Source: Allofournierella massiliensis
GTDB taxonomy: Bacteria > Bacillota > Clostridia > Oscillospirales > Ruminococcaceae
Direction of reading: 5' to 3'
Assembly (NCBI RefSeq): GCF_021531255.1
Contig: NZ_JAFBIO010000009.1
Span: forward strand, 1 to 64,000
Length of the DNA stretch: 64,000 bases
Each line of letters begins with the position of its first letter. Within the stretch, counting starts at the first letter, position 1. The translations under genes were made by a program, and so were the position numbers. Below the pieces are notes generated by a model. That model did no database searches. It was not told the origin of the DNA and saw only the letters and a program-made list of their open reading frames with translations. Below are positions 1 to 64,000 of the stretch, one piece after another.

Positions 1-1
1 G

Positions 2-865
2 GTGGAGATGGGGGCCGGGGGGCTGACCCTGAAAGCGCCCCCTGAGGGGCTGCGGGGCGTGGACTGGCGGATGCGTCTGCCCAGCGTGGGCGCCACCGAG
101 ACCCTGATGATGGCGGCGGTGCTGGCCCGGGGAGTGACGGTGCTGCGGGGAGCTGCCTGTGAGCCAGAGATCGAGGATCTGGCCCGCTTTCTGGGCCGGT
201 GCGGCGCCCTGATCTGCGGCGCGGGCACCCCCACCATCTGGATCCAGGGGGTGCGGGAGCTGGAAGGGACGGACTATACCCCCATCTCGGACCGGATCGC
301 CGCCTCCACCCTGGCCGGGGCGGTGGCAGGCTGCGGAGGCAGGCTGGAGCTGGAAAACTGCCGGCCTGACCAGATGGCTCCCCAGCTGGCTCTGCTGAAA
401 AAGGCCGGCTGCCGGATCGAGCCCCGGGCCAACGGCCTGACCATTGCAAGGCAGGAACCCCTGGCCGGCGGCGGGACGGTGTATACCGGCGGCTACCCGG
501 CTTTTGCCACCGACGCGGCGCCTGTGACGGCGGCCGCCTTCCTGACGGCCCGGGGCGAGACCCGGTTCTGCGACCGGGTGTTTGAGAATCGCTTTTCCTG
601 CGCGGAGGATTTTGCAAAGCTGGGCGCCCAGGTGCGGCGGGAAGGCTGCTGCCTGGTGATCCGGGGCGTGCGGGAACTGCAGGGCTGCCAGCTCCAAGCC
701 CGGGACCTGCGGGGCGGGGCGGCGCTGGTGACGGCGGCCCTCTGCGCGGCAGGGGAAAGCCGGATCCGGGGCGTGGAGCATATCCAGAGAGGATACGAGG
801 ATATTGCGGAGCTGTACAGCCGGCTGGGAGCCCGGATCCGCTGGGCCGGCGAGACGGGTGCCTGA
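2..865 (+). CDS. murA: UDP-N-acetylglucosamine 1-carboxyvinyltransferase (MurA family), 5'-truncated by window edge
   Basis: C-terminal two thirds of a MurA-type enolpyruvyl transferase, which makes UDP-GlcNAc-enolpyruvate in the first committed step of peptidoglycan synthesis in the cytosol. The visible 287 residues include the family blocks LPSVGATETLMMAA, the FATDAAP stretch holding the catalytic-base Asp region, VFENRF, and DLRGGAALVTAAL followed by HIQRGYEDI near the end. The N-terminal part, including the Cys-loop, lies before base 1, so the true start is not visible. The frame is open to the left edge. It is followed by a strong terminator and then ftsZ, so it ends a cell-wall transcription unit. 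Confidence 0.9.
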   Translation: MEMGAGGLTLKAPPEGLRGVDWRMRLPSVGATETLMMAAVLARGVTVLRGAACEPEIEDLARFLGRCGALICGAGTPTIWIQGVRELEGTDYTPISDRIAASTLAGAVAGCGGRLELENCRPDQMAPQLALLKKAGCRIEPRANGLTIARQEPLAGGGTVYTGGYPAFATDAAPVTAAAFLTARGETRFCDRVFENRFSCAEDFAKLGAQVRREGCCLVIRGVRELQGCQLQARDLRGGAALVTAALCAAGESRIRGVEHIQRGYEDIAELYSRLGARIRWAGETGA

Positions 866-875
866 GGGCAAAAGA

Positions 876-926
876 CCGTGTGCTTTCCTGTTTTGTTACA
901 GAAACGGAAAAGCACACGGCTTTTTT
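876..926 (+). terminator. Rho-independent terminator after murA
   Basis: Inverted repeat CCGTGTGCTTTCC / GGAAAAGCACACGG (one bulged base) followed by TTTTTT, starting 10 bases after the murA stop. The rest of the gap to ftsZ (927-1185) is A-rich and holds no convincing gene, only the ftsZ promoter. Confidence 0.85.
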
Positions 927-1060
927 GATGAAAAACAACAAAAACCAAAAAAAGAAAGAAGAAAAGCGCCGAAAGAAAAAGAACGGGAACAAAGCAAATC
1001 TTTTTTGGTTGTACCGGAAAACGGACGGCTCAAAAACCCGCCAAGAGTTGGCTGAAACCC

Positions 1061-1089
1061 TTGAATTTAAGTCACAAATATGGTACTGT
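1061..1089 (+). promoter_or_regulatory. Sigma-A promoter for ftsZ
   Basis: TTGAAT, 17-base spacer, TACTGT, about 95 bases upstream of the ftsZ start. It is the only good -35/-10 pair in the A-rich gap between the murA terminator and ftsZ. Confidence 0.6.
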
Positions 1090-1185
1090 TAAAAAGGAAT
1101 TCTATAGTGCGGTCATTCTACCCTGCGGCAGATCGGCACTTTTTCAAAGATGGGGAAAAAACATAAAACAAGGGGGACTCCTGGT

Positions 1186-2325
1186 ATGGATCTGGTACTC
1201 GCGGAAGAGATGGAAAATATAACGAATATCAAGGTAATCGGCGTGGGCGGCGGCGGCGGCAACGCCATCAACCGGATGATGGAGGCCGGCGTTCAGGGCG
1301 TGGAATTCATTGCCATGAACACCGACCAGCAGGTGCTGCTTTGCAGCAAGGCCACCCAGAAGGTTCAGCTGGGCCCCAAGCTCACCAAGGGCCGGGGCGC
1401 CGGTGCTGACCCGGAAGTGGGCCAGCGCGCCGCCGAAGAGAGCAAGGATGAGATCGCCAGCGCCCTGAAGGGGGCCCAGATGGTGTTCATCACCGCCTGC
1501 ATGGGCGGCGGCACCGGTACCGGTGCTTCCCCTGTGGTGGCCGAGGTGGCCCATGACCTGGGCATCCTGACGGTGGGCGTGGTGACCAAGCCCTTCGCCT
1601 TTGAGGGCAAGCGGAAAATGAACCTGGCCGAACAGGGGATCAGCGCGCTGCTGCAGCATGTGGACAGCCTGATCGTGATCCCCAACGAGCGGCTCAAGCT
1701 GATCAGCGCCGAGAAGATCACCCTGAAGAACGCCTTCGAGGCGGCCGACAATGTGCTCAAACAGGGCGTGGAGAGCATCAGCAACCTGATCAACGTGCCC
1801 TCCTTCATCAACCTGGACTTTGCCGATATCCGCAGCGTCATGAAAGACGCAGGCTACGCCCATATGGGCATTGGTACCGGCAAGGGCTCCGGCAAGGCTG
1901 AGAACGCTGCCAAGGCGGCCATCTCCAGCCCCCTGCTGGAAACCGACATCAACGGCGCCCACGGCGTCATCATCAACATCACCGCTTCCCAGGATATCGG
2001 GCTGGACGAGGTGGACGAGGTGGCTACCCTCATCACCAAGAACGCCCATCCCGAGGCGAACATCATCTGGGGTACCGCCTTTGACGAGACCCTCAACGAT
2101 GAGCTGCGGGTGACGGTGGTGGCCACCGGCTTTGATTCTCCCAAGGCAGGGGCCGCGGCAGGCAAAGCGGGGACAAGCCCGCTGCCCTCCCCGGTATTCA
2201 GCGAGGAACAGACCAGCAGTGAGCCCGCCCCCGCCGAAAAGGATGCCAAGACCGAATCCGGCAAGGATGACGAGGACTACTTCGATTCCCTGCTGAAGAT
2301 GCTGAACAAGAACAATGGGCGCTGA
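1186..2325 (+). CDS. ftsZ: Cell division GTPase FtsZ
   Basis: Tubulin homologue that polymerises into the cytokinetic Z-ring. It is 379 residues long from the ATG at 1186, which I prefer because AGGGGG sits 9 bases upstream; an in-frame ATG at 1150 has no ribosome site. The GTP-binding loop GVGGGGGNA is near residue 19, the tubulin signature GGGTGTG is at 107-113, and the T7-loop block NLDFADI supplies the catalytic Asp for the next protomer. The C-terminal tail is a Pro/Ala/Glu-rich linker ending in DSLLKMLNKNNGR rather than the usual FtsA/SepF-binding peptide. A DivIVA-like gene follows after 40 bases, likely in the same transcript. Confidence 0.97.
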   Translation: MDLVLAEEMENITNIKVIGVGGGGGNAINRMMEAGVQGVEFIAMNTDQQVLLCSKATQKVQLGPKLTKGRGAGADPEVGQRAAEESKDEIASALKGAQMVFITACMGGGTGTGASPVVAEVAHDLGILTVGVVTKPFAFEGKRKMNLAEQGISALLQHVDSLIVIPNERLKLISAEKITLKNAFEAADNVLKQGVESISNLINVPSFINLDFADIRSVMKDAGYAHMGIGTGKGSGKAENAAKAAISSPLLETDINGAHGVIINITASQDIGLDEVDEVATLITKNAHPEANIIWGTAFDETLNDELRVTVVATGFDSPKAGAAAGKAGTSPLPSPVFSEEQTSSEPAPAEKDAKTESGKDDEDYFDSLLKMLNKNNGR

Positions 2326-2365
2326 GGGGCCCCTGCCCCAAAGTCCCGGCCGGGAGGTGTGAGCG

Positions 2366-3469
2366 ATGGCGGAAGAAGTGAAGAGCCCGAACCCTCCCAT
2401 GACCTTTAAGTCCTCTTTTTGGGGCTTTAACCGGGATGAGGTGCTCAACTGCATCGACGCCCTCGCCGCCAAGGCCCGGGAAGAAGAGCAGCAGCACCGG
2501 GATCAACTGGCCGCCCTGCAGGAGCAGATCGCCCAGGGCAGCCGGCAGCTGGCCGACAGCCAGGCAGAAAACCAGGAGCTGACCCAGAAGCTGGCCCAGA
2601 GCGAAAGCCGGGCCCAGGAGGCCCAGGAGCAGGCGGAAGAACTGAGCCGCAAGCTGCTGAAGGCCAACGAGCAGGCGGACAGCTTCCGCACCCGCCTGTA
2701 CGCCAAAGAGCAGGAGGCCATGGCCCTGCAGAGCAGCAACCGCAGCCTCACCGAGCTGGTAGACCAGCAAAAACAGGAGCTGGAAGAGACCCGCAAGGAT
2801 TGGGAGGACCGGCTGCGCCGCCAGAAGGAGGCAGCCCGGGCCGAGGCCGCCCAGAATCAGGAAAAATGGGAGCAGGATCTGGCCCAGGCGCGGCAGGAAG
2901 CTGCCCGCCGCCAGCAGGAGCTGGAGGAACAGGCCAGACAAGAGCGGGAGGCCCGGGAACGGGAGGAAAAAGAAGCCCGCCGCAAGATGGAAGAAGAGGC
3001 CGAGGCTGCCCGGCAGCTGTTGGCCTACCGGCAGAACCAGCTGGAGCAGGAGCGCCGGGATACCGAAAACCGCCTGGCGGCCCAGAAGATGGAAGCCCGC
3101 CTGGCCATGCGCAGCAGTGCCGAGCAGATCGAGGCCAGCATCCAGCAGGTGCGCCGCCAGCTGGAAGAGGCCCAGGAAAAGATCGAAGAGGTCACCCGCC
3201 AGTGGCGGGACGCTGCCGGCAGTGTGAATGAGGCCCTGGAGGATACCCGCCGGGGAATGGAAAAGTTGGGCTTCCAGGTGCGGGAGTTCCCTGCGGACCC
3301 GGGAGATGCCGGCCCGCGGAAGGCCACGCCCCGCCGCTGCCCGGAACAGGGCCGCCGCCCGGAGGCGGACAAGCCCCGCCAGAGCCGGCCGGAACCCTCG
3401 CCCCATCGGGGAAGCAGGCTGGCCGAGACCCTGCTGGAAAGACTGTCCCGCATGATGGGAGAGCCCTGA
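2366..3469 (+). CDS. DivIVA-like coiled-coil protein
   Basis: A 367-residue protein that starts with a DivIVA-type N-terminal block (FKSSFWGFNRDEVLNCID, about residues 13-30; compare the GF-x-x-xEVD-x-FLD pattern). A very long Gln/Glu/Arg-rich coiled coil follows to about residue 300, then a basic, Pro-rich tail. It has no membrane segment or signal peptide. DivIVA proteins bind curved membrane and recruit division or wall-growth factors. Placement directly after ftsZ, with GGGAGGTGT before the ATG, supports a division role. The exact function is inferred, because the coiled coil makes homology claims beyond the N-terminus unsafe. Confidence 0.75.
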   Translation: MAEEVKSPNPPMTFKSSFWGFNRDEVLNCIDALAAKAREEEQQHRDQLAALQEQIAQGSRQLADSQAENQELTQKLAQSESRAQEAQEQAEELSRKLLKANEQADSFRTRLYAKEQEAMALQSSNRSLTELVDQQKQELEETRKDWEDRLRRQKEAARAEAAQNQEKWEQDLAQARQEAARRQQELEEQARQEREAREREEKEARRKMEEEAEAARQLLAYRQNQLEQERRDTENRLAAQKMEARLAMRSSAEQIEASIQQVRRQLEEAQEKIEEVTRQWRDAAGSVNEALEDTRRGMEKLGFQVREFPADPGDAGPRKATPRRCPEQGRRPEADKPRQSRPEPSPHRGSRLAETLLERLSRMMGEP

Positions 3470-3484
3470 GTCCATCTGAACAAG

Positions 3485-3521
3485 AAAAAAGCTGAGAGAT
3501 CTAGGATCTCTCAGCTTTTTT
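3485..3521. terminator. Bidirectional terminator between converging units
   Basis: Perfect hairpin AAAAAAGCTGAGAGATC / GATCTCTCAGCTTTTTT with A and T runs on both sides. It serves the ftsZ unit from the left and the HD-domain gene from the right. Confidence 0.9.
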
Positions 3522-3532
3522 GTATGCGTTTT

Positions 3533-4114
3533 TCAGCGGGGAACGTTGCTGGTGCCCCGTTCCAGAAGATAGGTGGCGGTCAGGTCTGCCAGGTGCAGCT
3601 TTACCGCCAGGGGATACTGATAAAAGGCCTCGCCCATGGCGCGGCTGCCGCCCCGGACTGAATCGTCAAAGCCGCCCATATGCCAGCGGATGGCCACCGC
3701 CTCGGCGGTACGCAGGCGCATAAAGCGCTCGATGAGATAGACGCTCTTTTCCCCGTGGCCGTAGGGGAAGGCGTCCTCAATGCTGTAGCTGGGGACCTTT
3801 TCCCACTGGCCGGTGACCTCGTTTTTCACGTTGCGGGTGCCCGGCTTGTAGAAGTTGGCCTTGCACAGATCGTGCAGCAGCCCGCAGATGGCGAAGGTCT
3901 CTTCGCTGTCGCCCTCCTCAAAATACCGCTCCCGCAGGGCGTGGTATACGTTCAGGCTGTGCATCACCAGGCCGCTCTCGCAGGCGCCATGGAACCGGGT
4001 AGAGGCCGGAGCCCGGAAAAAGTCGGTGGTATCCAGCCAGGCCAGCAGCTTTTCGCTGCCGGGGCGGGAGACTTTCTGCTGAAAGATCTCCAGAAATTCT
4101 GCCCGGTAATCCAT
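3533..4114 (-). CDS. HD-domain phosphohydrolase family protein
   Basis: A 193-residue HD-superfamily protein. The metal-ligand pattern is visible as MHSLNVY (His 52) and LLHDLCKANF (His 81, Asp 82). Such proteins hydrolyse phosphates of nucleotides or signalling molecules; the substrate here is unknown. The start at 4114 is fixed by TAATG: its ATG overlaps the stop of the upstream PC4-family gene by one base, so the two are probably translationally coupled. A longer in-frame extension inside the neighbour is rejected. It ends just before the shared terminator. Confidence 0.8.
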   Translation of the reverse strand: MDYRAEFLEIFQQKVSRPGSEKLLAWLDTTDFFRAPASTRFHGACESGLVMHSLNVYHALRERYFEEGDSEETFAICGLLHDLCKANFYKPGTRNVKNEVTGQWEKVPSYSIEDAFPYGHGEKSVYLIERFMRLRTAEAVAIRWHMGGFDDSVRGGSRAMGEAFYQYPLAVKLHLADLTATYLLERGTSNVPR

Positions 4115-4335
4115 TACAGCTCCAGCTCGTCCAGGATGCCCTTCAGGATGGAAAGCTCGTCGTGGGTCAGGCTGATGCCCTTGCCCATCTTGCTGCCGTC
4201 GGGGGCCCAATCCCGGATGTCATACTTGGGCTCGCGGCCGTTCCAGCTTACCATATTCAGCTGACGCTCCCAGCCATTGGCGCTCTGGGAAAGCACAGCG
4301 ATGCGTTCCGTGATCTCATACTTGAATTCAGCCAT
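4114..4335 (-). CDS. YdbC/PC4-family nucleic-acid-binding protein
   Basis: A 73-residue protein resembling the bacterial YdbC family (PF02229, transcriptional coactivator p15/PC4 fold), which binds single-stranded DNA as a dimer. Characteristic features are the N-terminal FKYEITERIAVLS strand, the WNGREPKYDIRDW block and the C-terminal helix LTHDELSILKGILDEL. It is first gene of a two-gene minus-strand unit with the HD protein. AAGGAAGGTAA upstream acts as ribosome site. The family identification rests on motif resemblance. Confidence 0.8.
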   Translation of the reverse strand: MAEFKYEITERIAVLSQSANGWERQLNMVSWNGREPKYDIRDWAPDGSKMGKGISLTHDELSILKGILDELEL

Positions 4336-4446
4336 GCCAAATTACCTTCCTTTACTCGCAATATAAGTTCATATTAAAGGAAAGCGGCTGAATTTGCAAC
4401 CATTGGCGGCAAAAAACTCCAAATGAGCCGGGAATTTTTCGGCGGA

Positions 4447-4662
4447 TCAGCCGTAAGGTTCTTCCTCCCGGCGCTTCATCAGGGCCCGCACGGTGGCGGG
4501 GCTTTCCTCCCAGCCGTTTTGGGTCACCCGGGCCTGGATCTGGGAATAGGCGGTCTCGGGCAGAAGTTCCCCCTTCTGCACTGCCTGCACCACCTTCTGG
4601 CGGCATCCGGCGCAGCGCACGGGCTCGGGAGCTTTTTTCTTTTGGGATGGGGATTTCGACAT
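4447..4662 (-). CDS. Small hypothetical protein with a CxxC motif
   Basis: A 71-residue basic protein, not recognised. A Lys-rich N-terminus precedes CAGCRQKVVQAVQKG, the only two cysteines, then a helical C-terminal half. A strong GGAGGTG sits before the ATG, which is the main evidence that it is translated. That ribosome site lies inside the right arm of the degV terminator hairpin, so expression may depend on readthrough and unfolding. The region between this gene and the PC4 gene (4336-4446) shows nothing clear. Confidence 0.5.
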   Translation of the reverse strand: MSKSPSQKKKAPEPVRCAGCRQKVVQAVQKGELLPETAYSQIQARVTQNGWEESPATVRALMKRREEEPYG

Positions 4663-4706
4663 AAAAACACCTCCGCCTTTAGGGTTGCCCCAAAGGGGAG
4701 GTGTTT
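4663..4706 (-). terminator. degV terminator whose stem contains the ribosome site of the next gene
   Basis: Arms AAACACCTCC (4665-4674) and GGAGGTGTTT (4697-4706) pair over 10 bases, with an inner CCTTT/AAAGG stem. Read on the minus strand it ends in a U run right after the degV stop. The same GGAGGTG is the Shine-Dalgarno of the 71-residue reading frame starting at 4662. Confidence 0.75.
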
Positions 4707-4718
4707 ATGCGTTTTGGC

Positions 4719-5555
4719 TCAGAAGGCCATCAGGATGCCCTCTTCCTCGGCGTAATAGCTGCACAGGCCGCTGGTGGGCAGGATGGTCACCTGGCTTTCC
4801 GGCCATTTGGCGTGGATGCCCCGGGCCAGCATCTGGGCCCCGTTTTCGTTGTAGCAGTGGCTGATGACCACCGGGCCGCCCTCAAAGCCCCGGCGATCCA
4901 TCTCTTCCAGCATGAAAGCCAGGGAACGGGTCTCGCCCCGGGTCTTGTGGAGCATTTCCAGGGTGCCCTTGTGGCTGGCAATGCCCACCGCCCGCATGTT
5001 CATGGCGCCTGCCATAAAGCCCACCAGGCGGCTCATCCGGCCATTCTTGACCAGGTTGTCAAAGTTGGCCAGCACAAAAAGCAGCTGGTATTTCTGGGCG
5101 TAGAGTTCGGCCTGGCGGCAGGTCTCCTCAAAATCCACCCCCGATTCCAGCAGGCTGGCCGCTTTCCGGGCAATCAGGACCAGTTCGCCCCCGGCAGAGA
5201 GAGAATCCAGCACATGGATCTTCTTTTCCGGGTGTTCTTCCAGAACCATATCCCGGGCCACCAGGGCGCTGTTGTAGCTGCCGGAAAGGGAGCTGGTGAT
5301 GGTGATGGCCAGCACACAGTCGGCCTTGAGGAATTCCGCGGCCCATTCCTCCGGGCTGGGGCAGGCGCTGCTGGTGGGGCCGTTGTAGTTGTGCATGGCG
5401 TCCATCATCTGGCGGATATCCAGCGCGGCGTTGTCGGTAAATTCCCGCTGCCCCACCCGGATCTTCAGGGGAACAGTGGCATAGGTAAGTGTCTCCAGGG
5501 GGGAATCGTAAGAGCGCAGATCACAGCTGGAGTCCGCAACGATCCGGTAAGTCAT
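4719..5555 (-). CDS. DegV family fatty-acid-binding protein
   Basis: A 278-residue DegV/FakB-type protein. The family binds a fatty acid between two alpha/beta domains and presents it to a FakA kinase for acyl-phosphate formation. Visible family signals are the N-terminal IVADSSCDL, TSSACPSPEEW near the ligand pocket, TITSSLSGSYNSA, and KNGRMSRL. The ATG at 5555 is chosen for its AAAGGA site; an upstream in-frame Met lacks one. It is transcribed divergently from the DUF1836 gene from its own consensus promoter. No fakA is seen nearby. Confidence 0.9.
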   Translation of the reverse strand: MTYRIVADSSCDLRSYDSPLETLTYATVPLKIRVGQREFTDNAALDIRQMMDAMHNYNGPTSSACPSPEEWAAEFLKADCVLAITITSSLSGSYNSALVARDMVLEEHPEKKIHVLDSLSAGGELVLIARKAASLLESGVDFEETCRQAELYAQKYQLLFVLANFDNLVKNGRMSRLVGFMAGAMNMRAVGIASHKGTLEMLHKTRGETRSLAFMLEEMDRRGFEGGPVVISHCYNENGAQMLARGIHAKWPESQVTILPTSGLCSYYAEEEGILMAF

Positions 5556-5612
5556 AGGGGAGTCCTTTCTGCGGCAGTGCAAAGCCGCGGGAAATATCCA
5601 ATATTTAATACC

Positions 5613-5641
5613 ATATTAAGATATAAAATATACCGTGTCAA
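5613..5641 (-). promoter_or_regulatory. Consensus promoter for degV
   Basis: On the minus strand: TTGACA, 17-base spacer, TAATAT. It lies back-to-back with the DUF1836 promoter, separated by about 23 bases. Confidence 0.8.
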
Positions 5642-5664
5642 GGGATTCAAAAGAACTTATCTGT

Positions 5665-5694
5665 TTGACAATTGCGTTTTGAATGTGGTACAGT
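5665..5694 (+). promoter_or_regulatory. Promoter for the DUF1836 gene
   Basis: TTGACA, 18-base spacer, TACAGT, 23 bases before the DUF1836 ATG, with GGAAAGGTGG between as ribosome site. Confidence 0.7.
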
Positions 5695-5717
5695 AAAACC
5701 GGAAAGGTGGCAAGATC

Positions 5718-6266
5718 ATGGAGGAGTTTATGCAGAGCGACCCCTGCCGGGAGGCGGCGGAATTCCACTGCCCCCGTTATCGGGAGCTGCCCGCGCTGGA
5801 ACTGTATATGGATCAGGTGCTGACCCTGGTGGAGTCGGTGCTCCGACCCCTGTGCGGGGAGGAAGGGGAGCCCTGGGTGACCGGGCCCATGGTAAACAAT
5901 TACACCAAACAGGGCCTGCTGGAACGGCCGGTCAAGAAAAAATACAGCCGGGAACACCTGGCCTACCTGATCTTCATCTGCTCCGCCAAGCAGGTGCTTT
6001 CGATCCCGGATATCCAGAAGCTGCTTCAGGTACAGCGGGAGACCTACCCCCTGCCGGTGGCCTATGACTATTTCTGCACCGAGCTGGAAAACGCCCTGCA
6101 GGCAGCCTTTGTGACCCGCACCCTGCCGGAGGATACCGCCAGCCGGGATACTCAGCAGACCCGCATCACCCGGGCCCTGGTGACCGCCCTGGCCCAGAAG
6201 GTATATCTGAACAAGTTCCTGGAATATACCGTGCGCAGCCAACGGGAAAAACAAGGCAAGGCATAA
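5718..6266 (+). CDS. DUF1836 domain-containing protein
   Basis: A 182-residue member of the DUF1836 family, common in Firmicutes and resembling a winged-helix/MerR-like DNA-binding fold. The signature is MVNNYTKQGLLERPVKKKYS followed by REHLAYLIFI and KQVLSI. No enzymatic residues are apparent. It is monocistronic, with its own promoter and terminator. A regulatory role is plausible but inferred. Confidence 0.8.
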   Translation: MEEFMQSDPCREAAEFHCPRYRELPALELYMDQVLTLVESVLRPLCGEEGEPWVTGPMVNNYTKQGLLERPVKKKYSREHLAYLIFICSAKQVLSIPDIQKLLQVQRETYPLPVAYDYFCTELENALQAAFVTRTLPEDTASRDTQQTRITRALVTALAQKVYLNKFLEYTVRSQREKQGKA

Positions 6267-6270
6267 GAGA

Positions 6271-6313
6271 AAAAAAGGCCGGGCCGCCCTTTGTGGGGCG
6301 GCCCGGCCTTTTG
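6271..6313. terminator. Bidirectional terminator between DUF1836 and PPK2 genes
   Basis: Hairpin AAAAGGCCGGGCCGCCC / GGGCGGCCCGGCCTTTT with a short loop; A and T runs flank both sides, between convergent genes. Confidence 0.9.
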
Positions 6314-6323
6314 CTTATACATT

Positions 6324-7205
6324 TCAGGGCTGGGCTTGGGTCTCGCCGGCCTCGGCGGCCAGCTGGGCCTCGTAACGGGAAAAGAGGGCCCGCTCCTCAT
6401 CATCTGCCTTGGGCCAGTGGGGGTCCATCTCTTCCAGGGTCTGGCGGATGATCTGGCTCACCATCCAGCGCATATACCACTTATGGTCGGCGGGCACCAC
6501 ATACCAGGGGCAGGCCTTGGTGGCCGTCTCGTTGATGGCATCCTCAAAGGCGGCCTGGTAATCATCCCAGAAGGCCCGCTCCTGCACATCGGCGGCGCTG
6601 AATTTCCAGTTCTTCTTTTCTTCCCGGATCCGGGAGAGGAACCGGCGGGCCTGTTCTTCTTTGCCCACGTTCAGGAAGATCTTCACCATCCGGATGCTGT
6701 TGTGGTAGAGGTATTTTTCCCAGTTGCGGATATCCTCGTACCGGTGTTCCAGAATCTTATCCGGATCCACATGGCGGGCCCAGCGCTGGCCCTTGTACAG
6801 CTGGTGCACCTTGCCGATGAGCACATCCTCGTAATGGCTCCGGTTGAAGATGGCGATCTGCCCTTTTTCGGGCACGCATTGCTCCACCCGCCAGAGGAAA
6901 TCGTGGGCCAGCTCGGTGCTGGTGGGGGCCTTGAAGGCCGCCTCGGTCACGCCCTGGGGCGACAGGCAGCTCAGCACTGCCCGGATGGTGCCGTCCTTGC
7001 CGGCGGCGTCCATGGCCTGGAACAGGAAGATCACGCCTTCCCGCTTTTCGGCATAAAGCTTCTGCTGCAGTTCGTTGATCTTTTCCAGATTTTCGGCCAT
7101 GGCCTGGCGGGCCTGGCGGGCATTCTTAAAGGAACCGGTGCTGCCGGTGTCAAAATCGTCCTTGTGATATTGGCCCCGGCCGCAGATTTTGTAGCAATCT
7201 GACAT
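6324..7205 (-). CDS. Polyphosphate:nucleotide phosphotransferase, PPK2 family
   Basis: A 293-residue PPK2-type kinase that moves phosphate between polyphosphate and nucleotides. The Walker A-like loop is AMDAAGKDGTI (about residues 64-74). The Walker B/Arg block is FNRSHYEDVL, and the lid region contains WEKYLYHN. The single-domain length fits class I or III PPK2. It has its own promoter (TTGTAT-17-TATAGT) and an AGGAAG site before the ATG. The neighbours do not suggest a particular pathway, and the preferred nucleotide cannot be read from sequence. Confidence 0.92.
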   Translation of the reverse strand: MSDCYKICGRGQYHKDDFDTGSTGSFKNARQARQAMAENLEKINELQQKLYAEKREGVIFLFQAMDAAGKDGTIRAVLSCLSPQGVTEAAFKAPTSTELAHDFLWRVEQCVPEKGQIAIFNRSHYEDVLIGKVHQLYKGQRWARHVDPDKILEHRYEDIRNWEKYLYHNSIRMVKIFLNVGKEEQARRFLSRIREEKKNWKFSAADVQERAFWDDYQAAFEDAINETATKACPWYVVPADHKWYMRWMVSQIIRQTLEEMDPHWPKADDEERALFSRYEAQLAAEAGETQAQP

Positions 7206-7237
7206 ATGGCGGCACTTCCTTTGCTGCGTTTTTGTTT

Positions 7238-7266
7238 ACTATACCACGGCAGGGGCCCAAATACAA
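7238..7266 (-). promoter_or_regulatory. Promoter for the PPK2 gene
   Basis: Minus strand TTGTAT, 17-base spacer, TATAGT, about 30 bases before the start codon. Confidence 0.65.
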
Positions 7267-7305
7267 CCGAATCCCGTTTTAAATTTGCGGGGAAAGCCGG
7301 GCCCT

Positions 7306-8010
7306 TCAGGGATTGCCGGCCAGCTTTTCCTCTTCCGCTTCCAGCAGGCGCATGCCGGCGGTGGCGGTCACCGGCAGGGAAAACACGATGGAGCCGGCCT
7401 TAGTCCGGGGGCCGGCATTTTCCATGATGGCCTGCATGATGGGGTTCTTATCAGCAGATTTTACTACGATCAGGATCAGCTCCTTCTCGCTGGCCAGGGA
7501 AACGCCCAGAAACTGCTGGGCTTTCTGCATGCCGGTGCCCTTGGCGTGGATGATGGTGCCGCCGCCGGCCCCTTTCTGGCGGGCCGCGTCCATCACCATA
7601 TCGCTGTAGCCCAGGTTGGAGACCACCACCAGCAGTTCATATTGGGTGTTTTTCAAAACGGATTCCTCCTCGCTTTGATAGCTTTGGTTCTGGGTAAGAA
7701 ACAGAAGGGGCCCCCGGCCGGCAATGCTGCTCATGGGGATGATGAAGGCCACGCCGGTGCCGGGCACATCGATCCGCATCCGGTTGCGCAGGCCGTAGCG
7801 CAGCGCCCGCCATACCTTGCGGGTGACCACCGTGAACAGCACCCCTTTTTCGTTGGCTTCCAGCCCGAAAAAGTCCAGGATCTCGCTGGCGGCAGTGCCC
7901 CGGCCCACCGTTACGAAATGCACGTCCGCCCCATACCGGCGAAAGAATTCCTCAAATTTGGGCAGGCTTTGACGGTTGACGATCACAACCATCCAATACA
8001 GTTCATTCAT
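7306..8010 (-). CDS. Tandem PII-like (GlnB fold) regulator, partner of DUF1538 permease
   Basis: A 234-residue protein made of two PII-like halves. Half 1 has VTVGRGTAASEIL and FFGLEANEKGVLFTVV. Half 2 has GAGGGTIIHAKGTG and FLGVSLASEKELILIVV. The second-half glycine-rich loop matches the nucleotide-binding B-loop region of GlnB/GlnK. Classical uridylylated T-loop Tyr signatures are absent. The start at 8010 has AGGAG five bases upstream; an in-frame ATG five codons earlier overlaps the neighbour. It follows the DUF1538 permease by 14 bases, so it probably gates or senses for that transporter, as GlnK does for AmtB. Ligand unknown. Confidence 0.8.
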   Translation of the reverse strand: MNELYWMVVIVNRQSLPKFEEFFRRYGADVHFVTVGRGTAASEILDFFGLEANEKGVLFTVVTRKVWRALRYGLRNRMRIDVPGTGVAFIIPMSSIAGRGPLLFLTQNQSYQSEEESVLKNTQYELLVVVSNLGYSDMVMDAARQKGAGGGTIIHAKGTGMQKAQQFLGVSLASEKELILIVVKSADKNPIMQAIMENAGPRTKAGSIVFSLPVTATAGMRLLEAEEEKLAGNP

Positions 8011-8024
8011 ACAGTCTCCTGACA

Positions 8025-9554
8025 TTACAGTTCAATGACGGCGTATTCATCCTCCTGGGACAGGGCAGCCTGCCTGGCCAGCAGGGCACGGCGGGGCCGG
8101 GCAGAGCTTACCTCCGACATCAGCCCCAGTACCTGGATGGTGATGAGCGGGGTCATGGCCACCATGGCCACCACGCCGAAAGCGTCCGCCGCCAGATCGC
8201 CCCCCAGGGCGATGCAGGCCCCCTGGGCCAGGGGCAGCAGGAAGGCCGCGGCCATGGGGCCGCTGGCCACCCCGCCCGAGTCAAAGGCGATGGCGGTATA
8301 GATTTTGGGGACAAAGAAGGAGATGGAAAGGGCCAGCAGATAGCCGGGCGCCAGGAACCACATGATGGAAATGCCGGTGAGCACCCGGATCATGGCAAGA
8401 CCCAGGGAGCAGGCCACGCCCACCGAAAGGCTCAGGCCCATGGCCTTTTCTGAGATGGCCCCGTCGGTGATCTCCTCCACCTGTTTGTTCAGCACATAGA
8501 CGGCCGGCTCGGCCTTTACGATGAAATAGCCCATCACCATGGCGATGGGGATGAGGACCCAGGGGAAGGCAAGGCCCCCCAGCACCTGGCCCAGATAGTT
8601 GCCGGCAGGCATGAAGCCCACATTGGCCCCGGTGAGGAAGAGCACCAACCCCACATAGGTGTACAGCAGGCCTACCAGGATCTTGCTGAGCTGGCGGCGG
8701 GGCAGCTTGAGGGAGAAAACCTGAAAAGCCAGGAAAAAGAGCAGGATGGGCAAAAGGGAGAGGGCAATCTCCCCCATATAGGCGGGCAGTTCTGCGCCGA
8801 ACAGGGCGCCCAGCTCCACCGAATCCGCCGCCTGGGGCATCTCGTCCAGGGCATAGGAGCTTTCGGCGGGGCGGTAGAGCATCCCCAGGATCAGCACCGA
8901 CAGGATGGGGCCCACCGAGCACAGGGCCACCAGACCAAAGCTGTCGTTGGCGGCGTGGCGGTCGCTTCGGATGGAGGAAATGCCCACGCCTAGGGCCATG
9001 ATGAAGGGGACGGTCATGGGGCCGGTGGTGACACCGCCGGAATCAAAGGCTACGGCCCAGAAACTCTTGGGCACAAAGCAGGTCAGCACAAACACCATCA
9101 GATACAGCACCACCAGCATCCGGGGCAGGGGAATGCCGAAGAGCATGCGCAGCAGGGCCAATGTCAGGAACACCCCCACGCCGCAGGCCACCGACAGGAT
9201 CAGCACCAGGTTGGGGATGGAGGGCACCAGGGTGGCCAGCACCTGCAGGTCCGGCTCCGAGATGGTGATGACAAAGCCCAGCAGGAAGGCCAGCAGCACC
9301 GCCGCGCCCAGCTTCTTGCTGCCGGTAATGGCCGAACCCACCCGCTCGCCCATGGGCGTCATGGAAAGCTCGGCGCCCAGGGTAAAGAACATCATGCCCG
9401 CAATAATGAAGACGGCACCCACCAGAAAGCAGAGCAGGATCTCGGTGGGGATGGGGGCGATGGAAAAGCAGAGGGCCAGCACAATGCCCACAATGGGCAG
9501 CACCGCCTGCATTGCCTCCCGGAATTTTTCTTTCAAAGCTTTTCGATTTTCCAA
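8025..9554 (-). CDS. DUF1538 family integral membrane protein (two-repeat permease)
   Basis: A 509-residue polytopic protein with two homologous DUF1538 (PF07556) halves. Each repeat carries the near-identical motif AFDSGGV-(T/A)-(T/S)-GPM, around residues 170 and 420, and each half has about six hydrophobic segments. The start is TTG at 9554 with GAGGTG five bases before it. Conserved polar residues inside helices suggest a transporter, but no substrate is established for the family. It is the first gene of a two-gene unit with the tandem PII-like protein. Confidence 0.85.
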   Translation of the reverse strand: MENRKALKEKFREAMQAVLPIVGIVLALCFSIAPIPTEILLCFLVGAVFIIAGMMFFTLGAELSMTPMGERVGSAITGSKKLGAAVLLAFLLGFVITISEPDLQVLATLVPSIPNLVLILSVACGVGVFLTLALLRMLFGIPLPRMLVVLYLMVFVLTCFVPKSFWAVAFDSGGVTTGPMTVPFIMALGVGISSIRSDRHAANDSFGLVALCSVGPILSVLILGMLYRPAESSYALDEMPQAADSVELGALFGAELPAYMGEIALSLLPILLFFLAFQVFSLKLPRRQLSKILVGLLYTYVGLVLFLTGANVGFMPAGNYLGQVLGGLAFPWVLIPIAMVMGYFIVKAEPAVYVLNKQVEEITDGAISEKAMGLSLSVGVACSLGLAMIRVLTGISIMWFLAPGYLLALSISFFVPKIYTAIAFDSGGVASGPMAAAFLLPLAQGACIALGGDLAADAFGVVAMVAMTPLITIQVLGLMSEVSSARPRRALLARQAALSQEDEYAVIEL

Positions 9555-9722
9555 AAATTCACCTCGCTGCGAGCCGGGAAACCCGGATAAAATCTGCCCA
9601 AAGGGCGAAAGTCATACCTATAGTATACGGGAAAAACGGGCGGAAATGTTAATATTGTGTAAATATACCGTGGAAGCTCCCGCAAAAATCACCGGATATC
9701 GGAAAAATCTGCTTTTTAGGAC

Positions 9723-9757
9723 AAAAAAGCGGCAGCCCTTGCGCAAAGGGCCGCCGC
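9723..9757 (-). terminator. Terminator of the HAD phosphatase gene
   Basis: On the minus strand, GCGGCGGCCCTT / AAGGGCTGCCGC hairpin (one mismatch) followed by TTTTTT, 17 bases after the stop. Confidence 0.75.
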
Positions 9758-9773
9758 AGCGGAAAAACGATAT

Positions 9774-10553
9774 TCAGGCCTGGCCGGGGATATCCCCCAC
9801 TCCGTTCAGGATCAGGCGGGGCCGGTAGGGGAAGGAATCCACTGTTTCACGGGTGGATACGCCGGAAAGCACCAGCACGGTATCCAAGCCGCACTCGATG
9901 CCGGCCACAATGTCGGTATCCATCCGGTCGCCGATGATGGCGGCCTCATTGGAATGCACCCCCAGCATGTTCAGGCCGGTGCGCATCATCAGGGGGTTGG
10001 GCTTGCCGATGTAGTAGGCCTCCTTGCCGGTCACCAGCTCGATGGGCTTGACAAAGGCCCGGCAGGCGGGCATGATGCCCTGCTCGGTGGGGCCGGTCAG
10101 GTCGTAGTTGGTGCCGATGAGCCGGGCGCCGTTCTGCACATAGTGCACCGCCCGGCAGATATTGTCATAGTTGTAGCTGGAAGATTCGCCGATGACCACA
10201 TAGTCGGGGTCGGTATCGTCCAGGGTGATGCCCTTTTCATACAGGGCATTGAAAAGGCCGGGCTCCCCAATCACAAAGGCGTGGGCGCCGGGCTTCTGGC
10301 GGGCAATGAAGTTGGCGGTGGCCAGGGCGCTGGTGTAGAAATGGTGCTCGTCCACCTTCAGGCCCATGCGGGCCAATTTCTGCTGGAGCTCCCGGGGAGT
10401 CTTGCCGCTGTTGTTGGTGAGGAACAAAAACTCCTTGTTTTCCCGGTACAGCCAGTCCACAAATTCCTTGACGCCGGGCAAGATCTGGTTGCCGTGATAG
10501 ATCACGCCGTCCATATCGCAGATAAAACCTTTTGCTTTTCGCAGTTGATCCAT
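9774..10553 (-). CDS. HAD-IIA family sugar/nucleotide phosphatase (NagD-like)
   Basis: A 259-residue HAD-superfamily hydrolase of the IIA type. Motif I is CDMDGVIYHG with the nucleophile and acid Asp. Motif II is FLTNNSGKTP with the phosphate-binding Ser/Asn. The late block is YIGKPNPLMM, followed by IIGDRMDTDIVAG, which supplies the metal ligands. NagD-like enzymes dephosphorylate UMP, sugar phosphates or similar metabolites. The ATG at 10553 is supported by AAAGGGG seven bases upstream. It is divergent from the alcohol dehydrogenase gene. Confidence 0.9.
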   Translation of the reverse strand: MDQLRKAKGFICDMDGVIYHGNQILPGVKEFVDWLYRENKEFLFLTNNSGKTPRELQQKLARMGLKVDEHHFYTSALATANFIARQKPGAHAFVIGEPGLFNALYEKGITLDDTDPDYVVIGESSSYNYDNICRAVHYVQNGARLIGTNYDLTGPTEQGIMPACRAFVKPIELVTGKEAYYIGKPNPLMMRTGLNMLGVHSNEAAIIGDRMDTDIVAGIECGLDTVLVLSGVSTRETVDSFPYRPRLILNGVGDIPGQA

Positions 10554-10603
10554 GAAAGTACCCCTTTCTGTGCAGCAATCCAAAAGCAAACACGTCCGTA
10601 CCT

Positions 10604-10632
10604 ATTGTAACGGATTCAAGGGGGGATTACAA
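10604..10632 (-). promoter_or_regulatory. Promoter for the HAD phosphatase gene
   Basis: Minus strand TTGTAA, 17-base spacer, TACAAT, about 50 bases before the start. Confidence 0.65.
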
Positions 10633-10642
10633 TATGGCCCGA

Positions 10643-10671
10643 TTGCAATGGAACCCGGCCCGGGGTACAAT
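10643..10671 (+). promoter_or_regulatory. Promoter for the alcohol dehydrogenase gene
   Basis: TTGCAA, 17-base spacer, TACAAT, 27 bases before the ATG; it is divergent from the HAD promoter, 10 bases away. Confidence 0.75.
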
Positions 10672-10698
10672 AGAAAAAACAGGAAAGCGGGGCAGACT

Positions 10699-11733
10699 AT
10701 GCTGGCATATACCTATCTGGAAAAAGGAAGATTTGAACTGAGGGAAAAACCCCGGCCGGTGCTGCTGGAGGATCGGGACGCCATTGTGAAGGTGACCCTG
10801 GCCAGCATCTGCACCAGCGACCTGCACATCAAGCACGGCTCGGTGCCCCGGGCGGTGCCGGGGATCACGGTGGGCCACGAGATGGTGGGCGTGGTGGAAG
10901 AAGTGGGCCCGGCGGTGAGGACGGTGCGCCCCGGCGACCGGGTGACCGTAAACGTGGAAACTTTCTGTGGGGAATGCTTTTTCTGCAAGAACGGCTGGGT
11001 GAACAACTGCACCGACCCCAATGGGGGCTGGGCCCTGGGCTGCCGCATCGACGGGGGCCAGGCGGAATATGTGCGGGTGCCCTATGCGGACCAGGGGCTG
11101 GACCGGATCCCCGATGAGGTAAGCGACCTGCAGGCCCTGTTGGTGGGGGATGTGTTGGCCACCGGATACTGGGCGGCCCAGATCTCGAATATCCGCCCCG
11201 AGGATACGGTGCTGATCCTGGGGGCAGGGCCCACCGGGCTGTGCACCCTCCAGTGTGTGCGGCTCTGCAGTCCCCGGCGGATCATTGTGTGCGACCGGGA
11301 TGAGGAGCGGCTGGCCTTTGTCCGCCGCCACTACCCGGAGGTGCTCACCGCCGGCCCCCAGGGCCTGACCGACTTTGTGCGGGCCCACAGCGAGCATGGG
11401 GGCGCCGACGTTGTGCTGGAGGTGGCGGGCAGCGATTCCAGTTTCCGCATGGCCTGGGAGGCCGCCCGCCCCAACGGCCTGGTCACGGTGGTGGCCCTGT
11501 ACGATGGGCCCCAGACCCTGCCCTTGCCCGAGATGTACGGCAAAAATCTCACCTTCAAGACCGGCGGGGTGGACGGCTGCCGCTGCGCCGAGACCCTGCA
11601 GCTGATCCGGGAGGGAAAGCTGGATACCACCCCCCTTATCACCCATACCTTCCCCCTGGAAAAGATCGAGGAGGCCTACCGGCTCTTTGAAGAGCGGCGG
11701 GATGGGGTCATCAAGGTGGCCATCCGCTGCTGA
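10699..11733 (+). CDS. Zinc-dependent alcohol dehydrogenase (medium-chain MDR family)
   Basis: A 344-residue medium-chain dehydrogenase. SICTSDLH gives the catalytic-zinc Cys and GHEMVG the second ligand. The structural-zinc set is CGECFFCKNGWVNNC. The Rossmann loop is GAGPTGLCTLQ, and the second strand ends in an Asp (IIVCDRD), which favours NAD over NADP. The closest general type is secondary-alcohol or threonine-dehydrogenase-like; the substrate is not certain. The start is fixed by the promoter position and GCGGGG upstream. It is monocistronic with a terminator 20 bases downstream. Confidence 0.88.
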   Translation: MLAYTYLEKGRFELREKPRPVLLEDRDAIVKVTLASICTSDLHIKHGSVPRAVPGITVGHEMVGVVEEVGPAVRTVRPGDRVTVNVETFCGECFFCKNGWVNNCTDPNGGWALGCRIDGGQAEYVRVPYADQGLDRIPDEVSDLQALLVGDVLATGYWAAQISNIRPEDTVLILGAGPTGLCTLQCVRLCSPRRIIVCDRDEERLAFVRRHYPEVLTAGPQGLTDFVRAHSEHGGADVVLEVAGSDSSFRMAWEAARPNGLVTVVALYDGPQTLPLPEMYGKNLTFKTGGVDGCRCAETLQLIREGKLDTTPLITHTFPLEKIEEAYRLFEERRDGVIKVAIRC

Positions 11734-11753
11734 GGAAAAATAACAGAAAATCA

Positions 11754-11785
11754 AACAGGCGGACGCTTGCAAGCGTCCGCCTGTT
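11754..11785. terminator. Bidirectional terminator, adh / yeiH
   Basis: Perfect hairpin AACAGGCGGACGCTT / AAGCGTCCGCCTGTT between convergent genes; T-rich flank on both strands. Confidence 0.8.
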
Positions 11786-11816
11786 GTCTTGATGGATGAA
11801 AAGAGGGTATCGGCTG

Positions 11817-12848
11817 TTACAGGAGCCCCTCCAGATGCTGCATGACCAGGCTGGCGCAGGTGATGCCCGCCCAGCAGCAGGCGCCCAGCAGGATGGGCTT
11901 GCCGCCGCTCTTGACCAGTTTGATCAGGTCGGTGTTCAGGCCGATGGCAGCCATGGCCAGCACGATGAAGAACTTGGAAAGATCCTTGAAGGGCTGGAAC
12001 AGGGCAGCGTCCACCCCGTTCATGGTGGCCACGGTGGTGATGATGGAGGCCAGCACAAAGAAGAGGATGAAGAAGGGGAAGATCTTCTTCAGGTCAAAGG
12101 AGCCGTTGGAAACGCTGCCGCCCCGCTTGACCTGCCAGGTGCGCCAGAAGGCCAGGGCCAGGGTGATGGGGATGATGGCCAGGGTGCGGGTGAGCTTGAC
12201 GATGGTGGCGTATTCCAGCACCGCGCCGCCGGTGCCGTGCAGGGTGTCCCAGGTGGAGGCGGCGGCAGTCACCGAGGAGGTGTCATTGATGGCGGTGCCC
12301 GCAAAAAGGCCGAAGCCCTCGTTGCTCATGCCCAGCAGCCCGCCCAGGGTGGGGAAGAAGAGGGCGGCCAGAATGTTGAACAGGAAGATGACCGAGATGG
12401 ACTGGGCAATTTCCTCATCGTCCGCACCGATGACCGGGGCGGTGGCTGCAATGGCCGAGCCGCCGCAGATGGAAGAACCCACGCCCACCAGAACCGAGAT
12501 ATTGCTGGGCATGTTCAGCCGCTTGCGAAGCAGGAAGGCAATGAGCAGGGACATGGTGATGGTGGTGCAGATGATGGGCAGGGAGAGCAGCCCCACCTTG
12601 GCGATTTCGGAAAGGTTCAGCCCGAAGCCCAGCAGGATTACCGCATACTGCAGGATCTTCTTGGAGGTAAAGACGATACCGGGCTGAAAGCGCTCCCGGC
12701 TGCGCAGCACCATGGAGATCAGCATGCCCTCCAGGATGGCAAACACCGGCCCGCCGATCACCGGGAAGGCTTTGCCCAGCAGCCAGGCGGGAATGGCCAG
12801 CACCAGGCAGAGCAGAAGGCCGGGAGTGACTTTTTTCAGGATGACCAT
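11817..12848 (-). CDS. YeiH/UPF0324 family putative sulfate/anion exporter
   Basis: A 343-residue integral membrane protein with about ten hydrophobic helices. It carries typical family blocks: [49 protein letters not shown] and the C-terminal [12 protein letters not shown]. Family members (PF03601) are annotated as putative sulfate or sulfonate exporters, a role that remains weakly supported experimentally. GAGAGAGGAAAA precedes the ATG. A LysR regulator is divergent from it, the standard arrangement for yeiH-yeiE, so that regulator probably controls it. Confidence 0.88.
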
Positions 12849-12971
12849 GATTTTTTCCTCTCTCTTCCAGTAAAAATTTGGTTTCTTTGCCTTGATTATA
12901 ACCCCAATGAACGATAAAATAAAATGAAGAATAATAATTGAACAATAAATTCAAATAATAGGTGATCGGAT
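12849..12971. promoter_or_regulatory. Divergent yeiH / LysR control region
   Basis: A 123-base AT-rich gap. A TATAAT box for yeiH lies at 12895-12900 (minus strand) with no good -35, as expected for an activator-dependent promoter. AT-rich T-N11-A type sites suitable for LysR binding are present, but none is unique enough to name. Confidence 0.5.
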
Positions 12972-13832
12972 ATGCTGGACCCCCGATGGAATACCTTCCT
13001 GGTGCTGTGCGAAACCATGAATTACACCCGGGCAGCGCAGAAACTCTGCCTGACCCAGCCGGCGGTGACCCACCAGATCCGCCATCTGGAAGAGCACTAT
13101 GGCTGCCGGCTGTTTTCCTACGAAGGCAAGGTACTGCGCCTTACCCAGGCGGGGCAGCGGCTGCGGGAATATACCCGCTCCATGGCCTACAACAGCCAGA
13201 AGATCGAGGCAGCCATGGCCCAGGAGGCCCCCGTCTGCCTGCGGGTGGGCACCTCCAAGACCATAGGGGAATATGTGATCGCCCCCAAGGTGGGCCGGTT
13301 TTTGCGGGCCCATCCGGAGGCCAGTTTTTCCCTTCTGGTGGATAATACCCAGGTGCTTTTGCGGGCATTGGAGGAAGGAAAGCTGGATTTTGTGCTGGTA
13401 GAGGGCTTTTTTGAGCGCAGCCGGTACCAGGCTCGCCTGTACCGCAAGGAGCGGTTCTTCGGTATCTGCCCCACGGGCCACCGGCTGGCGGGGCGCTCGG
13501 TGCCCCTGGAAGAGGTGGAAGGGGAGCGGCTCATCATCCGGGAAGAGGGCTCCGGTACCCGGGCTATTTTTGAGGACGCCCTACGCCGGCAGAACCGGAC
13601 CCTGGGCAGTTTCCCCCAGCTGGTGACCATCAGCGATTTCAGCACCATCAAATCCCTGGTGGCGGGCGGGTTGGGTATCTCCTTCCTGTATGCGCCTGTA
13701 GTGGAAAAGGAGCTGGCCGAAGGCAACCTTGCCAGTTTTGAGCTGGCTGACGTACCCATGAGCGGCGCCTTCTATTTTGTCTGCCTGAAAGATAATCTCT
13801 TTGCCGATCTTTGGTCGGACTGGCTGGAATAA
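12972..13832 (+). CDS. LysR family transcriptional regulator
   Basis: A 286-residue LysR protein. The N-terminal winged helix-turn-helix is MNYTRAAQKLCLTQPAVTHQ followed by IRHLEEHYGCRLF. The effector domain begins near residue 90 (LRVGTSKTIGEYV) and includes IREEGSGTR, a pocket loop common to CysB/YeiE-like members. It is transcribed away from yeiH, which it probably activates in response to a small anion. No close ribosome site stands out beyond AATAGGTGAT. Confidence 0.88.
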   Translation: MLDPRWNTFLVLCETMNYTRAAQKLCLTQPAVTHQIRHLEEHYGCRLFSYEGKVLRLTQAGQRLREYTRSMAYNSQKIEAAMAQEAPVCLRVGTSKTIGEYVIAPKVGRFLRAHPEASFSLLVDNTQVLLRALEEGKLDFVLVEGFFERSRYQARLYRKERFFGICPTGHRLAGRSVPLEEVEGERLIIREEGSGTRAIFEDALRRQNRTLGSFPQLVTISDFSTIKSLVAGGLGISFLYAPVVEKELAEGNLASFELADVPMSGAFYFVCLKDNLFADLWSDWLE

Positions 13833-13843
13833 GCAGCCGAAAC

Positions 13844-13884
13844 AAAAAGTAAAGCCGTGTTCGGCTGAACACGGCTTTACTTTT
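13844..13884. terminator. Bidirectional terminator, lysR / yjbR
   Basis: Hairpin AAAAGTAAAGCCGTGTTC / GAACACGGCTTTACTTTT between convergent genes. Confidence 0.85.
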
Positions 13885-13896
13885 GATCCGGAGCTT

Positions 13897-14310
13897 TTAC
13901 CGGAAATTCTTTGTTTGCGTTTGTATGCGGCTCTGAAGCTTTTTGCCCCTTGCTTTTAGTGCGGTTGCGGCATAACTTTCGTTTAGCAACATCTTGATTT
14001 TGTCATCCGGAACACTGCCGTCCAAGGCAACCGTGATCCAACTATCCTTATTCATGTGATATGCCGGAAAAAAGCCCGCCTCTTGCCGCAAAGAGCCGAT
14101 CAGAAGCGTGTCGCACTTGAAATTTACCACATGCAATATGCCTGGTTCCTGCAACCCAAGTTTACTTTTTGGTATATCCATGATGAGAGCAAACCACTTT
14201 TGGTTGTTGCAGTGACGAAACACCTGGTAATTGGGATATTTCGCCCAAGGAAAATCCGCTTCCGCATTGTAATTTTCCAGAATAAAAGATTCTAATTCCG
14301 CACGATTCAT
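13897..14310 (-). CDS. MmcQ/YjbR family (DUF419) protein
   Basis: A 137-residue protein of the YjbR family, whose fold resembles a double-wing DNA-binding domain. Signals are FRHCNNQKWFALIM, ILHVVNFKCD, and KDSWITVALDGSVPDDKI followed by LLNESYAAT. The function in cells is unknown. Codon use is less GC-rich than its neighbours, which may mean acquisition. It has its own promoter (TTGCTG-17-TATACT). Confidence 0.85.
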   Translation of the reverse strand: MNRAELESFILENYNAEADFPWAKYPNYQVFRHCNNQKWFALIMDIPKSKLGLQEPGILHVVNFKCDTLLIGSLRQEAGFFPAYHMNKDSWITVALDGSVPDDKIKMLLNESYAATALKARGKKLQSRIQTQTKNFR

Positions 14311-14341
14311 GAATATTACTTCCAGCCTCCGGTTTGTCTAA

Positions 14342-14370
14342 AGTATAGCACCTGTTTAGGCATGCAGCAA
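14342..14370 (-). promoter_or_regulatory. Promoter for yjbR-like gene
   Basis: Minus strand TTGCTG, 17-base spacer, TATACT, 32 bases before the start. Confidence 0.65.
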
Positions 14371-14411
14371 GTCGCGGCAAATTGTTACGAAAAAGCGCGG
14401 GAAAAAGCTTA

Positions 14412-14454
14412 TGCAAAAAGAAAAAGATGACCGATAGTAAAATCGGTCATCTTT
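14412..14454 (-). terminator. Terminator of tRNA-Tyr
   Basis: Minus-strand hairpin AGATGACCGAT / ATCGGTCATCT followed by TTTTTCTTTTT, directly after the encoded CCA end of the tRNA. Confidence 0.85.
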
Positions 14455-14540
14455 TGGTGGGAGCGGGTGGATTCGAACCACCGAAGCTGAAAAGCAGCAG
14501 ATTTACAGTCTGTCCCCTTTGGCCACTCGGGAACACTCCC
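14455..14540 (-). tRNA. tRNA-Tyr (anticodon GTA)
   Basis: An 86-base type II tRNA with encoded CCA. The acceptor GGGAGTG pairs with CGCTCCC (one wobble pair). The anticodon stem-loop AGACTGTAAATCT has GTA in the loop. A long variable arm (CTGCTTTTCAG) and a T-arm GGTGGTTCGAATCCACC are present. Own promoter and terminator. Confidence 0.97.
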
Positions 14541-14569
14541 AAAACCGCTCTCTCAAAGAGCGCTCATTT

Positions 14570-14598
14570 AGTATAGCAGAGGGTGCAGGAAAAAGCAA
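14570..14598 (-). promoter_or_regulatory. tRNA-Tyr promoter
   Basis: Minus strand TTGCTT, 17-base spacer, TATACT, 30 bases before the tRNA 5' end. Confidence 0.75.
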
Positions 14599-14649
14599 GT
14601 CTTTTTTTGAAATTTTCCCAAAAAAGATGACCGGCCCTGCCCGGGTCAG

Positions 14650-14678
14650 TTGACGGATGCCGGGAAAAGCTTTATAAT
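14650..14678 (+). promoter_or_regulatory. tRNA-Pro promoter
   Basis: TTGACG, 17-base spacer, TATAAT, about 65 bases before the tRNA. Confidence 0.75.
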
Positions 14679-14742
14679 AATTCACACAATCCGCGCTGTT
14701 TGGGCCAAAAGAAAGGCCGCGGCAGCGGGCAAAAATCTATCA

Positions 14743-14818
14743 CCGGGTGTAGCGCAGCTGGTAGCGCGCCTGCTTTGGGAGCAGGATGCCGCAGGTTCGA
14801 ATCCTGTCACTCGGACCA
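14743..14818 (+). tRNA. tRNA-Pro (anticodon TGG)
   Basis: A 76-base tRNA with encoded CCA. The acceptor CCGGGTG pairs with CACTCGG, the anticodon stem is CCTGC/GCAGG with loop TTTGGGA (TGG), and the T-arm is CAGGTTCGAATCCTG. It is the last chromosomal gene before the low-GC element. Confidence 0.97.
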
Positions 14819-14821
14819 TGA

Positions 14822-14874
14822 CGAGTGTTCATAACCAACCTGAGAGTTGGATGTGGACACTCGATTTCTTTTTG
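14822..14874 (+). terminator. tRNA-Pro terminator
   Basis: Long hairpin with outer arms CGAGTGT / ACACTCG and inner arms CCAAC / GTTGG, then TTTCTTTTTG. Confidence 0.8.
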
Positions 14875-14902
14875 CCTACATTTTGTATCTTCTTGTATGT
14901 AT

Positions 14903-14926
14903 GAGCAGGGATTATCCTGCTCTTTT
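14903..14926 (+). terminator. Hairpin at the left end of the element
   Basis: GAGCAGG / CCTGCTC with a six-base loop followed by TTTTT on the plus strand, just beyond the recombinase stop. It would block chromosomal readthrough into the element. Confidence 0.6.
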
Positions 14927-14928
14927 TG

Positions 14929-16635
<1,707 letters not shown>

Positions 16636-16770
16636 TTAGTCCTCCTTCCCGGCAGCCGAACACACATATTCCTCTGCCATTGTATCTTCAAATATTTCAC
16701 CGGTCAAATCTGTGAAATCGCTTGTGATACTTTTCTCGAAACGACTCTTAATCGTGTTTTCCGATTTCAT
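16636..16770 (-). CDS. Small reading frame abutting the recombinase (44 residues)
   Basis: Begins with ATG at 16770 inside the last codons of the truncated relaxase, in another frame, and ends with TAA directly next to the recombinase ATG. The peptide is acidic at its end (EYVCSAAGKED), and its last codons contain the recombinase ribosome site. It is not recognised. It may be a genuine small transposon protein or the C-terminal leftover of a gene whose front was deleted together with the relaxase tail. Confidence 0.3.
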   Translation of the reverse strand: MKSENTIKSRFEKSITSDFTDLTGEIFEDTMAEEYVCSAAGKED

Positions 16771-17152
16771 CTGTATTCAAATGCACGGTCACAAGCACCT
16801 GATACCTATCGCCCCACATCTGTCGGGCGGTAGCTTTTCCGATTTCAAACGCATGCTCCGGTGTAACTTCGCCTTCACGGAAACTCTGTATCCCGTGATA
16901 ACCGACAACCTTGCCACGAAGTCCGAACCGCCGCTGCACGGCAATCATTTCGGCATAGGCGTTTTGCTTGGAGCAGTTGATACCGCCTACATACATCTTG
17001 CGGTCGGTCTTATTATCGTTTTCAGCGTAAGAAAGTGCCGCATATAAATCGTCATCCAAATATCTGCGGTCGGCGGTCTTGTCGGGATTGTCGGCATAGT
17101 CAAGCGTTGCTTTTAGGTTTTTGTATATCGGCCAAAAGCCTGTAACAGCCAC
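16748..17152 (-). pseudogene. Truncated relaxase/mobilization nuclease
   Basis: 134 residues from a GTG start at 17152, matching the N-terminus of MobA/VirD2-type relaxases (PF03432) of Firmicute elements. An N-terminal block (KNLKATLDYADNPDKT) is followed by YVGGINCSKQNAYAEM, GYHGIQSF and VTVHLNTD. Intact family members exceed 400 residues and continue with the HxH metal-binding histidines right after VTVHLNTD. Here the frame ends EIGKHD-stop, so the catalytic core is lost. It follows mobC by a few bases. Confidence 0.75.
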
Positions 17153-17158
17153 GTCGCA

Positions 17159-17533
17159 TTACACTCCATTCATCGCTTCCGCCGCAAGCGGCGAAACCTC
17201 ACCATTCCGTGGATGCTCCTTCTCCCCACAAAGCAGGCTTTGCGGGGACCCCGTTAAGCACCCCATTCCCGGCAGCAGAAAAGTTGCTGTAATTTCTTTC
17301 AGTACATCACCGATTTCCTTGTCCAACTCCGGTGAACTCGCTTTGTCTGCAAGCTCGCTCAGCTTTTCAAGGCAAAGAAAAAGAGCGTCGGGCGGAATAC
17401 CTCTCGGCTCATACCCTAACGTTCTTTGCTTTACATATTCAGTTGTACTCAGCCCGCACTTTCGGGCTTTTGACTGTATTTTATCTTTTTCTTTTGCCGT
17501 GACACGCACGGCAATTCGCATATCTTTCCCCAC
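17159..17533 (-). CDS. mobC: MobC-like mobilization accessory protein
   Basis: About 124 residues. A ribbon-helix-helix type N-terminus (MRIAVRVTAKEKDKIQSKA) is followed by GLSTTEYVKQRTLGYEP and a helical C-terminal half. MobC proteins bind oriT and help the relaxase open the DNA. I prefer the GTG at 17533, preceded by AAAGGAG; an ATG four codons later is possible. A longer in-frame extension covers repeat-rich DNA and is rejected. The last part (GCLTGSPQSLLCGEKEHPR) looks like translated non-coding sequence, so the C-terminus may be altered. Confidence 0.7.
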   Translation of the reverse strand: MGKDMRIAVRVTAKEKDKIQSKARKCGLSTTEYVKQRTLGYEPRGIPPDALFLCLEKLSELADKASSPELDKEIGDVLKEITATFLLPGMGCLTGSPQSLLCGEKEHPRNGEVSPLAAEAMNGV

Positions 17534-17582
17534 ACATATCTCTCCTTTCCGGGGGTTTGGGGGCGGTAAGCCCTCAAAGAGT

Positions 17583-17634
17583 AAATCCACCTTTTGGGGT
17601 GGATTTTGATTGGGACTTTGGCACACAAAGTCCC
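17583..17634. repeat. Two 9-bp inverted repeats, candidate oriT zone
   Basis: AAATCCACC (17583-17591) pairs with GGTGGATTT (17598-17606), and GGGACTTTG (17612-17620) pairs with CAAAGTCCC (17626-17634). They lie just upstream of mobC, where oriT sits in related mobilizable elements. The rest of 17635-17845 shows no gene. oriT assignment is inference from position and structure. Confidence 0.45.
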
Positions 17635-17845
17635 TGCTTGTTATACCGTAGGACACGCCCCGCAGGGCATAAAGAAAAGCAGTTCTCAAGTACCGTGATT
17701 TCAACGAATTTCTTCGCTACACGATACCGAAAACCGCTCCCTTGCCCTTTGGGGCATATCTCGTCATTGAGCCAAAATGGCTCTACTTTTATGTCAAAAT
17801 ATCAGTGTTGAGCCAAATATCGGCGTTTTGGCGCAGCAAATTTGC

Positions 17846-17920
17846 CTAATAAAATCTGCTGCGAAATTTGTAAATGAATATGATTCTTGTCCGTTGCCTT
17901 GGCGTGATTCTGAATACCAT
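17846..17920 (-). CDS. 24-residue reading frame with a strong ribosome site (remnant)
   Basis: AAAGGAGGTTTAGTCT precedes an ATG, followed by MVFRI and then a short basic stretch and stop. Elements of this kind often have an HTH/replication-initiator gene starting MVFR; this may be its surviving start fused to unrelated sequence. I would not assign a function. Confidence 0.2.
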   Translation of the reverse strand: MVFRITPRQRTRIIFIYKFRSRFY

Positions 17921-17949
17921 AGACTAAACCTCCTTTCCGTTTTCGGGCA

Positions 17950-17982
17950 GCAAAAAAGCCGCCGAGTGCAACCTCGACGGCT
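17950..17982 (-). terminator. Orphan minus-strand terminator
   Basis: Minus-strand AGCCGTCGAG / CTCGGCGGCT hairpin (one mismatch) followed by TTTTTTG. No minus-strand gene lies upstream of it (17983-18212 looks empty), so it is probably left over from a deleted gene. Confidence 0.5.
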
Positions 17983-18212
17983 CATTTCCTGCCTTCTGTA
18001 TATATAATAACGGAAAACAGAGATTTTTTACGAAATATAGCAACAACCAAAACTTCAAAAACGCAACAGGTGGTAAGCCTTGAAAATCAGCGATGTTTAC
18101 GGTATAACAGAATATATAATACTTGTGCGAACAGAACGTTTCGATTCTATACAGCGTCAAGTACAGTTTTTGGTACAGTGCTTATGATAGAATAGAAGCA
18201 AAGGAGCAAAAA

Positions 18213-19346
18213 ATGATTTCTGCGTTTTTTACTGCCGATTACCGTGACGGGAGAGTGATATTCGGCGGCAAAAGCTATCCCGCCGGAGTGTTTGCCACAC
18301 ACCTACTCAATCAGTTTTATATTAACGATACCGCCGCACGGATTGCAGTATTTCGGGATGATTTAAATTATCATATTCTCACACAGTTGAATAACAGATA
18401 CTTGAACATTACGGAATTTGTAAAAACGGGAGCAAATACACTTGAAGTCTTTAAAGCTTTGCCCAAACTGCGACCGTTTGACGGGCTGAATATTGAAGAA
18501 GTCCAAAATACAGTAACAACGCTTTTCACGGCAGAAACCGGGAAGAAGATATGCGGATACTTTGCCGACAAAGCAAAGCTCAGTTTATTGTCACAGAATG
18601 AAATCGCCGCAGGCACGGCAGACAGGACGAAAAACGTAACGGATTTTTCTGTAATTGAAAGTAACATTACAGAGATAAAATCGATACTGCTATTTTTTGA
18701 TTCTCTTGCAGATGACTTGATACTTGCACACGGGAACCTATTAAAATTCTGCAACTGTATTGACGATGCCGAACGCTTGGATGAAGCACACCTACTGCCG
18801 TTGGCGCTCTCCATATTTGGTGAACACCATTTCACGCAAAGCGGCAGATATATTTCGGTGAAAAAGAATGCAAAAAGCGTAACCGGAACTGTTGCAAAAA
18901 GACTGAATTTCGACAGCTATTACAGCTTTATACTGACAGACTTTTTTGAGGGGCTACACTACGGGCACTATCCCCGCAAGTGTGAGATTTGCGGAAAGTA
19001 CTTTCTTACGCAAAGCGCAAGACGGCAGAAATACTGTTCTTACGGCATTGCACCTGAGCTGTATCGGGGCAAGAAGATTACTTGTCGAAAATATGCCGCC
19101 GTGCTGAACAGAAAAGGAAAAGCAGAAAACGATCCTATCGTATCGCTGTATAACCGCCGATGTGGCGCCATTCGTACAGAGGTAGGCAGATGTACAATAT
19201 CCAAAGCTTTTGGTGAAGCGGCAAAACATCTTGCAAAGGAACATAAGCTGAGAGCGTTGGCAGATGATCAATACGCAAAAACACAATACAAAAAAGATAT
19301 GAGCCGAGAGGCGTTATACGCCGAAGTGGACAGGAATTTGAAGTGA
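18213..19346 (+). CDS. DUF6076 domain-containing protein of mobile elements
   Basis: 377 residues from the ATG at 18213, which has AAAGGAG six bases upstream. It resembles proteins labelled DUF6076 found on Clostridia conjugative and mobilizable elements. The C-terminal third has a likely zinc site, CEICGKYFLTQSARRQKYC, with another Cys in ITCRKYA, and ends in a Lys/Arg-rich stretch. No catalytic motif is visible. It is first in a plus-strand unit with the sigma-like gene 16 bases downstream. Function unknown; a regulatory or DNA-binding role is inferred from the zinc knuckle. Confidence 0.65.
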   Translation: MISAFFTADYRDGRVIFGGKSYPAGVFATHLLNQFYINDTAARIAVFRDDLNYHILTQLNNRYLNITEFVKTGANTLEVFKALPKLRPFDGLNIEEVQNTVTTLFTAETGKKICGYFADKAKLSLLSQNEIAAGTADRTKNVTDFSVIESNITEIKSILLFFDSLADDLILAHGNLLKFCNCIDDAERLDEAHLLPLALSIFGEHHFTQSGRYISVKKNAKSVTGTVAKRLNFDSYYSFILTDFFEGLHYGHYPRKCEICGKYFLTQSARRQKYCSYGIAPELYRGKKITCRKYAAVLNRKGKAENDPIVSLYNRRCGAIRTEVGRCTISKAFGEAAKHLAKEHKLRALADDQYAKTQYKKDMSREALYAEVDRNLK

Positions 19347-19362
19347 AAGAAGGTGTGTGCCG

Positions 19363-20503
19363 GTGAAAAACGAAAAGTGGACAGAAGATTTATATTTATA
19401 CCGTATGAAGCCGGCACCGCCGAAAAAAAGATGATTTTCAGGAGTATATCTCCCTTTATTTTTCTGAAAAGGACGAAAAATACCTCGGTTGGTTCTTCCA
19501 CTATTATGAGCCAAGGCTGAACACAATTATTATGGAGACGGTGCAAGAAACCGCAATGCAAGGGCATTTTGCCGATTTGAAACAGTCGTATGTTTTCAGC
19601 ATATACAAAGCGCTACAGAAATACGATATTTCTGCAGGCGTTTCCTTTCTCATTTTCAAAGAGCATTATGTAAAAAACGAAATCGACAAATACATCAGTA
19701 CCATGCGGACGGGCTATTCCGTACAAAGCGTGGACGAATACCGAACGCTCAGAAAGGCAATGGCGCTGTATGCAAAGTATGAGTACAAATTTGACGATAA
19801 TACAATCTCCATAATTTCCGCTGAAATTGGTAGGAGCATAAAGGACACCAAAGAGATTATCCGTGCCGGAATTGACAGCACGCACTATACTGATTTTTAC
19901 CGCAAATACGCTGACGAGGACGGAGAGATTACGGCGGAGGACGTGACGGTTGACACTACCTCAAACCCCGAAAGGTTATTTTTCAAACAGTGGCAGGCAG
20001 AAGCGCTGTTTGCTGCTTACGAAGCACTTGATTACCGTGAGCGCAGTATGGTTGCCGATCATCTCGGCTTTTGCTCGGAATGTTACGGTATTTATGAACT
20101 CAGTAAAGACGAAAACGGTAATTCGGTCAAGCTTCTCCGCAAAGGAAAAGCCTACATAGATCTCGCCGCTGAACACACGCTTTCCTCACCTGATACCGCT
20201 TTTCAGATTGTAAACGGCGCTTATGATAAAATGCTGATTGAGCTTGCGATTGATGAGTACATCCATATTGCAGAGCTGCGGTTGACATCCGCTGACAATA
20301 ACTCAGTCACCTATGAATACTGTGCCGATCATAACAATGACTGGGGCAAAATCCACTATACCTTCGGCGAAGACGATTACGATGTCAAACGATATATCTA
20401 TGCCGACAGAAAGGGCGATTTCTTCTTCGCCACCGCAGGAGAATGGATTATGCACAATACCGGTAGAAAGCACATACCTAAATATATGGTTATATCTTTA
20501 TAA
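19363..20503 (+). pseudogene. Sigma-70-like regulator of the element, frameshifted near its start
   Basis: A GTG at 19363 opens a frame (KNEKWTEDLYLYRMKPAPP) that runs into a stop after a run of seven A (about 19425-19431). One frame over, the protein continues in register (DDFQEYISLYFSEKDEKYLG) for about 360 residues. The main body resembles sigma factors of Firmicute conjugative elements: EIDKYISTMRTGYSVQS, then a helix-turn-helix-like region with EIGRSIKDTKEIIRAGI and YRKYADEDGE, then LDYRERSMVADHLGFC. Removing one A would restore a single gene. The C-terminal 100 residues look like an added domain. Confidence 0.6.
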
Positions 20504-20520
20504 AACCGATAAAACGAAAA

Positions 20521-20570
20521 AAGCCCCGATGAGTACAGACAAGAATTTGAAGCTCATCAGGGCTGTTTGT
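20521..20570 (+). terminator. Terminator-like hairpin after the sigma-like gene
   Basis: AGCCCCGATGAG and CTCATCAGGGCT can pair (one mismatch) and are followed by a T-rich stretch. Confidence 0.5.
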
Positions 20571-20638
20571 GCTTTGTTTATGGCATGACAGAAAATTGTA
20601 ATATTTTGCGAAACAATAAAAAATGTAGATAAAATCTC

Positions 20639-20684
20639 TTGCGTTTAGATGTAAATAAAGTATAATAACGCAAGTACTACTTGC
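20639..20684 (+). promoter_or_regulatory. Promoter with palindromic operator for the broken HTH gene
   Basis: TTGCGT, 16-base spacer, TATAAT (20661-20666). Directly after the -10 lies a perfect palindrome GCAAGTA-C-TACTTGC (20670-20684), at the expected transcription start. This looks like an autoregulation site for the HTH protein encoded next. Confidence 0.6.
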
Positions 20685-20697
20685 GAGGTGCTGAAAA

Positions 20698-20787
20698 ATG
20701 TCTTTAACGGTCAGTTACAACAAGCTTTGGAAGTTGCTTGTCGATAAAAAAATGAGTAAGGCTGAAACGCAAAGCCATGATATCTAA
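20698..20787 (+). pseudogene. Truncated Cro/CI-type helix-turn-helix regulator
   Basis: 29 residues starting MSLTVSYNKLWKLLVDKKMS, the exact start of the roughly 70-residue XRE regulators common on Clostridia elements, which normally go on KAEL-RK... into the recognition helix. Here the frame leaves the family after KAE and stops. GCGAGGTG precedes the ATG. The rest of 20788-20959 holds no gene; TTGCAG/TTAAAA-like boxes near 20850 may drive the pilus genes. Confidence 0.55.
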
Positions 20788-20959
20788 ACGATTTTTCGCA
20801 TAACCGACCGGCTGCAAGTTTGCACATGGAAATGTATGAATTTTGCAGTCTTTTTATGAAAAATGTTAAAATATCGGCTTCCGGTTGGCGTGCGGACAAT
20901 CCATTTAATGAGGGATTATCTATCGCTTAAATCGGAGAATCAGAAAGGAGTTGTTGCGT

Positions 20960-23900
20960 ATGCGGTATGCTAATAAAAAGCAGATAACAAGAGCAACTGA
21001 AAGTCTGCGTAAGGTTATTGCAATGATCTGCATTATAGCGATAGCCTTCACGGGAAGCGTATATGCGGCCGCTGAAGAAAGCAGAAAGTTGCTTAACGGC
21101 AGCTTTGAGGAAGGGCAGACTTTTACAGGCAACTATTCACAGCCTAATCAGAGCGCTGTTCCCTCATGGAATACAACGGCTTTTCAGGGAAAAATTGAGT
21201 TATTTAGAAAAAATACAGGCACTTATATAAATGGTGTAACATTAGAACCTAAAGACGGAACTTATGCCGCGGAGCTTAATGCCGACGAAGAAAGCACACT
21301 TTACCAGAATGTAAAAACATCCCCGTCAAGTGTGTATAAATGGGGACTGGATCACGGCGGTCGAAACGGAAAGGATATAATGGCGCTGGTTATAGGACCT
21401 AAGCAGGACGTTAATCCCTCAAAGCCCAACAAGGACGGGCGCGATCAGCTAATGCAGATGGTTGACTGGCTCAATATAGATGTCAGCATGATTACATCGG
21501 GAGCAGAGCCTACACAGTACACCGTTTACAGTAAAAAATTTGCCGCAAGCGGCGCTTTTGAAGACAACGCGGGAAACAACGCGTTCAGCCTAACGCCCAG
21601 TTCAATCTATACCGAAGAATGGCATATATGGATTATGGCGTCCTCAAGGGCGACAAGCGGTACGAATCCGTGGACCTCTTACGGCTCTAACGCCGAGGAC
21701 CAGGCGGGTTCAGGCAACGGCTCGGGCAATACAGGGGTGGATTTAAACAAGTACTATTTCTATACCGTTCCGGCGAGGCAGACCGATACCCTGTTCGCCT
21801 TTGTTTCGGTCGGATATGTCGATTCTATTACGACTGCGGACAAAGCAAAGACCTACGGCAACTTTCTTGATAACATTAACTTTGAGATTTACCACCCTCT
21901 GTCAGGAAGCACCTCTACCCACGGTAGTGCGGTTGTCGGCGGAAGTGACGGAACAAGCGGTGGTACGGGCGCTACGGCGGGCTATCAGGTGACGATTGAC
22001 AATCAGCTTTCAACCTTTGTCGCCGACGGAGAGCCGCTTAAAATCCAGGCCGTTGTGAAGAAGGCAGATGCCGATGATGGCTGTGAATTTGTAGGTGTGT
22101 ATCACACAGAGCATGATGAAAACGGAAATCCCATAACCGAATTTTTGAAATTGGCGGGAAATGTAATTGATGACACGGGCAGCTTGACCGAAGAGGAGAA
22201 AGCGGGTAAATGGCTGAAAACCACGAATGCAGACGGCGATATTATTTATACCTATTATCTTGGTAATATCACTTCGGCAACCGACCTGCATTTTGTATTT
22301 ATCAAGAGCCCTACCGTAACCTACGACCCCAACGGCGGTAAACCTTATGTGGTTGAAAGGATATATAATACAAACGAAGCGCCAAATGTATACAGCTTCA
22401 TGCCTGTGTCGGGTCATAACGAGGCGCAGGCCGAAACAGCGATGATCTTTATAGACCCGTATGTTTCGCATGCGGCAGAGGGACAAAACGACGGTTGGAA
22501 ATTTATGGGTTGGAAGCTTACAGGCGACGTTGTAGAAAATGTTCCGGAAGATAAGAAGGTAAATGCAGAACAATTAGGAACTCTGATACTTCCCGCCGAG
22601 CATACCATAGCCTGCGATTACACCTTTGGTGGAGTAAATGATGACTCGAAGGCGCAGTATTTTAAGATTTATAACGGCACTGTTAGCTTGACCAAGACGA
22701 TAGACCATAATAATGTTAATAACACTGAAGAGGATACAGGTGTAACGTGGAGCGATAACGGTGAAACAAAAGCCTATGCCAATGCCCACAAGGGTATTAT
22801 CATGATTGCTCAATGGCGCTGGAGACAGGCGTTTATTCCACAGCTTGTGGGTCAAGGCGAGTACATAAATTCAACTGATGGCGGAACGGTTGAAATTACA
22901 AGCGTAACCGATACATCGGATGAAAATTATAACGCCGCATATAATGAGAACGGCGGCAAGTCCTACCACGCGGCAATCGATGAAAGGATAACCGTCAATG
23001 CTGTGGCAAACAGCGGCTATACCTTTGAGGGCTGGTATGACGAAAGCGGAAAACTGATTACAACCAACGCCGAATACGCCTATGTTGAAGCGAAGGAAAG
23101 CGTAAACACCTATTATGCACGGTTTTCCAACACCATTACTCAGACCTATATTCGTCAGGTAAAGGACGGCGACGGATGGGCAGATATTGAAGGTACAAAT
23201 TCTTCCGATATCGCAAATCTTGACCGATACACTTATACCGACGCGGTGGGAAGCCCGGTAAGCTCCACCGCCGCCGCAGGAGCAAAATATAAATTTGTGG
23301 GCTGGTATGACTCTGAGGGTAATAAGGTCCCGGAGGGTATGCTTATAAACGGCGGAGTAACAATAAGCTATACAACCGCCGTTGACGCAACCTATTACGC
23401 CAGATTTGTGCCCACGGTTACGCAGAAATTTATTCGTCAGGTACAAAACGGAGACCTGTGGGAAAATACAAACGACGATGACGTGGCAATACTCAGCAGC
23501 TATACACATACCGACGAAGCGGGAGTATCGGTAAGCTCTGCCGCAACAGTGGGAGATAGATATTTTTTTGTGGGCTGGTATGACTCTGAGGGTAATAAAG
23601 TCCCGGACGAAATGCTTACAAACAGCGGAACAAAAATCGGTTACACAACTGTAGGCGACGCAACCTATTACGCGCGTTTCGAAAAAAAGTTCACTCTTAA
23701 TGTCTCTAAAATCGACGGCGACCAATCAACCTCGGAAAACAAGGTGCCCCTCGCCGGTGCAGAATTCACCCTATACCAAAGGGATGACGGCGGCGATAAA
23801 ACCGTCGTCTATGAGGAAGAAAGTATTAAATGCACCGAGATTGCCTCCTGTGTTACGGTTTTAAGCGAGGACGGTAAAACCGCAACCGCGGTTTTCGACG

Positions 23901-24211
23901 GTATGCTGATACCGAATACCGACTACTTCCTGATTGAGAAAAGGGCGCCTGCAGGCTATCGTCTGCTTGATACGCCCTTAAAAATAACCATTTACGGTTC
24001 GGACAACACCGCCCTGATCGATGGAATATCAAATGAAATTACAGAAAAAAAGGTGAATGTTGAACTTGCAAACTATTTGACGCTGCACATGCCCACTTCC
24101 GGAATAGATTTTACCGGCGGTTGGTTTGCGGCAGCGGGACTTATGCTGCTGGCTGCAGCGACAATCGGTTTGTTTGGTCTAAAAATAAGCCGACTTAAGA
24201 AACAAAAATAA
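20960..24211 (+). CDS. LPXTG-type cell-wall-anchored adhesin (pilus tip/shaft protein)
   Basis: About 1,084 residues. A signal peptide ends near VYAAAEE. A secreted N-terminal domain resembling a carbohydrate-binding module follows (LLNGSFEEGQTF). A middle region holds GWYD-type (InlB/Listeria-Bacteroides) beta repeats, including two tandem 94-residue units (23141-23422 and 23423-about 23690), each starting with an IRQV block and ending TYYARF. A SpaA/Cna-B domain follows (PLAGAEFTLYQ ... LIEKRAPAGY) that should form a Lys-Asn isopeptide bond. The sorting signal HMPTSGIDF, a hydrophobic helix and a basic tail end the protein. AAAGGAG precedes the ATG; an in-frame TTG three codons earlier is less likely. 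Likely the adhesive pilin. Confidence 0.88.
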   Translation: MRYANKKQITRATESLRKVIAMICIIAIAFTGSVYAAAEESRKLLNGSFEEGQTFTGNYSQPNQSAVPSWNTTAFQGKIELFRKNTGTYINGVTLEPKDGTYAAELNADEESTLYQNVKTSPSSVYKWGLDHGGRNGKDIMALVIGPKQDVNPSKPNKDGRDQLMQMVDWLNIDVSMITSGAEPTQYTVYSKKFAASGAFEDNAGNNAFSLTPSSIYTEEWHIWIMASSRATSGTNPWTSYGSNAEDQAGSGNGSGNTGVDLNKYYFYTVPARQTDTLFAFVSVGYVDSITTADKAKTYGNFLDNINFEIYHPLSGSTSTHGSAVVGGSDGTSGGTGATAGYQVTIDNQLSTFVADGEPLKIQAVVKKADADDGCEFVGVYHTEHDENGNPITEFLKLAGNVIDDTGSLTEEEKAGKWLKTTNADGDIIYTYYLGNITSATDLHFVFIKSPTVTYDPNGGKPYVVERIYNTNEAPNVYSFMPVSGHNEAQAETAMIFIDPYVSHAAEGQNDGWKFMGWKLTGDVVENVPEDKKVNAEQLGTLILPAEHTIACDYTFGGVNDDSKAQYFKIYNGTVSLTKTIDHNNVNNTEEDTGVTWSDNGETKAYANAHKGIIMIAQWRWRQAFIPQLVGQGEYINSTDGGTVEITSVTDTSDENYNAAYNENGGKSYHAAIDERITVNAVANSGYTFEGWYDESGKLITTNAEYAYVEAKESVNTYYARFSNTITQTYIRQVKDGDGWADIEGTNSSDIANLDRYTYTDAVGSPVSSTAAAGAKYKFVGWYDSEGNKVPEGMLINGGVTISYTTAVDATYYARFVPTVTQKFIRQVQNGDLWENTNDDDVAILSSYTHTDEAGVSVSSAATVGDRYFFVGWYDSEGNKVPDEMLTNSGTKIGYTTVGDATYYARFEKKFTLNVSKIDGDQSTSENKVPLAGAEFTLYQRDDGGDKTVVYEEESIKCTEIASCVTVLSEDGKTATAVFDGMLIPNTDYFLIEKRAPAGYRLLDTPLKITIYGSDNTALIDGISNEITEKKVNVELANYLTLHMPTSGIDFTGGWFAAAGLMLLAAATIGLFGLKISRLKKQK

Positions 24212-24231
24212 ATAACGAAAGAAAAATCACT

Positions 24232-25728
24232 ATGAAAACGAAAGCTGAAAAATTGGTAACTCTTATCCTGACAGCACTGCTTGTGTTGTCCATTCTGCCG
24301 ATGAACGTTTTTGCGGCACAGAGAGATGTCACCGAAAGCTCAACCGCTTCTATCACAATCAATAACGCAGTAGAAAACGATATACTCGCGGCATATAAGG
24401 TGGTCGATATTACTTATGTTGCGGAAACAAACACGTTGACTTATGCGTGGAACAGTGCTTTTGCCGATTATTTTGCCGGCGCTACCTCTTATAATTCCAC
24501 CGCGTATACAGTAGAACAGTTTGCTGCGCTTGAGGACGATTCCGATACTCTGAAAAGCCTGCTTGCAGGGCTTCCGAACTATATTGCAGGCAAATCAATT
24601 ACTCCTGTCGGCACTCCGACTGTTGCCGCAGGCGGCACTGCCACCTTTGCAAATCTTGCAATGGGCGAGTACTTTATCCGTCCCACCTCGACCACCTCGG
24701 TTTACCAGTTGATGCTTCAAAAGGTTGAGCCGACCGTTGTTGACGGCAAATATGTTATCGACGACGTGACCTTTAGCGCGAAGCACAAAGAGGTTTCTGT
24801 CACAAAAACTGCCGATAAAACCAGCGTAACTAAGAACGAAAAGGCAACTTATACAATTACGGTTGAAATTCCTACCTATGCGACAGGGGCGGTAGACAAG
24901 TCTTTCTATGTTTCCGACCTTCTCCCCGACGGACTTACTATTGATACCGATTCCATAAAAGTTAAAATTGATGGAGCAGATGTTGACACTGCGGCTTATA
25001 CGCTTGATACAACCGCAACCGCCGAATATACCTTTAAATTAAGCGTTGATACAGCTAAGTATGCCGCAAGCTGGTCTGCAAGCGGCGGAAAACAGCTTGT
25101 GATTACATACACCGCCACCCTTAACGTTGACGATACAACACAAGTTAACACCAAAGAAACCAACACGGTCACCTTTGACTATTCCAACTACCCTTATGTT
25201 GAAAATTCCCATGCACAGAAAACGGATACTGTTGATGTAACAACCTTTGCCATTAAGATTGACAAGTATGTCAAAAATGACGAAGGCGCTAAGCTTGCCA
25301 ACGCAAAATTTGATTTATACAGAACCGTTACAACGGCTGAGGTTGGCGCAGGATCAGCAGTAACCATCCCGCATACAACCATAGAAGGTATTCTTTTGGA
25401 AAGCGGTTTAACGACAGATGCTAACGGCGCCGCCACCTTTGCAAAGTATGAGGCAAACGGAACAAATTACGACTACTATCTTGTCGAGACGCAGGCCCCC
25501 TCGGATTACAACATTCTCGACAATGCCGTAAAGGTGAACTTTACCGATACAGAGGTTGAAGCTACCAACGGTGTTTATACCGTTGAAGTTCCTAACAGCA
25601 GCGGTATTAAGCTACCGATAACCGGTGGTACAGGTACTGTAATCTTTACCATAATCGGTATTGCGCTCATGGTTGGCGCAGTTGTGTTGTTTGTTGTTTC
25701 TCGCAAAAAAGAAAAAGAAAGCAAGTAA
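24232..25728 (+). CDS. Major pilin: isopeptide-forming fimbrial protein with LPITG anchor
   Basis: A 498-residue secreted protein: signal peptide (ends PMNVFAAQ), N-terminal pilin domain, and a D2-type domain (SVTKTADKTSVTKNEKATYT ... SDLLPDGLTID). A C-terminal Cna-B domain follows (KLANAKFDLYRTV ... YYLVETQAPSDYNIL) with the Lys and Glu that support an isopeptide bond. It ends with LPITGG, a hydrophobic helix and RKKEKESK. Size and domain order match FimA/SpaA-type shaft pilins, polymerised by class C sortases. It starts 20 bases after the adhesin gene and is followed by two sortases. Confidence 0.9.
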   Translation: MKTKAEKLVTLILTALLVLSILPMNVFAAQRDVTESSTASITINNAVENDILAAYKVVDITYVAETNTLTYAWNSAFADYFAGATSYNSTAYTVEQFAALEDDSDTLKSLLAGLPNYIAGKSITPVGTPTVAAGGTATFANLAMGEYFIRPTSTTSVYQLMLQKVEPTVVDGKYVIDDVTFSAKHKEVSVTKTADKTSVTKNEKATYTITVEIPTYATGAVDKSFYVSDLLPDGLTIDTDSIKVKIDGADVDTAAYTLDTTATAEYTFKLSVDTAKYAASWSASGGKQLVITYTATLNVDDTTQVNTKETNTVTFDYSNYPYVENSHAQKTDTVDVTTFAIKIDKYVKNDEGAKLANAKFDLYRTVTTAEVGAGSAVTIPHTTIEGILLESGLTTDANGAATFAKYEANGTNYDYYLVETQAPSDYNILDNAVKVNFTDTEVEATNGVYTVEVPNSSGIKLPITGGTGTVIFTIIGIALMVGAVVLFVVSRKKEKESK

Positions 25729-25803
25729 TTCCAAGTTTCTTTAAAAGGGGCGGCGAGCAGTTTCCGCCCCCTTTTTTAACAATATAAAAAGGAGGAAAAC
25801 AGT

Positions 25804-26661
25804 GTGAAAAAAGTATTGCCGACCATATTGATTGTACTTGTATTTCTCGCCGGAATCGCTGTTTTCCTCTATCCGACCGTTTCCAACTATCTTTATGCGA
25901 AAAACAGCAGTAAAGCTATTACCCAGCATTCGGAAAACCTCTCCAAATTAAGTCCTGAGGTTATTGCGGAGGAGAAAGAGGCAGTAAGGCGCTATAACGA
26001 AAGTCTTTTTGAAAACGCCGTGGTGCTGACAGATCCGTTTGACCCGGACGCTTACCCCCTAACCGACGGCGAGTATAGTGAGCTTTTGGCTTTTGATGAT
26101 GTAATGGCATATATTGAGATTCCCGCGATTAATGTGTATCTGCCAATTTATCACGGAACAGCGGAAGAAACATTGTTGATCGGTGTAGGGCATTTGGAAA
26201 ACACATCGCTGCCTGCAGGGGGATTAACTACACATGCCGTTTTATCGGCGCACTGCGGTTTGCCGTCTGAACGTCTTTTCACAGATCTGCATTTGCTAAA
26301 ACAAGACAGTATTTTTCGTATTCACGTTCTTGACGAGACGTTAACCTATCAGGTTTACGATATCGAGACAGTCGAACCTGACGACAGTTCCTCTCTTTTT
26401 ATACAGGAGGGCGAGGATCTTGTGACTCTGATCACCTGCACTCCCTATGGTAAGAACACCCATCGTTTGCTGGTACACGGCAGACGAATTGAGGAAAAGG
26501 ATGAAGCTCTGATCGAAGAACCGAAAATCGAAAAGAAAATGACATGGGAGGACTATACAAAGCTTGCGGCCATCGGTATTACGGCGGTGTTTGTTCTGTT
26601 GCTGCTTGGAAGTGCGATTCAAGGCTTGATACGGAGAAAGAAGCATGAGAAAGCTGATTAG
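25804..26661 (+). CDS. Class C (pilin-polymerising) sortase 1
   Basis: A 285-residue sortase with an N-terminal membrane helix, the class C lid (DPFDPDAY near residue 80), IEIPAINVYLPIYHG, the catalytic His in LSAHCGLP, the nucleophile Cys in TLITCTPYG, and the Arg in HRLLVHGRR. A second membrane helix lies at the C-terminus, as in SrtC enzymes. It links pilin threonine to a lysine of the next pilin outside the membrane. The start is GTG at 25804 with GGAGG eight bases upstream. It overlaps the next sortase by 17 bases. Confidence 0.92.
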   Translation: MKKVLPTILIVLVFLAGIAVFLYPTVSNYLYAKNSSKAITQHSENLSKLSPEVIAEEKEAVRRYNESLFENAVVLTDPFDPDAYPLTDGEYSELLAFDDVMAYIEIPAINVYLPIYHGTAEETLLIGVGHLENTSLPAGGLTTHAVLSAHCGLPSERLFTDLHLLKQDSIFRIHVLDETLTYQVYDIETVEPDDSSSLFIQEGEDLVTLITCTPYGKNTHRLLVHGRRIEEKDEALIEEPKIEKKMTWEDYTKLAAIGITAVFVLLLLGSAIQGLIRRKKHEKAD

Positions 26662-27361
26662 AATAATAGCTGTTATCTTGTTGATTGTCGGCATTGGCTT
26701 TTTTGCTTATCCTATTGCCCTGAGGGTTGTCTTTAATATGCAGGCGAATCAAGCGATTGACCAATTGGAACAGCTTAAAACAGACGAATTTCAGACGGAT
26801 GATTCGGTTACAGATGAATGCGACCTTCCGTATGCCCAACTGCGCAAGGCGATGTTCGATTATAATGAGAGGCTGTATGTAAGTGGGCAAAGCGGACTGA
26901 TCGACCAGCTGTCGTATGAAAAACCGGATTTTTTACTCTCCGATTACGGAATTGACAGTGATATACTTGCTTACATTACAATTCCCTCAATCGATGTTAA
27001 ACTTCCGATTTATAACGGCGCAAGCATGGAAAATATGGCTAAGGGAGCGGCATATCTTGCCAACACCTCACTTCCTGTCGGGGGAGACAATACCAATTGT
27101 GTAATTGCCGCCCATACGCGGTATAAGGGAATCCATATGTTTAAAAGAATTACCGAGCTTAAATCGGGGGATGAAATTTATATAACTAATTTTTGGGAAA
27201 CACTTGTGTATAAAGTAGTAGAAGCCAAGATCATCGACCCCAATGACAGTAAGAACATTTATATACAGGCAAACAAATCTCTTGTGACCCTATCGACCTG
27301 TCATCCGTATCCGTACAATTACCAGAGGTATTTGGTATATGCCGAGCTTGTCGAGAATTAG
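26645..27361 (+). CDS. Class C-like sortase 2
   Basis: A 238-residue sortase: N-terminal membrane helix, ITIPSIDVKLPIYNGAS, catalytic His in CVIAAHTRYKG, Cys in TLSTCHPYP, and Arg in YQRYLVYAELVEN at the very end. It lacks the C-terminal membrane helix and the DPF-type lid of sortase 1, so it may add the adhesin or anchor the finished fibre rather than polymerise the shaft. That division of labour is inferred. Translation is coupled to sortase 1 by overlap; a terminator follows at 27512. Confidence 0.88.
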   Translation: MRKLIRIIAVILLIVGIGFFAYPIALRVVFNMQANQAIDQLEQLKTDEFQTDDSVTDECDLPYAQLRKAMFDYNERLYVSGQSGLIDQLSYEKPDFLLSDYGIDSDILAYITIPSIDVKLPIYNGASMENMAKGAAYLANTSLPVGGDNTNCVIAAHTRYKGIHMFKRITELKSGDEIYITNFWETLVYKVVEAKIIDPNDSKNIYIQANKSLVTLSTCHPYPYNYQRYLVYAELVEN

Positions 27362-27511
27362 CCTGTTTCCCGAAATAAACCTTTAAAGAATTTTGCAACA
27401 TATATGAGTACGGAATAATTATTGTTTGGATATATGAGAAAATAGGTGTGGTCGTGCCGGTATTTCAATACTTTTTAATCAAATCCGCTATGAACAAAAA
27501 GATGCCCTCCG

Positions 27512-27539
27512 AAAAACTCCGATTTCATCGGGGTTTTTC
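27512..27539 (+). terminator. Terminator of the pilus operon
   Basis: AAAAACTCCGAT / ATCGGGGTTTTT hairpin with TTC loop (one G-T pair), about 150 bases after the last sortase. The sequence before it (27362-27511) contains no gene. Confidence 0.8.
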
Positions 27540-27811
27540 TCGTTTTTGGGGCAAGTTATTTGAAGATAGTTTTAGAGATGCCAAACGACAAAAATCCTAT
27601 TCAGATACCTTTTAAACCGACATAACCGAAAATACGAGTAAAAGCAAAGCACATGGACTCGCAACTGCATTTTATTTATAGATTGTTTCTGCATTGATAT
27701 ACGCAGAATAAGCAATAACAATGGGGACGGCAATCAAACCATCCCAAGTTCATCTATGATGACATAAAGTTCTTCAAGGAGAATAAGGAGAAGCTACCCC
27801 GTGCAGAAGCA
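27540..27811. other. Gene-free right end of the element
   Basis: AT-rich sequence with no credible start or ribosome site. From about 27741 an open frame (NHPKFIYDDIKFFKENKEK) runs without stop into the ABC ATPase fragment; it looks like the tail of an unrelated gene. Somewhere from here to about 27878 the low-GC element gives way to high-GC chromosome. Confidence 0.6.
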
Positions 27812-28564
27812 ATGATACAGCGCAAGAGTGAGATTTCTTCTCGCCTGACACAGTTTCTCCAAAGCAACGAACTCCAATTGGTGCTGCACAACATCAGCCT
27901 GTGGGCCAAGCCCGGCCAGAAGATCGCCTTTGTGGGCGCTACCGGCGCCGGCAAGACCACCATCACCAATCTGATCAACCGGTTCTATGATATTGCCGAT
28001 GGGAAGATCCGGTATGACGGCATCAACATCAACAAGATCAAGAAGGCCGACCTGCGCCGCAGCATGGGCATGGTGCTGCAGGATACCCATCTGTTCGCCG
28101 GCACGGTGATGGAAAATATCCGCTACGGCAACCTGGAAGCCACCGATGAGGAGTGCATAGCCGCGGCCAAGCTGGCCAATGCGGACGGCTTTATCCGCCG
28201 GCTGCCCGATGGGTATGATACCCTGCTCACCGGGGACGGCGCCAACCTGAGCCAGGGCCAGCGGCAGCTGCTGGCCATTGCCCGGGCGGCAGTGGCCGAC
28301 CCGCCGGTGCTGATCCTGGACGAAGCCACCAGCAGCATCGATACCCGCACCGAAAAGCTGGTGCAGGACGGTATGGACGTCCTGATGACCGGCCGTGCCA
28401 CCTTTGTGATCGCCCACCGGCTCTCCACCGTGCGCAGCGCCGACTGCATCATGGTCATGGACCAGGGGCGGATCACTGAGCGGGGCACCCACGAGGAGCT
28501 CATTGCCAAGAAGGGCAAGTATTATCAGCTGTATACCGGCAATTTTGCCGAGGAACCGGCGTAA
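27812..28564 (+). pseudogene. ABC exporter ATP-binding domain without its membrane domain
   Basis: From about 27878 on, this is the nucleotide-binding domain of an MsbA/LmrA-type ABC exporter. Visible parts are LVLHNISLWAKPGQK, Walker A GATGAGKTT, the Q-loop MVLQDTHLFAGT, the signature LSQGQRQ, Walker B VLILDEATSSID and the H-loop IAHRLSTVRSA. A normal protein has about 330 preceding residues with six membrane helices; they are missing. The 22 residues in front are foreign but in frame. The true start is unknown and the product is unlikely to export anything. Confidence 0.8.
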
Positions 28565-28572
28565 ACCCGGAA

Positions 28573-28609
28573 CAAAAAGCGGGCCCCTTTTTCGGGGCCC
28601 GCTTTTTTT
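28573..28609 (+). terminator. Terminator after the ABC fragment
   Basis: AAAAAGCGGGCCCC / GGGGCCCGCTTTTTTT hairpin, 9 bases after the stop. Confidence 0.9.
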
Positions 28610-28632
28610 GCCGCCGGGGGAATGGCCGGCTT

Positions 28633-28660
28633 TTGCAAACGGAAGAATATCTGGTATACT
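28633..28660 (+). promoter_or_regulatory. Promoter for the EFR1 ferredoxin gene
   Basis: TTGCAA, 16-base spacer, TATACT, 36 bases before the ATG. Confidence 0.65.
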
Positions 28661-28696
28661 GAAATCAGAAAATTTTGCGGGAAAGGGGAAATACCC

Positions 28697-29455
28697 ATGA
28701 TCGTATATTTTACCGGCACCGGCAACAGCCGGCACTGTGCCCGTCTGCTGGCCCGGGAGCTGGGGGAGGAATGCCGGGACGCGGCGGAATTCCTGCGGGA
28801 GGGCAAGCCTGCCCGGCTCCGGTCCCAAAAGCCCTGGATCTTCGTCTGCCCCACCTACGCATGGCAGATGCCCCGGGTGTTTGAGCAGTTTATCCGGGAG
28901 GGAGAGTTTGCCGGCAGCGATCAAGCCTATTTTGTCATGACCTGCGGCAGCGAGATCGGCCGGGCCTGGGAGAACAACCGGGAGCTCTGCATCCGGAAAG
29001 GCTTTTCCTGCCGGGGCACCCTGCCGGTGGCCATGCCGGACAATTACATCCTCCTGTTCCGGGCTCCCGGCCGGGAAGAGGCGGAGAGGATGGTGCGCCA
29101 GGCCGACACCCGGCTGCAGGCGGGGGCCCGGTTCATCCGGGAAGGCAAGGATTTCCCGCCCGTGCCCGCCGCCGCCCTGGACGGGGTGAAGTCCGGCCCG
29201 GTCAACCGGCTGTTCTATCGCTTCCAGGTCCGGGCCGAGAAATTCCGGGCCACCGAAAGCTGTGTGGGCTGCGGCAAGTGCGCCCGGCTCTGCCCCTTGG
29301 GCAATATCCGGATGGAAGAGGGCCGGCCCCACTGGGGGGATCGGTGTACCCACTGCATGGCCTGCCTGTGCGGCTGCCCCACCGGGGCCATCGAGTACGG
29401 CCGGGCCACCAAGGGCAAGGAGCGGTATCATTTCCCCGGGCCGGAAGAGGAGTAA
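28697..29455 (+). CDS. EFR1 family ferrodoxin (flavodoxin-like domain plus 2[4Fe-4S])
   Basis: A 252-residue fusion. The N-terminal flavodoxin-like domain starts MIVYFTGTGNSRHCARLLA, with the FMN-phosphate loop TGTGNS. The C-terminal domain has two 4Fe-4S clusters (CVGCGKCARLC and CTHCMACLCGC). EFR1 proteins are widespread in gut anaerobes and are thought to shuttle electrons; partners are unknown. The start at 28697 follows AAAGGGG. It is monocistronic, with its own promoter and terminator. Confidence 0.9.
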   Translation: MIVYFTGTGNSRHCARLLARELGEECRDAAEFLREGKPARLRSQKPWIFVCPTYAWQMPRVFEQFIREGEFAGSDQAYFVMTCGSEIGRAWENNRELCIRKGFSCRGTLPVAMPDNYILLFRAPGREEAERMVRQADTRLQAGARFIREGKDFPPVPAAALDGVKSGPVNRLFYRFQVRAEKFRATESCVGCGKCARLCPLGNIRMEEGRPHWGDRCTHCMACLCGCPTGAIEYGRATKGKERYHFPGPEEE

Positions 29456-29488
29456 GAGGGGGATAGCCCTACTAAGACACAAAAAGAA

Positions 29489-29520
29489 AAAAGAGCCGGC
29501 CCGGGGCCGGCTCTTTTGCT
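29489..29520. terminator. Bidirectional terminator, EFR1 / YczE
   Basis: AAAAGAGCCGGCCC / GGGGCCGGCTCTTTT hairpin between convergent genes. Confidence 0.85.
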
Positions 29521-29535
29521 TTTTCAGGATTCTTC

Positions 29536-29985
29536 TCAGGCGGCGGAAAGGCGCTGGCGGGCAAAGAGCTTCAAAAGTCGATTTACCTGGCGGGCGATAA
29601 GCCCCACCAGCAGGATGCCCACCCCGCACAAAGCCCATTGGCCAAGATAAGAGCAGGCGTTCACACCCTGCAGCAGCCAGACAGCCAGGTCGGTGAGGGA
29701 ACCGAAAATAAGAGCCACCGGCAGCTGAAAAAGCTGCAGGGGATCGTATTGCCGGCGAAGCAGCAGGATCTGCAGGCAGATGAAAATAAGGTGCATCAGG
29801 ATGGTGGCAGTGCCTACGCTGAGAAAGCCGAATTGGCTGACCACATAGGGCAGGCTGGAAATGGGGGATGTGCCCAGGGCCGCCTTGATGGAAAAGGCCA
29901 CCCCCAAAGCCATGATGGCCAGCCCTGCGCAGAGCAGCAGGCAGCGGCCGGGCAGCCCGGCGGGAAGTTCACGCTTCTGCTTCAT
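29536..29985 (-). pseudogene. YczE/YitT-like membrane protein with an internal deletion
   Basis: 149 residues from the ATG at 29985, which overlaps the marR stop by 17 bases. The first 110 residues match YczE-type membrane proteins: MALGVAFSIKAALGTSPISS, LSVGTATILMH, FGSLTDLAVWLLQG and YLGQWALCGVGILL. The text then jumps to what is normally the far C-terminal segment (VGLIARQVNRLLKLF). About 70 residues expected between them are absent without loss of frame. Family members are around 210 residues. It may be non-functional. Expression is coupled to the MarR gene. Confidence 0.65.
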
Positions 29986-30421
29986 GGTTTGCCTCCTTTT
30001 CTGCCGGGGAGCAGGCAAGGTTTTCGCACACCTGCCCCAGCATCTGCCGCAGGGCCTGGATTTCCTGGGGAGAAAGATTCTCCGCCGCCTGCTCGTCGGC
30101 CTGGCAAAAGATCTCCTCCATCCGGAGGGCCATCTGACGGCCCTGAGGTGTGAGGGAGACCCAGAGGGAACGGCGGTTGCCCTGGTGCTGGGCACGGCAG
30201 ATCAGCCCGTCCCGCTCCATCCGAAGAAGAATGCTGCCCACGGTGGCCGGTTCGATCTCACAGCCCAGGGCAATGGCTTTCTGGTTGCTTTCCCCCTGGG
30301 CCAGCAGGTATTCCAGCACCTTGGGCTGCCCCGGCGAAAGGCCCGGCTCCCCGGCGGCGCTCAGGATCCGGCGCTGCATGCAGGTGTGGGCCCGCATGAG
30401 CAGATAATGCAGGGAATCCAT
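29969..30421 (-). CDS. MarR family transcriptional regulator
   Basis: 150 residues from the ATG at 30421 (AGGAGA seven bases upstream; an ATG eight codons earlier overlaps the ribosome site). Winged helix pattern: LSPGQPKVLEYLL, NQKAIALGCEIEPATVGSIL, then RMERDGLICRAQHQGNRRSL. The start is preceded by a consensus promoter overlapped by a 10-bp inverted repeat, so autorepression is likely. The downstream membrane gene is probably its regulated partner. Confidence 0.9.
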   Translation of the reverse strand: MDSLHYLLMRAHTCMQRRILSAAGEPGLSPGQPKVLEYLLAQGESNQKAIALGCEIEPATVGSILLRMERDGLICRAQHQGNRRSLWVSLTPQGRQMALRMEEIFCQADEQAAENLSPQEIQALRQMLGQVCENLACSPAEKEANHEAEA

Positions 30422-30433
30422 CCCATCATCTCC

Positions 30434-30492
30434 TATAATAAGCATGATTATTATAAATGCGCTTATTATAATCCCCCAGGGGATTTTGTCAA
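30434..30492 (-). promoter_or_regulatory. marR promoter with inverted-repeat operator
   Basis: Minus strand TTGACA (30492-30487), 16-base spacer, TATAAT (30470-30465). A perfect inverted repeat TATAATAAGC (30434-30443) / GCTTATTATA (30461-30470) has one arm on the -10 box and the other downstream of the transcription start. Confidence 0.75.
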
Positions 30493-30567
30493 GCGGCGGG
30501 CGGCAGGCCCTTGCCTGGCTTATATAGTATATTTATATATAAGGTAAGGGCAGGGAGAAAAAGGGGA

Positions 30568-30610
30568 CAAAAAGCGGGCGCAAAGACACGATGGAGGTCC
30601 TTGCGCCCGC
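30568..30610 (-). terminator. glyA terminator
   Basis: Minus strand GCGGGCGCAA / TTGCGCCCGC with a long loop, then TTTTTG, 10 bases after the glyA stop. Confidence 0.8.
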
Positions 30611-30620
30611 GGTTCAGAGC

Positions 30621-31874
30621 TTACTGATACAGGGGGAAGCGCTGGGTGAGCTGAGCCACCCGGGCCGCCACATCCTCTTTCTTGGCTTCATAGTCAAAGA
30701 TGCAGTCGGCAATGCAGTCGGCAATAATGGCCATCTCGGCGGGGCCCATGCCACGGGTGGTGACGGCGGGGGTGCCCAGCCGCACGCCGCTGGTCACAAA
30801 GGGGCTGCGCTTTTCGCCGGGCACGGTGTTCTTGTTGGCGGTGATGTGCACCTCATCCAGCCGCTTTTCCAGGTCCTTGCCGGTGCAGTCCACATCGCTC
30901 AGGTCCACCAGCATCAGGTGGTTGTCGGTGCCGCCGCTTACCAAGGAGACGCCCCGCTCCAGCAGCCGGGCGGCCAGGGCCTGGGCGTTTTCCACGATCT
31001 TCCGGGCATACTGGGCAAACTCGGGGCGCAGGGCCTCCCCGAAGCAGACGGCTTTGGCGGCGATGATATGCTCCAGCGGGCCGCCTTGGGTGCCGGGGAA
31101 GATGGCGCTGTTGATCCGCTTGGCGATATACTCGTTGTTGGTGAGGATCAGGCCGCCCCGGGGGCCCCGCAGGGTCTTGTGGGTGGTGGTGGTGACTACA
31201 TCCGCATAGGGCACCGGGCTCATGTGGGCCCCGCCCGCCACCAGGCCGGCGATATGGGCCATATCCACCATCAGCATGGCGCCGTAGCCGTGGGCAATGG
31301 CGGCCAGCTTTTCAAAATCCAGGGCGCGGGGATAGGCCGAAGCGCCCGCCACCAGCATCTTGGGCCGCACCTTGGCCACCTGCTTGGCCAGGGCCTCGTA
31401 ATCGATCCGCCCTTCCTCGTTGATGCCGTAGCTCACAAAGTTGTAGTTCTTGCCGGACATGTTCACCGGGCTGCCGTGGGTGAGGTGACCGCCCTGGGAA
31501 AGATCCATGCCCATGACGGTATCGCCCACTTCCAGCAGGGCAAAGTAGACGGCCAGGTTGGCCTGGGCGCCGCTGTGGGGCTGCACGTTGGCGTACTTGG
31601 CGCCGAACAGCTTGCAGGCCCGGTCGATGGCCAGCTGCTCCACCTGGTCCACAAACTGGCAGCCGCCGTAGTACCGCTTGCCCGGGTAGCCCTCGGCGTA
31701 TTTATTGGTGAGGACGCTGCCCATGGCGGCCATGACCGCGGGGCTCACGATATTCTCGCTGGCGATCAGCTCGATGTTCTGGCGCTGGCGCTCCAGCTCC
31801 CGCTCCATGCAGGCGCCCAGTTCCGGGTCATAGCCCTGCACAAAGCCAATGGTGTCCATCATGTTTTCAAACAT
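30621..31874 (-). CDS. glyA: Serine hydroxymethyltransferase
   Basis: A 417-residue PLP enzyme that interconverts serine and glycine while charging tetrahydrofolate with a one-carbon unit. Family blocks: [56 protein letters not shown], the PLP-lysine motif [14 protein letters not shown], and [15 protein letters not shown]. Length and all active-site blocks are complete. It feeds the same folate pool used by metF and metH at 56-60 kb. An XRE regulator gene precedes it by 73 bases on the same strand. Confidence 0.97.
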
Positions 31875-31947
31875 ACGCTTTTCCTTCTTTCTCTAAAATA
31901 ATACGGATCAAGAAAATGCGAAGGGGCGCCCGCCCCGGGACAGCGTT

Positions 31948-32676
31948 TCAGCGGGGGATTTCCCCCAGGGTGTTTTCCACCGTGAAGAAGTTCAGCCGGC
32001 GGATGCTCTGCAGCTCCTGCCGGGTCATGAGCAGCCGCTCTTTCAGAGCGTCGTCCATCTTCAGCCGGTTCAGGGAGACGATGCAGCGCATGGCCATGGG
32101 CTGCAGGTTCTGCCGGGCCAGCCCGCAGAGCATGGCGGGGGTCTCGGTCTCCCGGTCGATGGGATTGTACAGGTAGAGCAGCACCTGCTCGGCCTCGTTG
32201 AACTGGTTCTTCATCACAAAGCTGATGAGGGAGGTGTGGTACTCCGCCCACCCCTGATAATATGCCCGGCAGTCGTGGTAATCCTCGGCGCCGGGAGTCA
32301 CATCCATATAAAAGGCCACCTGGTCGGCGGTTTCGGTGGGCAGAATGCGCAGCACCCCTTCGGTGATCTGGTTCATCCGGCCGTCGTAGGTGTATAAAAA
32401 CAGGGTCTCGGCCAGGGAAAAGGCGCTCTGGCCCGCCAGGCTGCGCCGGCGCGGGGCGGCCGGGGCCGGATAGTCGGTGAGCTGGCTTACCGATACCCCC
32501 AGTGCCCGGGCAATGTCAAACAATACCTCTATATCAATGGCGATTTCGCTTTTTTCATATTTGGAGACAGTGGCCTTGCTCTTGCCGATGGCTTCGGCCA
32601 GGGCCTGCAGGGTATAGCCCCGCAGCTTGCGGAAAAAGTGGATCCGCCCGCCCACAAAGCGGTTGATATCCTCCAT
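31948..32676 (-). CDS. XRE family transcriptional regulator with C-terminal sensor-like domain
   Basis: A 242-residue protein. The N-terminal helix-turn-helix lies at about residues 10-65 (LRGYTLQALAEAIGKSKATV, YEKSEIAID). The helical C-terminal domain has no recognised ligand motif; its Tyr-rich part (ETLFLYTYDGRM, CRAYYQGWAEYHTSL) suggests a protein- or ligand-binding helix bundle. AAGGAGG precedes the ATG. Its position ahead of glyA and divergent from cstA makes either a candidate target. Confidence 0.85.
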   Translation of the reverse strand: MEDINRFVGGRIHFFRKLRGYTLQALAEAIGKSKATVSKYEKSEIAIDIEVLFDIARALGVSVSQLTDYPAPAAPRRRSLAGQSAFSLAETLFLYTYDGRMNQITEGVLRILPTETADQVAFYMDVTPGAEDYHDCRAYYQGWAEYHTSLISFVMKNQFNEAEQVLLYLYNPIDRETETPAMLCGLARQNLQPMAMRCIVSLNRLKMDDALKERLLMTRQELQSIRRLNFFTVENTLGEIPR

Positions 32677-32839
32677 GCCGTCTCGCCTCCTTCTGCGGAG
32701 TTTCGTAAAAATTGACTTTTCCCTTTAAATCCGGGAAAGAGCCAAAGCTGCTCCTTCTATTATCCCGATATGGGGGCGGTTTGTCAATTGATACGAAACC
32801 TTTTACTGGTTTTTTTACTGAAAAGAAACTGTGAAAAAA

Positions 32840-32867
32840 TTGCTCTTTGCCCCAAAAAGAGTAAATT
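32840..32867 (+). promoter_or_regulatory. Promoter for the cstA leader
   Basis: TTGCTC, 16-base spacer, TAAATT. Predicted start is near 32874, exactly where the folded leader begins. Upstream of it 32677-32839 shows no gene. Confidence 0.5.
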
Positions 32868-32875
32868 AGAAATTA

Positions 32876-32967
32876 GGGACCGCATACCGTCCGCCCTTTG
32901 GGCGGCAAAACGGGGAGCGGAGCCATTTTGCGGGTGGGAAAACGGCGCTTGCCCAAAAGGCGGTCCC
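32876..32967 (+). ncRNA. Structured 5' leader of cstA, type not recognised
   Basis: A 92-base element closed by a perfect 8-bp helix GGGACCGC (32876-32883) / GCGGTCCC (32960-32967). Inside are a CCGCCC-TTT-GGGCGG hairpin and a purine-rich region with GCGGAGC, GCGGGTGGG and GCGCTTGCCC that can pair in more than one way. It sits between a promoter and the cstA ribosome site, about 80 bases before the ATG. It does not match any riboswitch consensus I know, so it is either a new regulatory RNA or a protein-binding leader. Confidence 0.45.
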
Positions 32968-33048
32968 TCTGAACTTGGCGGGAAATACGGCGGGGTCAAG
33001 GCCCTGCCGAGAGATTTCCAGTATAGAAGAATGAGGAGGAATACGAAC

Positions 33049-34539
33049 ATGATCAGTTTTTTCCTGTGTCTGGCAATTCTGATCGTCGGCTACTTTACAT
33101 ACGGCAAAGTGGTCGAAAACACCTTTGGTCCTGACGACCGGGAGACCCCCGCTGTCAAGATCAACGACGGCATTGACTATGTGGTCATGCCCCAGTGGAA
33201 GCTGTTCCTGGTTCAGCTGCTGAACATCGCGGGCCTGGGCCCCATCTTCGGCGCTCTGCAGGGTGCTCTGTGGGGGCCTGTGGTTTTCCTGTGGATCACC
33301 TTCGGCACCATCTTCGCTGGCGCTGTGCATGACTTCTTCTCCGGCATGATGAGCGAGCGGAACGACGGCGCTTCCATCTCCGAGATCGCCGGCATCTACC
33401 TGGGCGGCATCATGAAGAACGTGATGCGTGTGTTCAGCGTGGTGCTGCTGGTCATGGTGGGCACCGTGTTTGCGGTGGGCCCTGCCGGCCTGATCGTGGC
33501 CCTGTTCAAGAACGGCGGTTTTGACAACTTCCTGTCCACCACCCTGTTCTGGCTGGTTGTCATCCTGATTTACTACTTCATCGCTACCTTCCTGTCCATC
33601 GACAAGATCATCGGCAAGGTGTACCCCATCTTCGGCATCTGCCTGATCATTATGGCCGTGGGCGTGGCCATCGGCATCTTCACCCATGCCGAGTACAACA
33701 TCCCCGAGATCTGGGATAACTTCACCAACATGCATCCCTCCGGCACCCCCATCTGGAGCTTCATGTTCATCACCGTGGCCTGCGGCGCCATTTCCGGCTT
33801 CCATGCCACCCAGAGCCCTCTGATGGCTCGCTGCATGAAGAGCGAGAAGCAGGGCCACTTCGTATTCTACGGCGCCATGGTCTGCGAGGGCATCATCGCC
33901 CTGATCTGGGCCGCTGCCGGCTGCAGCCTGTATGAGGTCACCGGCGGCCTCAACACCGGCCTGCAGGCTGCCCTGGCCAATGGCCAGTCCGCCGCCATCT
34001 ACGACGTATGCGCCAAGACCATGGGCGGCGTGGGCATCGCCCTGGCCATGCTGGGCGTTATCGCCTGCCCCATCACCTCCGGCGACACGGCTTTCCGTTC
34101 CGCCCGTCTGGTGCTGGCCGACTGGATGCATATGGAGCAGAAGAGCTACGCCAACCGCCTGAAGCTCTGCGTGCCCGTGCTGGGCGCGGGCGCTGTGCTG
34201 GGCATCGGCAACTGCCTGGGCTACATCGACTACACCGTGATCTGGCGTTACTTCAGCTGGACCAACCAGACCCTGGCCATGATCGTTCTGTGGGCCGCTT
34301 CCATGTTCCTGTTCTATGAGAAGAAGAACTACTGGATCACCGCCGTGCCTGCTACTTTCATGAGCGCTGTGTCCGCCACCTACTTCATGATGGCTCCCGA
34401 GTGCCTGGGCGCCTTCGGCATCAGCAGCGCCGTGGCCTACCCCGTGGGCGTGGTCGTGGCTGCCCTCTTCCTGGGTATCTTCGTGTACACCATCAAGAAG
34501 CGCAACGTGAAGCCCGCTTACGACACCCTGGAGAAGTAA
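33049..34539 (+). CDS. cstA: Carbon starvation protein A family transporter (CstA/BtsT type)
   Basis: A 496-residue, many-helix membrane protein of the CstA family, which imports peptides or pyruvate. Family blocks: FGPDDRETPAVKINDGIDYV, NIAGLGPIFGALQGALWG, DFFSGMMSERNDGAS, CGAISGFHATQSPLMARC, ACPITSGDTAFRSARL and the late WRYFSWTNQTLA. It is the shorter form (E. coli CstA is about 700 residues). GAGGAGGAAT precedes the ATG. Codon choice (many GCT, GTT, TTC and CTG) differs from neighbours and suggests high expression. Monocistronic, with promoter, folded leader and terminator. Confidence 0.93.
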   Translation: MISFFLCLAILIVGYFTYGKVVENTFGPDDRETPAVKINDGIDYVVMPQWKLFLVQLLNIAGLGPIFGALQGALWGPVVFLWITFGTIFAGAVHDFFSGMMSERNDGASISEIAGIYLGGIMKNVMRVFSVVLLVMVGTVFAVGPAGLIVALFKNGGFDNFLSTTLFWLVVILIYYFIATFLSIDKIIGKVYPIFGICLIIMAVGVAIGIFTHAEYNIPEIWDNFTNMHPSGTPIWSFMFITVACGAISGFHATQSPLMARCMKSEKQGHFVFYGAMVCEGIIALIWAAAGCSLYEVTGGLNTGLQAALANGQSAAIYDVCAKTMGGVGIALAMLGVIACPITSGDTAFRSARLVLADWMHMEQKSYANRLKLCVPVLGAGAVLGIGNCLGYIDYTVIWRYFSWTNQTLAMIVLWAASMFLFYEKKNYWITAVPATFMSAVSATYFMMAPECLGAFGISSAVAYPVGVVVAALFLGIFVYTIKKRNVKPAYDTLEK

Positions 34540-34575
34540 AACGGTTTTCTGCCAAGGCCCCAGGCCCAAAGCAGA

Positions 34576-34620
34576 AAAAGGGCCGCCGCACCAAACCTGC
34601 GGCGGCCCTTTGTGTTTTGA
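34576..34620 (+). terminator. cstA terminator
   Basis: AAAGGGCCGCCGCA / TGCGGCGGCCCTTT hairpin followed by GTGTTTTG. Confidence 0.85.
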
Positions 34621-34638
34621 AGGCCGAAGGGCTATAAT
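34610..34638 (+). promoter_or_regulatory. Promoter for the 336-residue membrane protein
   Basis: TTGTGT, 17-base spacer, TATAAT, starting inside the tail of the cstA terminator. Confidence 0.65.
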
Positions 34639-34682
34639 GAAGGCAGGAACCGAGAACAAGTTCGATTGGGAGGGAGACCCGT

Positions 34683-35693
34683 ATGCTTTTCAAACCTTTG
34701 CCTCTGGGCTATGCCAAACTGGACCCCCAGACCCTGGAACAGGACAAAAAGGGCTGCAGGAAATACGGCCCCTGCGGTGTGGGCGAGAAGGCCCTGTATC
34801 TGAACAGCTTTTACATCGACCGCCGGTACTATCTGCCCTATGCCAGCATCCGCCGGGCCTATAAGCGCATTGCCATGAGCAAGGGCGGCTTTACCGGCAA
34901 GGGGATGTTTGCCACCATGCCCTATCTGGTGGTGGAATATGACGACGGCCGGGAAAAGCAGTGCAATTTTAAATTCGAACAGAATGTGGACGCTCTGCTG
35001 GCCGACCTGGCCCAGCGCCAGCCCCAGATCAAGCAGCTCAGCGCCAAAGCCGAGCAAAAGCGGGCGGAGCAGGCGGCCGCCGAGGCGGCCAAGCCCAAGC
35101 CGGTGCTCACCGAAGAGGCACGGCAGCTGGCCGGCCAGCTGGAAAACGCCCGCATCTACCTGGAAAACCAGCCCGGCTTTGCCCAGCGGATGAGCTCGGC
35201 GGCCAAGGCCAAGCGGATGGGCGACAGGACCAACCCCCACTACAAATGGGTGGCGCTGGCGGTGATGCTGGCGGGCCTGGTAGCCCTTATCTGGGGCATC
35301 TTCTCCTTCATCAAAGGGGAGCAGACCGGCATGTACCTGATGCTCATCGGCCTGGCGGCCATCTTCTTCTTCAGCAGCGCCCAGGTGCTGCCCACCGCCA
35401 AAAACAACAAAAAGGCCCTGGCCCGCCAGCTGGAAGAGGTCCAGGCCCAGGCGGCCCGCCTGGTGGAGGAATACGGCAGCCCCTTCCCGGTGCCGGCCCG
35501 CTATGCCCATCCCCTGGTGCTGGCCCGCATGAAGCGGGTGGTGGAGGAGGGCCGTGCCCAGACCGCCGCCGAGGCCCTGGAAGAGGTAAAGAAGGACCTG
35601 AAAGCCCTGAACGCGGACGTACAGGTGGACCAGTGGGAGTACGACGAGGTGGTGGCCATCAAGCCCATGTTCCTGCTGGCAGATTACGAATAA
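34683..35693 (+). CDS. Hypothetical membrane protein with two helices and coiled coil
   Basis: A 336-residue protein, not assigned to a named family. Residues 1-105 form a beta-rich domain with an LNSFYIDRRYYLPYASIRRA block that resembles PH-like domains. Residues 115-165 are an Ala/Glu/Lys-rich helix. Two hydrophobic helices follow (about 185-235), and the cytoplasmic C-terminal part is helical and rich in Arg and Glu. No catalytic residues stand out. GGGAGGG precedes the ATG. It has its own promoter and terminator. Confidence 0.75.
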   Translation: MLFKPLPLGYAKLDPQTLEQDKKGCRKYGPCGVGEKALYLNSFYIDRRYYLPYASIRRAYKRIAMSKGGFTGKGMFATMPYLVVEYDDGREKQCNFKFEQNVDALLADLAQRQPQIKQLSAKAEQKRAEQAAAEAAKPKPVLTEEARQLAGQLENARIYLENQPGFAQRMSSAAKAKRMGDRTNPHYKWVALAVMLAGLVALIWGIFSFIKGEQTGMYLMLIGLAAIFFFSSAQVLPTAKNNKKALARQLEEVQAQAARLVEEYGSPFPVPARYAHPLVLARMKRVVEEGRAQTAAEALEEVKKDLKALNADVQVDQWEYDEVVAIKPMFLLADYE

Positions 35694-35724
35694 ACTTTCC
35701 TTCCCTTATTGGTGGGGAACAAGA

Positions 35725-35762
35725 AAAAAGGGGCGCATCCTGCAAGGATGCGCCCCTTTTTG
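35725..35762 (+). terminator. Terminator after the hypothetical membrane protein
   Basis: AAAAGGGGCGCATCC / GGATGCGCCCCTTTTT hairpin. Confidence 0.9.
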
Positions 35763-35781
35763 GCTGCCTCTGAAAACCAGA

Positions 35782-35810
35782 TTGTGTTTTCCTCTGCCTT
35801 TTCGTATAAT
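35782..35810 (+). promoter_or_regulatory. Promoter for the YitT gene
   Basis: TTGTGT, 17-base spacer, TATAAT, the same -35 hexamer as the preceding gene. Confidence 0.65.
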
Positions 35811-35884
35811 GGAATCAAGAAAGCGCCGCGGGCATTGCCCGGGCAAAAAATAAAAGCGATTCTGCGTTTGGGAGGGAGTTCAAA

Positions 35885-36772
35885 ATGTTTCAGCAAACCT
35901 TGCACAACCGCTGGCTGCGGGTATTGGTGGCCGGCGTCGGCACCCTGATCAGCGCCGTATCCCTGAACATTTTCATTGTCCCCCAGGGGCTGTATTCCGG
36001 CGGGCTGATCGGTGTGTGTCAGCTCATCCGCAACCTGCTGCAGGCCCATATGAACGTGCGCTTTTTTGGGGCGGACCTGGCCGGCATTCTGTATTTTGTC
36101 TTTAATGTTCCTCTGCTGCTCTTTACCGGCCGGGCCCTGGGCAAGAGCTTTGTGGGGCGCACCCTGCTGTGTGCCACCCTTTACTCGGTATTCTGCAGCC
36201 TGATCCCCATCCCCGCCCAGCCGGTCATTGAGGACCCTCTTACCTCCTGCCTGCTGGGGGGCATCCTCACCGGGGTGGGCAGCGGCATTGTGCTTACCTG
36301 CGGCTGTTCCAGCGGCGGGCTGGATGTGATGGGCCTCTTCCTTTCCAAAAAGAGCGGCCGGCTCACGGTGGGCAAGTTCAACATCTGCTTCAACTTTGTG
36401 CTGTACGGCATCTTCCTGTTCCTGTTCAACCCGGCGGTGGTGATCTATTCGGTGATCTACAACTATTTCACCGCCCTGGTGATGGATAAGACCCATCAGC
36501 AGAACGTGACGGTGCAGGTGCTGATCTTTACCAAGGAGGAAAAGCCCGAGCTGCCCCGCTATATCATGGAAAAGCTGGGCCGGGGCGTCACCTACTGGAC
36601 CGGTTGCGGCGGGTACACCGGCCAGGAGCTGCGGGTGCTCTGCGTCTGCCTTTCCAAGTATGAGATCGAGGATCTGCGCCATGCGGTGCATCAGATGGAC
36701 CCCCGCGCCTTCTTTATCATCCAGGAGGGCGTGGCGGTGGACGGCAACTTCGTGCGCAAGATCGCCAGCTGA
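35885..36772 (+). CDS. YitT family membrane protein (DUF161 + DUF2179)
   Basis: A 295-residue protein. Five to six membrane helices include the family blocks VPQGLYSGGLIGVCQLI, GGILTGVGSGIVL and GCSSGGLDVMGLFL. A soluble C-terminal DUF2179 domain follows (VQVLIFTKEE ... RGVTYWTGCGGYTGQE). Function is unproven; some relatives are proposed transporters with a regulatory PII/ACT-like tail. GGGAGGGAG precedes the ATG. Confidence 0.9.
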   Translation: MFQQTLHNRWLRVLVAGVGTLISAVSLNIFIVPQGLYSGGLIGVCQLIRNLLQAHMNVRFFGADLAGILYFVFNVPLLLFTGRALGKSFVGRTLLCATLYSVFCSLIPIPAQPVIEDPLTSCLLGGILTGVGSGIVLTCGCSSGGLDVMGLFLSKKSGRLTVGKFNICFNFVLYGIFLFLFNPAVVIYSVIYNYFTALVMDKTHQQNVTVQVLIFTKEEKPELPRYIMEKLGRGVTYWTGCGGYTGQELRVLCVCLSKYEIEDLRHAVHQMDPRAFFIIQEGVAVDGNFVRKIAS

Positions 36773-36786
36773 ATCCAAAGGAATAC

Positions 36787-36830
36787 AAAACGCCGCCCGG
36801 GAGGGGTAAAACCTCCCGGGCGGCGTTTTT
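36787..36830. terminator. Bidirectional terminator, yitT / desulfoferrodoxin
   Basis: AAAACGCCGCCCGGGAGG / CCTCCCGGGCGGCGTTTTT hairpin. Confidence 0.9.
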
Positions 36831-36848
36831 CAAAGAGAAGGAAAAGAT

Positions 36849-37226
36849 TTAGGCGTTGTCTTTTTTCCACAGGCCGTGGATATTGCAGTACTCCCAGGCA
36901 GCCACGACAGCGTCACCCTCGGCCAGAGGGAAGAGGGCGCAGGGCTCATCCGAGGGGGAGAGCTTCTTGATCTGCACGCCGTTCTTGGTTTCCAGCACGA
37001 TCCACTGGATATAGTGCTCGGGGAGCATGGGATGGGCGACGCTGCCCACCTCTACCCGGACCATGTTGCCTTCCTGCTTGATGACGGGGATGTGCTTTTC
37101 CAGGGCGGCGTCCACCGTGCCGGGAATCAGCTTTTCCATCTTCTCCCCGCAGCAGACGATGGCAGGGCCCTTGTTATCCATAAAAGTGATGAGGTTGCCG
37201 CAGTGACGGCATCTGTAAAATTCCAT
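36849..37226 (-). CDS. dfx: Desulfoferrodoxin (superoxide reductase)
   Basis: A 125-residue two-domain superoxide reductase that reduces superoxide to peroxide without making oxygen, in the cytosol of anaerobes. The N-terminal desulforedoxin-like centre uses CRHCGN and CCGEKM. The catalytic Fe site uses His in EKHIPVI, HPMLPEHY and the CNIHGLW block. The ATG at 37226 has AGGAGG seven bases before it; a TTG two codons upstream is less likely. Monocistronic. Confidence 0.95.
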   Translation of the reverse strand: MEFYRCRHCGNLITFMDNKGPAIVCCGEKMEKLIPGTVDAALEKHIPVIKQEGNMVRVEVGSVAHPMLPEHYIQWIVLETKNGVQIKKLSPSDEPCALFPLAEGDAVVAAWEYCNIHGLWKKDNA

Positions 37227-37418
37227 ATTCAATCCTCCTAACCGGGCAAAGACCCGGGTGGCACCAAAGGTGCAGAGTGTTTTCCCTTCTTTAGGGGCTA
37301 TCTATAGTATAGCCGATTAATATGGCTAAACTGTGTATATTTTGGGGTGGGGAAAAGAAAATTTGCGCCGGGCCCGTATGGGGCTACCCGGTTTGGCCCA
37401 GTCTCCCACCGGGAGGGG

Positions 37419-37742
37419 ATGGAGTTGCTGGAAAAGATCGCGGCGCTGGGCATCAGCGGATTTGAGGCGGTGGGGGTGGCGGTGATATTGGCGGCAGGGC
37501 TGCGGGGTGTGGCCGACTGCCTGCGCCGCAGCCCTGCGGTGCGGCTCCGGCTGGCCCAGGGGATGGCTCTGGGGCTGGAATTCAAGCTGGGCAGCGAGAT
37601 ACTGCGCACCGTGATGGTGCGGGATTTCGGGGAGATCGCCCTGGTGGGGGCCATCATCCTGCTGCGGGCGGCCCTCACCTTCCTGATCCATTGGGAGATC
37701 CGGGCGGAAGGGGGGACGGGGCAGACCCATTCCGGGCAGTGA
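37419..37742 (+). CDS. DUF1622 family membrane protein
   Basis: About 107 residues with three hydrophobic helices. Matches DUF1622: GISGFEAVGVAVILA, LRLAQGMALGLEFKLGSEIL, then VRDFGEIALVGAIILLRAALT. Start uncertain: the ATG at 37419 has GGGAGGGG almost touching it, and a GTG at 37347 is the alternative. It ends 10 bases before the converging dead lipoprotein gene. Confidence 0.7.
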   Translation: MELLEKIAALGISGFEAVGVAVILAAGLRGVADCLRRSPAVRLRLAQGMALGLEFKLGSEILRTVMVRDFGEIALVGAIILLRAALTFLIHWEIRAEGGTGQTHSGQ

Positions 37743-37752
37743 GAGGCCTTTT

Positions 37753-38540
37753 TCAGGAATTTTCCGGCGGGTAGGGAAGGGCCCAGGGCTGCAGCAGGGC
37801 AGAGAGTTCCTCGTCCCAGTCCAGCCCCAGCAGATAGCTGTGCTCCTGGCTGGGCAGGCTGCCGGCGGGAAAGGCGATTTCCAGATGCTCCGGGAAAAAG
37901 AGCAGGGACCGGCCCGAAAAGGCCGCTTCCATCTCGGAGCGCAGAGCCGGGTCCGAGAGGTCGGCCTGTTCCTCATACAGGGGCCCTGCGCCCGGTAATA
38001 TTCCAGGATGCGGGCCTGGACAGGGGAAGGCAGGGAGGCAAAGCTCTCGGTGCCCGCCGTCCAGGATTGGTCGGGGCTGCCGGGGTCATGCGCCCAGAGC
38101 AGTTCTTGGCCCTCGGGCAGGGTATAGGCCCGGGCGCCGGCATACTGCCAGAGAAAGACCTGGCTGCCGTCCTCCAAAATCAAGGGTTCCTCCTGCCGAT
38201 AGCCGGTGACCTCCACCCATTCGGCGGCATAGGAGGGAAGGGCCTCGCCCCCGGAAAAGCTCAGATCCTCAACGGGGGAGAGAAATTCGGCGGCTATGGC
38301 CGCTTCCTGCCCCTGGCCCCGGCGGAAGGCTTCCGGGTCAAAATCTTCCAGAGCGGAAGACAGGCGGGAGCCCTCCGGCAACAGGATGCCGTATTCCTCC
38401 CCCTCCGGGGTCTGCAGAAGAAAGGCGGTGCCCGTCCCCTCCGGGCGGGTTTCCAGCACCCGGCCGGCGAGGTATGGGTGACCGGTCTCTTAGCAGCCGG
38501 CCAGCAGGGCGGCACACAGGATGGGGAAAAGCTTTTTCAT
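37753..38540 (-). pseudogene. Inactivated lipoprotein gene (stop after the lipobox plus frameshift)
   Basis: GGAGGTGTACC and an ATG at 38540 open a classical lipoprotein signal (MKKLFPILCAALLAGC), but the codon directly after the lipobox Cys is TAA. The frame then continues for about 170 residues (from ETGHPYLAGRVLETRPEGTG) to QGP near 37985. There the reading shifts by one base in a C run, and continues in another frame (LYEEQADLSDPALRSEMEAA ... PYPPENS) to a stop at 37753. Both parts read as real protein, so two lesions killed one gene. The family is not recognised. Confidence 0.7.
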
Positions 38541-38641
38541 GGTACACCTCCGGGGCGGCAGCAAAACTTTTTTCCTGATTTTATTGTACCATGGCCGGAA
38601 ATTCCTTTCCAGCCCAAAGGGGCTGTTTGGGGCAGCGGCTG

Positions 38642-38693
38642 TTGACAAAGAGGGAGAAAGCGGCTATACTGATACATATCAAAAATATTTGAT
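38642..38693 (+). promoter_or_regulatory. arsR promoter and operator
   Basis: TTGACA, 17-base spacer, TATACT (38665-38670). Immediately downstream is the palindrome-like ATCAAAAATATTTGAT (38678-38693), a typical ArsR/SmtB site. Confidence 0.8.
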
Positions 38694-38706
38694 TTGAGGT
38701 GAGGGC

Positions 38707-39033
38707 ATGGGGAATTTGTATCAGGAGCAGGCTAAGGTCTTCAAGGCCTTCTGCGACCCCAAGCGCCTTGCCATTCTGGAACAGCTGCGCAGCGGTGAAA
38801 AGTGCGCCTGTGTGCTGCTGGAACCTCTGGATCTGACCCAGTCCGGCCTTTCCTATCACATGAAGATTCTGTGTGAATCCGGCATTGTGGTCAGCCGCCA
38901 GGAGGGGAAATGGACCCATTACCGGCTGAGCGCCGCCGGCAGGGATCATGCCCTGAGGCTTTTGGAACAGCTGACCACCCCCAACACCGGGGCGCCGGCA
39001 CAGGGCTGCGGGTGCGGGCAGGACGCCATCTGA
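38707..39033 (+). CDS. ArsR/SmtB family metal- or metalloid-sensing repressor
   Basis: A 108-residue winged-helix regulator: FKAFCDPKRLAILEQLRSGE, then KCACVLLEPL with a CxC pair near the start of the DNA-binding region, LTQSGLSYHMKILCESGIV as recognition helix, and GKWTHYRLS as wing. A Cys-rich tail (GCGCGQ) ends the protein. The CxC resembles As(III)-sensing ArsR. Matching operators precede this gene and the next permease gene, so it probably represses both. Confidence 0.9.
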   Translation: MGNLYQEQAKVFKAFCDPKRLAILEQLRSGEKCACVLLEPLDLTQSGLSYHMKILCESGIVVSRQEGKWTHYRLSAAGRDHALRLLEQLTTPNTGAPAQGCGCGQDAI

Positions 39034-39062
39034 AAAGGATGGCGTTTTCTTAAGTTAAACAT

Positions 39063-39078
39063 ATCAAATATTTTTGAT
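39063..39078 (+). promoter_or_regulatory. Second ArsR operator, before the permease
   Basis: ATCAAATATTTTTGAT, the exact reverse complement of the operator at 38678-38693, placed 27 bases before the permease ATG. Confidence 0.7.
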
Positions 39079-39105
39079 GTATAAACCAACAGAGAGGTGG
39101 AAGAT

Positions 39106-39561
39106 ATGGGAATCTGGGATTTTATACAGGAGCAGGTGCTGGGAATGCGCTGGCTCAACGAGTTGGTGGGAAAGGGGCTTTCGGCCCTGGGGCTGGATAC
39201 CGCCGCAAGGGTGGGCGGCAGCATCCAGTTCTTTCTGTATGATGTGCTGAAAATCACCATCCTGCTTTGTGTGCTGATCTTTGTGATCTCCTACATCCAG
39301 AGCTATTTCCCGCCGGAACGCAGCAAGCGGATCCTGGGGCGGTTCCATGGGATTGGGGCCAACATGATTGCTGCCCTGCTGGGCACCGTGACCCCCTTTT
39401 GCTCCTGTTCCTCCATCCCGCTCTTCATCGGCTTTACCAGCGCCGGCCTGCCCCTGGGGGTGACCAAGACCATTGTCCCCATCGACAATGTGTGCCCGCA
39501 GCCCATGCCTCAGAACAACAGCCGGAAGGCTCCGACTGATACCACTACGCCCGCAGCGTAA
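39106..39561 (+). pseudogene. UPF0718/ArsP-type permease, cut after the first third
   Basis: Up to about residue 124 (near 39477) this is a permease of the DUF318 family, which includes the organoarsenical exporter ArsP: SIQFFLYDVLKITILLCVLI, YFPPERSKRILGRF, TPFCSCSSIPLFIGFTSAGLPLGVT. Intact proteins have about 300 residues and a second CSC half. Here the text changes to KTIVPIDNVCPQPMPQNN and ends. The last 28 residues probably come from a phage gene. ArsR control suggests an efflux role before it was broken. Confidence 0.75.
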
Positions 39562-39565
39562 CGGG

Positions 39566-39603
39566 AAAGGGGCAGGGCAATAGCTCTGCCCCTTTGTTTT
39601 TTG
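39566..39603 (+). terminator. Terminator-like hairpin in the phage remnant
   Basis: AAAGGGGCAGGGC / GCTCTGCCCCTTT followed by GTTTTTT. Confidence 0.75.
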
Positions 39604-39613
39604 GAGGGAATTT

Positions 39614-39958
39614 ATGAAGAAAAATTTTGCACAAGTTCAGGCAGGCGTTTTGGATTACATCGACCGGGAGTTTGTGTCCAAGCTGGACGGTCTCCGCAAA
39701 TGGGCAGTGCTGAGCGCCGTAAGCCTTTATACAGGCAAATCCGCTGCAATGTCGGAACAGCTCTTGAATCACCCTGTAGCCAAAATGATGGGCATTGTAG
39801 ATGAACAAGGCATGATCGACGTGGACGCATTGCATGCGGCTATGGTTCAGGCTGCTGAAAAAACCGGAACAGTCAGCCAGTACATTCCTGTTTTGGGGAA
39901 TGTTACTTTTACCCGAAGCGATGTAGACACCCTGTACAACTGCATTATGGCACAGTGA
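39614..39958 (+). CDS. Phage-remnant hypothetical protein
   Basis: 114 residues, mainly helical, GGAGGGAATTT before the ATG. Not assignable to a named family; it resembles small proteins found after tail genes in Firmicute prophages (pattern LNHPVAKMMGIVDEQGMIDV followed by YIPVLGNVTFTRSDVDTLY). Nine bases separate it from the next gene, so the two are co-transcribed. Codon use is less GC-rich than the chromosome. Confidence 0.55.
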   Translation: MKKNFAQVQAGVLDYIDREFVSKLDGLRKWAVLSAVSLYTGKSAAMSEQLLNHPVAKMMGIVDEQGMIDVDALHAAMVQAAEKTGTVSQYIPVLGNVTFTRSDVDTLYNCIMAQ

Positions 39959-39967
39959 GGTGAGAAC

Positions 39968-40279
39968 ATGAAAGAAATCCAGGTTTTGGAGGATCTGATC
40001 TCCGAAGAAATGGAAGACAGCGACAAATATATGGATCTGGCGCTGGAGTATAAAGAATCTTGGCCAGAGCTGGCCAAGGTATTCTATGATCTCTCCATCG
40101 CTGAATCCGGGCACCGGGATATGCTTCATACCCAGGTGGTGCGGATCATTGAAAAATACCGGCGTGAACACGGCGAGCCCCCGGCGCCCATGATGGCGGT
40201 GTATGATTATCTTCACAAAAAGGAAATGGCAAAAGCCGCCAATCTCAAAATCAAACAGGATATGTGGAGACAGTATTGA
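39968..40279 (+). CDS. Phage-remnant ferritin-like helical protein
   Basis: 103 residues: LEDLISEEMEDSDKYMDLAL, then YDLSIAESGHRDMLHTQVVR and KYRREHGEPPAPMMAVYDYL. The Glu/His spacing (EEMEDS, ESGH) resembles half of a ferritin-like iron-binding helix pair. Similar small proteins occur next to tail and lysis modules of Clostridia phages. No integrase or other phage gene is nearby; 40280-40385 holds no gene. Confidence 0.55.
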   Translation: MKEIQVLEDLISEEMEDSDKYMDLALEYKESWPELAKVFYDLSIAESGHRDMLHTQVVRIIEKYRREHGEPPAPMMAVYDYLHKKEMAKAANLKIKQDMWRQY

Positions 40280-40385
40280 GTACCAATACAGGTGCTTTTG
40301 CCTTTTCAAAGTGCGTGAATCTTGCGTGACTTTATTGCCATAAATGGGCATAAATAAGAACAAACGGGATTTGCAAAAGAAAGAA

Positions 40386-40432
40386 AAACCCACGGAATAG
40401 CGTTTTTTCACCGCTTTTCCGTGGGTTTTGCA
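40386..40432 (-). terminator. tRNA-Gly terminator
   Basis: Minus-strand AAAACCCACGGAAAAGCGG / CGCTATTCCGTGGGTTTTT hairpin with a U run, directly after the tRNA. Confidence 0.8.
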
Positions 40433-40507
40433 TGGAGCAGATGATGGGAGTCGAACCCACGTCCTCAGCTTGGAAGGCTGATGTACTAGCCGTTGTACGA
40501 CATCTGC
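40433..40507 (-). tRNA. tRNA-Gly (anticodon TCC)
   Basis: A 75-base tRNA with encoded CCA: acceptor GCAGATG / CATCTGC, anticodon stem-loop TCAGC-CTTCCAA-GCTGA, T-arm GTGGGTTCGACTCCCAT. Own promoter at 40540-40568. Confidence 0.97.
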
Positions 40508-40539
40508 GATTTTACCGTCCCGCTCCGGGAACGGTATCT

Positions 40540-40568
40540 ATTATACCTGGCCGCCGGGGGCCTGTCAA
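40540..40568 (-). promoter_or_regulatory. tRNA-Gly promoter
   Basis: Minus strand TTGACA, 17-base spacer, TATAAT: full consensus. Confidence 0.85.
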
Positions 40569-40591
40569 GGCGAAAGGCAGCGAATTTTGGC

Positions 40592-40900
40592 TTACAGCAG
40601 GCTCAGCAGCTGCTCGCTGACAAAGACGGCGGCACAGCTGCAGGCGGCCACCGTGACCAGGCTTTTGCCGAAAAAGGCCAGCAGCACCGCCACCACCAGG
40701 CCGGCCAGCCCGCTGAACACCGAGTTGGTGGCGTACAGGATGGCGGGGAAGGTCATGGCAGCCAGGCAGGCGCAGGGCACATAGGCCAGGAAAGAGCGGA
40801 GAAAACGGCTCTTGATCTCTTTCTGGAAGAGGGTCAGGGGCAGCATCCGGATCAGATAGGTGGTGAGAGCCATCACCAGGATATACACATATAGGTTCAT
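40592..40900 (-). CDS. azlD: AzlD family branched-chain amino acid export subunit
   Basis: A 102-residue small membrane protein with about four helices, starting MNLYVYILVMALTTYLIRML and containing FLRSFLAYVPCACLAAMTFP, the AzlD signature. It works with AzlC as a branched-chain amino acid exporter. Its ATG overlaps the azlC stop (ATGA). Confidence 0.92.
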   Translation of the reverse strand: MNLYVYILVMALTTYLIRMLPLTLFQKEIKSRFLRSFLAYVPCACLAAMTFPAILYATNSVFSGLAGLVVAVLLAFFGKSLVTVAACSCAAVFVSEQLLSLL

Positions 40901-41643
40901 ACGGCGGCCTCCCGGGCGCAGGCGCCCTTGTGTTCGGGTTCCCCTTCCTCTTCCGGCAGGGGGAAGAGAAGGGCACAGATGCCGGCGGCCAGCACGGTGC
41001 AAAGCACGATGGCCAGGCCGGAGGAGATGTTGCGGAGCACCGGCGCCCAGGTGAATAGGCAGCTCAGGGCGGCGGCCAGCAGGGTCACCGCCAGCAGGGG
41101 CTTTTCACGCCGGGCCTGGGGCACCACAATGGCGATGAACATCCCGTACAGGGCCACGCTAAGGGCAGTGCGCACCGAGAGGGGCAACACCGAGCTGGCC
41201 AGCGCCCCGGTAAGGGTGCCGCCCGTCCAGCCCAGGATGGGGGTGAGCCCCAGCCCCATCAAATAGGAGGTGGTGAGGGGCTGGGTGCGGGCCATGGCCA
41301 GGGCAAAGATCTCATCCGTATTGAAAAAGGCGATAAAAAGGCGGGGCAGGGTGCCCACCCGCTTGCCGGCCTTCTGGCTCAGGGCCAGGCTCATCAGGCC
41401 GTAGCGGCTGTTGATGACCAGCTGGGTGAGGATCATCTCCCAAAGGGAAGCCCCAGCGGCAATGACGGTCAGGCCCGCAAACTGGCCCGCGCTGGTCAGG
41501 TTGGTGAGGGAGATCAGGGTGGCGTCCATCACCTTGAGCCCATAGGAAACGGCCAGGGCCCCAAAGCCGAAGCTTACCGAAAAATAACCGATGCCCACCG
41601 GCAGGCTGTCCCGTACGCCGGCGGTATATTCCTTGCGATTCAT
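40897..41643 (-). CDS. azlC: AzlC family branched-chain amino acid export permease
   Basis: A 248-residue membrane protein: GVRDSLPVGIGYFSVSFGFG, LTNLTSAGQFAGLTVIAAG, LVINSRYGLMSLALSQK and FIAFFNTDEIFALAMAR are AzlC blocks. The charged tail (PEEEGEPEHKGACAREAAV) is cytoplasmic. AAAGGAAAAGC precedes the ATG. A LysR gene is divergent, the common layout for azl exporters. Confidence 0.93.
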   Translation of the reverse strand: MNRKEYTAGVRDSLPVGIGYFSVSFGFGALAVSYGLKVMDATLISLTNLTSAGQFAGLTVIAAGASLWEMILTQLVINSRYGLMSLALSQKAGKRVGTLPRLFIAFFNTDEIFALAMARTQPLTTSYLMGLGLTPILGWTGGTLTGALASSVLPLSVRTALSVALYGMFIAIVVPQARREKPLLAVTLLAAALSCLFTWAPVLRNISSGLAIVLCTVLAAGICALLFPLPEEEGEPEHKGACAREAAV

Positions 41644-41750
41644 GCTTTTCCTTTCCTTCTTAAAGGCGGGGTTCCCGGCCGGCGACAGGGGCGGCCGGGA
41701 AGTGCTTGGTATGGATTTTTTCTGGACTAAAGATAAGTATAGCCCCGGAA

Positions 41751-41779
41751 TTGCAATAAGGGAAATAAATTATTATAAT
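41751..41779 (+). promoter_or_regulatory. lysR promoter in the azlC/lysR divergent region
   Basis: TTGCAA, 17-base spacer, TATAAT on the plus strand. On the minus strand a TATACT box for azlCD (41741-41736) has only a poor -35 (TTCCCT), consistent with LysR activation. Confidence 0.65.
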
Positions 41780-41819
41780 AAAATCATCAAAAAAACTAAT
41801 CAAAAGGGAGGTGAGGGCA

Positions 41820-42752
41820 TTGAACCGGTACCAGGTATTTGTCAAGGTGGTGGAGACCGGCAGCTTTACCCGCACCGCCGAAGCCCTGGGGTATACCCAG
41901 TCGGCGGTGAGTCAGAACGTGGCGGCGCTGGAAAACGAGCTTTCGGCAACCCTTTTGCACCGCACCAAAAGCGGGGTGGGCCTTACCGCCGACGGGCGGG
42001 AGTATTTCCCGTATATTCAGGCCCTTTGCGCCGCTCACCAGCGGCTGGAGGAAAAGCACCGGGAGATGGAGGGGCTGGAAAATGGGGTGATCCGGATGGG
42101 CACCTTCACCAGCGTGAGCCGGAGCCTTTTGCCCCACTGCATGAAAGAATTCCAGAGAAAATATCCCCGGGTGCGCTTTGAGCTGGAACAGGGGGAGTAT
42201 ACCTCCATCGGCCAATGGCTGCGGCAGGGGAGCGTGGATCTGGGCTTCCTCACCCCGGAAACCGCCGGCGGCCTGGAATCGGCCACCCTCTGCGAGGATG
42301 AGATGCTGGCCCTGCTGCCTGCCGGCCACCCGCTGGCCCGGCAGGAAAAGGTAAGTGCCGCCCAGCTGGCCGCTCAGCCCTTTATCCTGCTGGGCGAGGG
42401 GGAATACAGCGTGCCCATGCGGGTGTTTCGCAGCCAGGGGCTGGAACCGGATGTGCGCTACCGGGTCATCGATGACTACACCATCATGGCCATGGTGGAG
42501 GAAGGGCTGGGGGTATCGGCCCTGTACCGGCGGGTGCTGGGTCGGCTGGGGCCGGGGCTGCGGGCCCTGCCCATTGAACCGCCCATGAAGCGCACCATCG
42601 TGCTGGCCTGCCGGGACAGAAAGACCCTGCCTCTGGCCAGCCGGTATTTTATGGATTTTCTGCTGGGCCGGCTGAAACAGGAGGACGGACCCGGCAAAGT
42701 ATGCTATAATACAGAAAAAACTATGGAAGAAACAGAAAAAAGGAAGTGCTGA
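41820..42752 (+). CDS. LysR family transcriptional regulator (likely controls azlCD)
   Basis: 310 residues from a TTG at 41820, which lies five bases after GGGAGGTGA; a GTG at 41811 is part of that ribosome site and is rejected. HTH: GSFTRTAEALGYTQSAVSQN, ALENELSATLLHR. The effector domain begins at GVIRMGTFTSVSRSLLPHCM and is typical of the LysR group with two alpha/beta lobes. The last 25 residues are polar. The nim-type gene begins 2 bases after its stop. Confidence 0.9.
   Translation: MNRYQVFVKVVETGSFTRTAEALGYTQSAVSQNVAALENELSATLLHRTKSGVGLTADGREYFPYIQALCAAHQRLEEKHREMEGLENGVIRMGTFTSVSRSLLPHCMKEFQRKYPRVRFELEQGEYTSIGQWLRQGSVDLGFLTPETAGGLESATLCEDEMLALLPAGHPLARQEKVSAAQLAAQPFILLGEGEYSVPMRVFRSQGLEPDVRYRVIDDYTIMAMVEEGLGVSALYRRVLGRLGPGLRALPIEPPMKRTIVLACRDRKTLPLASRYFMDFLLGRLKQEDGPGKVCYNTEKTMEETEKRKC
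42712..42720 (+). promoter_or_regulatory. Extended -10 promoter for the nim-type gene
   Basis: TGCTATAAT inside the end of lysR, 35 bases before the next ATG; no good -35. Confidence 0.5.
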
Positions 42753-42754
42753 CT

Positions 42755-43231
42755 ATGCGCCGCGCCGACCGCGAAGTGACCGACCGCCAGGAGATCCTGG
42801 CCATTCTGAATCAGTGTACCGTGGGGCATCTGGCCCTGGTGGACCCCTACGGGGAGCCCTATCTGGTGCCCATGAATTTTGGGTGGGAAGACAAAGAAGG
42901 AAAGGTGCGGATCTACCTGCACAGCGCCAAGGAAGGGCGCAAGCTGGATATCCTGGCCAAAAATCCCCGGGCCTGCTTTGAGGCGGACTGCAACCATGAG
43001 CTGGAAACCGCCCGCAACGCCTGCGCCTACAGCTTTAAATATGAGAGCGTCATGGGCTGGGGCAATGTGCGGGTGGTGCAGGATGTGGAAGAAAAGATCC
43101 ACGGCCTGACCCTTTTGATGAAGCACCAGACCGGCAAGGATTTTACCTTTGAGCCCAAGCACACCGCCATTGTGGAGGTGCTTTGCCTGGAGCTGGACAA
43201 GATCACCGGCAAGCGGCGGCTGACCAAGTAA
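42755..43231 (+). CDS. Pyridoxamine 5'-phosphate oxidase-like flavoprotein (NimA type)
   Basis: 158 residues of the split-barrel FMN-binding fold. Signals: MRRADREVTDRQEILAIL, GHLALVDPYGEPYLVPMNF, IYLHSAKEGRKLDIL, and VMGWGNVRVVQD. This matches the NimA/5-nitroimidazole reductase-like group; actual resistance cannot be inferred from the fold. The His at VGHL is present. The ATG at 42755 is preceded by AAGGAAG. Monocistronic or with the LysR gene. Confidence 0.85.
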   Translation: MRRADREVTDRQEILAILNQCTVGHLALVDPYGEPYLVPMNFGWEDKEGKVRIYLHSAKEGRKLDILAKNPRACFEADCNHELETARNACAYSFKYESVMGWGNVRVVQDVEEKIHGLTLLMKHQTGKDFTFEPKHTAIVEVLCLELDKITGKRRLTK

Positions 43232-43264
43232 GCCCCAGGACACGCAAAGAGAATAGAAAGCCCA

Positions 43265-43302
43265 GGCGGCGCTTTTCCCCGGCGGGAAGGGCGCCGCCTT
43301 TC
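43265..43302 (+). terminator. Terminator after the nim-type gene
   Basis: GGCGGCGC / GCGCCGCC hairpin followed by TTTCCGTTTG. Confidence 0.7.
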
Positions 43303-43309
43303 CGTTTGC

Positions 43310-43364
43310 TTGACAATAGTACGAAATCATACTATAATGCCGGATGCACCGTATGATTTCGTAC
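43310..43364 (+). promoter_or_regulatory. marR-MATE promoter with perfect 14-bp inverted repeat
   Basis: TTGACA, 17-base spacer, TATAAT (43333-43338). GTACGAAATCATAC (43319-43332) fills the spacer and its exact reverse complement GTATGATTTCGTAC is at 43351-43364, around +13 to +26. This brackets the start site and is a strong operator candidate for the MarR encoded next. Confidence 0.85.
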
Positions 43365-43385
43365 CGATCGATAGGGGGAGCAAGG

Positions 43386-43838
43386 ATGAAACAGGAAACC
43401 GGGCTGAAACGATACAACTATCTTTTTGGGGAGATTGAAGCGGCCTACCATGAAATTTCCCTGCAGATGGGCCTTTCGGACAGTGTCAGCCGGATCTTGT
43501 ATGCCATCTGCGATGAGGGGGACCGCTGCCCTCTGAGCCTGATCTGCCGGCGCACCGGCTTAAGCAAGCAGACCGTGAACTCGGCCCTGCGCCGGCTGGA
43601 AGAAGAGGGGAATATCCGGCTGGAAGCAGTGAACGGCCGGGCCAAGGAGGTCTGCCTCACCGGGGCGGGCCGGGCCCTGGCGGACCGGACGGCCCGCAGG
43701 ATCATGGAGATGGAAAACCAGATCCTGGCCGGATGGGCACCGGGAGAGATGGAGCAGTATCTGGAACTCACCGAGCGGTTCCTGTGCTCTCTGCAGAGCC
43801 GGGCCGCCGCTTTTCAGGAGGAAGGAAAAGGGGAATGA
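43386..43838 (+). CDS. MarR family transcriptional regulator
   Basis: 150 residues. Winged helix: MGLSDSVSRILYAICDEGDR, CRRTGLSKQTVNSALRRLEE, EVNGRAKEVCLT-like wing. The ATG at 43386 follows GGGGGAGC. The stop overlaps the MATE start as ATGA, so the pair is translationally coupled. The operator above suggests autoregulation and control of the efflux gene. Confidence 0.9.
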   Translation: MKQETGLKRYNYLFGEIEAAYHEISLQMGLSDSVSRILYAICDEGDRCPLSLICRRTGLSKQTVNSALRRLEEEGNIRLEAVNGRAKEVCLTGAGRALADRTARRIMEMENQILAGWAPGEMEQYLELTERFLCSLQSRAAAFQEEGKGE

Positions 43839-44707
43839 CAGGGAAAAGTACCATACGCCTATCGGACCATTTCACCTTTGGCAGGCTGCTGCGCTACGCG
43901 TTCCCTTCCATTGTCATGCTGGTGTTCACCTCCATTTACGGGGTGGTGGACGGGTTCTTTGTTTCCAACTTTGTGGGCAAGATCCCCTTTGCGGCGGTGA
44001 ATTTCATCATGCCCTTTTTGATGCTGCTGGGCTGCGTGGGCTTTTTGTTCGGCACCGGCGGCGGGGCCCTGATCGCCGTGACCCTGGGTGCCGGCCACAG
44101 GCAGAAGGCAAATCAACTGTTTTCCATGCTGGTCTATGTATCCATCGCCTGCGGTGTGGTGCTGGCGGTGCTGGGCTGGGGGCTGGAAGGGGCCGCCGCC
44201 ACCGCCCTGAGCCAGTGCGTGGGAGGGATCCTGCCCCTCGTCTATTTTGCCCGCCCCAATGCCAGCCTGCTGCGGCTGGGCAGGGCCGGGCTGGATCTGC
44301 GGGCCCTGGGCAAGGTATGCTCCAACGGCTCCTCCGAGCTGATGAGCAACGTTTCCATGTCCCTGGTGAGCATGCTGTACAATATCCAGCTGCTGCGCTA
44401 TGCCGGGGAGGATGGGGTGGCCGCCTACGGGGTGCTGATGTACCTGAACATGATCTTTCTGGCGACTTTTCTGGGTTATTCGGTGGGCACTGCCCCGGTG
44501 GTGAGCTTCCACTATGGGGCCGGCCATTCCGGCGAATTGCGGGGCCTGCTGATCCGGAGCCTCTGGGCGGTGGCCCTCTTTGCGGTGGTCATGTTCGCCG
44601 CCGCCGAGCTGCTGGCCCGGCCCCTTTCCATGATTTTTGCCTCCTACGACCCCCAGCTGCTGGCCATTACCCTGCGGGGGTTCGCCATCTACTCCTTCTC
44701 CTTTTGA
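43835..44707 (+). pseudogene. MATE family efflux pump, 5' part, with an internal deletion
   Basis: 291 residues of a multidrug/toxin extrusion transporter: RLLRYAFPSIVMLVFTSIYG, VDGFFVSNFVGKIPFAAVN, MPFLMLLGCVGFLFGTGGG, LRALGKVCSNGSSELMSNVS, YNIQLLRYAGEDGVAAYGVL. Between VVLAVLG and WGLEGAAATALSQC roughly 80 residues that normally form two to three helices are missing, in frame. The gene stops matching at AIYSFSF (44706) where foreign DNA begins; its remaining end is at 46189-46434. Not functional as drawn. Confidence 0.8.
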
Positions 44708-46188
44708 ACACAAAAAAAGGAACCGCTGTGCTCAATGCACCTGCAGTCACGGGTCACCCCGCTCCGCATTACGGTTCCAGAAAAGGAACCGCTGTGCTCA
44801 ATGCACCAAGCTTTCGGGATTTCTCCACAGGCTTAAACAGTTCCACCATCAGTATAGCACAATTACTGGAAATGGCAAGAAAGAACTTCCCGGATGTTTT
44901 GCCTGAAAGTGTGCTGCGTGAGTTTGGGTATACGGAAAGGCCGTCTGGAGAAAAAGGCTCTGCTGCTCTATACCAGATTCGGCAGGGCGGCAGCCCGGTA
45001 GAAGCCGAAAACGCCCGGCTGCGGCGGCAGGTTGAACTGCTGAAGGAAGAATTCAAGTTGACCGATGGACACAAGATGAACAAGAACGCAGTCAACGTGC
45101 TGGCCGGCAGGCTGCTGCGGCAGTACAGTTCTGGCTATGACCGGGATCTTCTGGAAAGCCGGCTGTATGAGTTCTTCAACAGCATCGCCAACGACAGCGA
45201 AAGCAGCTGGTTCAGCTTTATGGACAGGGCCACCGAGATCATGACCGATGTTCTGGAGCAGAGCAGCCGTAAAGAGCCCAGCCTGCGAAAGCAAGACCCT
45301 ATGTATGAGGAACTGTATCAGATGCTGTCTGCCCCCATTACCCTGCGGCCTGATGAGTATCGAAGCATTACCGCTGCATTCGGCAAACCTGAAAGAGGCA
45401 AAATCTTGGGCCTGCGAGTAAAAAATGGTGATGAAACCACACCCAGCCTGGATGTGCTTCATTCCACCGAACTGATTGAAAGGTTCCGTGGGTACTTCAG
45501 CCCCGATCAGGCTACAGCGGAAGATATCTTCCTTCGGATGGCAGAGGTCCGGGAAGCCGTGAACGAAACCACGGTGGTGAACGATTACGGGCAGGACATG
45601 GAGATGGCCTCCCGGATGGCCGCCGAGGCGCTGTTTGAGGACTACCTGAATGTGCCTGAAAAGACCACCATGGCAGACAAGAATAGGGCCAAGATTATGC
45701 GGCTCCGGGCTGAGTTCAAGGCCAGCAGGAAAGCGGCGCTGGACAGCCAGAAAGCGGCCTATAACGAGCGCCTTCGCAAGGTCCGTGAGGAACTGAAAGA
45801 GCAGCGGCAGAAAACCGCACAAGCGCAGAAAGAGGGCCGCCAGAACGCTAAGAAAGCCTATGCCAAGGGCGTTGCAAATCAGCGGCTGGCGGATGATATC
45901 TATTTTGCCGCCAAACTGGCCCGGGCGCAGGCAAAGATGCAGCGCAAGTATGAAAACCTGAAATCCAGAAAGGACAAAGTCTTTGCGGATTACAAGGAGC
46001 GCCGCCGGATGACTGAGCTGCGGGGCAAGATCACCAGGCTGAAAGATGATCTTTCCAGCCGGGTGCTGCGGCCCACGGATGGGCACTATGTTCCTTCTTA
46101 CCTTGTCCGGGGGGCCATTGATGTGGCCGCCATGCTGGACACGGTGGGCCGGGAATATGATTCCCAGGGCAATCAAACCAACTTGTTT
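44708..46188 (+). mobile_element. 1.48-kb foreign fragment inside the MATE gene (phage-type polyvalent protein piece)
   Basis: Sequence between AIYSFSF and FAGFSIYSSAFF of the MATE gene. From about 44850 it encodes an internal piece of a large, helix-rich protein: STISIAQLLEMARKNFPDVL, GRLLRQYSSGYDRDLLESRL, coiled-coil KNRAKIMRLRAEFKASRKAA, YKERRRMTELRGKITRLKDD, PTDGHYVPSYLVRGAIDVAA. This pattern is typical of giant phage/ICE proteins with large polyvalent protein domains. Neither its start nor its end is present. No integrase, transposase or clear target duplication is visible. The frame runs on into the MATE 3' part. Confidence 0.65.
44715..44807 (+). repeat. Two 27-bp direct repeats at the left end of the insertion
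   Basis: An identical 27-base unit (begins AAAAGGAACCGCTGTGCTCA and ends ATGCACC) at 44715-44741 and 44781-44807, period 66 bases. GGTTCC at 44774-44779 adds an inverted match to the GGAACC of the repeat. In the open frame they read as a repeated KGTAVLNAP. Confidence 0.85.
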
Positions 46189-46434
46189 GCCGGCTTTTCT
46201 ATCTACAGCTCGGCCTTCTTCACGGCCCTGAACAACGGGCTGGTGTCGGCCCTCATCTCCTTTCTGCGGGCCCTGGTCTTTCAGGTGGCGGCGGTGCTGG
46301 TGTTTCCCCTGTTCTGGCAGCTGGACGGCATCTGGTTTTCCATCGTGGCGGCGGAGGCTCTTTCGGCCCTGGTGTCGGCCCTGCTGCTGTGGGCGCTGCG
46401 GGGGCGGTATCATTATGGCAGAAATCCGGCCTGA
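46189..46434 (+). pseudogene. MATE efflux pump, 3' part
   Basis: Last 80 or so residues of the MATE transporter begun at 43835: LFAGFSIYSSAFFTALNNGL, then VSALISFLRALVFQV and IWFSIVAAEALSALVSALLL. Joined directly to AIYSFSF it restores the family sequence, which shows the intervening 1.48 kb is an insertion. A terminator follows at 46446. Confidence 0.8.
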
Positions 46435-46445
46435 GCCGGAGGGCG

Positions 46446-46475
46446 GCCGGGGACGGTTCTCGTCCCCGGTTTTTT
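46446..46475 (+). terminator. Terminator after the MATE gene
   Basis: GCCGGGGACG / CGTCCCCGGT hairpin followed by TTTTTT. Confidence 0.85.
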
Positions 46476-46523
46476 GATGGGCGGGGGAAATGTCGGGGGA
46501 GAGGTATTCCCCTTATTTGGGCA

Positions 46524-46552
46524 TTGACAAACCTCAATCGATAAACTATATT
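46524..46552 (+). promoter_or_regulatory. Promoter of the ferredoxin-arsR operon
   Basis: TTGACA, 17-base spacer, TATATT. The AT-rich stretch after it (46553-46575, repeated CTTAAAT) is a possible ArsR site but no clean palindrome is visible. Confidence 0.75.
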
Positions 46553-46620
46553 AGAAATATCTTAAATACTTAAATTGCGGTGGGGGAGCAAAAGCCCCGC
46601 AGGCCGCAGGGGAGGAAGTT

Positions 46621-46827
46621 ATGGAGCGTATACGGAAACTGGCCCGGGTGGGCAGGGAATGTGTGGCCTGCGGCCAGTGTGCCGCCGTCTGCCCCCGGGG
46701 TGCCATCCGGGTGTGGAGAGGCGTGGCCGCCCGGGTGGAGGCGGGGCTCTGCGTGGGCTGCGGCCTTTGCGCGGCTGCCTGCCCGGCCGCCGTCATCACG
46801 CTGGAAAAGAGAGGGGAAGAGACATGA
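46621..46827 (+). CDS. 2[4Fe-4S] ferredoxin-type protein
   Basis: A 68-residue small bacterial ferredoxin with two cluster motifs, CVACGQCAAVCPRGAI and CVGCGLCAAACPAAVI. Carries electrons at low potential. GGGGAGGAAGTT precedes the ATG. Its stop overlaps the next start (ATGA), so it is probably the soluble partner of the membrane iron-sulfur protein. Confidence 0.93.
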   Translation: MERIRKLARVGRECVACGQCAAVCPRGAIRVWRGVAARVEAGLCVGCGLCAAACPAAVITLEKRGEET

Positions 46828-47456
46828 AGGGGAAAAAGTGGTATGATTATCTCTGGATCGGGGAGCTGTGCTACCTGGTACTGGGGCTGTTCAACATCCT
46901 GTTTGCCTGGCTGGGGATGCTGTTTTTCACCATCCCCCTGGTGATCGCCATTTTCGGGGGCAGCAAGGCCTATTGCAACCGGTACTGCGGCCGGGGCCAG
47001 CTGCTGGGCATCCTGGGCAAGAAGCTGAAACTTTCCCGCAACCAGCCCCCGCCCCGTTTTCTGCGCAGCGCCTGGTTCCGGTACGGCTTTCTGGCCTTTT
47101 TCATGTTCATGTTCGGCCGGATGCTCTACGGTACCTGGAAGGTGTTTACCGGCGCGCCCCTGAGCAAGACGGTCACCCTGCTCTGGGCCTTTAAGCTGCC
47201 CTGGCAGTGGCCCCAGGTGGAAGGGGTGGCCCCCTGGGTGGCCCAGTATGCCTTCGGCTTTTTCGGGGTGATGCTCACCTCCACGATTCTGGGGCTGCTT
47301 ACCATGATGCTGTTCCGGCCCCGGTCCTGGTGCGTATACTGCCCCATGGGCACCATGACCCAGGGTATCTGCCGGCTCAAAGCCAAAAAGGAGGAAGCAA
47401 AGGATGGAAGAACAGGCGAGGAAGATTGCCGAACTGCTCAAGCTGCTGGCCAATGA
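46824..47456 (+). CDS. Membrane-bound 4Fe-4S protein (NapH/polyferredoxin type)
   Basis: 210 residues with about four hydrophobic helices. CNRYCGRGQLLG and WCVYCPMGTM are the paired Cys motifs of the NapH/NosR/CcoG-like membrane iron-sulfur family. It likely passes electrons between a membrane pool and the preceding ferredoxin; the terminal acceptor is unknown. The last 18 codons overlap the arsR gene by 53 bases in another frame, unusually long for a bacterial overlap, and may be the result of a lost earlier stop. Confidence 0.8.
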   Translation: MKGKKWYDYLWIGELCYLVLGLFNILFAWLGMLFFTIPLVIAIFGGSKAYCNRYCGRGQLLGILGKKLKLSRNQPPPRFLRSAWFRYGFLAFFMFMFGRMLYGTWKVFTGAPLSKTVTLLWAFKLPWQWPQVEGVAPWVAQYAFGFFGVMLTSTILGLLTMMLFRPRSWCVYCPMGTMTQGICRLKAKKEEAKDGRTGEEDCRTAQAAGQ

Positions 47457-47694
47457 GCACCGGCTGCTGATCCTGTGCGCCCTGATGAAGGAGCCCCTGA
47501 CAGTGGGGCAGATCCACGACCATACCCCGGGTATTTCCGGCTCGGCCCTTTCCCAGCATCTTGGCCAGCTGAAAAACGCCGGCATTCTGGATTCGGAAAA
47601 GCAGGGGATGAATGTGCGGTACTGGATCCGGGATGAGCGGATCCTGCCCCTGATGGGGGCCCTGAAAGAGCAGTACTGCACCGAGGCCCCCTGA
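47404..47694 (+). CDS. ArsR family winged-helix regulator
   Basis: 96 residues: IAELLKLLANEHRLLILCAL, MKEPLTVGQIHDHTPGISGS, ALSQHLGQLKNAGILDSEKQ, VRYWI. It lacks the CxC of the arsR at 38.7 kb; of its two Cys only the late CTE might bind a ligand. Closest in style to redox- or sulfide-sensing ArsR proteins (BigR/YgaV-like), a guess from context with iron-sulfur genes. AAAAAGGAGG precedes the ATG. Confidence 0.85.
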   Translation: MEEQARKIAELLKLLANEHRLLILCALMKEPLTVGQIHDHTPGISGSALSQHLGQLKNAGILDSEKQGMNVRYWIRDERILPLMGALKEQYCTEAP

Positions 47695-47738
47695 ACCGCT
47701 TTTGGACAGGATCGATAACCATATATAAAGATATATAA

Positions 47739-47788
47739 AAAGCGCCCCCTTTCCCGGCTTTGACCGGGGGAAGGGGGCGCTTGTTTTT
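47739..47788 (+). terminator. Terminator of the ferredoxin operon
   Basis: AAGCGCCCCCTT / AAGGGGGCGCTT with an inner CCCGG / CCGGG stem, then GTTTTTG. The 160 bases from here to the tRNA-Leu terminator show no gene. Confidence 0.85.
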
Positions 47789-47948
47789 GTTTGTACAGAT
47801 ACCGGGAAAATCCGTTTTTGACTCCCCGGACTGAAAAAATTTGAGGGAGCTTTGAGGGCACAAAGAAGGGCTGAAAAAACGGCCCGGCCTGGGTACCCCC
47901 ATCGCCGGGCTCTGCCGAGGGAAAAACAAAAAAGGGGGAAAGCAAAGA

Positions 47949-47978
47949 AAAATCCCGGATACTTTCGTATCCGGGATC
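47949..47978 (-). terminator. tRNA-Leu terminator
   Basis: Minus-strand ATCCCGGATAC / GTATCCGGGAT hairpin followed by TTTTTC, touching the CCA end. Confidence 0.9.
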
Positions 47979-48065
47979 TGGTGCGGATGAAGGGACTTGA
48001 ACCCATATGAAATTGCTTTCACTAGAACCTGAATCTAGCGCGTCTGCCAATTCCGCCACATCCGC
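47979..48065 (-). tRNA. tRNA-Leu (anticodon CAG)
   Basis: An 87-base type II tRNA with encoded CCA: acceptor GCGGATG / CATCCGC (with A73), anticodon stem-loop CTAGA-TTCAGGT-TCTAG, long variable arm, T-arm GGGTTCAAGTCCC. Confidence 0.97.
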
Positions 48066-48172
48066 ATATGTAATATAAACACGATAATTCGTGATTATAT
48101 CTTGTCTCAGCTGCCGCTCGGCAGCTGTATCATCAGCGAGTGGACTGTGTTGTGCCCCTCGCAACGATATGT

Positions 48173-48201
48173 ATTATAGCATGGCATCCAGGGGTTGTCA
48201 A
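48173..48201 (-). promoter_or_regulatory. tRNA-Leu promoter
   Basis: Minus strand TTGACA, 17-base spacer, TATAAT: full consensus. Confidence 0.9.
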
Positions 48202-48252
48202 CGGATTTTTTTAAAAAATTTGAATTTTTTTAAAATTCCTGCCGCGAAGCAG

Positions 48253-48282
48253 AAAAAGGACCGGAAAACGCAGATTTTCCGG
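48253..48282 (-). terminator. rex terminator
   Basis: Minus-strand CCGGAAAA / TTTTCCGG hairpin followed by TCCTTTTTC. Confidence 0.75.
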
Positions 48283-48291
48283 CCCGAATTC

Positions 48292-48924
48292 TTATTCGTT
48301 GCGCAGGCGGTAGCCCAGGCTCATCAAACTGTCCCCCAGATGGACATTTTCCACGATCACATCGGGGAAGGCCACCGAGAGGTCGTAGTGGCTGAAGTTC
48401 CAGAAGCCTTTGAACCCCAGCCCCACCAGGCTGCTGGCCAGTTCGCCGGCGCCGTCCCGGGGTACGCACAGCACCGCCACCACCGGATGCTCCCGAGCGC
48501 AGAATTCTTCCAGGTCATCCACCGAATGGATGGGAATGCCGTTCACCGTCTGGCCCACCAGGGCAGGGTTTTTGTCAAAGGCCGCCAGCAGCTTGTAGCC
48601 GTTGGTATCCCGGATGAGGAAGCTGGAAACCGCCGTGCCCAGCCGGCCGGTGCCGATCAGAATGGTGGGCAGCTTTTCGCCCTCATCCCCGAAAAGAAGG
48701 CAGCTGATCTCGTGGAGCAGGGTATCCACATTATAGCCGATGCCCTGCTGGCCAAAACCGCCAAAGCAGTTGAAATCCTGCCGCACCTGGGAAGCGGTGG
48801 TGCCCATGATGCGGGCCAGCTCGCTGGACGAGACCTTTTTGATCCCGTTGTTTTTCATATTGGAAAGATAGCGGTAATATTTGGGTAACCGCCGGATCAC
48901 CGGCAGGGAAGCCTTGCTCTGCAT
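48292..48924 (-). CDS. rex: Redox-sensing transcriptional repressor Rex
   Basis: A 210-residue Rex. The N-terminal winged helix has IRRLPKYYRYLSNM, VSSSELARIMGTTASQVRQD and NCFGGFGQQGIGYNV. The C-terminal Rossmann domain has ILIGTGRLGTAV and an Asp after strand 2 (LLAAFDKN), giving NADH/NAD preference. When NADH rises it leaves the operator and derepresses fermentation genes. The start is ATG at 48924 with GGAGG 12 bases upstream. Its leader has a Rex-type operator and an intrinsic terminator. Confidence 0.95.
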   Translation of the reverse strand: MQSKASLPVIRRLPKYYRYLSNMKNNGIKKVSSSELARIMGTTASQVRQDFNCFGGFGQQGIGYNVDTLLHEISCLLFGDEGEKLPTILIGTGRLGTAVSSFLIRDTNGYKLLAAFDKNPALVGQTVNGIPIHSVDDLEEFCAREHPVVAVLCVPRDGAGELASSLVGLGFKGFWNFSHYDLSVAFPDVIVENVHLGDSLMSLGYRLRNE

Positions 48925-48958
48925 ATAATTGAATGCCTCCGACCACAGATTTTGTAAG

Positions 48959-48986
48959 AAAAAACGCGCCGCCGAAAAGGGGCGGC
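48959..48986 (-). terminator. Intrinsic terminator in the rex leader
   Basis: Minus-strand GCCGCC-(CCTTTT)-GGCGGC then GCGTTTTTT, between the rex promoter and the rex ATG. No other minus-strand gene feeds into it, so it acts on the rex transcript itself. Confidence 0.6.
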
Positions 48987-48991
48987 AAACT

Positions 48992-49043
48992 TTGTTGAAA
49001 AATTATCTAGTCCCATTATAAACAGCTTTAGGGGGGATGTCAA
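48992..49043 (-). promoter_or_regulatory. rex promoter with Rex operator
   Basis: Minus strand TTGACA (49043-49038), 17-base spacer, TATAAT (49020-49015). TTGTTGA-AAAA-TTATCTA at 48992-49009 matches 11 of 14 fixed positions of the Rex consensus TTGTTAA-N4-TTAACAA and covers the start site. Confidence 0.75.
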
Positions 49044-49153
49044 ATGGAGAAAAACCCCGATTTTTCCCGGATTCCTCCGGTTGGCGCTTAAAGGGGATGG
49101 GGGCGGGCCACACTCTCTCTGCACGAAGTTTTACAGGGAAAAGAGGGAGCGTT

Positions 49154-49879
49154 ATGAGCAAAAATTACGCGGGGGAGAACCCCGAAGAAAGCCGGGAGCA
49201 GCGGCAGGAAATTTTTGACACCGGCAGCATCACCTGTATGCACGGGGAGCATATCATCCACTGCCTGACGGTGGTGGGGCAGATCGAGGGCCACACCCTG
49301 GCCCCGGCCAGCCAGAAGACCACCAAGTATGAGCATGTGATCCCCCAGCTGATTGCGGTGGAGGAAGACCCGGCCATCGAGGGGCTGATGGTCATCCTGA
49401 ACACGGTGGGCGGGGATGTGGAGGCCGGCCTTGCCCTGGCCGAGCTGATCAGCGGCATCTCCAAACCCAGCGCCACCCTGGTGCTGGGCGGGGGCCATTC
49501 CATCGGCATCCCCCTGGCGGTGAGCGCCCGGCGCAGCTTTATCGTGCCCACCGCCACCATGACCATCCACCCGGTGCGCCATTCCGGGCTGGTGCTGGGG
49601 GTGCCCCAGACCATGCGGTATTTCGACCAGATGCAGGAGCGGATCACCGGTTTTGTGGCGGGGCATTCCCACATGAGCGCCCGGCGGTTCAACCAGCTGA
49701 TGATGCACACCGGGGAACTGGTGATGGATATGGGTACCGTGCTGGACGGGAGCCAAGCCGTGAAGGAAGGGCTGATGGACGAGATCGGCAGCGTGGGCAA
49801 GGTGCTCCAATACCTTTATAAGGAGATTGAAAAAGAGGGCGCCGACGGGGAGAAAAGGGCCGGGGAGAGCCGGCGCTGA
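49154..49879 (+). CDS. tepA: ClpP-family serine peptidase, TepA/YmfB type
   Basis: A 241-residue ClpP/crotonase-fold protein of the TepA (translocation-enhancing) group: ILNTVGGDVEAGLALAELIS, the nucleophile Ser in GGGHSIGIPLAVS, the His in TMTIHPVRHSG. GAGGGAGC precedes the ATG at 49154. In many Firmicutes this gene lies beside the ftsK/spoIIIE gene, as here. Its client proteins are unknown. Confidence 0.88.
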   Translation: MSKNYAGENPEESREQRQEIFDTGSITCMHGEHIIHCLTVVGQIEGHTLAPASQKTTKYEHVIPQLIAVEEDPAIEGLMVILNTVGGDVEAGLALAELISGISKPSATLVLGGGHSIGIPLAVSARRSFIVPTATMTIHPVRHSGLVLGVPQTMRYFDQMQERITGFVAGHSHMSARRFNQLMMHTGELVMDMGTVLDGSQAVKEGLMDEIGSVGKVLQYLYKEIEKEGADGEKRAGESRR

Positions 49880-49910
49880 GAAAAGTTTTGGCCGGTTTTG
49901 CAGTCGGGGT

Positions 49911-49940
49911 TTTACAAGGCGGGCCCATTCGTGCTAAAAT
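49911..49940 (+). promoter_or_regulatory. Promoter for ftsK
   Basis: TTTACA, 18-base spacer, TAAAAT; a second TATAAT without a good -35 is at 49953. Confidence 0.55.
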
Positions 49941-50050
49941 AAAATACTAAAGTATAATAGCGGCTGTCTGCCCCCTGGCCGGGGGCGGCGCGGCTTTCTG
50001 TTTTTCATCCGCCGCTTTCGGGCGGCATCTACATAATAGGAGTATCCGAA

Positions 50051-52693
50051 ATGGCATCAAAAAAGACCTCGGTCAAGACCAACGCCCGCTCCTCTTCGGG
50101 CGGCAAGAAGAAAACTGCCGCCCGCAAGGGGGGCAAAAGCGCCGCCGCCCGCCGGCAGACCAAAGAGCGGCTGCAGCTGAGCGTGTTCCTGTTTGTGCTG
50201 GGGGCGCTGCTCACCGCGCTGGCCTTTGTAAAAGGGGAATCCCTCTGGAACCATATGCACCAGATCCTGCTGGGGGTATTCGGCATGTTCGGCTATCTGC
50301 TGGGCATCCTGGTTTTGTACTGGGCCGCCCTGGTGGCCCTGCGCCAGACCATTGCCGACAATGTGGTGCGGGCCTTTGCCCTCTGCCTGGCCCTGTGCGG
50401 CACCCTGGTGGTGTTCAGCGGCCCCGACCTGGAAGGGCAGGGCTTTGTGGGGGCCATTAAGCTTTTGTACCAGAACGGCCTTTCCTCGGTGTTCGGGGGC
50501 GGCGTGATGGGGGCCCTGGGGGCGGTGCTGCTGGTGTACTGCGGCAAGGTGGCCGCCTGCATCATCGTGCTCATCCTGCTGGCGGCTTGCCTGATGCTCT
50601 TCACCGGCGTGACCCTGGGGGATGCCTACCAGTTTGTGGAAGGGCTGGCCCAGCGCTTTGAGGAGCGGCGGGCCCTGCGCCGTCAGGAGGAAGAAGAGGA
50701 ATATTATGAGGAAGAACCGGAGGAGTGGGAAGAGGAAGAACCCCAGCCCCGCCGCTGGTTTGGCCTGTTTGGCGGCCATGGCCGGCAGGAACAGGCCCTG
50801 CCCGAGCCGGCACGGGAGGAAAGACGCCCTGCCCGCCGGCCGGTGATCGACCTGGACCTGGGCCCCGACCCGGTGGCGGAAAAGGCCCAGACCGGGGTGG
50901 ACAGCATGGACGAGAAGCCCGAGATCGGCCCCGGCGGCACCTTTGGCCAGCAGGCGCTGGATGAGCTGAGCCATCCCGAGCCCCAGCCCCTGGCCGAGCC
51001 TGCGCCCCCGGCCCAGGCCCCGGCGGCGGCCCGCCAGGCCTTTGAGCAGGCAGAGGAGGAGCCCATCGAGACCTCCCTGCTGGAGGAGGAAGAAACGGAG
51101 GCCACCCCCGGCGAGCTGGAAGCCTTGATCCAGAAGGCGGTGCTGCCCCAGACCCAGGCACCGGCCCCGGTCATCCAGGTGGAAGCGCCGGACGCGGAAG
51201 AACCGCCCCGGGAATACACCTACCCGCCCCTTTCCCTCTTTGAGCAGGGCAAGCGGCCGGACGACGCGGGCGCAGCGGCGGAACTGAAAGAAAAGGCGGA
51301 CAAGCTGGTCAAGACCCTGGAGGATTTCGGGGTGCGCACCAAGGTGCTGGATATCTGCCGGGGCCCCACGGTGACCCGGTACGAGCTGCAGCCCCTGGCC
51401 GGCGTCAAGATCAGCCGGATCACCAGCCTGGCCGATGACATCGCCCTCAACCTGTCGGCGGGCGGCGTGCGCATCGAGGCCCCCATCCCCGGCAAGCCCG
51501 CCGTGGGCATCGAGGTGCCCAACCGAGTCAAGGAGGGGGTCAGCATCCGGGGTATCCTGGAATCGGAGGCCTTCGGACGTTCCGCTTCCCCCCTGACCTT
51601 TGCCCTGGGCAAGGATATTGCCGGCGCGGCCCAGGTGGCCGACCTCTGCCGCATGCCCCACCTGCTCATTGCGGGCAGCACCGGCAGCGGCAAATCGGTC
51701 TGCGTCAACAGCATCATCATCAGCTTTTTGTACCACTCGGCCCCCGAGGATGTGAAGCTGATCCTCATCGACCCCAAGGTGGTGGAACTGGCCGAGTACA
51801 ACGGCATCCCCCATCTGCTCATGCCGGTGGTCACCGAACCCCGTAAGGCGGCCGGGGCCCTGGGCAGCGCCGTGGCCGAGATGGAGCGGCGCTACCACCT
51901 GTTTGCCGAGAACAACGTGCGGGAGATCAAGAGCTACAACCGGCTGGCCAAAGAGACCGAAGGGATGGAGCACCTGCCCTACATCGCCATCGTCATTGAC
52001 GAGCTGGCCGACCTGATGATGGTGGCCGGCAAGGAGGTGGAGGATTACATCTGCCGGATCGCCCAGAAGGCCCGGGCGGCGGGCATCCACCTGATCGTGG
52101 CCACCCAGCGCCCCAGTGTGGACGTGATCACCGGCCTGATCAAGGCCAACATCCCCAGCCGGATCGCCTTCGCGGTATCCAGCCAGGTGGACAGCCGCAC
52201 CATCCTGGATGCGGGCGGCGCCGAAAAGCTGCTGGGCATGGGCGATATGCTCTTCTTGCCGGTGGGGGCGGCCAAGCCCATCCGGATCCAGGGCAGCTTT
52301 GTGAAGGATGAGGAGATCAGCCGTGTGCTGGACTTCATCAAGAGGGATAACAGCGCCCAGTACAACGAGGCCATGATCGCCGAGATGGAAAAGCGGGCCG
52401 CTGCCCAGAACGAGGGCGGCGAGAGCGAAGGGGGCGAGGGCGGCATGGACCCCATGCTCAAGAGCGCCGTGGAAGTGGTGCTGGACGCGGGCCAGGCTTC
52501 CACCAGCCTGCTGCAGCGCCGCTGCAAGCTGGGCTATGCCCGGGCAGCCCGGATTATGGACGAGATGGAGCAGCTGCACATCATCGGCCCCTACGAGGGG
52601 GCCAAGCCCCGGCAGGTGCTCATCGACCGGCAGCAGTGGATCGAGATGTGCCTGCGGCAGGACGGGGGCGAGAGCGCCCCGGGGCAGGATTGA
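50051..52693 (+). CDS. ftsK: DNA translocase FtsK/SpoIIIE
   Basis: 880 residues. A basic N-terminus precedes four membrane helices (about 35-190), then an acidic, Pro-rich linker to about 400. The motor domain has the alpha/beta RecA fold with Walker [29 protein letters not shown], Walker [13 protein letters not shown] and [22 protein letters not shown]-terminal gamma winged helix ([20 protein letters not shown]) reads KOPS/SRS sites. It pumps chromosome DNA through the division or sporulation septum. Linker codons contain many Glu repeats ([18 protein letters not shown]). Confidence 0.96.
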
Positions 52694-52767
52694 ACCGGCA
52701 GGGGCAGGGCCTTGGGCCCCGCCCCCCTTTTGAAACAGCGAGGCTTTGAGAGAAAGGCGGAAAAGCG

Positions 52768-54759
52768 ATGAACCAACCCAACCAGGCATGGCCGGAGTTT
52801 CTGGCGGTAAGCCGGGCCGATATGGAGGCCCGGGGCTGGCAGCAGCTGGATTTTCTTTTGATCTCGGGGGACGCCTATGTGGATCACCCCTCCTTCGGGC
52901 CGGCCATCATCGGCCGGGTACTGGAGGCCGAGGGCTATAAGGTAGGCATCCTGGCCCAGCCCGACTGGCAGGACCCGGAGAGCTTCAAGGCCCTGGGCCG
53001 GCCCCGCTGGGGCATCTTTATCGGCGGCGGCAATGTGGACAGCATGGTGGCCCGGTACACCGTGGCCAAGCAGCCCCGGGCCGAGGACCTGTATTCCCCC
53101 GGCGGCAGGGCCGGCTACCGGCCCGACCGGTGCGTCACGGTATACGGCCGGCTGGCAAAGCAGGCTTTCCCGGAGCTGCCGGTGATCGTGGGCGGGGTGG
53201 AGGCCAGCCTGCGCCGGTTCGCCCACTATGATTACTGGGCCGATACGGTGCTGCCCAGCATCCTGGAGGATTGCGGCGCCGACCTGCTCAGCTTCGGCAT
53301 GGCCGAACACCAGACCGTGGAGATCGCCCGCCGCCTGGCAGCCGGGGAGAGCATCGGGACCATCACCGACGTGGCGGGCACCTGCTACCTCACGGATTTT
53401 GACCACCTGCCCGAGCGGTACGCCGAGTGCGCCGGCTTTAAAAAGGTGGCTGCCGACAAGCTGGCCTATGCCAAGGCCTGCCGGCTTCAGATGGATAATC
53501 AGGACGTGGTGAGCGGCCGGCCGGTGGTGCAAAAGCAGACCGAGAAATACCTGGTGCAGAACATCCCTGCCCAGCCCCTGGTGCGCAGCGAGCTGGACAA
53601 GGTGTTTGCCCTGCCCTTTACCCGGCGGGTACACCCCATGTACGACGAGGCGGGGGGCGTGCCGGCCATCCAGGAAGTGAAATTTTCCATCATGCACAAC
53701 CGGGGCTGCTATGGCGGCTGCAACTTCTGCGCCATCACCCTGCACCAGGGCCGGCGGGTCACCAGCCGCAGCGCCGAGAGCGTGATCGAGGAGGGCCGCC
53801 GGATCGCCGCCGACCCGGAATTCAAGGGCTACATACACGATGTGGGAGGCCCCACCGCCGATTTCCGGTACCCCAGCTGCGCCAAGCAGATGACCGAGGG
53901 GATGTGCCAGGGGGGCAAAAAGTGCCTGGCCCCCTCGCCCTGCCCCCACCTGACCATCACCCACACCGAATACCTGAACATCCTGCGCAGGCTGCGGCAG
54001 ATCCCGGGGGTGAAGAAGGTGTTTGTGCGCAGCGCGGTGCGCTACGATTACCTGATTTACGACAAGGACGAGAGCTTCTTTAAAGAACTGGTGGAGCACC
54101 ACATCTCCGGCCAGCTCAAGGTGGCCCCCGAACACTGCAGCCCCCGGGTGCTGGCCTATATGGGCAAGCCCCCCATCGAGGTGTTCGACCATTTCAAGGA
54201 GCGGTTTTACCAGCTCACCCGGCAGGCGGGCAAAAAGCAGTACCTGGTGCCCTATCTGGTAAGCAGCCACCCGGGCAGCGAATTGAAGGACGCGGTGATT
54301 CTGGCCGAATATCTTTGGCGCAACCATATGAAGCCGGAGCAGGTGCAGGATTTCTACCCCACCCCGGGCACCGTTTCCACCTGCATGTACCACACCGGGC
54401 TGGACCCCTACACCCTCAAGCCGGTGTTTGTGGAAAAGACCCGGGAGGGCAAGGCCATGCAGCGGGCCCTTTTGCAGTACTATGAGCCCAAGAACGCCCA
54501 GCGGGTGCGCCGGGCCCTGGAAATGACCCACCGGGAGGATCTGATCCCCCTGCTGCTGGGCAGCACCCGGGCCCCGAAACAGGCCGCCCGGCCGGGCCAG
54601 AGCGCCGGGCGCAGGCCGGCCCCCGCTGAAAAGGCCCGGCAGACCGGGCGCACCGGCCCCAAACCCGCCCCCCGGGGGGCCAAGGCAGGCCCGGGCCGGG
54701 TCACACTCACACCCTGGAAAGGCAGTAAAAATGGCAAAAAGACGGAGAAGAAGCGTTAA
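52768..54759 (+). CDS. YgiQ family radical SAM protein
   Basis: 663 residues. The N-terminal B12-binding-like domain (FLLISGDAYVDHPSFGPAII) is followed by the radical SAM core with the cluster motif RGCYGGCNFCAITLHQGR and the YgiQ C-terminal part (YPTPGTVSTCMYHTGLDPYT). The reaction is unknown for the family. The Lys/Arg/Pro-rich tail is typical. It overlaps the next gene by 29 bases. GAGAGAAAGGCGG lies before the ATG. Confidence 0.93.
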   Translation: MNQPNQAWPEFLAVSRADMEARGWQQLDFLLISGDAYVDHPSFGPAIIGRVLEAEGYKVGILAQPDWQDPESFKALGRPRWGIFIGGGNVDSMVARYTVAKQPRAEDLYSPGGRAGYRPDRCVTVYGRLAKQAFPELPVIVGGVEASLRRFAHYDYWADTVLPSILEDCGADLLSFGMAEHQTVEIARRLAAGESIGTITDVAGTCYLTDFDHLPERYAECAGFKKVAADKLAYAKACRLQMDNQDVVSGRPVVQKQTEKYLVQNIPAQPLVRSELDKVFALPFTRRVHPMYDEAGGVPAIQEVKFSIMHNRGCYGGCNFCAITLHQGRRVTSRSAESVIEEGRRIAADPEFKGYIHDVGGPTADFRYPSCAKQMTEGMCQGGKKCLAPSPCPHLTITHTEYLNILRRLRQIPGVKKVFVRSAVRYDYLIYDKDESFFKELVEHHISGQLKVAPEHCSPRVLAYMGKPPIEVFDHFKERFYQLTRQAGKKQYLVPYLVSSHPGSELKDAVILAEYLWRNHMKPEQVQDFYPTPGTVSTCMYHTGLDPYTLKPVFVEKTREGKAMQRALLQYYEPKNAQRVRRALEMTHREDLIPLLLGSTRAPKQAARPGQSAGRRPAPAEKARQTGRTGPKPAPRGAKAGPGRVTLTPWKGSKNGKKTEKKR

Positions 54760-55756
54760 GAGCTGGATAAACAAGAGCAAAAAGCTGTTCCGCACCCTCA
54801 AACAGTGGGGGATGGGCGGCATGGTGCTGGCCCTGGTGGTGAGCGCCTACCTGGGCTTGACCGAGACCGAGCCGGGCCGGATGCTGGCCGACCAGGCCCT
54901 GCATCTGCTGGGCGGCCAGGGCAGTCAGGGCACCATCCTGGCCCAGGGGGAGGCCGAAGGGGCCACCGGGGCCATCCATTTCATCGATGTGGGCCAGGGG
55001 GACGCGGTGCTGATCCAGCAGGACGGGGAGTTCTGCCTGATCGACGCGGGCACCTCCCAGGCAGGGGATGACCTGCTGGATTACCTGGATCGGGCCGGGG
55101 CCAGCCACCTGAAGCTGCTGGTGCTGACCCACCCCCACGCCGACCATATCGGCTCGGCCCAGGACGTGCTGGAACACTGCCAGGTAGACCAGGTGCTGCT
55201 GCCCGACGAGAGCAAGAGCGAAAAACAGGTGAGCTACACCATGGCAAAGGTCAAGCAGACCATGGAGAGCCTGGGCGTGCCCGGGGTGGTGGGCGAAACC
55301 GGCCAGACCTATTCCATCGGCTCGGGCATCCTCACGGTGGTGGGGGACGGCATCCGGGATGACAACATGAACAATATCTCCCTGGTCACCCGGTTCGACG
55401 CCCCGGACCTGAGCTTTCTGGACAGCGGAGACGGGGAGGAGGAAGAGGAGGAGGCCCTGCTGAAAGAGGGGGCCAACCTGCGGGCGGATCTCTTCAAGGC
55501 CGCCCACCACGGTTCCTCCGGGGCCAACAGCGCCGAATTCCTGGCGGCGGTGCGCCCGGCCCTGGTGACGGCCAGCTGCGGGCTGGACAATGACTACGGC
55601 CACCCCCACCAGGAGGCGGTGGAGCGGTTTGAGGCCGCGGGGGCCCAGTTCCACCGCACCGACCAGGAAGGGGACGTGGTGGTCTGGGCCACCCCCGAGG
55701 GATATGTGGTGCAGACCGAAAAGGGCAGCGAGGATTCTCTCCGGCCGGCGGCATAA
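54731..55756 (+). CDS. ComEC/Rec2-like metallo-beta-lactamase hydrolase with membrane anchor
   Basis: 341 residues. A basic N-terminus and one membrane helix (MVLALVVSAYLGL) anchor an extracytoplasmic metallo-hydrolase: IHFIDVGQGDAVLIQ, LLVLTHPHADHIGS (the HxHxDH metal motif), LFKAAHHGSSGANS and the late NDYGHPHQEAVERF. This matches the C-terminal nuclease-like domain of ComEC, here free-standing. It may degrade DNA or nucleotides outside the membrane. The canonical FTGD metal block appears as LDSGD. It starts inside the end of the radical SAM gene, so the two are coupled. Confidence 0.88.
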   Translation: MAKRRRRSVKSWINKSKKLFRTLKQWGMGGMVLALVVSAYLGLTETEPGRMLADQALHLLGGQGSQGTILAQGEAEGATGAIHFIDVGQGDAVLIQQDGEFCLIDAGTSQAGDDLLDYLDRAGASHLKLLVLTHPHADHIGSAQDVLEHCQVDQVLLPDESKSEKQVSYTMAKVKQTMESLGVPGVVGETGQTYSIGSGILTVVGDGIRDDNMNNISLVTRFDAPDLSFLDSGDGEEEEEEALLKEGANLRADLFKAAHHGSSGANSAEFLAAVRPALVTASCGLDNDYGHPHQEAVERFEAAGAQFHRTDQEGDVVVWATPEGYVVQTEKGSEDSLRPAA

Positions 55757-55827
55757 TGGCTTGTTATCGACTGAGCCGATAACCCATTCCCAACAGTCGG
55801 TATAAGGGGGAAGCGCCCCCTTTGTGG

Positions 55828-55890
55828 TACAATAACAAAAAGCGGCGGGCGCGCGGCCTTTGGGCTGCCCGCAAGACGCCCGGCTTTTTT
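55828..55890 (+). promoter_or_regulatory. metF leader: promoter and attenuator-like hairpins
   Basis: Extended -10 TGG-TACAAT (55828-55833). Directly after the predicted start, GCGGGC (55845-55850) can pair with GCCCGC (55867-55872), or CGGGCG (55846-55851) with CGCCCG (55877-55882) followed by TTTTTT. The two pairings exclude each other, as in attenuators. No other promoter lies between here and metF. An upstream GGGGG/CCCCC hairpin (55805-55822) may end the preceding gene. Confidence 0.45.
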
Positions 55891-55916
55891 CATAGCCCAG
55901 GAAGGAGAGACAGAGC

Positions 55917-56792
55917 ATGTACATTCGTCAGCTTTTCGCGCAGAAACCCTGCGTGTTTTCCATTGAGGTATTCCCCCCCAAGCAGACCTCCAGCTTTGAG
56001 AGCCTGCAGCAGGGGCTGCGCCAGATGAAGGCGCTGAATCCGGATTTTATCAGCGTCACCTATGGGGCGGGGGGCAGCGCCGGGGGCGTTTCCACCTGTC
56101 AGGTGGCCACTTTCCTGAAAAACGAGCTGGGGGTAGAGCCCTTGGCCCACCTGATCTGCATGGGCAGCGACAAGGAGAAGATGACCGCCAGCCTGGACGA
56201 GCTGTTTGCGGCGGGCATCCAGAACGTACTGGCCCTGCGGGGGGACCGCAGCCCCTACCGGGCCCCCAGCGCCGACTTCCCCCATGCCAGCGACCTGGCC
56301 GCTTTTATCCGGGGCCAGTACGGCAGCTTCGGCATCTCGGGGGCCTGCTACCCGGAGGGCCACGCCGAGGCTGAGAGCCTGGCCGCCGACATCCGCAACC
56401 TGCGGATCAAGCAGGAGGCGGGGGTGAGCCATCTGGCCACCCAGCTCTTCTTTGACAACGCCAAGTTCTACCGCTTTGTGAACATGGCCCGCAAGGAGGG
56501 CATCGACCTGCCCATCTCGGCGGGGGTAATGCCCATCGTGCGCAAGAGCCAGATCGAGCGGACGGTGGCCCTTTCCAGCGCCAGCCTGCCCAGCGAGTTC
56601 ACCCGGATGATCAGCCGCTACCAGGACGACGAGGCCTCCCTCTTTGAGGCGGGCATCGACTACGCGGTGCGCCAGCTGCGGGACCTGATCGAGGGCGGGG
56701 CCGACGGGGTGCACCTGTATGCCATGAACAGCCCCCAGGTGGCGGCCAGGGTGTACGAGGGCATCCGGGACCTGCTGCCCGGCCGGGCATGA
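55917..56792 (+). CDS. metF: Methylenetetrahydrofolate reductase
   Basis: A 291-residue MetF/MTHFR flavoenzyme that makes 5-methyl-THF for methionine synthase. Signals: FSIEVFPPKQTSSFESL, DFISVTYGAGGS, HLICMGSDKEKM, NVLALRGDRSP, ATQLFFDNAKFYRFV, ISAGVMPIVRKSQIER and HLYAMNSPQVA. GAAGGAGAGA precedes the ATG. It overlaps the next gene by 4 bases (ATGA). Confidence 0.96.
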   Translation: MYIRQLFAQKPCVFSIEVFPPKQTSSFESLQQGLRQMKALNPDFISVTYGAGGSAGGVSTCQVATFLKNELGVEPLAHLICMGSDKEKMTASLDELFAAGIQNVLALRGDRSPYRAPSADFPHASDLAAFIRGQYGSFGISGACYPEGHAEAESLAADIRNLRIKQEAGVSHLATQLFFDNAKFYRFVNMARKEGIDLPISAGVMPIVRKSQIERTVALSSASLPSEFTRMISRYQDDEASLFEAGIDYAVRQLRDLIEGGADGVHLYAMNSPQVAARVYEGIRDLLPGRA

Positions 56793-57454
56793 GGCTGGAA
56801 GCGCCCGCCCGGCTGGACTGGGCCGAGGCCCTGCGGTATATGGGCAGCTTTGAAGAGCCGGATGAGTCCCTCACTGCCCGGCTGGAGACCTGCCAGGCCA
56901 AGGTGCTGGCGGCTGCCCGGCCGGTGGGCTGGTGGGCCCGATTTGAGAGGGGCCAGGCCCCGGCGGGCCTTTTGCTGGATACCGGGGATATTGCCCGCCA
57001 TCTGGAAGGCTGCGGGGGCTTTGTGCTGCTGGGGGTGAGTCTCGGCGCCGGGGTGGATACCCTTTTGCGCCGGCTTTCGGCCACCGACCTGTTCGAAGCT
57101 GCCCTCTGCGACGCCCTGGCCAGCACCCTGGCCGAGGCCGTGGCCGCCCAGGCCGAGAGCGCCGTGCGCCTGGCCCTGGATAAAGAGGGCCTTTACTGCA
57201 CCGGCCGCTACTCCCCCGGCTATGGGGATTGGCCCCTGGCCGCCCAGCCGGTGCTCTGCCGGATGCTGGACGCCCAGCGCCGGCTGGGGGTATGCTGCAG
57301 CGCCAGCTGCCTTTTGGCCCCCCGCAAAAGCGTCACCGCCCTGATGGGGGTGAGCGACCACCCGGTGCAGGGAAAACTGGCCGGCTGCGGCCACTGTGTG
57401 CTGAACAAAACCTGTACCTATCGAAAGAGAGGAAAAACCTGTGCGGATTACTGA
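56789..57454 (+). CDS. MetH reactivation-domain protein (free-standing)
   Basis: A 221-residue protein matching the AdoMet-binding activation domain normally found at the end of MetH: LLGVSLGAGVDTLLRRL, FEAALCDALASTLAE, RYSPGYGDWPLAAQP and CCSASCLLAPRKSVTALMGV. It reduces and remethylates oxidised cob(II)alamin on the partner enzyme. Clostridia commonly encode it as a separate gene. The Cys-rich end (CGHCVLNKTC) is typical. It overlaps metH by 14 bases. Confidence 0.92.
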   Translation: MRLEAPARLDWAEALRYMGSFEEPDESLTARLETCQAKVLAAARPVGWWARFERGQAPAGLLLDTGDIARHLEGCGGFVLLGVSLGAGVDTLLRRLSATDLFEAALCDALASTLAEAVAAQAESAVRLALDKEGLYCTGRYSPGYGDWPLAAQPVLCRMLDAQRRLGVCCSASCLLAPRKSVTALMGVSDHPVQGKLAGCGHCVLNKTCTYRKRGKTCADY

Positions 57455-59813
57455 GCTTTTTGAGGGGCGGCGCACCGTCATCCTGGACGGCGGCATGGGT
57501 ACCATGCTGCAGAAAGCCGGCCTTGGCCCCGAGGAGCGGCCCGAGCTGCTGGCCCTGACCCGGCCCGCCTTGCTGGAAGATATCCATCGGCAATACCTGG
57601 AAGCGGGCAGCCGGGTGCTGTACGCCAACACCTTCGGGGCCAGCCGGAAAAAGCTGGCGGGCACCGGCCACGGGGTGGAAGAGATCGTGACGGCCAGCCT
57701 GGAGATCGCCCGCCGGGCCGCCCAGCCTTACGGGGCCCTGGTGGCCCTGGATATGGGCCCCCTGGGGGAGATGCTGGAGCCCGCCGGCCCTCTGAGCTTT
57801 GAGGAGGCCTACGACTGCTTTGCCCAGATGGTGGAGGCCGCCGGGGACAAGGCCGATCTGGCAGTGATCGAGACCATGACCGACCTGTACGAGGTGAAGG
57901 CCGCCCTGCTGGCCGTGAAGGAAAACAGCAGTCTGCCGGTATTGGTGAGCATGAGCTTTGAGGAAAACGGCCGCACCTTCACCGGCTGCACCGTCCAGAG
58001 CTTTGCGGCGGTGGCCTCGGGGCTGGGGGCCGACGGTGTGGGCATCAACTGCTCGCTTGGCCCGGCCGAGATCTTCCCCCTGGCAAAACAGCTCTGTGAG
58101 GCGGCGCCCCAGGGGGTGGCCGTTTTCGTCAAGCCCAACGCCGGCCTGCCCCGGGCCGACGGCAGCGGCTATGATATCGACGCCCAAGGGTTTCTGCAGG
58201 CCATGCTGCCCTACCGGGAGCTGGGCCTTGCCATGGTGGGCGGCTGCTGCGGCACCACCCCCGATTTCATCCGGCTGCTGAGCCGGGAGTTTGGGGAACT
58301 CACCCCGCCGCCCCGCCATCCCAAGGCCCGCAGCATCCTCTGCACCCCGGTGCGGGTGGTGGAGGTGAACGACGTGACGGTGGTGGGTGAGCGGATCAAC
58401 CCCACCGGCAAAAAGCGGTTCCAGCAGGCATTGCGGGACGGGGATATGGATTACCTCATCACCCAGGCGGTGGAGCAGGCCGAGGCCGGCGCCAAGGTGC
58501 TGGATGTGAACGTGGGCATCCCCGGGGTGGACGAGACCAGCCTGATGGTGCGGGCGGTGAAAGCCCTGCAGAGCGTGGTGGACCTGCCCCTTCAGCTGGA
58601 TTCCTCCAACCCCCAGGTGCTGGAGGCCGGGCTGCGGGTGTACAACGGCAAGCCCATTGTGAACTCGGTGAACGGGGAACAGGAAAAGCTGGAAGCCATC
58701 CTGCCCCTGTGCAAGAAATACGGGGCCGCGGTGGTGGGCCTGACCCTGGATGAAAAGGGCATCCCCCCCAAGGCCGAGGACCGGGTGGCCATTGCCCGGC
58801 GGATTCTGGATGCCTGCCTGGCGGCGGGCATCCCCAAAGAGGATGTGTACATCGACTGCCTTACCCTCACGGCCAGCGCCCAGCAGAAGGAGGTCATGGA
58901 GACCCTCAAGGCGGTGGGGGTCTGCAGCCGGGAACTGGGGGTACACACCGCCCTGGGCGTTTCCAACATCAGCTTTGGCCTGCCCTGCCGGCCCTATCTG
59001 AACACCGCCTTCCTCACCATGGCCATGGCCCAGGGGCTGGATTTCCCCATCCTCAACCCCAACAGCGCCGAGATGATGGCGGCGGTGGCCGCCTTCCGGG
59101 TGCTCACTGCCCGGGATGAAAAGAGCGAGGAGTATATCCGGCGGTATGCTTCGGCCCCGGCCCCTGCCCCTGCGGCCCAGGCCGCCGGCGGGGTGGACCT
59201 GGCCGGCGCCGTATACCGGGGCCTCAAGGCCGAGGCGGGGGCGGCGGCAGCCGAGCTGCTCAAGACCCAGGACCCCATGGAAGTGGTGAACGGGGTGCTC
59301 ATCCCCGCCCTGGATAAGGTGGGGGACGCCTTTGAAAAGGGCACCCTCTTCCTGCCCCAGCTGCTTCAGTCCGCCGCGGCGGCCCAGAAAGCCTTCGACG
59401 AGGTAAAGAAGGTGCTGGCCGGCCAGGGCGGCGGCGGCCCGGTGCGGGGCACCATCCTGGTGGCCACCGTCAAGGGGGATATCCACGATATCGGCAAGAA
59501 CATCGTGAAGGTCATCCTGGAAAACTACGGCTACCGGGTGCTGGACCTGGGCCGGGACGTGCCCCCCGAGCGGATCGTGGAGACTGCCCGGCAGGAAGGG
59601 GCGGGCCTGGTGGGCCTTTCGGCCCTCATGACCACCACCCTGCCCAGCATGGCCGAGACCATCCGCCAGCTGCGGGCCGCCGGCCTTGGCTGCAAGGTGA
59701 TGGTGGGGGGCGCGGTGCTCACCCCCGAGTACGCCGCCTCCATCGGGGCCGATTACTACGCCAAGGACGCAAAGCGCAGCGCCGACATCGCCAAAGAGGT
59801 GTTTGGCAGCTGA
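57441..59813 (+). CDS. metH: Cobalamin-dependent methionine synthase, three-domain form
   Basis: 790 residues. The homocysteine-binding barrel has zinc ligands in GINCSLGP and GGCCGTTP. The pterin-binding barrel (VVGERINPTGKKRFQQAL, DVNVGIPGVDE) follows. The B12 cap and binding domain includes the lower-ligand motif DIHDIGKNI and the GLSALMTTTLPSM loop. The reactivation domain is absent and supplied by the preceding gene. The start is GTG at 57441 with GAGAGGAAAAA upstream. It methylates homocysteine with methyl-THF from MetF. Confidence 0.96.
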   Translation: MRITELFEGRRTVILDGGMGTMLQKAGLGPEERPELLALTRPALLEDIHRQYLEAGSRVLYANTFGASRKKLAGTGHGVEEIVTASLEIARRAAQPYGALVALDMGPLGEMLEPAGPLSFEEAYDCFAQMVEAAGDKADLAVIETMTDLYEVKAALLAVKENSSLPVLVSMSFEENGRTFTGCTVQSFAAVASGLGADGVGINCSLGPAEIFPLAKQLCEAAPQGVAVFVKPNAGLPRADGSGYDIDAQGFLQAMLPYRELGLAMVGGCCGTTPDFIRLLSREFGELTPPPRHPKARSILCTPVRVVEVNDVTVVGERINPTGKKRFQQALRDGDMDYLITQAVEQAEAGAKVLDVNVGIPGVDETSLMVRAVKALQSVVDLPLQLDSSNPQVLEAGLRVYNGKPIVNSVNGEQEKLEAILPLCKKYGAAVVGLTLDEKGIPPKAEDRVAIARRILDACLAAGIPKEDVYIDCLTLTASAQQKEVMETLKAVGVCSRELGVHTALGVSNISFGLPCRPYLNTAFLTMAMAQGLDFPILNPNSAEMMAAVAAFRVLTARDEKSEEYIRRYASAPAPAPAAQAAGGVDLAGAVYRGLKAEAGAAAAELLKTQDPMEVVNGVLIPALDKVGDAFEKGTLFLPQLLQSAAAAQKAFDEVKKVLAGQGGGGPVRGTILVATVKGDIHDIGKNIVKVILENYGYRVLDLGRDVPPERIVETARQEGAGLVGLSALMTTTLPSMAETIRQLRAAGLGCKVMVGGAVLTPEYAASIGADYYAKDAKRSADIAKEVFGS

Positions 59814-59823
59814 AAAAAAGCCA

Positions 59824-59861
59824 GAACGCCGCTGACGGCCTGGGGCCGGGGCGGCGTTTTT
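59824..59861 (+). terminator. Terminator after metH
   Basis: AACGCCGC / GCGGCGTT with inner CCTGGGGCC pairing, then TTTTTG. Confidence 0.75.
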
Positions 59862-59889
59862 GGGGCCTTTGGGCCGGAAAGAAATCCCC

Positions 59890-60675
59890 ATGTTGAAACT
59901 CATCCTCAGCGATATCGACGGCACCCTGCTGCCTTTTGACCGGCAGGCCCTGAGCGGGGAGCTCTTTGAGCTGATCCGGGCCTTTCACCGGCGGGGGGTG
60001 GCCTTCTGCCCCAGCAGCGGGCGGCAGTATTCCAGCCTCCGCCGCCTGTTTGAGCCGGTGGAGGACCTGGTCTATTTCATGTGCGAGAACGGGGGCGGGC
60101 TGTACCACCAGGGCAGGACCCTGAGCACCCGGCCCCTGCCCCGGGCCCTGGCCGAGGAGATCATCACCCAGCTGTATGCCCGGCCGGACTGTGAGGTGCT
60201 CATCAGCGCCGGGGGCACCCTGTACATCCTGCCGGCGCAGCGGCATATCCAGAATAATACCGTCTATCTCTCGGTGAGCAGCATGGTCCACCTGGCCCAA
60301 AGCCCCCGGGAGATACCGGGGGAGATCCTGCGGGTATCGGCTTACTGCCACGAGGGTTCTGCTAAGGTGGAGGCCGAGATCGGCGAGGAGTGGCGGCGCC
60401 GGGGGGCCCGGGTGGCCGTTTCCACCCAGAACTGGATCGACTTTACCGCCTCCACCAAGGGCACCGGCCTGTTGGACCTGTGCGGGGTGCTGGGCATTGA
60501 GGCGAAGGAAACGGCAGCCCTGGGGGATAACTTCAACGATCTGCCCCTTCTGGAAGCCGCCGGTCGGGCCTATGTGATGGAGACCGCCCCCCAGGCCATG
60601 CTGGACCGCTTCCCCCTCCACTGCCGCCGGGCCGAAGATACCCTGCGCCTTCTTTTGGAGGAGTGCGGGGGCTGA
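59890..60675 (+). CDS. Cof-type HAD-IIB phosphatase
   Basis: 261 residues. Motif I LILSDIDGTLLPFD, motif II CPSSGRQYSS, cap domain in the middle, a late Lys (STKGTGLLDL) and the metal motif AALGDNFNDLPLLE. Such enzymes dephosphorylate sugar phosphates or FMN; the substrate is unknown. The start at 59890 follows GAAAGAAA. Monocistronic between two terminators. Confidence 0.92.
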   Translation: MLKLILSDIDGTLLPFDRQALSGELFELIRAFHRRGVAFCPSSGRQYSSLRRLFEPVEDLVYFMCENGGGLYHQGRTLSTRPLPRALAEEIITQLYARPDCEVLISAGGTLYILPAQRHIQNNTVYLSVSSMVHLAQSPREIPGEILRVSAYCHEGSAKVEAEIGEEWRRRGARVAVSTQNWIDFTASTKGTGLLDLCGVLGIEAKETAALGDNFNDLPLLEAAGRAYVMETAPQAMLDRFPLHCRRAEDTLRLLLEECGG

Positions 60676-60679
60676 GAAA

Positions 60680-60738
60680 AAGCAAGGCTCTCCCGGAACA
60701 CCGCCCCGGCAGGCGGGTGTTCCGGGAGAGCCTTGCTG
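60680..60738. terminator. Bidirectional terminator, HAD / eut locus
   Basis: Very strong hairpin: AGCAAGGCTCTCCCGGAACA pairs with the exact reverse complement at its other end, with an AAAAA/TTTTT tract for the minus-strand eut transcript. Confidence 0.9.
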
Positions 60739-60753
60739 TATAAAAGGGGAATG

Positions 60754-60933
60754 TCAGGGGGAAAGGGGGGCCGGGTCCTCTTCCAGAAAGCGGCGAAGCT
60801 GGGGGATGCCCTGGCCGGTGCGGGCGCTGACCGTGAAGATGGGACTGGCCCCTGCCAGTTCCAGCCCGTTCAGGCACTGGCAGAGGGTAGTTTTGCCGCA
60901 GGCCACATGGCCCACAAGAAGGATCCTTTTCAT
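60754..60933 (-). pseudogene. eutP: EutP/PduV GTPase with its centre deleted
   Basis: 59 residues. The start [20 protein letters not shown] contains the Walker A loop of EutP, but after LNGLE the text jumps to the far end, LAGASPIFTVSARTGQGIPQ followed by LRRFLEE. Roughly 90 central residues with the switch regions and the NKxD/TKxD guanine motif are gone, in frame. Family length is about 150. Last gene of the decayed eut locus, starting four bases inside the end of the upstream chimera. Confidence 0.75.
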
Positions 60934-61418
60934 GTGCGGGTGATCTCCGTAGGGGCAAAATGCAGCAGGTCTTCCAGTACCCGAAGGACCTCCCGCACGG
61001 CGGCTTCCACGCTGGCCACGTCGCCCCCGATCACCAGCGAGCCGTTGAAGCGGTCCACAAAAACGATCTCCACCCCGGCCGCCTTGGTGGCCACGTCGGC
61101 CACCGCCTCGGTGACTGCGGCCACCTCACCGGTGAGAATCACAAAGAATTTGCCCCCGATGCCGGTGCCCAGGCGCAGGTCCACCAGATCCACATCCGCC
61201 GCCTTCACCGCCGCGTCGGCGCTGTAGACCGAGGCGGTGACCGAGAAGAATTCCGGTATCCCCACCGCCCGCATGGAATCGGGCATGGAGGTCATGTTGA
61301 TGGCACGGATGATCTGGGGGTGCACCCGGGGGACCCGGCCGTCCATGCTGGCGTGGATCAGCGCCCCCATGGCGCCTTCCGGCGGCTGGGCGATGAGCTG
61401 CCCGCCCGGACCGAATCG
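60930..61418 (-). pseudogene. Chimeric microcompartment gene: PduS end + PduT-like BMC domain + EutS end
   Basis: The frame begins with the tail of a PduS/RnfC-type protein ([20 protein letters not shown]). It continues as the second BMC domain of a PduT-like shell protein ([56 protein letters not shown]). At ATKAAG it passes into the C-terminal half of EutS ([32 protein letters not shown]). The junction lies where BMC domains resemble each other. Near 61418 the reading slips by one base in a G run from the upstream frame. The first ATG in frame is at 61370. Confidence 0.7.
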
Positions 61419-62029
61419 CCCGGCGCCACCAGGGGCAGGCAGGGCGCGCCGATATGCATTTTCAGGGGGATCTCCACCGCCCGGGCCCGGCCCTGGGGCC
61501 CCTCTTCCGGCGGCACCAGGATGCCGGAGGTGGTTTTGGTGACAAAGGCCTCTTCGGCTTCCTCTTTGGTGAGGGTGCGGCCCATCATGGGGCCGCCGCT
61601 CACCACACAGTACCGGTGGGTTAAAGGCCCGCCGGCCGGTTCCAGGCAGGCCCGGAAGGAGGTGCCCACCGGCACGCTCAGAACCACCGGATGGGCCACC
61701 TCGCCGGTGACGGTGAGGATCTTCTGGGTGAAGGGGATCCCCTCCATGGCCTGGGAGATGGCATAGATGGTGGCGATGTTATCCACCACCGCCCCGGCGG
61801 CCAGGGGAAGGCCCCCGGGGGGCACCTCATAGGGCACCACCGGGTTTTCCCGCAGGTCCCGCACCAGCAGCTCGCTGAGCACCTGCTTGGCGGCCACCCG
61901 CTCCAGCCCGGAGGCGGCGGCCACCCCCGCCAGGATATCGCCGGATTTTTCCTCGTTGGCCTTGGCCAGCACCTCCTTCACCGACTGGAAGGTGAAGGTG
62001 CGGCCGGCCAGAACAGTGGAAAGCTTCAT
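61358..62029 (-). pseudogene. EutB N-terminus fused to PduS-like middle and C-terminal part
   Basis: Residues 1-67 are the start of the ethanolamine ammonia-lyase large subunit (KEVLAKANEEKSGDILAGVA, ERVAAKQVLSELLVRDLREN, PVVPYE). The text then changes to an SLBB/RnfC-like PduS protein: [71 protein letters not shown]. It then loses frame near 61418. Most of EutB (about 390 residues) and the front of PduS are missing. GGGAGAAG precedes the ATG, 16 bases after the eutA stop. Confidence 0.72.
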
Positions 62030-62047
62030 CTCGTTGCTTCTCCCTGT

Positions 62048-62843
62048 TTATCCGAACAGCAGGGTCTTGCCCACCACCGGGATGGCCAGACCTTCCAGCA
62101 CCGGGCGGCCCAGGTCCACATAATCGCCCTGTTCGGCCCGGACGCCGTCCAGGCAGACCACCGGCCTTGCGCCGTTCAGTTCCTTTTTCATCAGAAGCCC
62201 CAGGGCCTTGGCCATATCCTGTTCCAGCACCACCAGCGCCGGCCTTCCAGGCAGAGGGCCTGTTCCTCGGGGGTAAGGCGCAGCACCGGCAGGTTCTTGA
62301 GGGGGAACAGGGCCGCCTCGCTGTAGATGATGGTGCTGCCCGAGACCGAGGTGGTGCAGCTGCCCGCCCCCACCACCGTGGCCCGGATGGTCTCCTCCGG
62401 CCGCAGGCGGGGCAGGGCGCTGCCCAGCAGCCCCTGCCGCAGGGATTGCCCCAGCAGGATGCCGATATCCCCGTACCGCAGTAGGTCCTGGCCGGTCTGC
62501 TCCATGCAGTCGGCCGCCCCGCCGGAAAAGCAGAGCCGGGCCAGGGGGCGGGCCGGCTTTTCCAGCCGGGAACTGCCGGGGGCATAGAGTTTTTCCAAAA
62601 GGGCTCGGCGGGGGCCAGCCAGAGGGCCTGGGCCACCAGCCGGCGCACCGCCGGGCCGTCGATCTGCACCGGGCTTAAAAGCGGGGTGAGATGCACCCGG
62701 CTTTTGTAGATCACCTCTTTGCGGGTGATGGCCACATGGGGCACCGAGAAATAGCCGGAGGTATTTTCCATGGTGATCCGGCTGAACACCAGCTGGGTGG
62801 TGGATGTGCCGATGTCGATGCTGACACTGAGAATATCAGGCAA
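62048..62843 (-). pseudogene. eutA: EutA (ethanolamine ammonia-lyase reactivase), fragmented
   Basis: Three stretches of EutA in three frames. N-terminal: ILSVSIDIGTSTTQLVFSRI, HVAITRKEVIYKSRVHLTPL, IDGPAVRRLVA, then jump to ALWLAPAEP. Middle (from about 62600): LEKLYAPGSSRLEKPARPLA, CFSGGAADCMEQ, RYGDIGILLGQSLRQG, TIRATVVGAGSCTTSVSGST. C-terminal (62233-62048): LEQDMAKALGLLMKKELNGA, VRAEQGDYVDLGRPV, VPVVGKTLLFG. The first frame change is explained by one C missing from a C run. Large parts of the actin-like ATPase core are absent. Likely start TTG at 62843 behind GGGAGGTG. Confidence 0.75.
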
Positions 62844-62870
62844 AGGAAAGATCACCTCCCGGCAGAAAAC

Positions 62871-62949
62871 AAAAAAGGCCAAGACATCCCCCGAAAAGGA
62901 TGTCTCAGCCTTTTTGCTGTACGGTATGACGCCGCACCCTGTTGTGCGG
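62871..62949 (-). promoter_or_regulatory. Candidate EutV (ANTAR) dual-hairpin antiterminator with terminator
   Basis: On the minus strand, between eutW and eutA. P1 is CCGCAC-AACAGG-GTGCGG (62949-62932), 12 bases of linker, then P2 CAGC-AAAAAG-GCTG (62919-62906). The right arm of P2 is also the left arm of the terminator hairpin AAGGCTGAGACATCC / GGATGTCTTGGCCTT, which ends in TTTTTT (to 62871). P2 and terminator exclude each other. Two six-base loops starting with A, with a terminator overlapping P2, is the architecture described for EutV-controlled eut leaders; the loops here fit only loosely. Confidence 0.55.
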
Positions 62950-62950
62950 A

Positions 62951-63435
62951 CTATTCGTTTTTAAAATCGAAGGAGACCTGGCTGCCCGCCCCGTCATCCG
63001 ATACGGTGACGGTGTGGTACAGCTCGCCCGCGCAGAGGGAGACGGTGATCTGATTCGCCCAGCAGCCGGCGGCAGGCAGAGTCGGGGGCCCGCCGGGCCT
63101 GCAGGTTCAGGATGCTGGCCACCAGCTGCAGGTTGTTCTTGACCCGGTAGTGGATCTCCCGCAGGGCCGCGTCGTCCCGCAGGGGCTGCGGAGAACGGAG
63201 GGAGAGATCCTCCTGCTCGTAGGAGCGGGCCAGGCTCTGGAACTTCTTTTCCTGCAAAAGATCCCGGCTGATATCCCGCTCCCGGATCAGCACCCCGATG
63301 CAGCGGCCCCCTTCGCCCCGGATGGGCACAGCGTTCTGGCGCGCCACCCGGTCCTCCCGGGTGATGGCCTTCAGGTCCCGCACCGGGGCCATCAGGCGGA
63401 TGGCGTGGAAGACGGCGGGCTCCCGCTGGGGGGGA
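62951..63435 (-). pseudogene. eutW: EutW sensor kinase, missing N-terminus and most of the ATPase domain
   Basis: Begins inside the protein (REPAVFHAIRLMAPVRDLKA, VARQNAVPIRGEGGRCIGVL, DISRDLLQEKKFQSLARSYE). The histidine box of the HisKA_2/HWE type follows, LREIHYRVKNNLQLVASILN. After LQARRAPD-S-ACRRLLGE the text slips frame and ends with the last strand of the ATPase domain (ITVSLCAGELYHTVTVSDDG, FDFKNE). The N-box and G-boxes are gone. EutW would autophosphorylate on ethanolamine sensing and pass phosphate to EutV. Confidence 0.72.
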
Positions 63436-64000
63436 ACAGCCGTGGTTCCTGGCATACTGGAGGATGTACCGGTGGGCCTTGTCCTCGGAATAGCCCCGGC
63501 AGGCGGCCAGCATCTGCTTGGCGGGGCCGATCCGGTCGGCCCGCTGGGCCCGGGCCAGGTATTGCTGGGCCTTGCGGATCCGCCTTTCCTCCTGCATTTT
63601 TTGCTGGGTGGCCTCTGCCTGGCGCATCCGCTGGCTCTGGGCCAGGGCCACCTCGATGGCCGGCAGCAGGGAGCGCTGGGCCACCGGCTTGACCAGATAG
63701 CCCGAGACCCCGGCCTCGCTGGCCCGGCGGATGAGGGGCTCGTCGTTGAAGGCGGTGAGCAGCACCACGCAGCCGGCCAGATCCTCCTGCAGGATGGTCT
63801 CGGCGGCGGTCAGCCCGTCGAAAACCGGCATCTTCACATCCATCAGCACTACGTCCGGCCGCTTGGCCCGGCAGAGCTCCACCGCGTCGAACCCGTCCCC
63901 TGCCTGGCCCACCACCTGGAAATCCAGCTCGGTGAGCATATCGGCCAGATCCATCCGGGTAATGGGCTTATCGTCCGCAATGATTACCGTTCTCGTCCTG
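63436..64000 (-). pseudogene. eutV: EutV response regulator with ANTAR domain, end lost; start outside window
   Basis: Partial at the window edge. Receiver domain: VIIADDKPITRMDLADML, phospho-Asp block VVLMDVKMPVFDGL, the Thr-position LLTAFND and the Lys in GYLVKPVAQ. ANTAR region: RADRIGPAKQMLAACRGYSE, DKAHRYILQYARNHGC. At 63436 the text leaves EutV at a run of seven C (minus strand) and enters EutW sequence. The final ANTAR helix and the gap to EutW are missing. EutV binds RNA to prevent termination in eut leaders. Confidence 0.78.

Follow-up and report, generated by a model that had tools for sequence, protein, structure and literature searches.

A collapsed ethanolamine-utilisation operon in Allofournierella massiliensis and its probable decay by deletion

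The window analysed here, bases 1 to 64,000 of a contig 67,177 bases long in the draft genome of Allofournierella massiliensis (2.53 Mb, 92 contigs, 99.9% complete), carries at its far end what its sequence suggests to be a dead EutV/EutW-regulated, microcompartment-type ethanolamine-utilisation (eut) operon at an early stage of removal. Real, recent and deletion-dominated decay is the favoured reading of this locus, with a probability of about 0.6. Lying on the minus strand, the remnant runs from 60,754 to ~64,040, just beyond the window end; it shows ~11 junctions left by deletions and, at two places, a frame slip of one base. It now measures ~3.3 kb vs. an estimated original 14 kb, and an estimated three quarters of the operon sequence, including EutC and other shell genes, has been lost. 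Orthologous gene order and inactivating lesions, which together characterise a decayed operon, were found between intact flanks.

Gene pieces and what they lack

A first-pass annotation of this DNA had recognised eight gene pieces on one strand in the expected order, and all of them were confirmed by Pfam and NCBIfam profiles and by alignment to intact operons (Table 1). On the minus strand the pieces follow each other as EutV, EutW, EutA (three pieces), EutB, PduS/RnfC-like, PduT, EutS and EutP, which according to the alignment is the order of intact eut operons in related genomes. Alignment to relatives with intact operons was the check that the annotation had proposed, and in it the pieces fell in order and the missing parts could be located. 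Intact operons of the family comprise EutV, EutW, EutA, EutB, EutC, EutL, EutE, shell proteins, further genes, PduS, PduT, EutS and EutP; some of the relatives' stretches do not reach both operon ends, and the genes outside the family searches were named by position and are presumably as named.

Table 1. Features of the eut remnant and its immediate surroundings, in positions of the window
Feature	Positions	Strand	Retained part and basis
EutV	63445..64000	-	Receiver and one remaining ANTAR part; Pfam and alignment
EutW	62957..63445 (edges approximate)	-	Sensor/HisKA_2 part (ends at about 63,055), followed by two short ATPase-end stretches
Hairpin	62858..62925	-	Strong, terminator-like, retained between eutW and eutA; z -3.83 vs. 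shuffles
EutA	62048..62840	-	Three pieces; Pfam profile 2-72, 254-350 and 415-474 of 475
EutB	61826..62029	-	First 68 residues, continuing in frame into PduS; Pfam profile 1-57 of 435
PduS/RnfC-like	61338..61825	-	SLBB part, then C-terminal RnfC_N part; NCBIfam rnfC 246-354 of 435
PduT	61102..61337	-	NCBIfam eut_PduT about 76-160 of 182
EutS	60933..61101	-	C-terminal part including stop codon; NCBIfam EutS 47-110 of 111
EutP	60754..60933	-	First 26 residues, in frame to C-terminal part; PduV-EutP Pfam 1-26 of 143
Inverted repeat	60681..60737		Between eutP and HAD-like gene; terminator-like for both strands (by eye)

The Pfam search matched EutA, EutB, SLBB, RnfC_N, BMC, PduV-EutP, HisKA_2, GAF_PdtaS, Response_reg and ANTAR, while the NCBIfam matches all fell under the curated full-length cut-off, as expected for fragments. 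Compared with the closest relative, G398, the pieces showed 58-81% identity over 20-143 residues each (e.g., 81% for EutB, 79% for EutS and 71% for the PduS piece), which at the level of sequence comparison is far beyond chance.

EutV starts beyond the window end; the candidate start codons are a GTG near 64,038 and, at 64,065, a TTG. Near 63,530 the tandem ANTAR region of the gene is short of 34 residues that are present in 6/6 relatives, and the end of the gene is also missing. In EutV of six relatives (L042, L046, L047, L048, L049 and L006), a tandem ANTAR-like region rather than one ANTAR was recognised by eye. EutW is missing its start as well as the middle of the ATPase domain and some of that domain's end, and the intact EutV/EutW regulator required of a functional eut operon is absent. 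The region of the eutW-eutA hairpin matched no Rfam family at the gathering score, the five matches at E up to 1 all being below it. The EutV antitermination leader consists, according to PMC3369931, of two hairpins placed before a terminator, each with a six-base loop whose first base is A and whose fourth is G. A search for such a leader found the terminator and one small hairpin with the loop AACAGG, which has A at 1 but no G at 4; a second hairpin was not identified.

EutA has been cut internally by deletions near 62,620 and 62,242, and its pieces stand in three frames; its one-base slip in a G/C run near 62,607 lies near a junction, and the placement is based on a short aligned stretch. 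The EutB-to-PduS junction spans about 7.9 kb in the relative G155. PduS has an internal deletion near 61,480 and a one-base slip in a G/C run near 61,403, and EutP has lost about 270 bp, including the middle of the GTPase domain. The EutB piece is the sole EutB match in the genome, EutC has no match anywhere in the draft genome, and the genome has no BMC domain outside the truncated pieces of PduT and EutS. A functional eut operon needs the EutB and EutC lyase, and a functional microcompartment operon needs a full set of shell proteins; both are missing here, and neither ethanolamine ammonia-lyase nor a complete shell can be made from the remnant. The "gene fusions" of the first-pass annotation are not to be taken for working fusion proteins.

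Junctions, reading frame and age

The ~11 junctions lie in EutV, between EutV and EutW, in EutW (two), in EutA (two), between EutB and PduS, in PduS, between PduS and PduT, between PduT and EutS, and in EutP. The deletions range from about 100 bp to 8 kb; for six of them, subtraction between anchors in G155 gave about 165-475 bp. Apart from these junctions, the damage found consists of the slips near 62,607 and 61,403, which agrees with the earlier description of the lesions as junctions plus two slips in G/C runs. Zero stops were found in 934 codons in 12 pieces, and the view that the kept pieces are well conserved and free of scattered stops holds.

The reading frame is kept at 8/10 scorable junctions (binomial tail at one third = 0.0034), namely those in EutV, the second in EutW, the first in EutA, EutB-PduS, in PduS, PduS-PduT, PduT-EutS and in EutP, and is broken at the first EutW and the second EutA junction. 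The EutV-EutW junction was excluded as a gene boundary. Counting the first EutA junction the other way gives 7/10 in frame and a binomial tail of 0.0197. The in-frame excess speaks for real deletions, since it is not predicted by random fragment joining; the scoring was post hoc, with the data already known, and the excess is suggestive only.

It is extremely improbable that the stubs were retained on purpose, as a miniaturised and still-translated set of fusion proteins of some use. Such retention would fit the 8/10 in-frame junctions, the stop-free pieces, and the keeping of the EutB and EutP start regions and of the eutW-eutA hairpin. However, EutB covers only 57/435 profile positions, EutA stands in three pieces and three frames, most of the ATPase domain is gone from EutW and the GTPase middle from EutP, the frame is broken by two slips, and the fusions were not seen in a second genome of the 396- and 394-genome samples, in which EutA and EutB were examined.

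In five of the contig's open genes, 50% of 3-base and 72% of 6-base repeat pairs were in frame. Deletions between short repeats would thus often be in frame in a codon-biased genome, and seven of the 10 junctions with a scorable frame were therefore tested for shared bases by comparison with deletions simulated in G104, a coarse test in which one of the seven lies beside a slip. The ambiguity widths were 2, 2, 6, 3, 4, 5 and 3 bp (mean 3.6), vs. means of 4.9 for simulated joins with 0-1 shared bases and 7.0 for those with 6-8 shared bases, giving in this coarse test no sign of shared repeats of at least 6 bases at the seven junctions. Repeat-mediated deletion, which would yield many in-frame junctions, was rejected because no long shared repeats were seen at the seven tested. 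Ku end joining was dropped because no Ku gene was found in the genome. Together, the lack of shared repeats and of Ku supports no mechanism, leaving low-homology illegitimate recombination or slippage as the presumed route.

In simulations of neutral change, the first stop appeared at a median of 29-35 substitutions, and 95% of the runs had a stop by 120-154 substitutions, i.e., 0.043-0.055 per site, which with no stop in 934 codons suggests that the loss is recent. The native codon-position composition of the pieces is a further point for the favoured reading. Nonsense mutations and faster amino-acid change are marks of a decayed operon, of which the former is absent from the 934 codons. As for the latter, 17/282 otherwise-invariant positions are changed here vs. 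7-32 of 170-280 in eight relatives; there is thus no clear relaxation of amino-acid constraint, a point against the favoured reading.

In the proposed course of events, the operon would first have stopped being useful, and roughly 11 serial deletions and two slips would then have reduced it from 14 kb to about 3.3 kb before stop codons arose. The deletions may have arisen where little sequence was shared, via slippage or illegitimate recombination, and the junctions would be present in the living cell.

The empty sister site and the question of an assembly fault

Past the remnant, the contig continues through three open genes up to 67,177, which from their translations we take to be two glycosyltransferases and a DedA-like protein, and a contig-end effect is thereby ruled out as the source of the damage. 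The other flank presumably holds HAD-like and methionine-synthase-like genes, likewise read from translations. In the sister species (G001, an uncultured Oscillospiraceae metagenome bin and the sole other genome of the genus compared), these flanks are also present, at 91% and 86% identity, separated by 204 bp in which there is no eut sequence. A different hairpin stands in the sister at the site of the 60,681-60,737 inverted repeat. Between contig and sister, the largest gap was 17 bp within about 19 kb of aligned blocks, and 3 of the 39 matched sister ORFs (14,633 aa) lay in two frames, one of these via a visible insertion; poor base quality of the contig was not seen outside the remnant.

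Elsewhere in the window, about 1.48 kb at 44,706-46,183, within a gene read as MATE-like multidrug-efflux, is absent in the sister. By eye, no target base was lost here; Pfam gave no match to the merged ORF of 705 residues, and matches elsewhere in the genome were only short, at 67-78%. At 14,820-27,880 no blocks aligned to the sister contig, and two long ORFs there have a third-position G+C of 0.49 and 0.45 vs. 0.81-0.89 in five other genes, which is mobile-island-like.

Gain of the operon at this site by the Allofournierella massiliensis lineage, rather than its loss by the sister, followed by decay, would also fit the empty sister site, and the tested flanking genes were not found in 12 stretches around relatives' operons. 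This course is nevertheless improbable, given that the codon-position composition of the remnant is that of neighbouring intact genes, i.e., native, and that no mobile-element gene was seen in the remnant. Near DNA matches were not found in phages and plasmids. The decay itself is the same whether the sister lost the operon or the lineage gained it.

A local assembly fault, in which an intact operon of the strain or of part of its population was reduced by joining short fragments and losing the gaps, is possible though on the unlikely side. It would explain why the lesions are almost exclusively junctions, why the kept pieces resemble functional protein and why shared repeats are not seen at seven junctions; moreover, no other eut-bearing genome in the family and order samples is so fragmented. 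Missing parts on other contigs would mark such an artefact, but the searches for EutB, the BMC domain and EutC found the missing genes on no other contig of a draft that has contigs down to 1.2 kb. This absence, the empty sister site, the sound contig and the in-frame excess are the four results that favour real DNA. The slips within the pieces, few in the rest of the contig, likewise speak against a fault, as do the kept segments, which are not the G+C-poor ones. Deleted and kept parts are equal in G+C in relatives (0.597 vs. 0.593 in G155, 0.652 vs. 0.658 in G104), and dropout driven by G+C was rejected on these values. Retention of reads at conserved segments only was likewise not supported, EutB and EutM-type shell genes, which are among the most conserved, being nearly or wholly lost.

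The main argument left for an artefact is the deletion-heavy, stop-free lesion pattern, which is atypical of Salmonella pseudogenes. In the Salmonella survey (PMC2916853), 346/378 pseudogenes carried a single lesion, of which 141 were a short deletion and 131 a stop. The remnant is like these pseudogenes in having inactivated genes between conserved flanks with deletions prominent; in contrast to their mostly single lesions per gene, short deletions and stops, it has many mid-sized deletions and no stop. The first-pass annotation had left a very recent burst of deletions and a sequencing or assembly fault open side by side; recency is now backed by the absence of stops and the simulation, and real deletion is favoured, the fault being kept as the less probable reading.

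Comparison with other operons and meaning of the loss

The EutA cut-off was passed in 31/396 genomes of the family, of which 27 have a near-complete single gene. The remaining ones are G013 and G311, just above the cut-off, G396, with an in-frame internal deletion, and Allofournierella massiliensis, with three pieces. EutB was found in 17/394 genomes of the order, full-length in 16 and as a fragment in Allofournierella massiliensis. The eutA gene of G396 (L071) thus likewise has an in-frame internal deletion in a eut gene. In contrast to the remnant, it is a single deletion between two similar motifs, and the genes after eutA in the stretch compared are near full length. At about 6,800-7,820 of that locus (G396:C103), the deletion removes roughly 135 residues and joins two similar actin-type motifs. 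The long Firmicutes eut operon, as in Enterococcus faecalis (PMC5821096), combines the common genes with EutV/EutW antitermination regulators and a microcompartment; measured against that description, the estimated three quarters gone here include EutC and other shell genes. A limited search of the open-access literature returned no report titled as a collapsed eut operon.

Ethanolamine use is patchy among such bacteria. For Enterococcus faecalis, PMC5941071 reports that the bacterium tolerates losing the ethanolamine pathway and may colonise the gut even better after the loss. The simplest account of the locus, and the most likely one, is an optional operon lost recently through serial deletions. 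Optional operons are known to be lost, and only the style of the loss is odd here. Rather doubtful is the wider proposal of a rapid, deletion-first loss of optional microcompartment operons in some gut-type bacteria, in which about a dozen mid-sized, mostly frame-keeping deletions would precede nonsense mutations and leave translatable stubs, rather than slow point decay or one large excision.

If the junctions result from an assembly fault, the locus would be a warning that draft genomes may hold convincing but false operon remnants. If they are real, it would offer a snapshot of a eut operon being dismantled, beside a sister species without the operon, and the in-frame excess would raise the testable question of how or why the deletions keep the reading frame.
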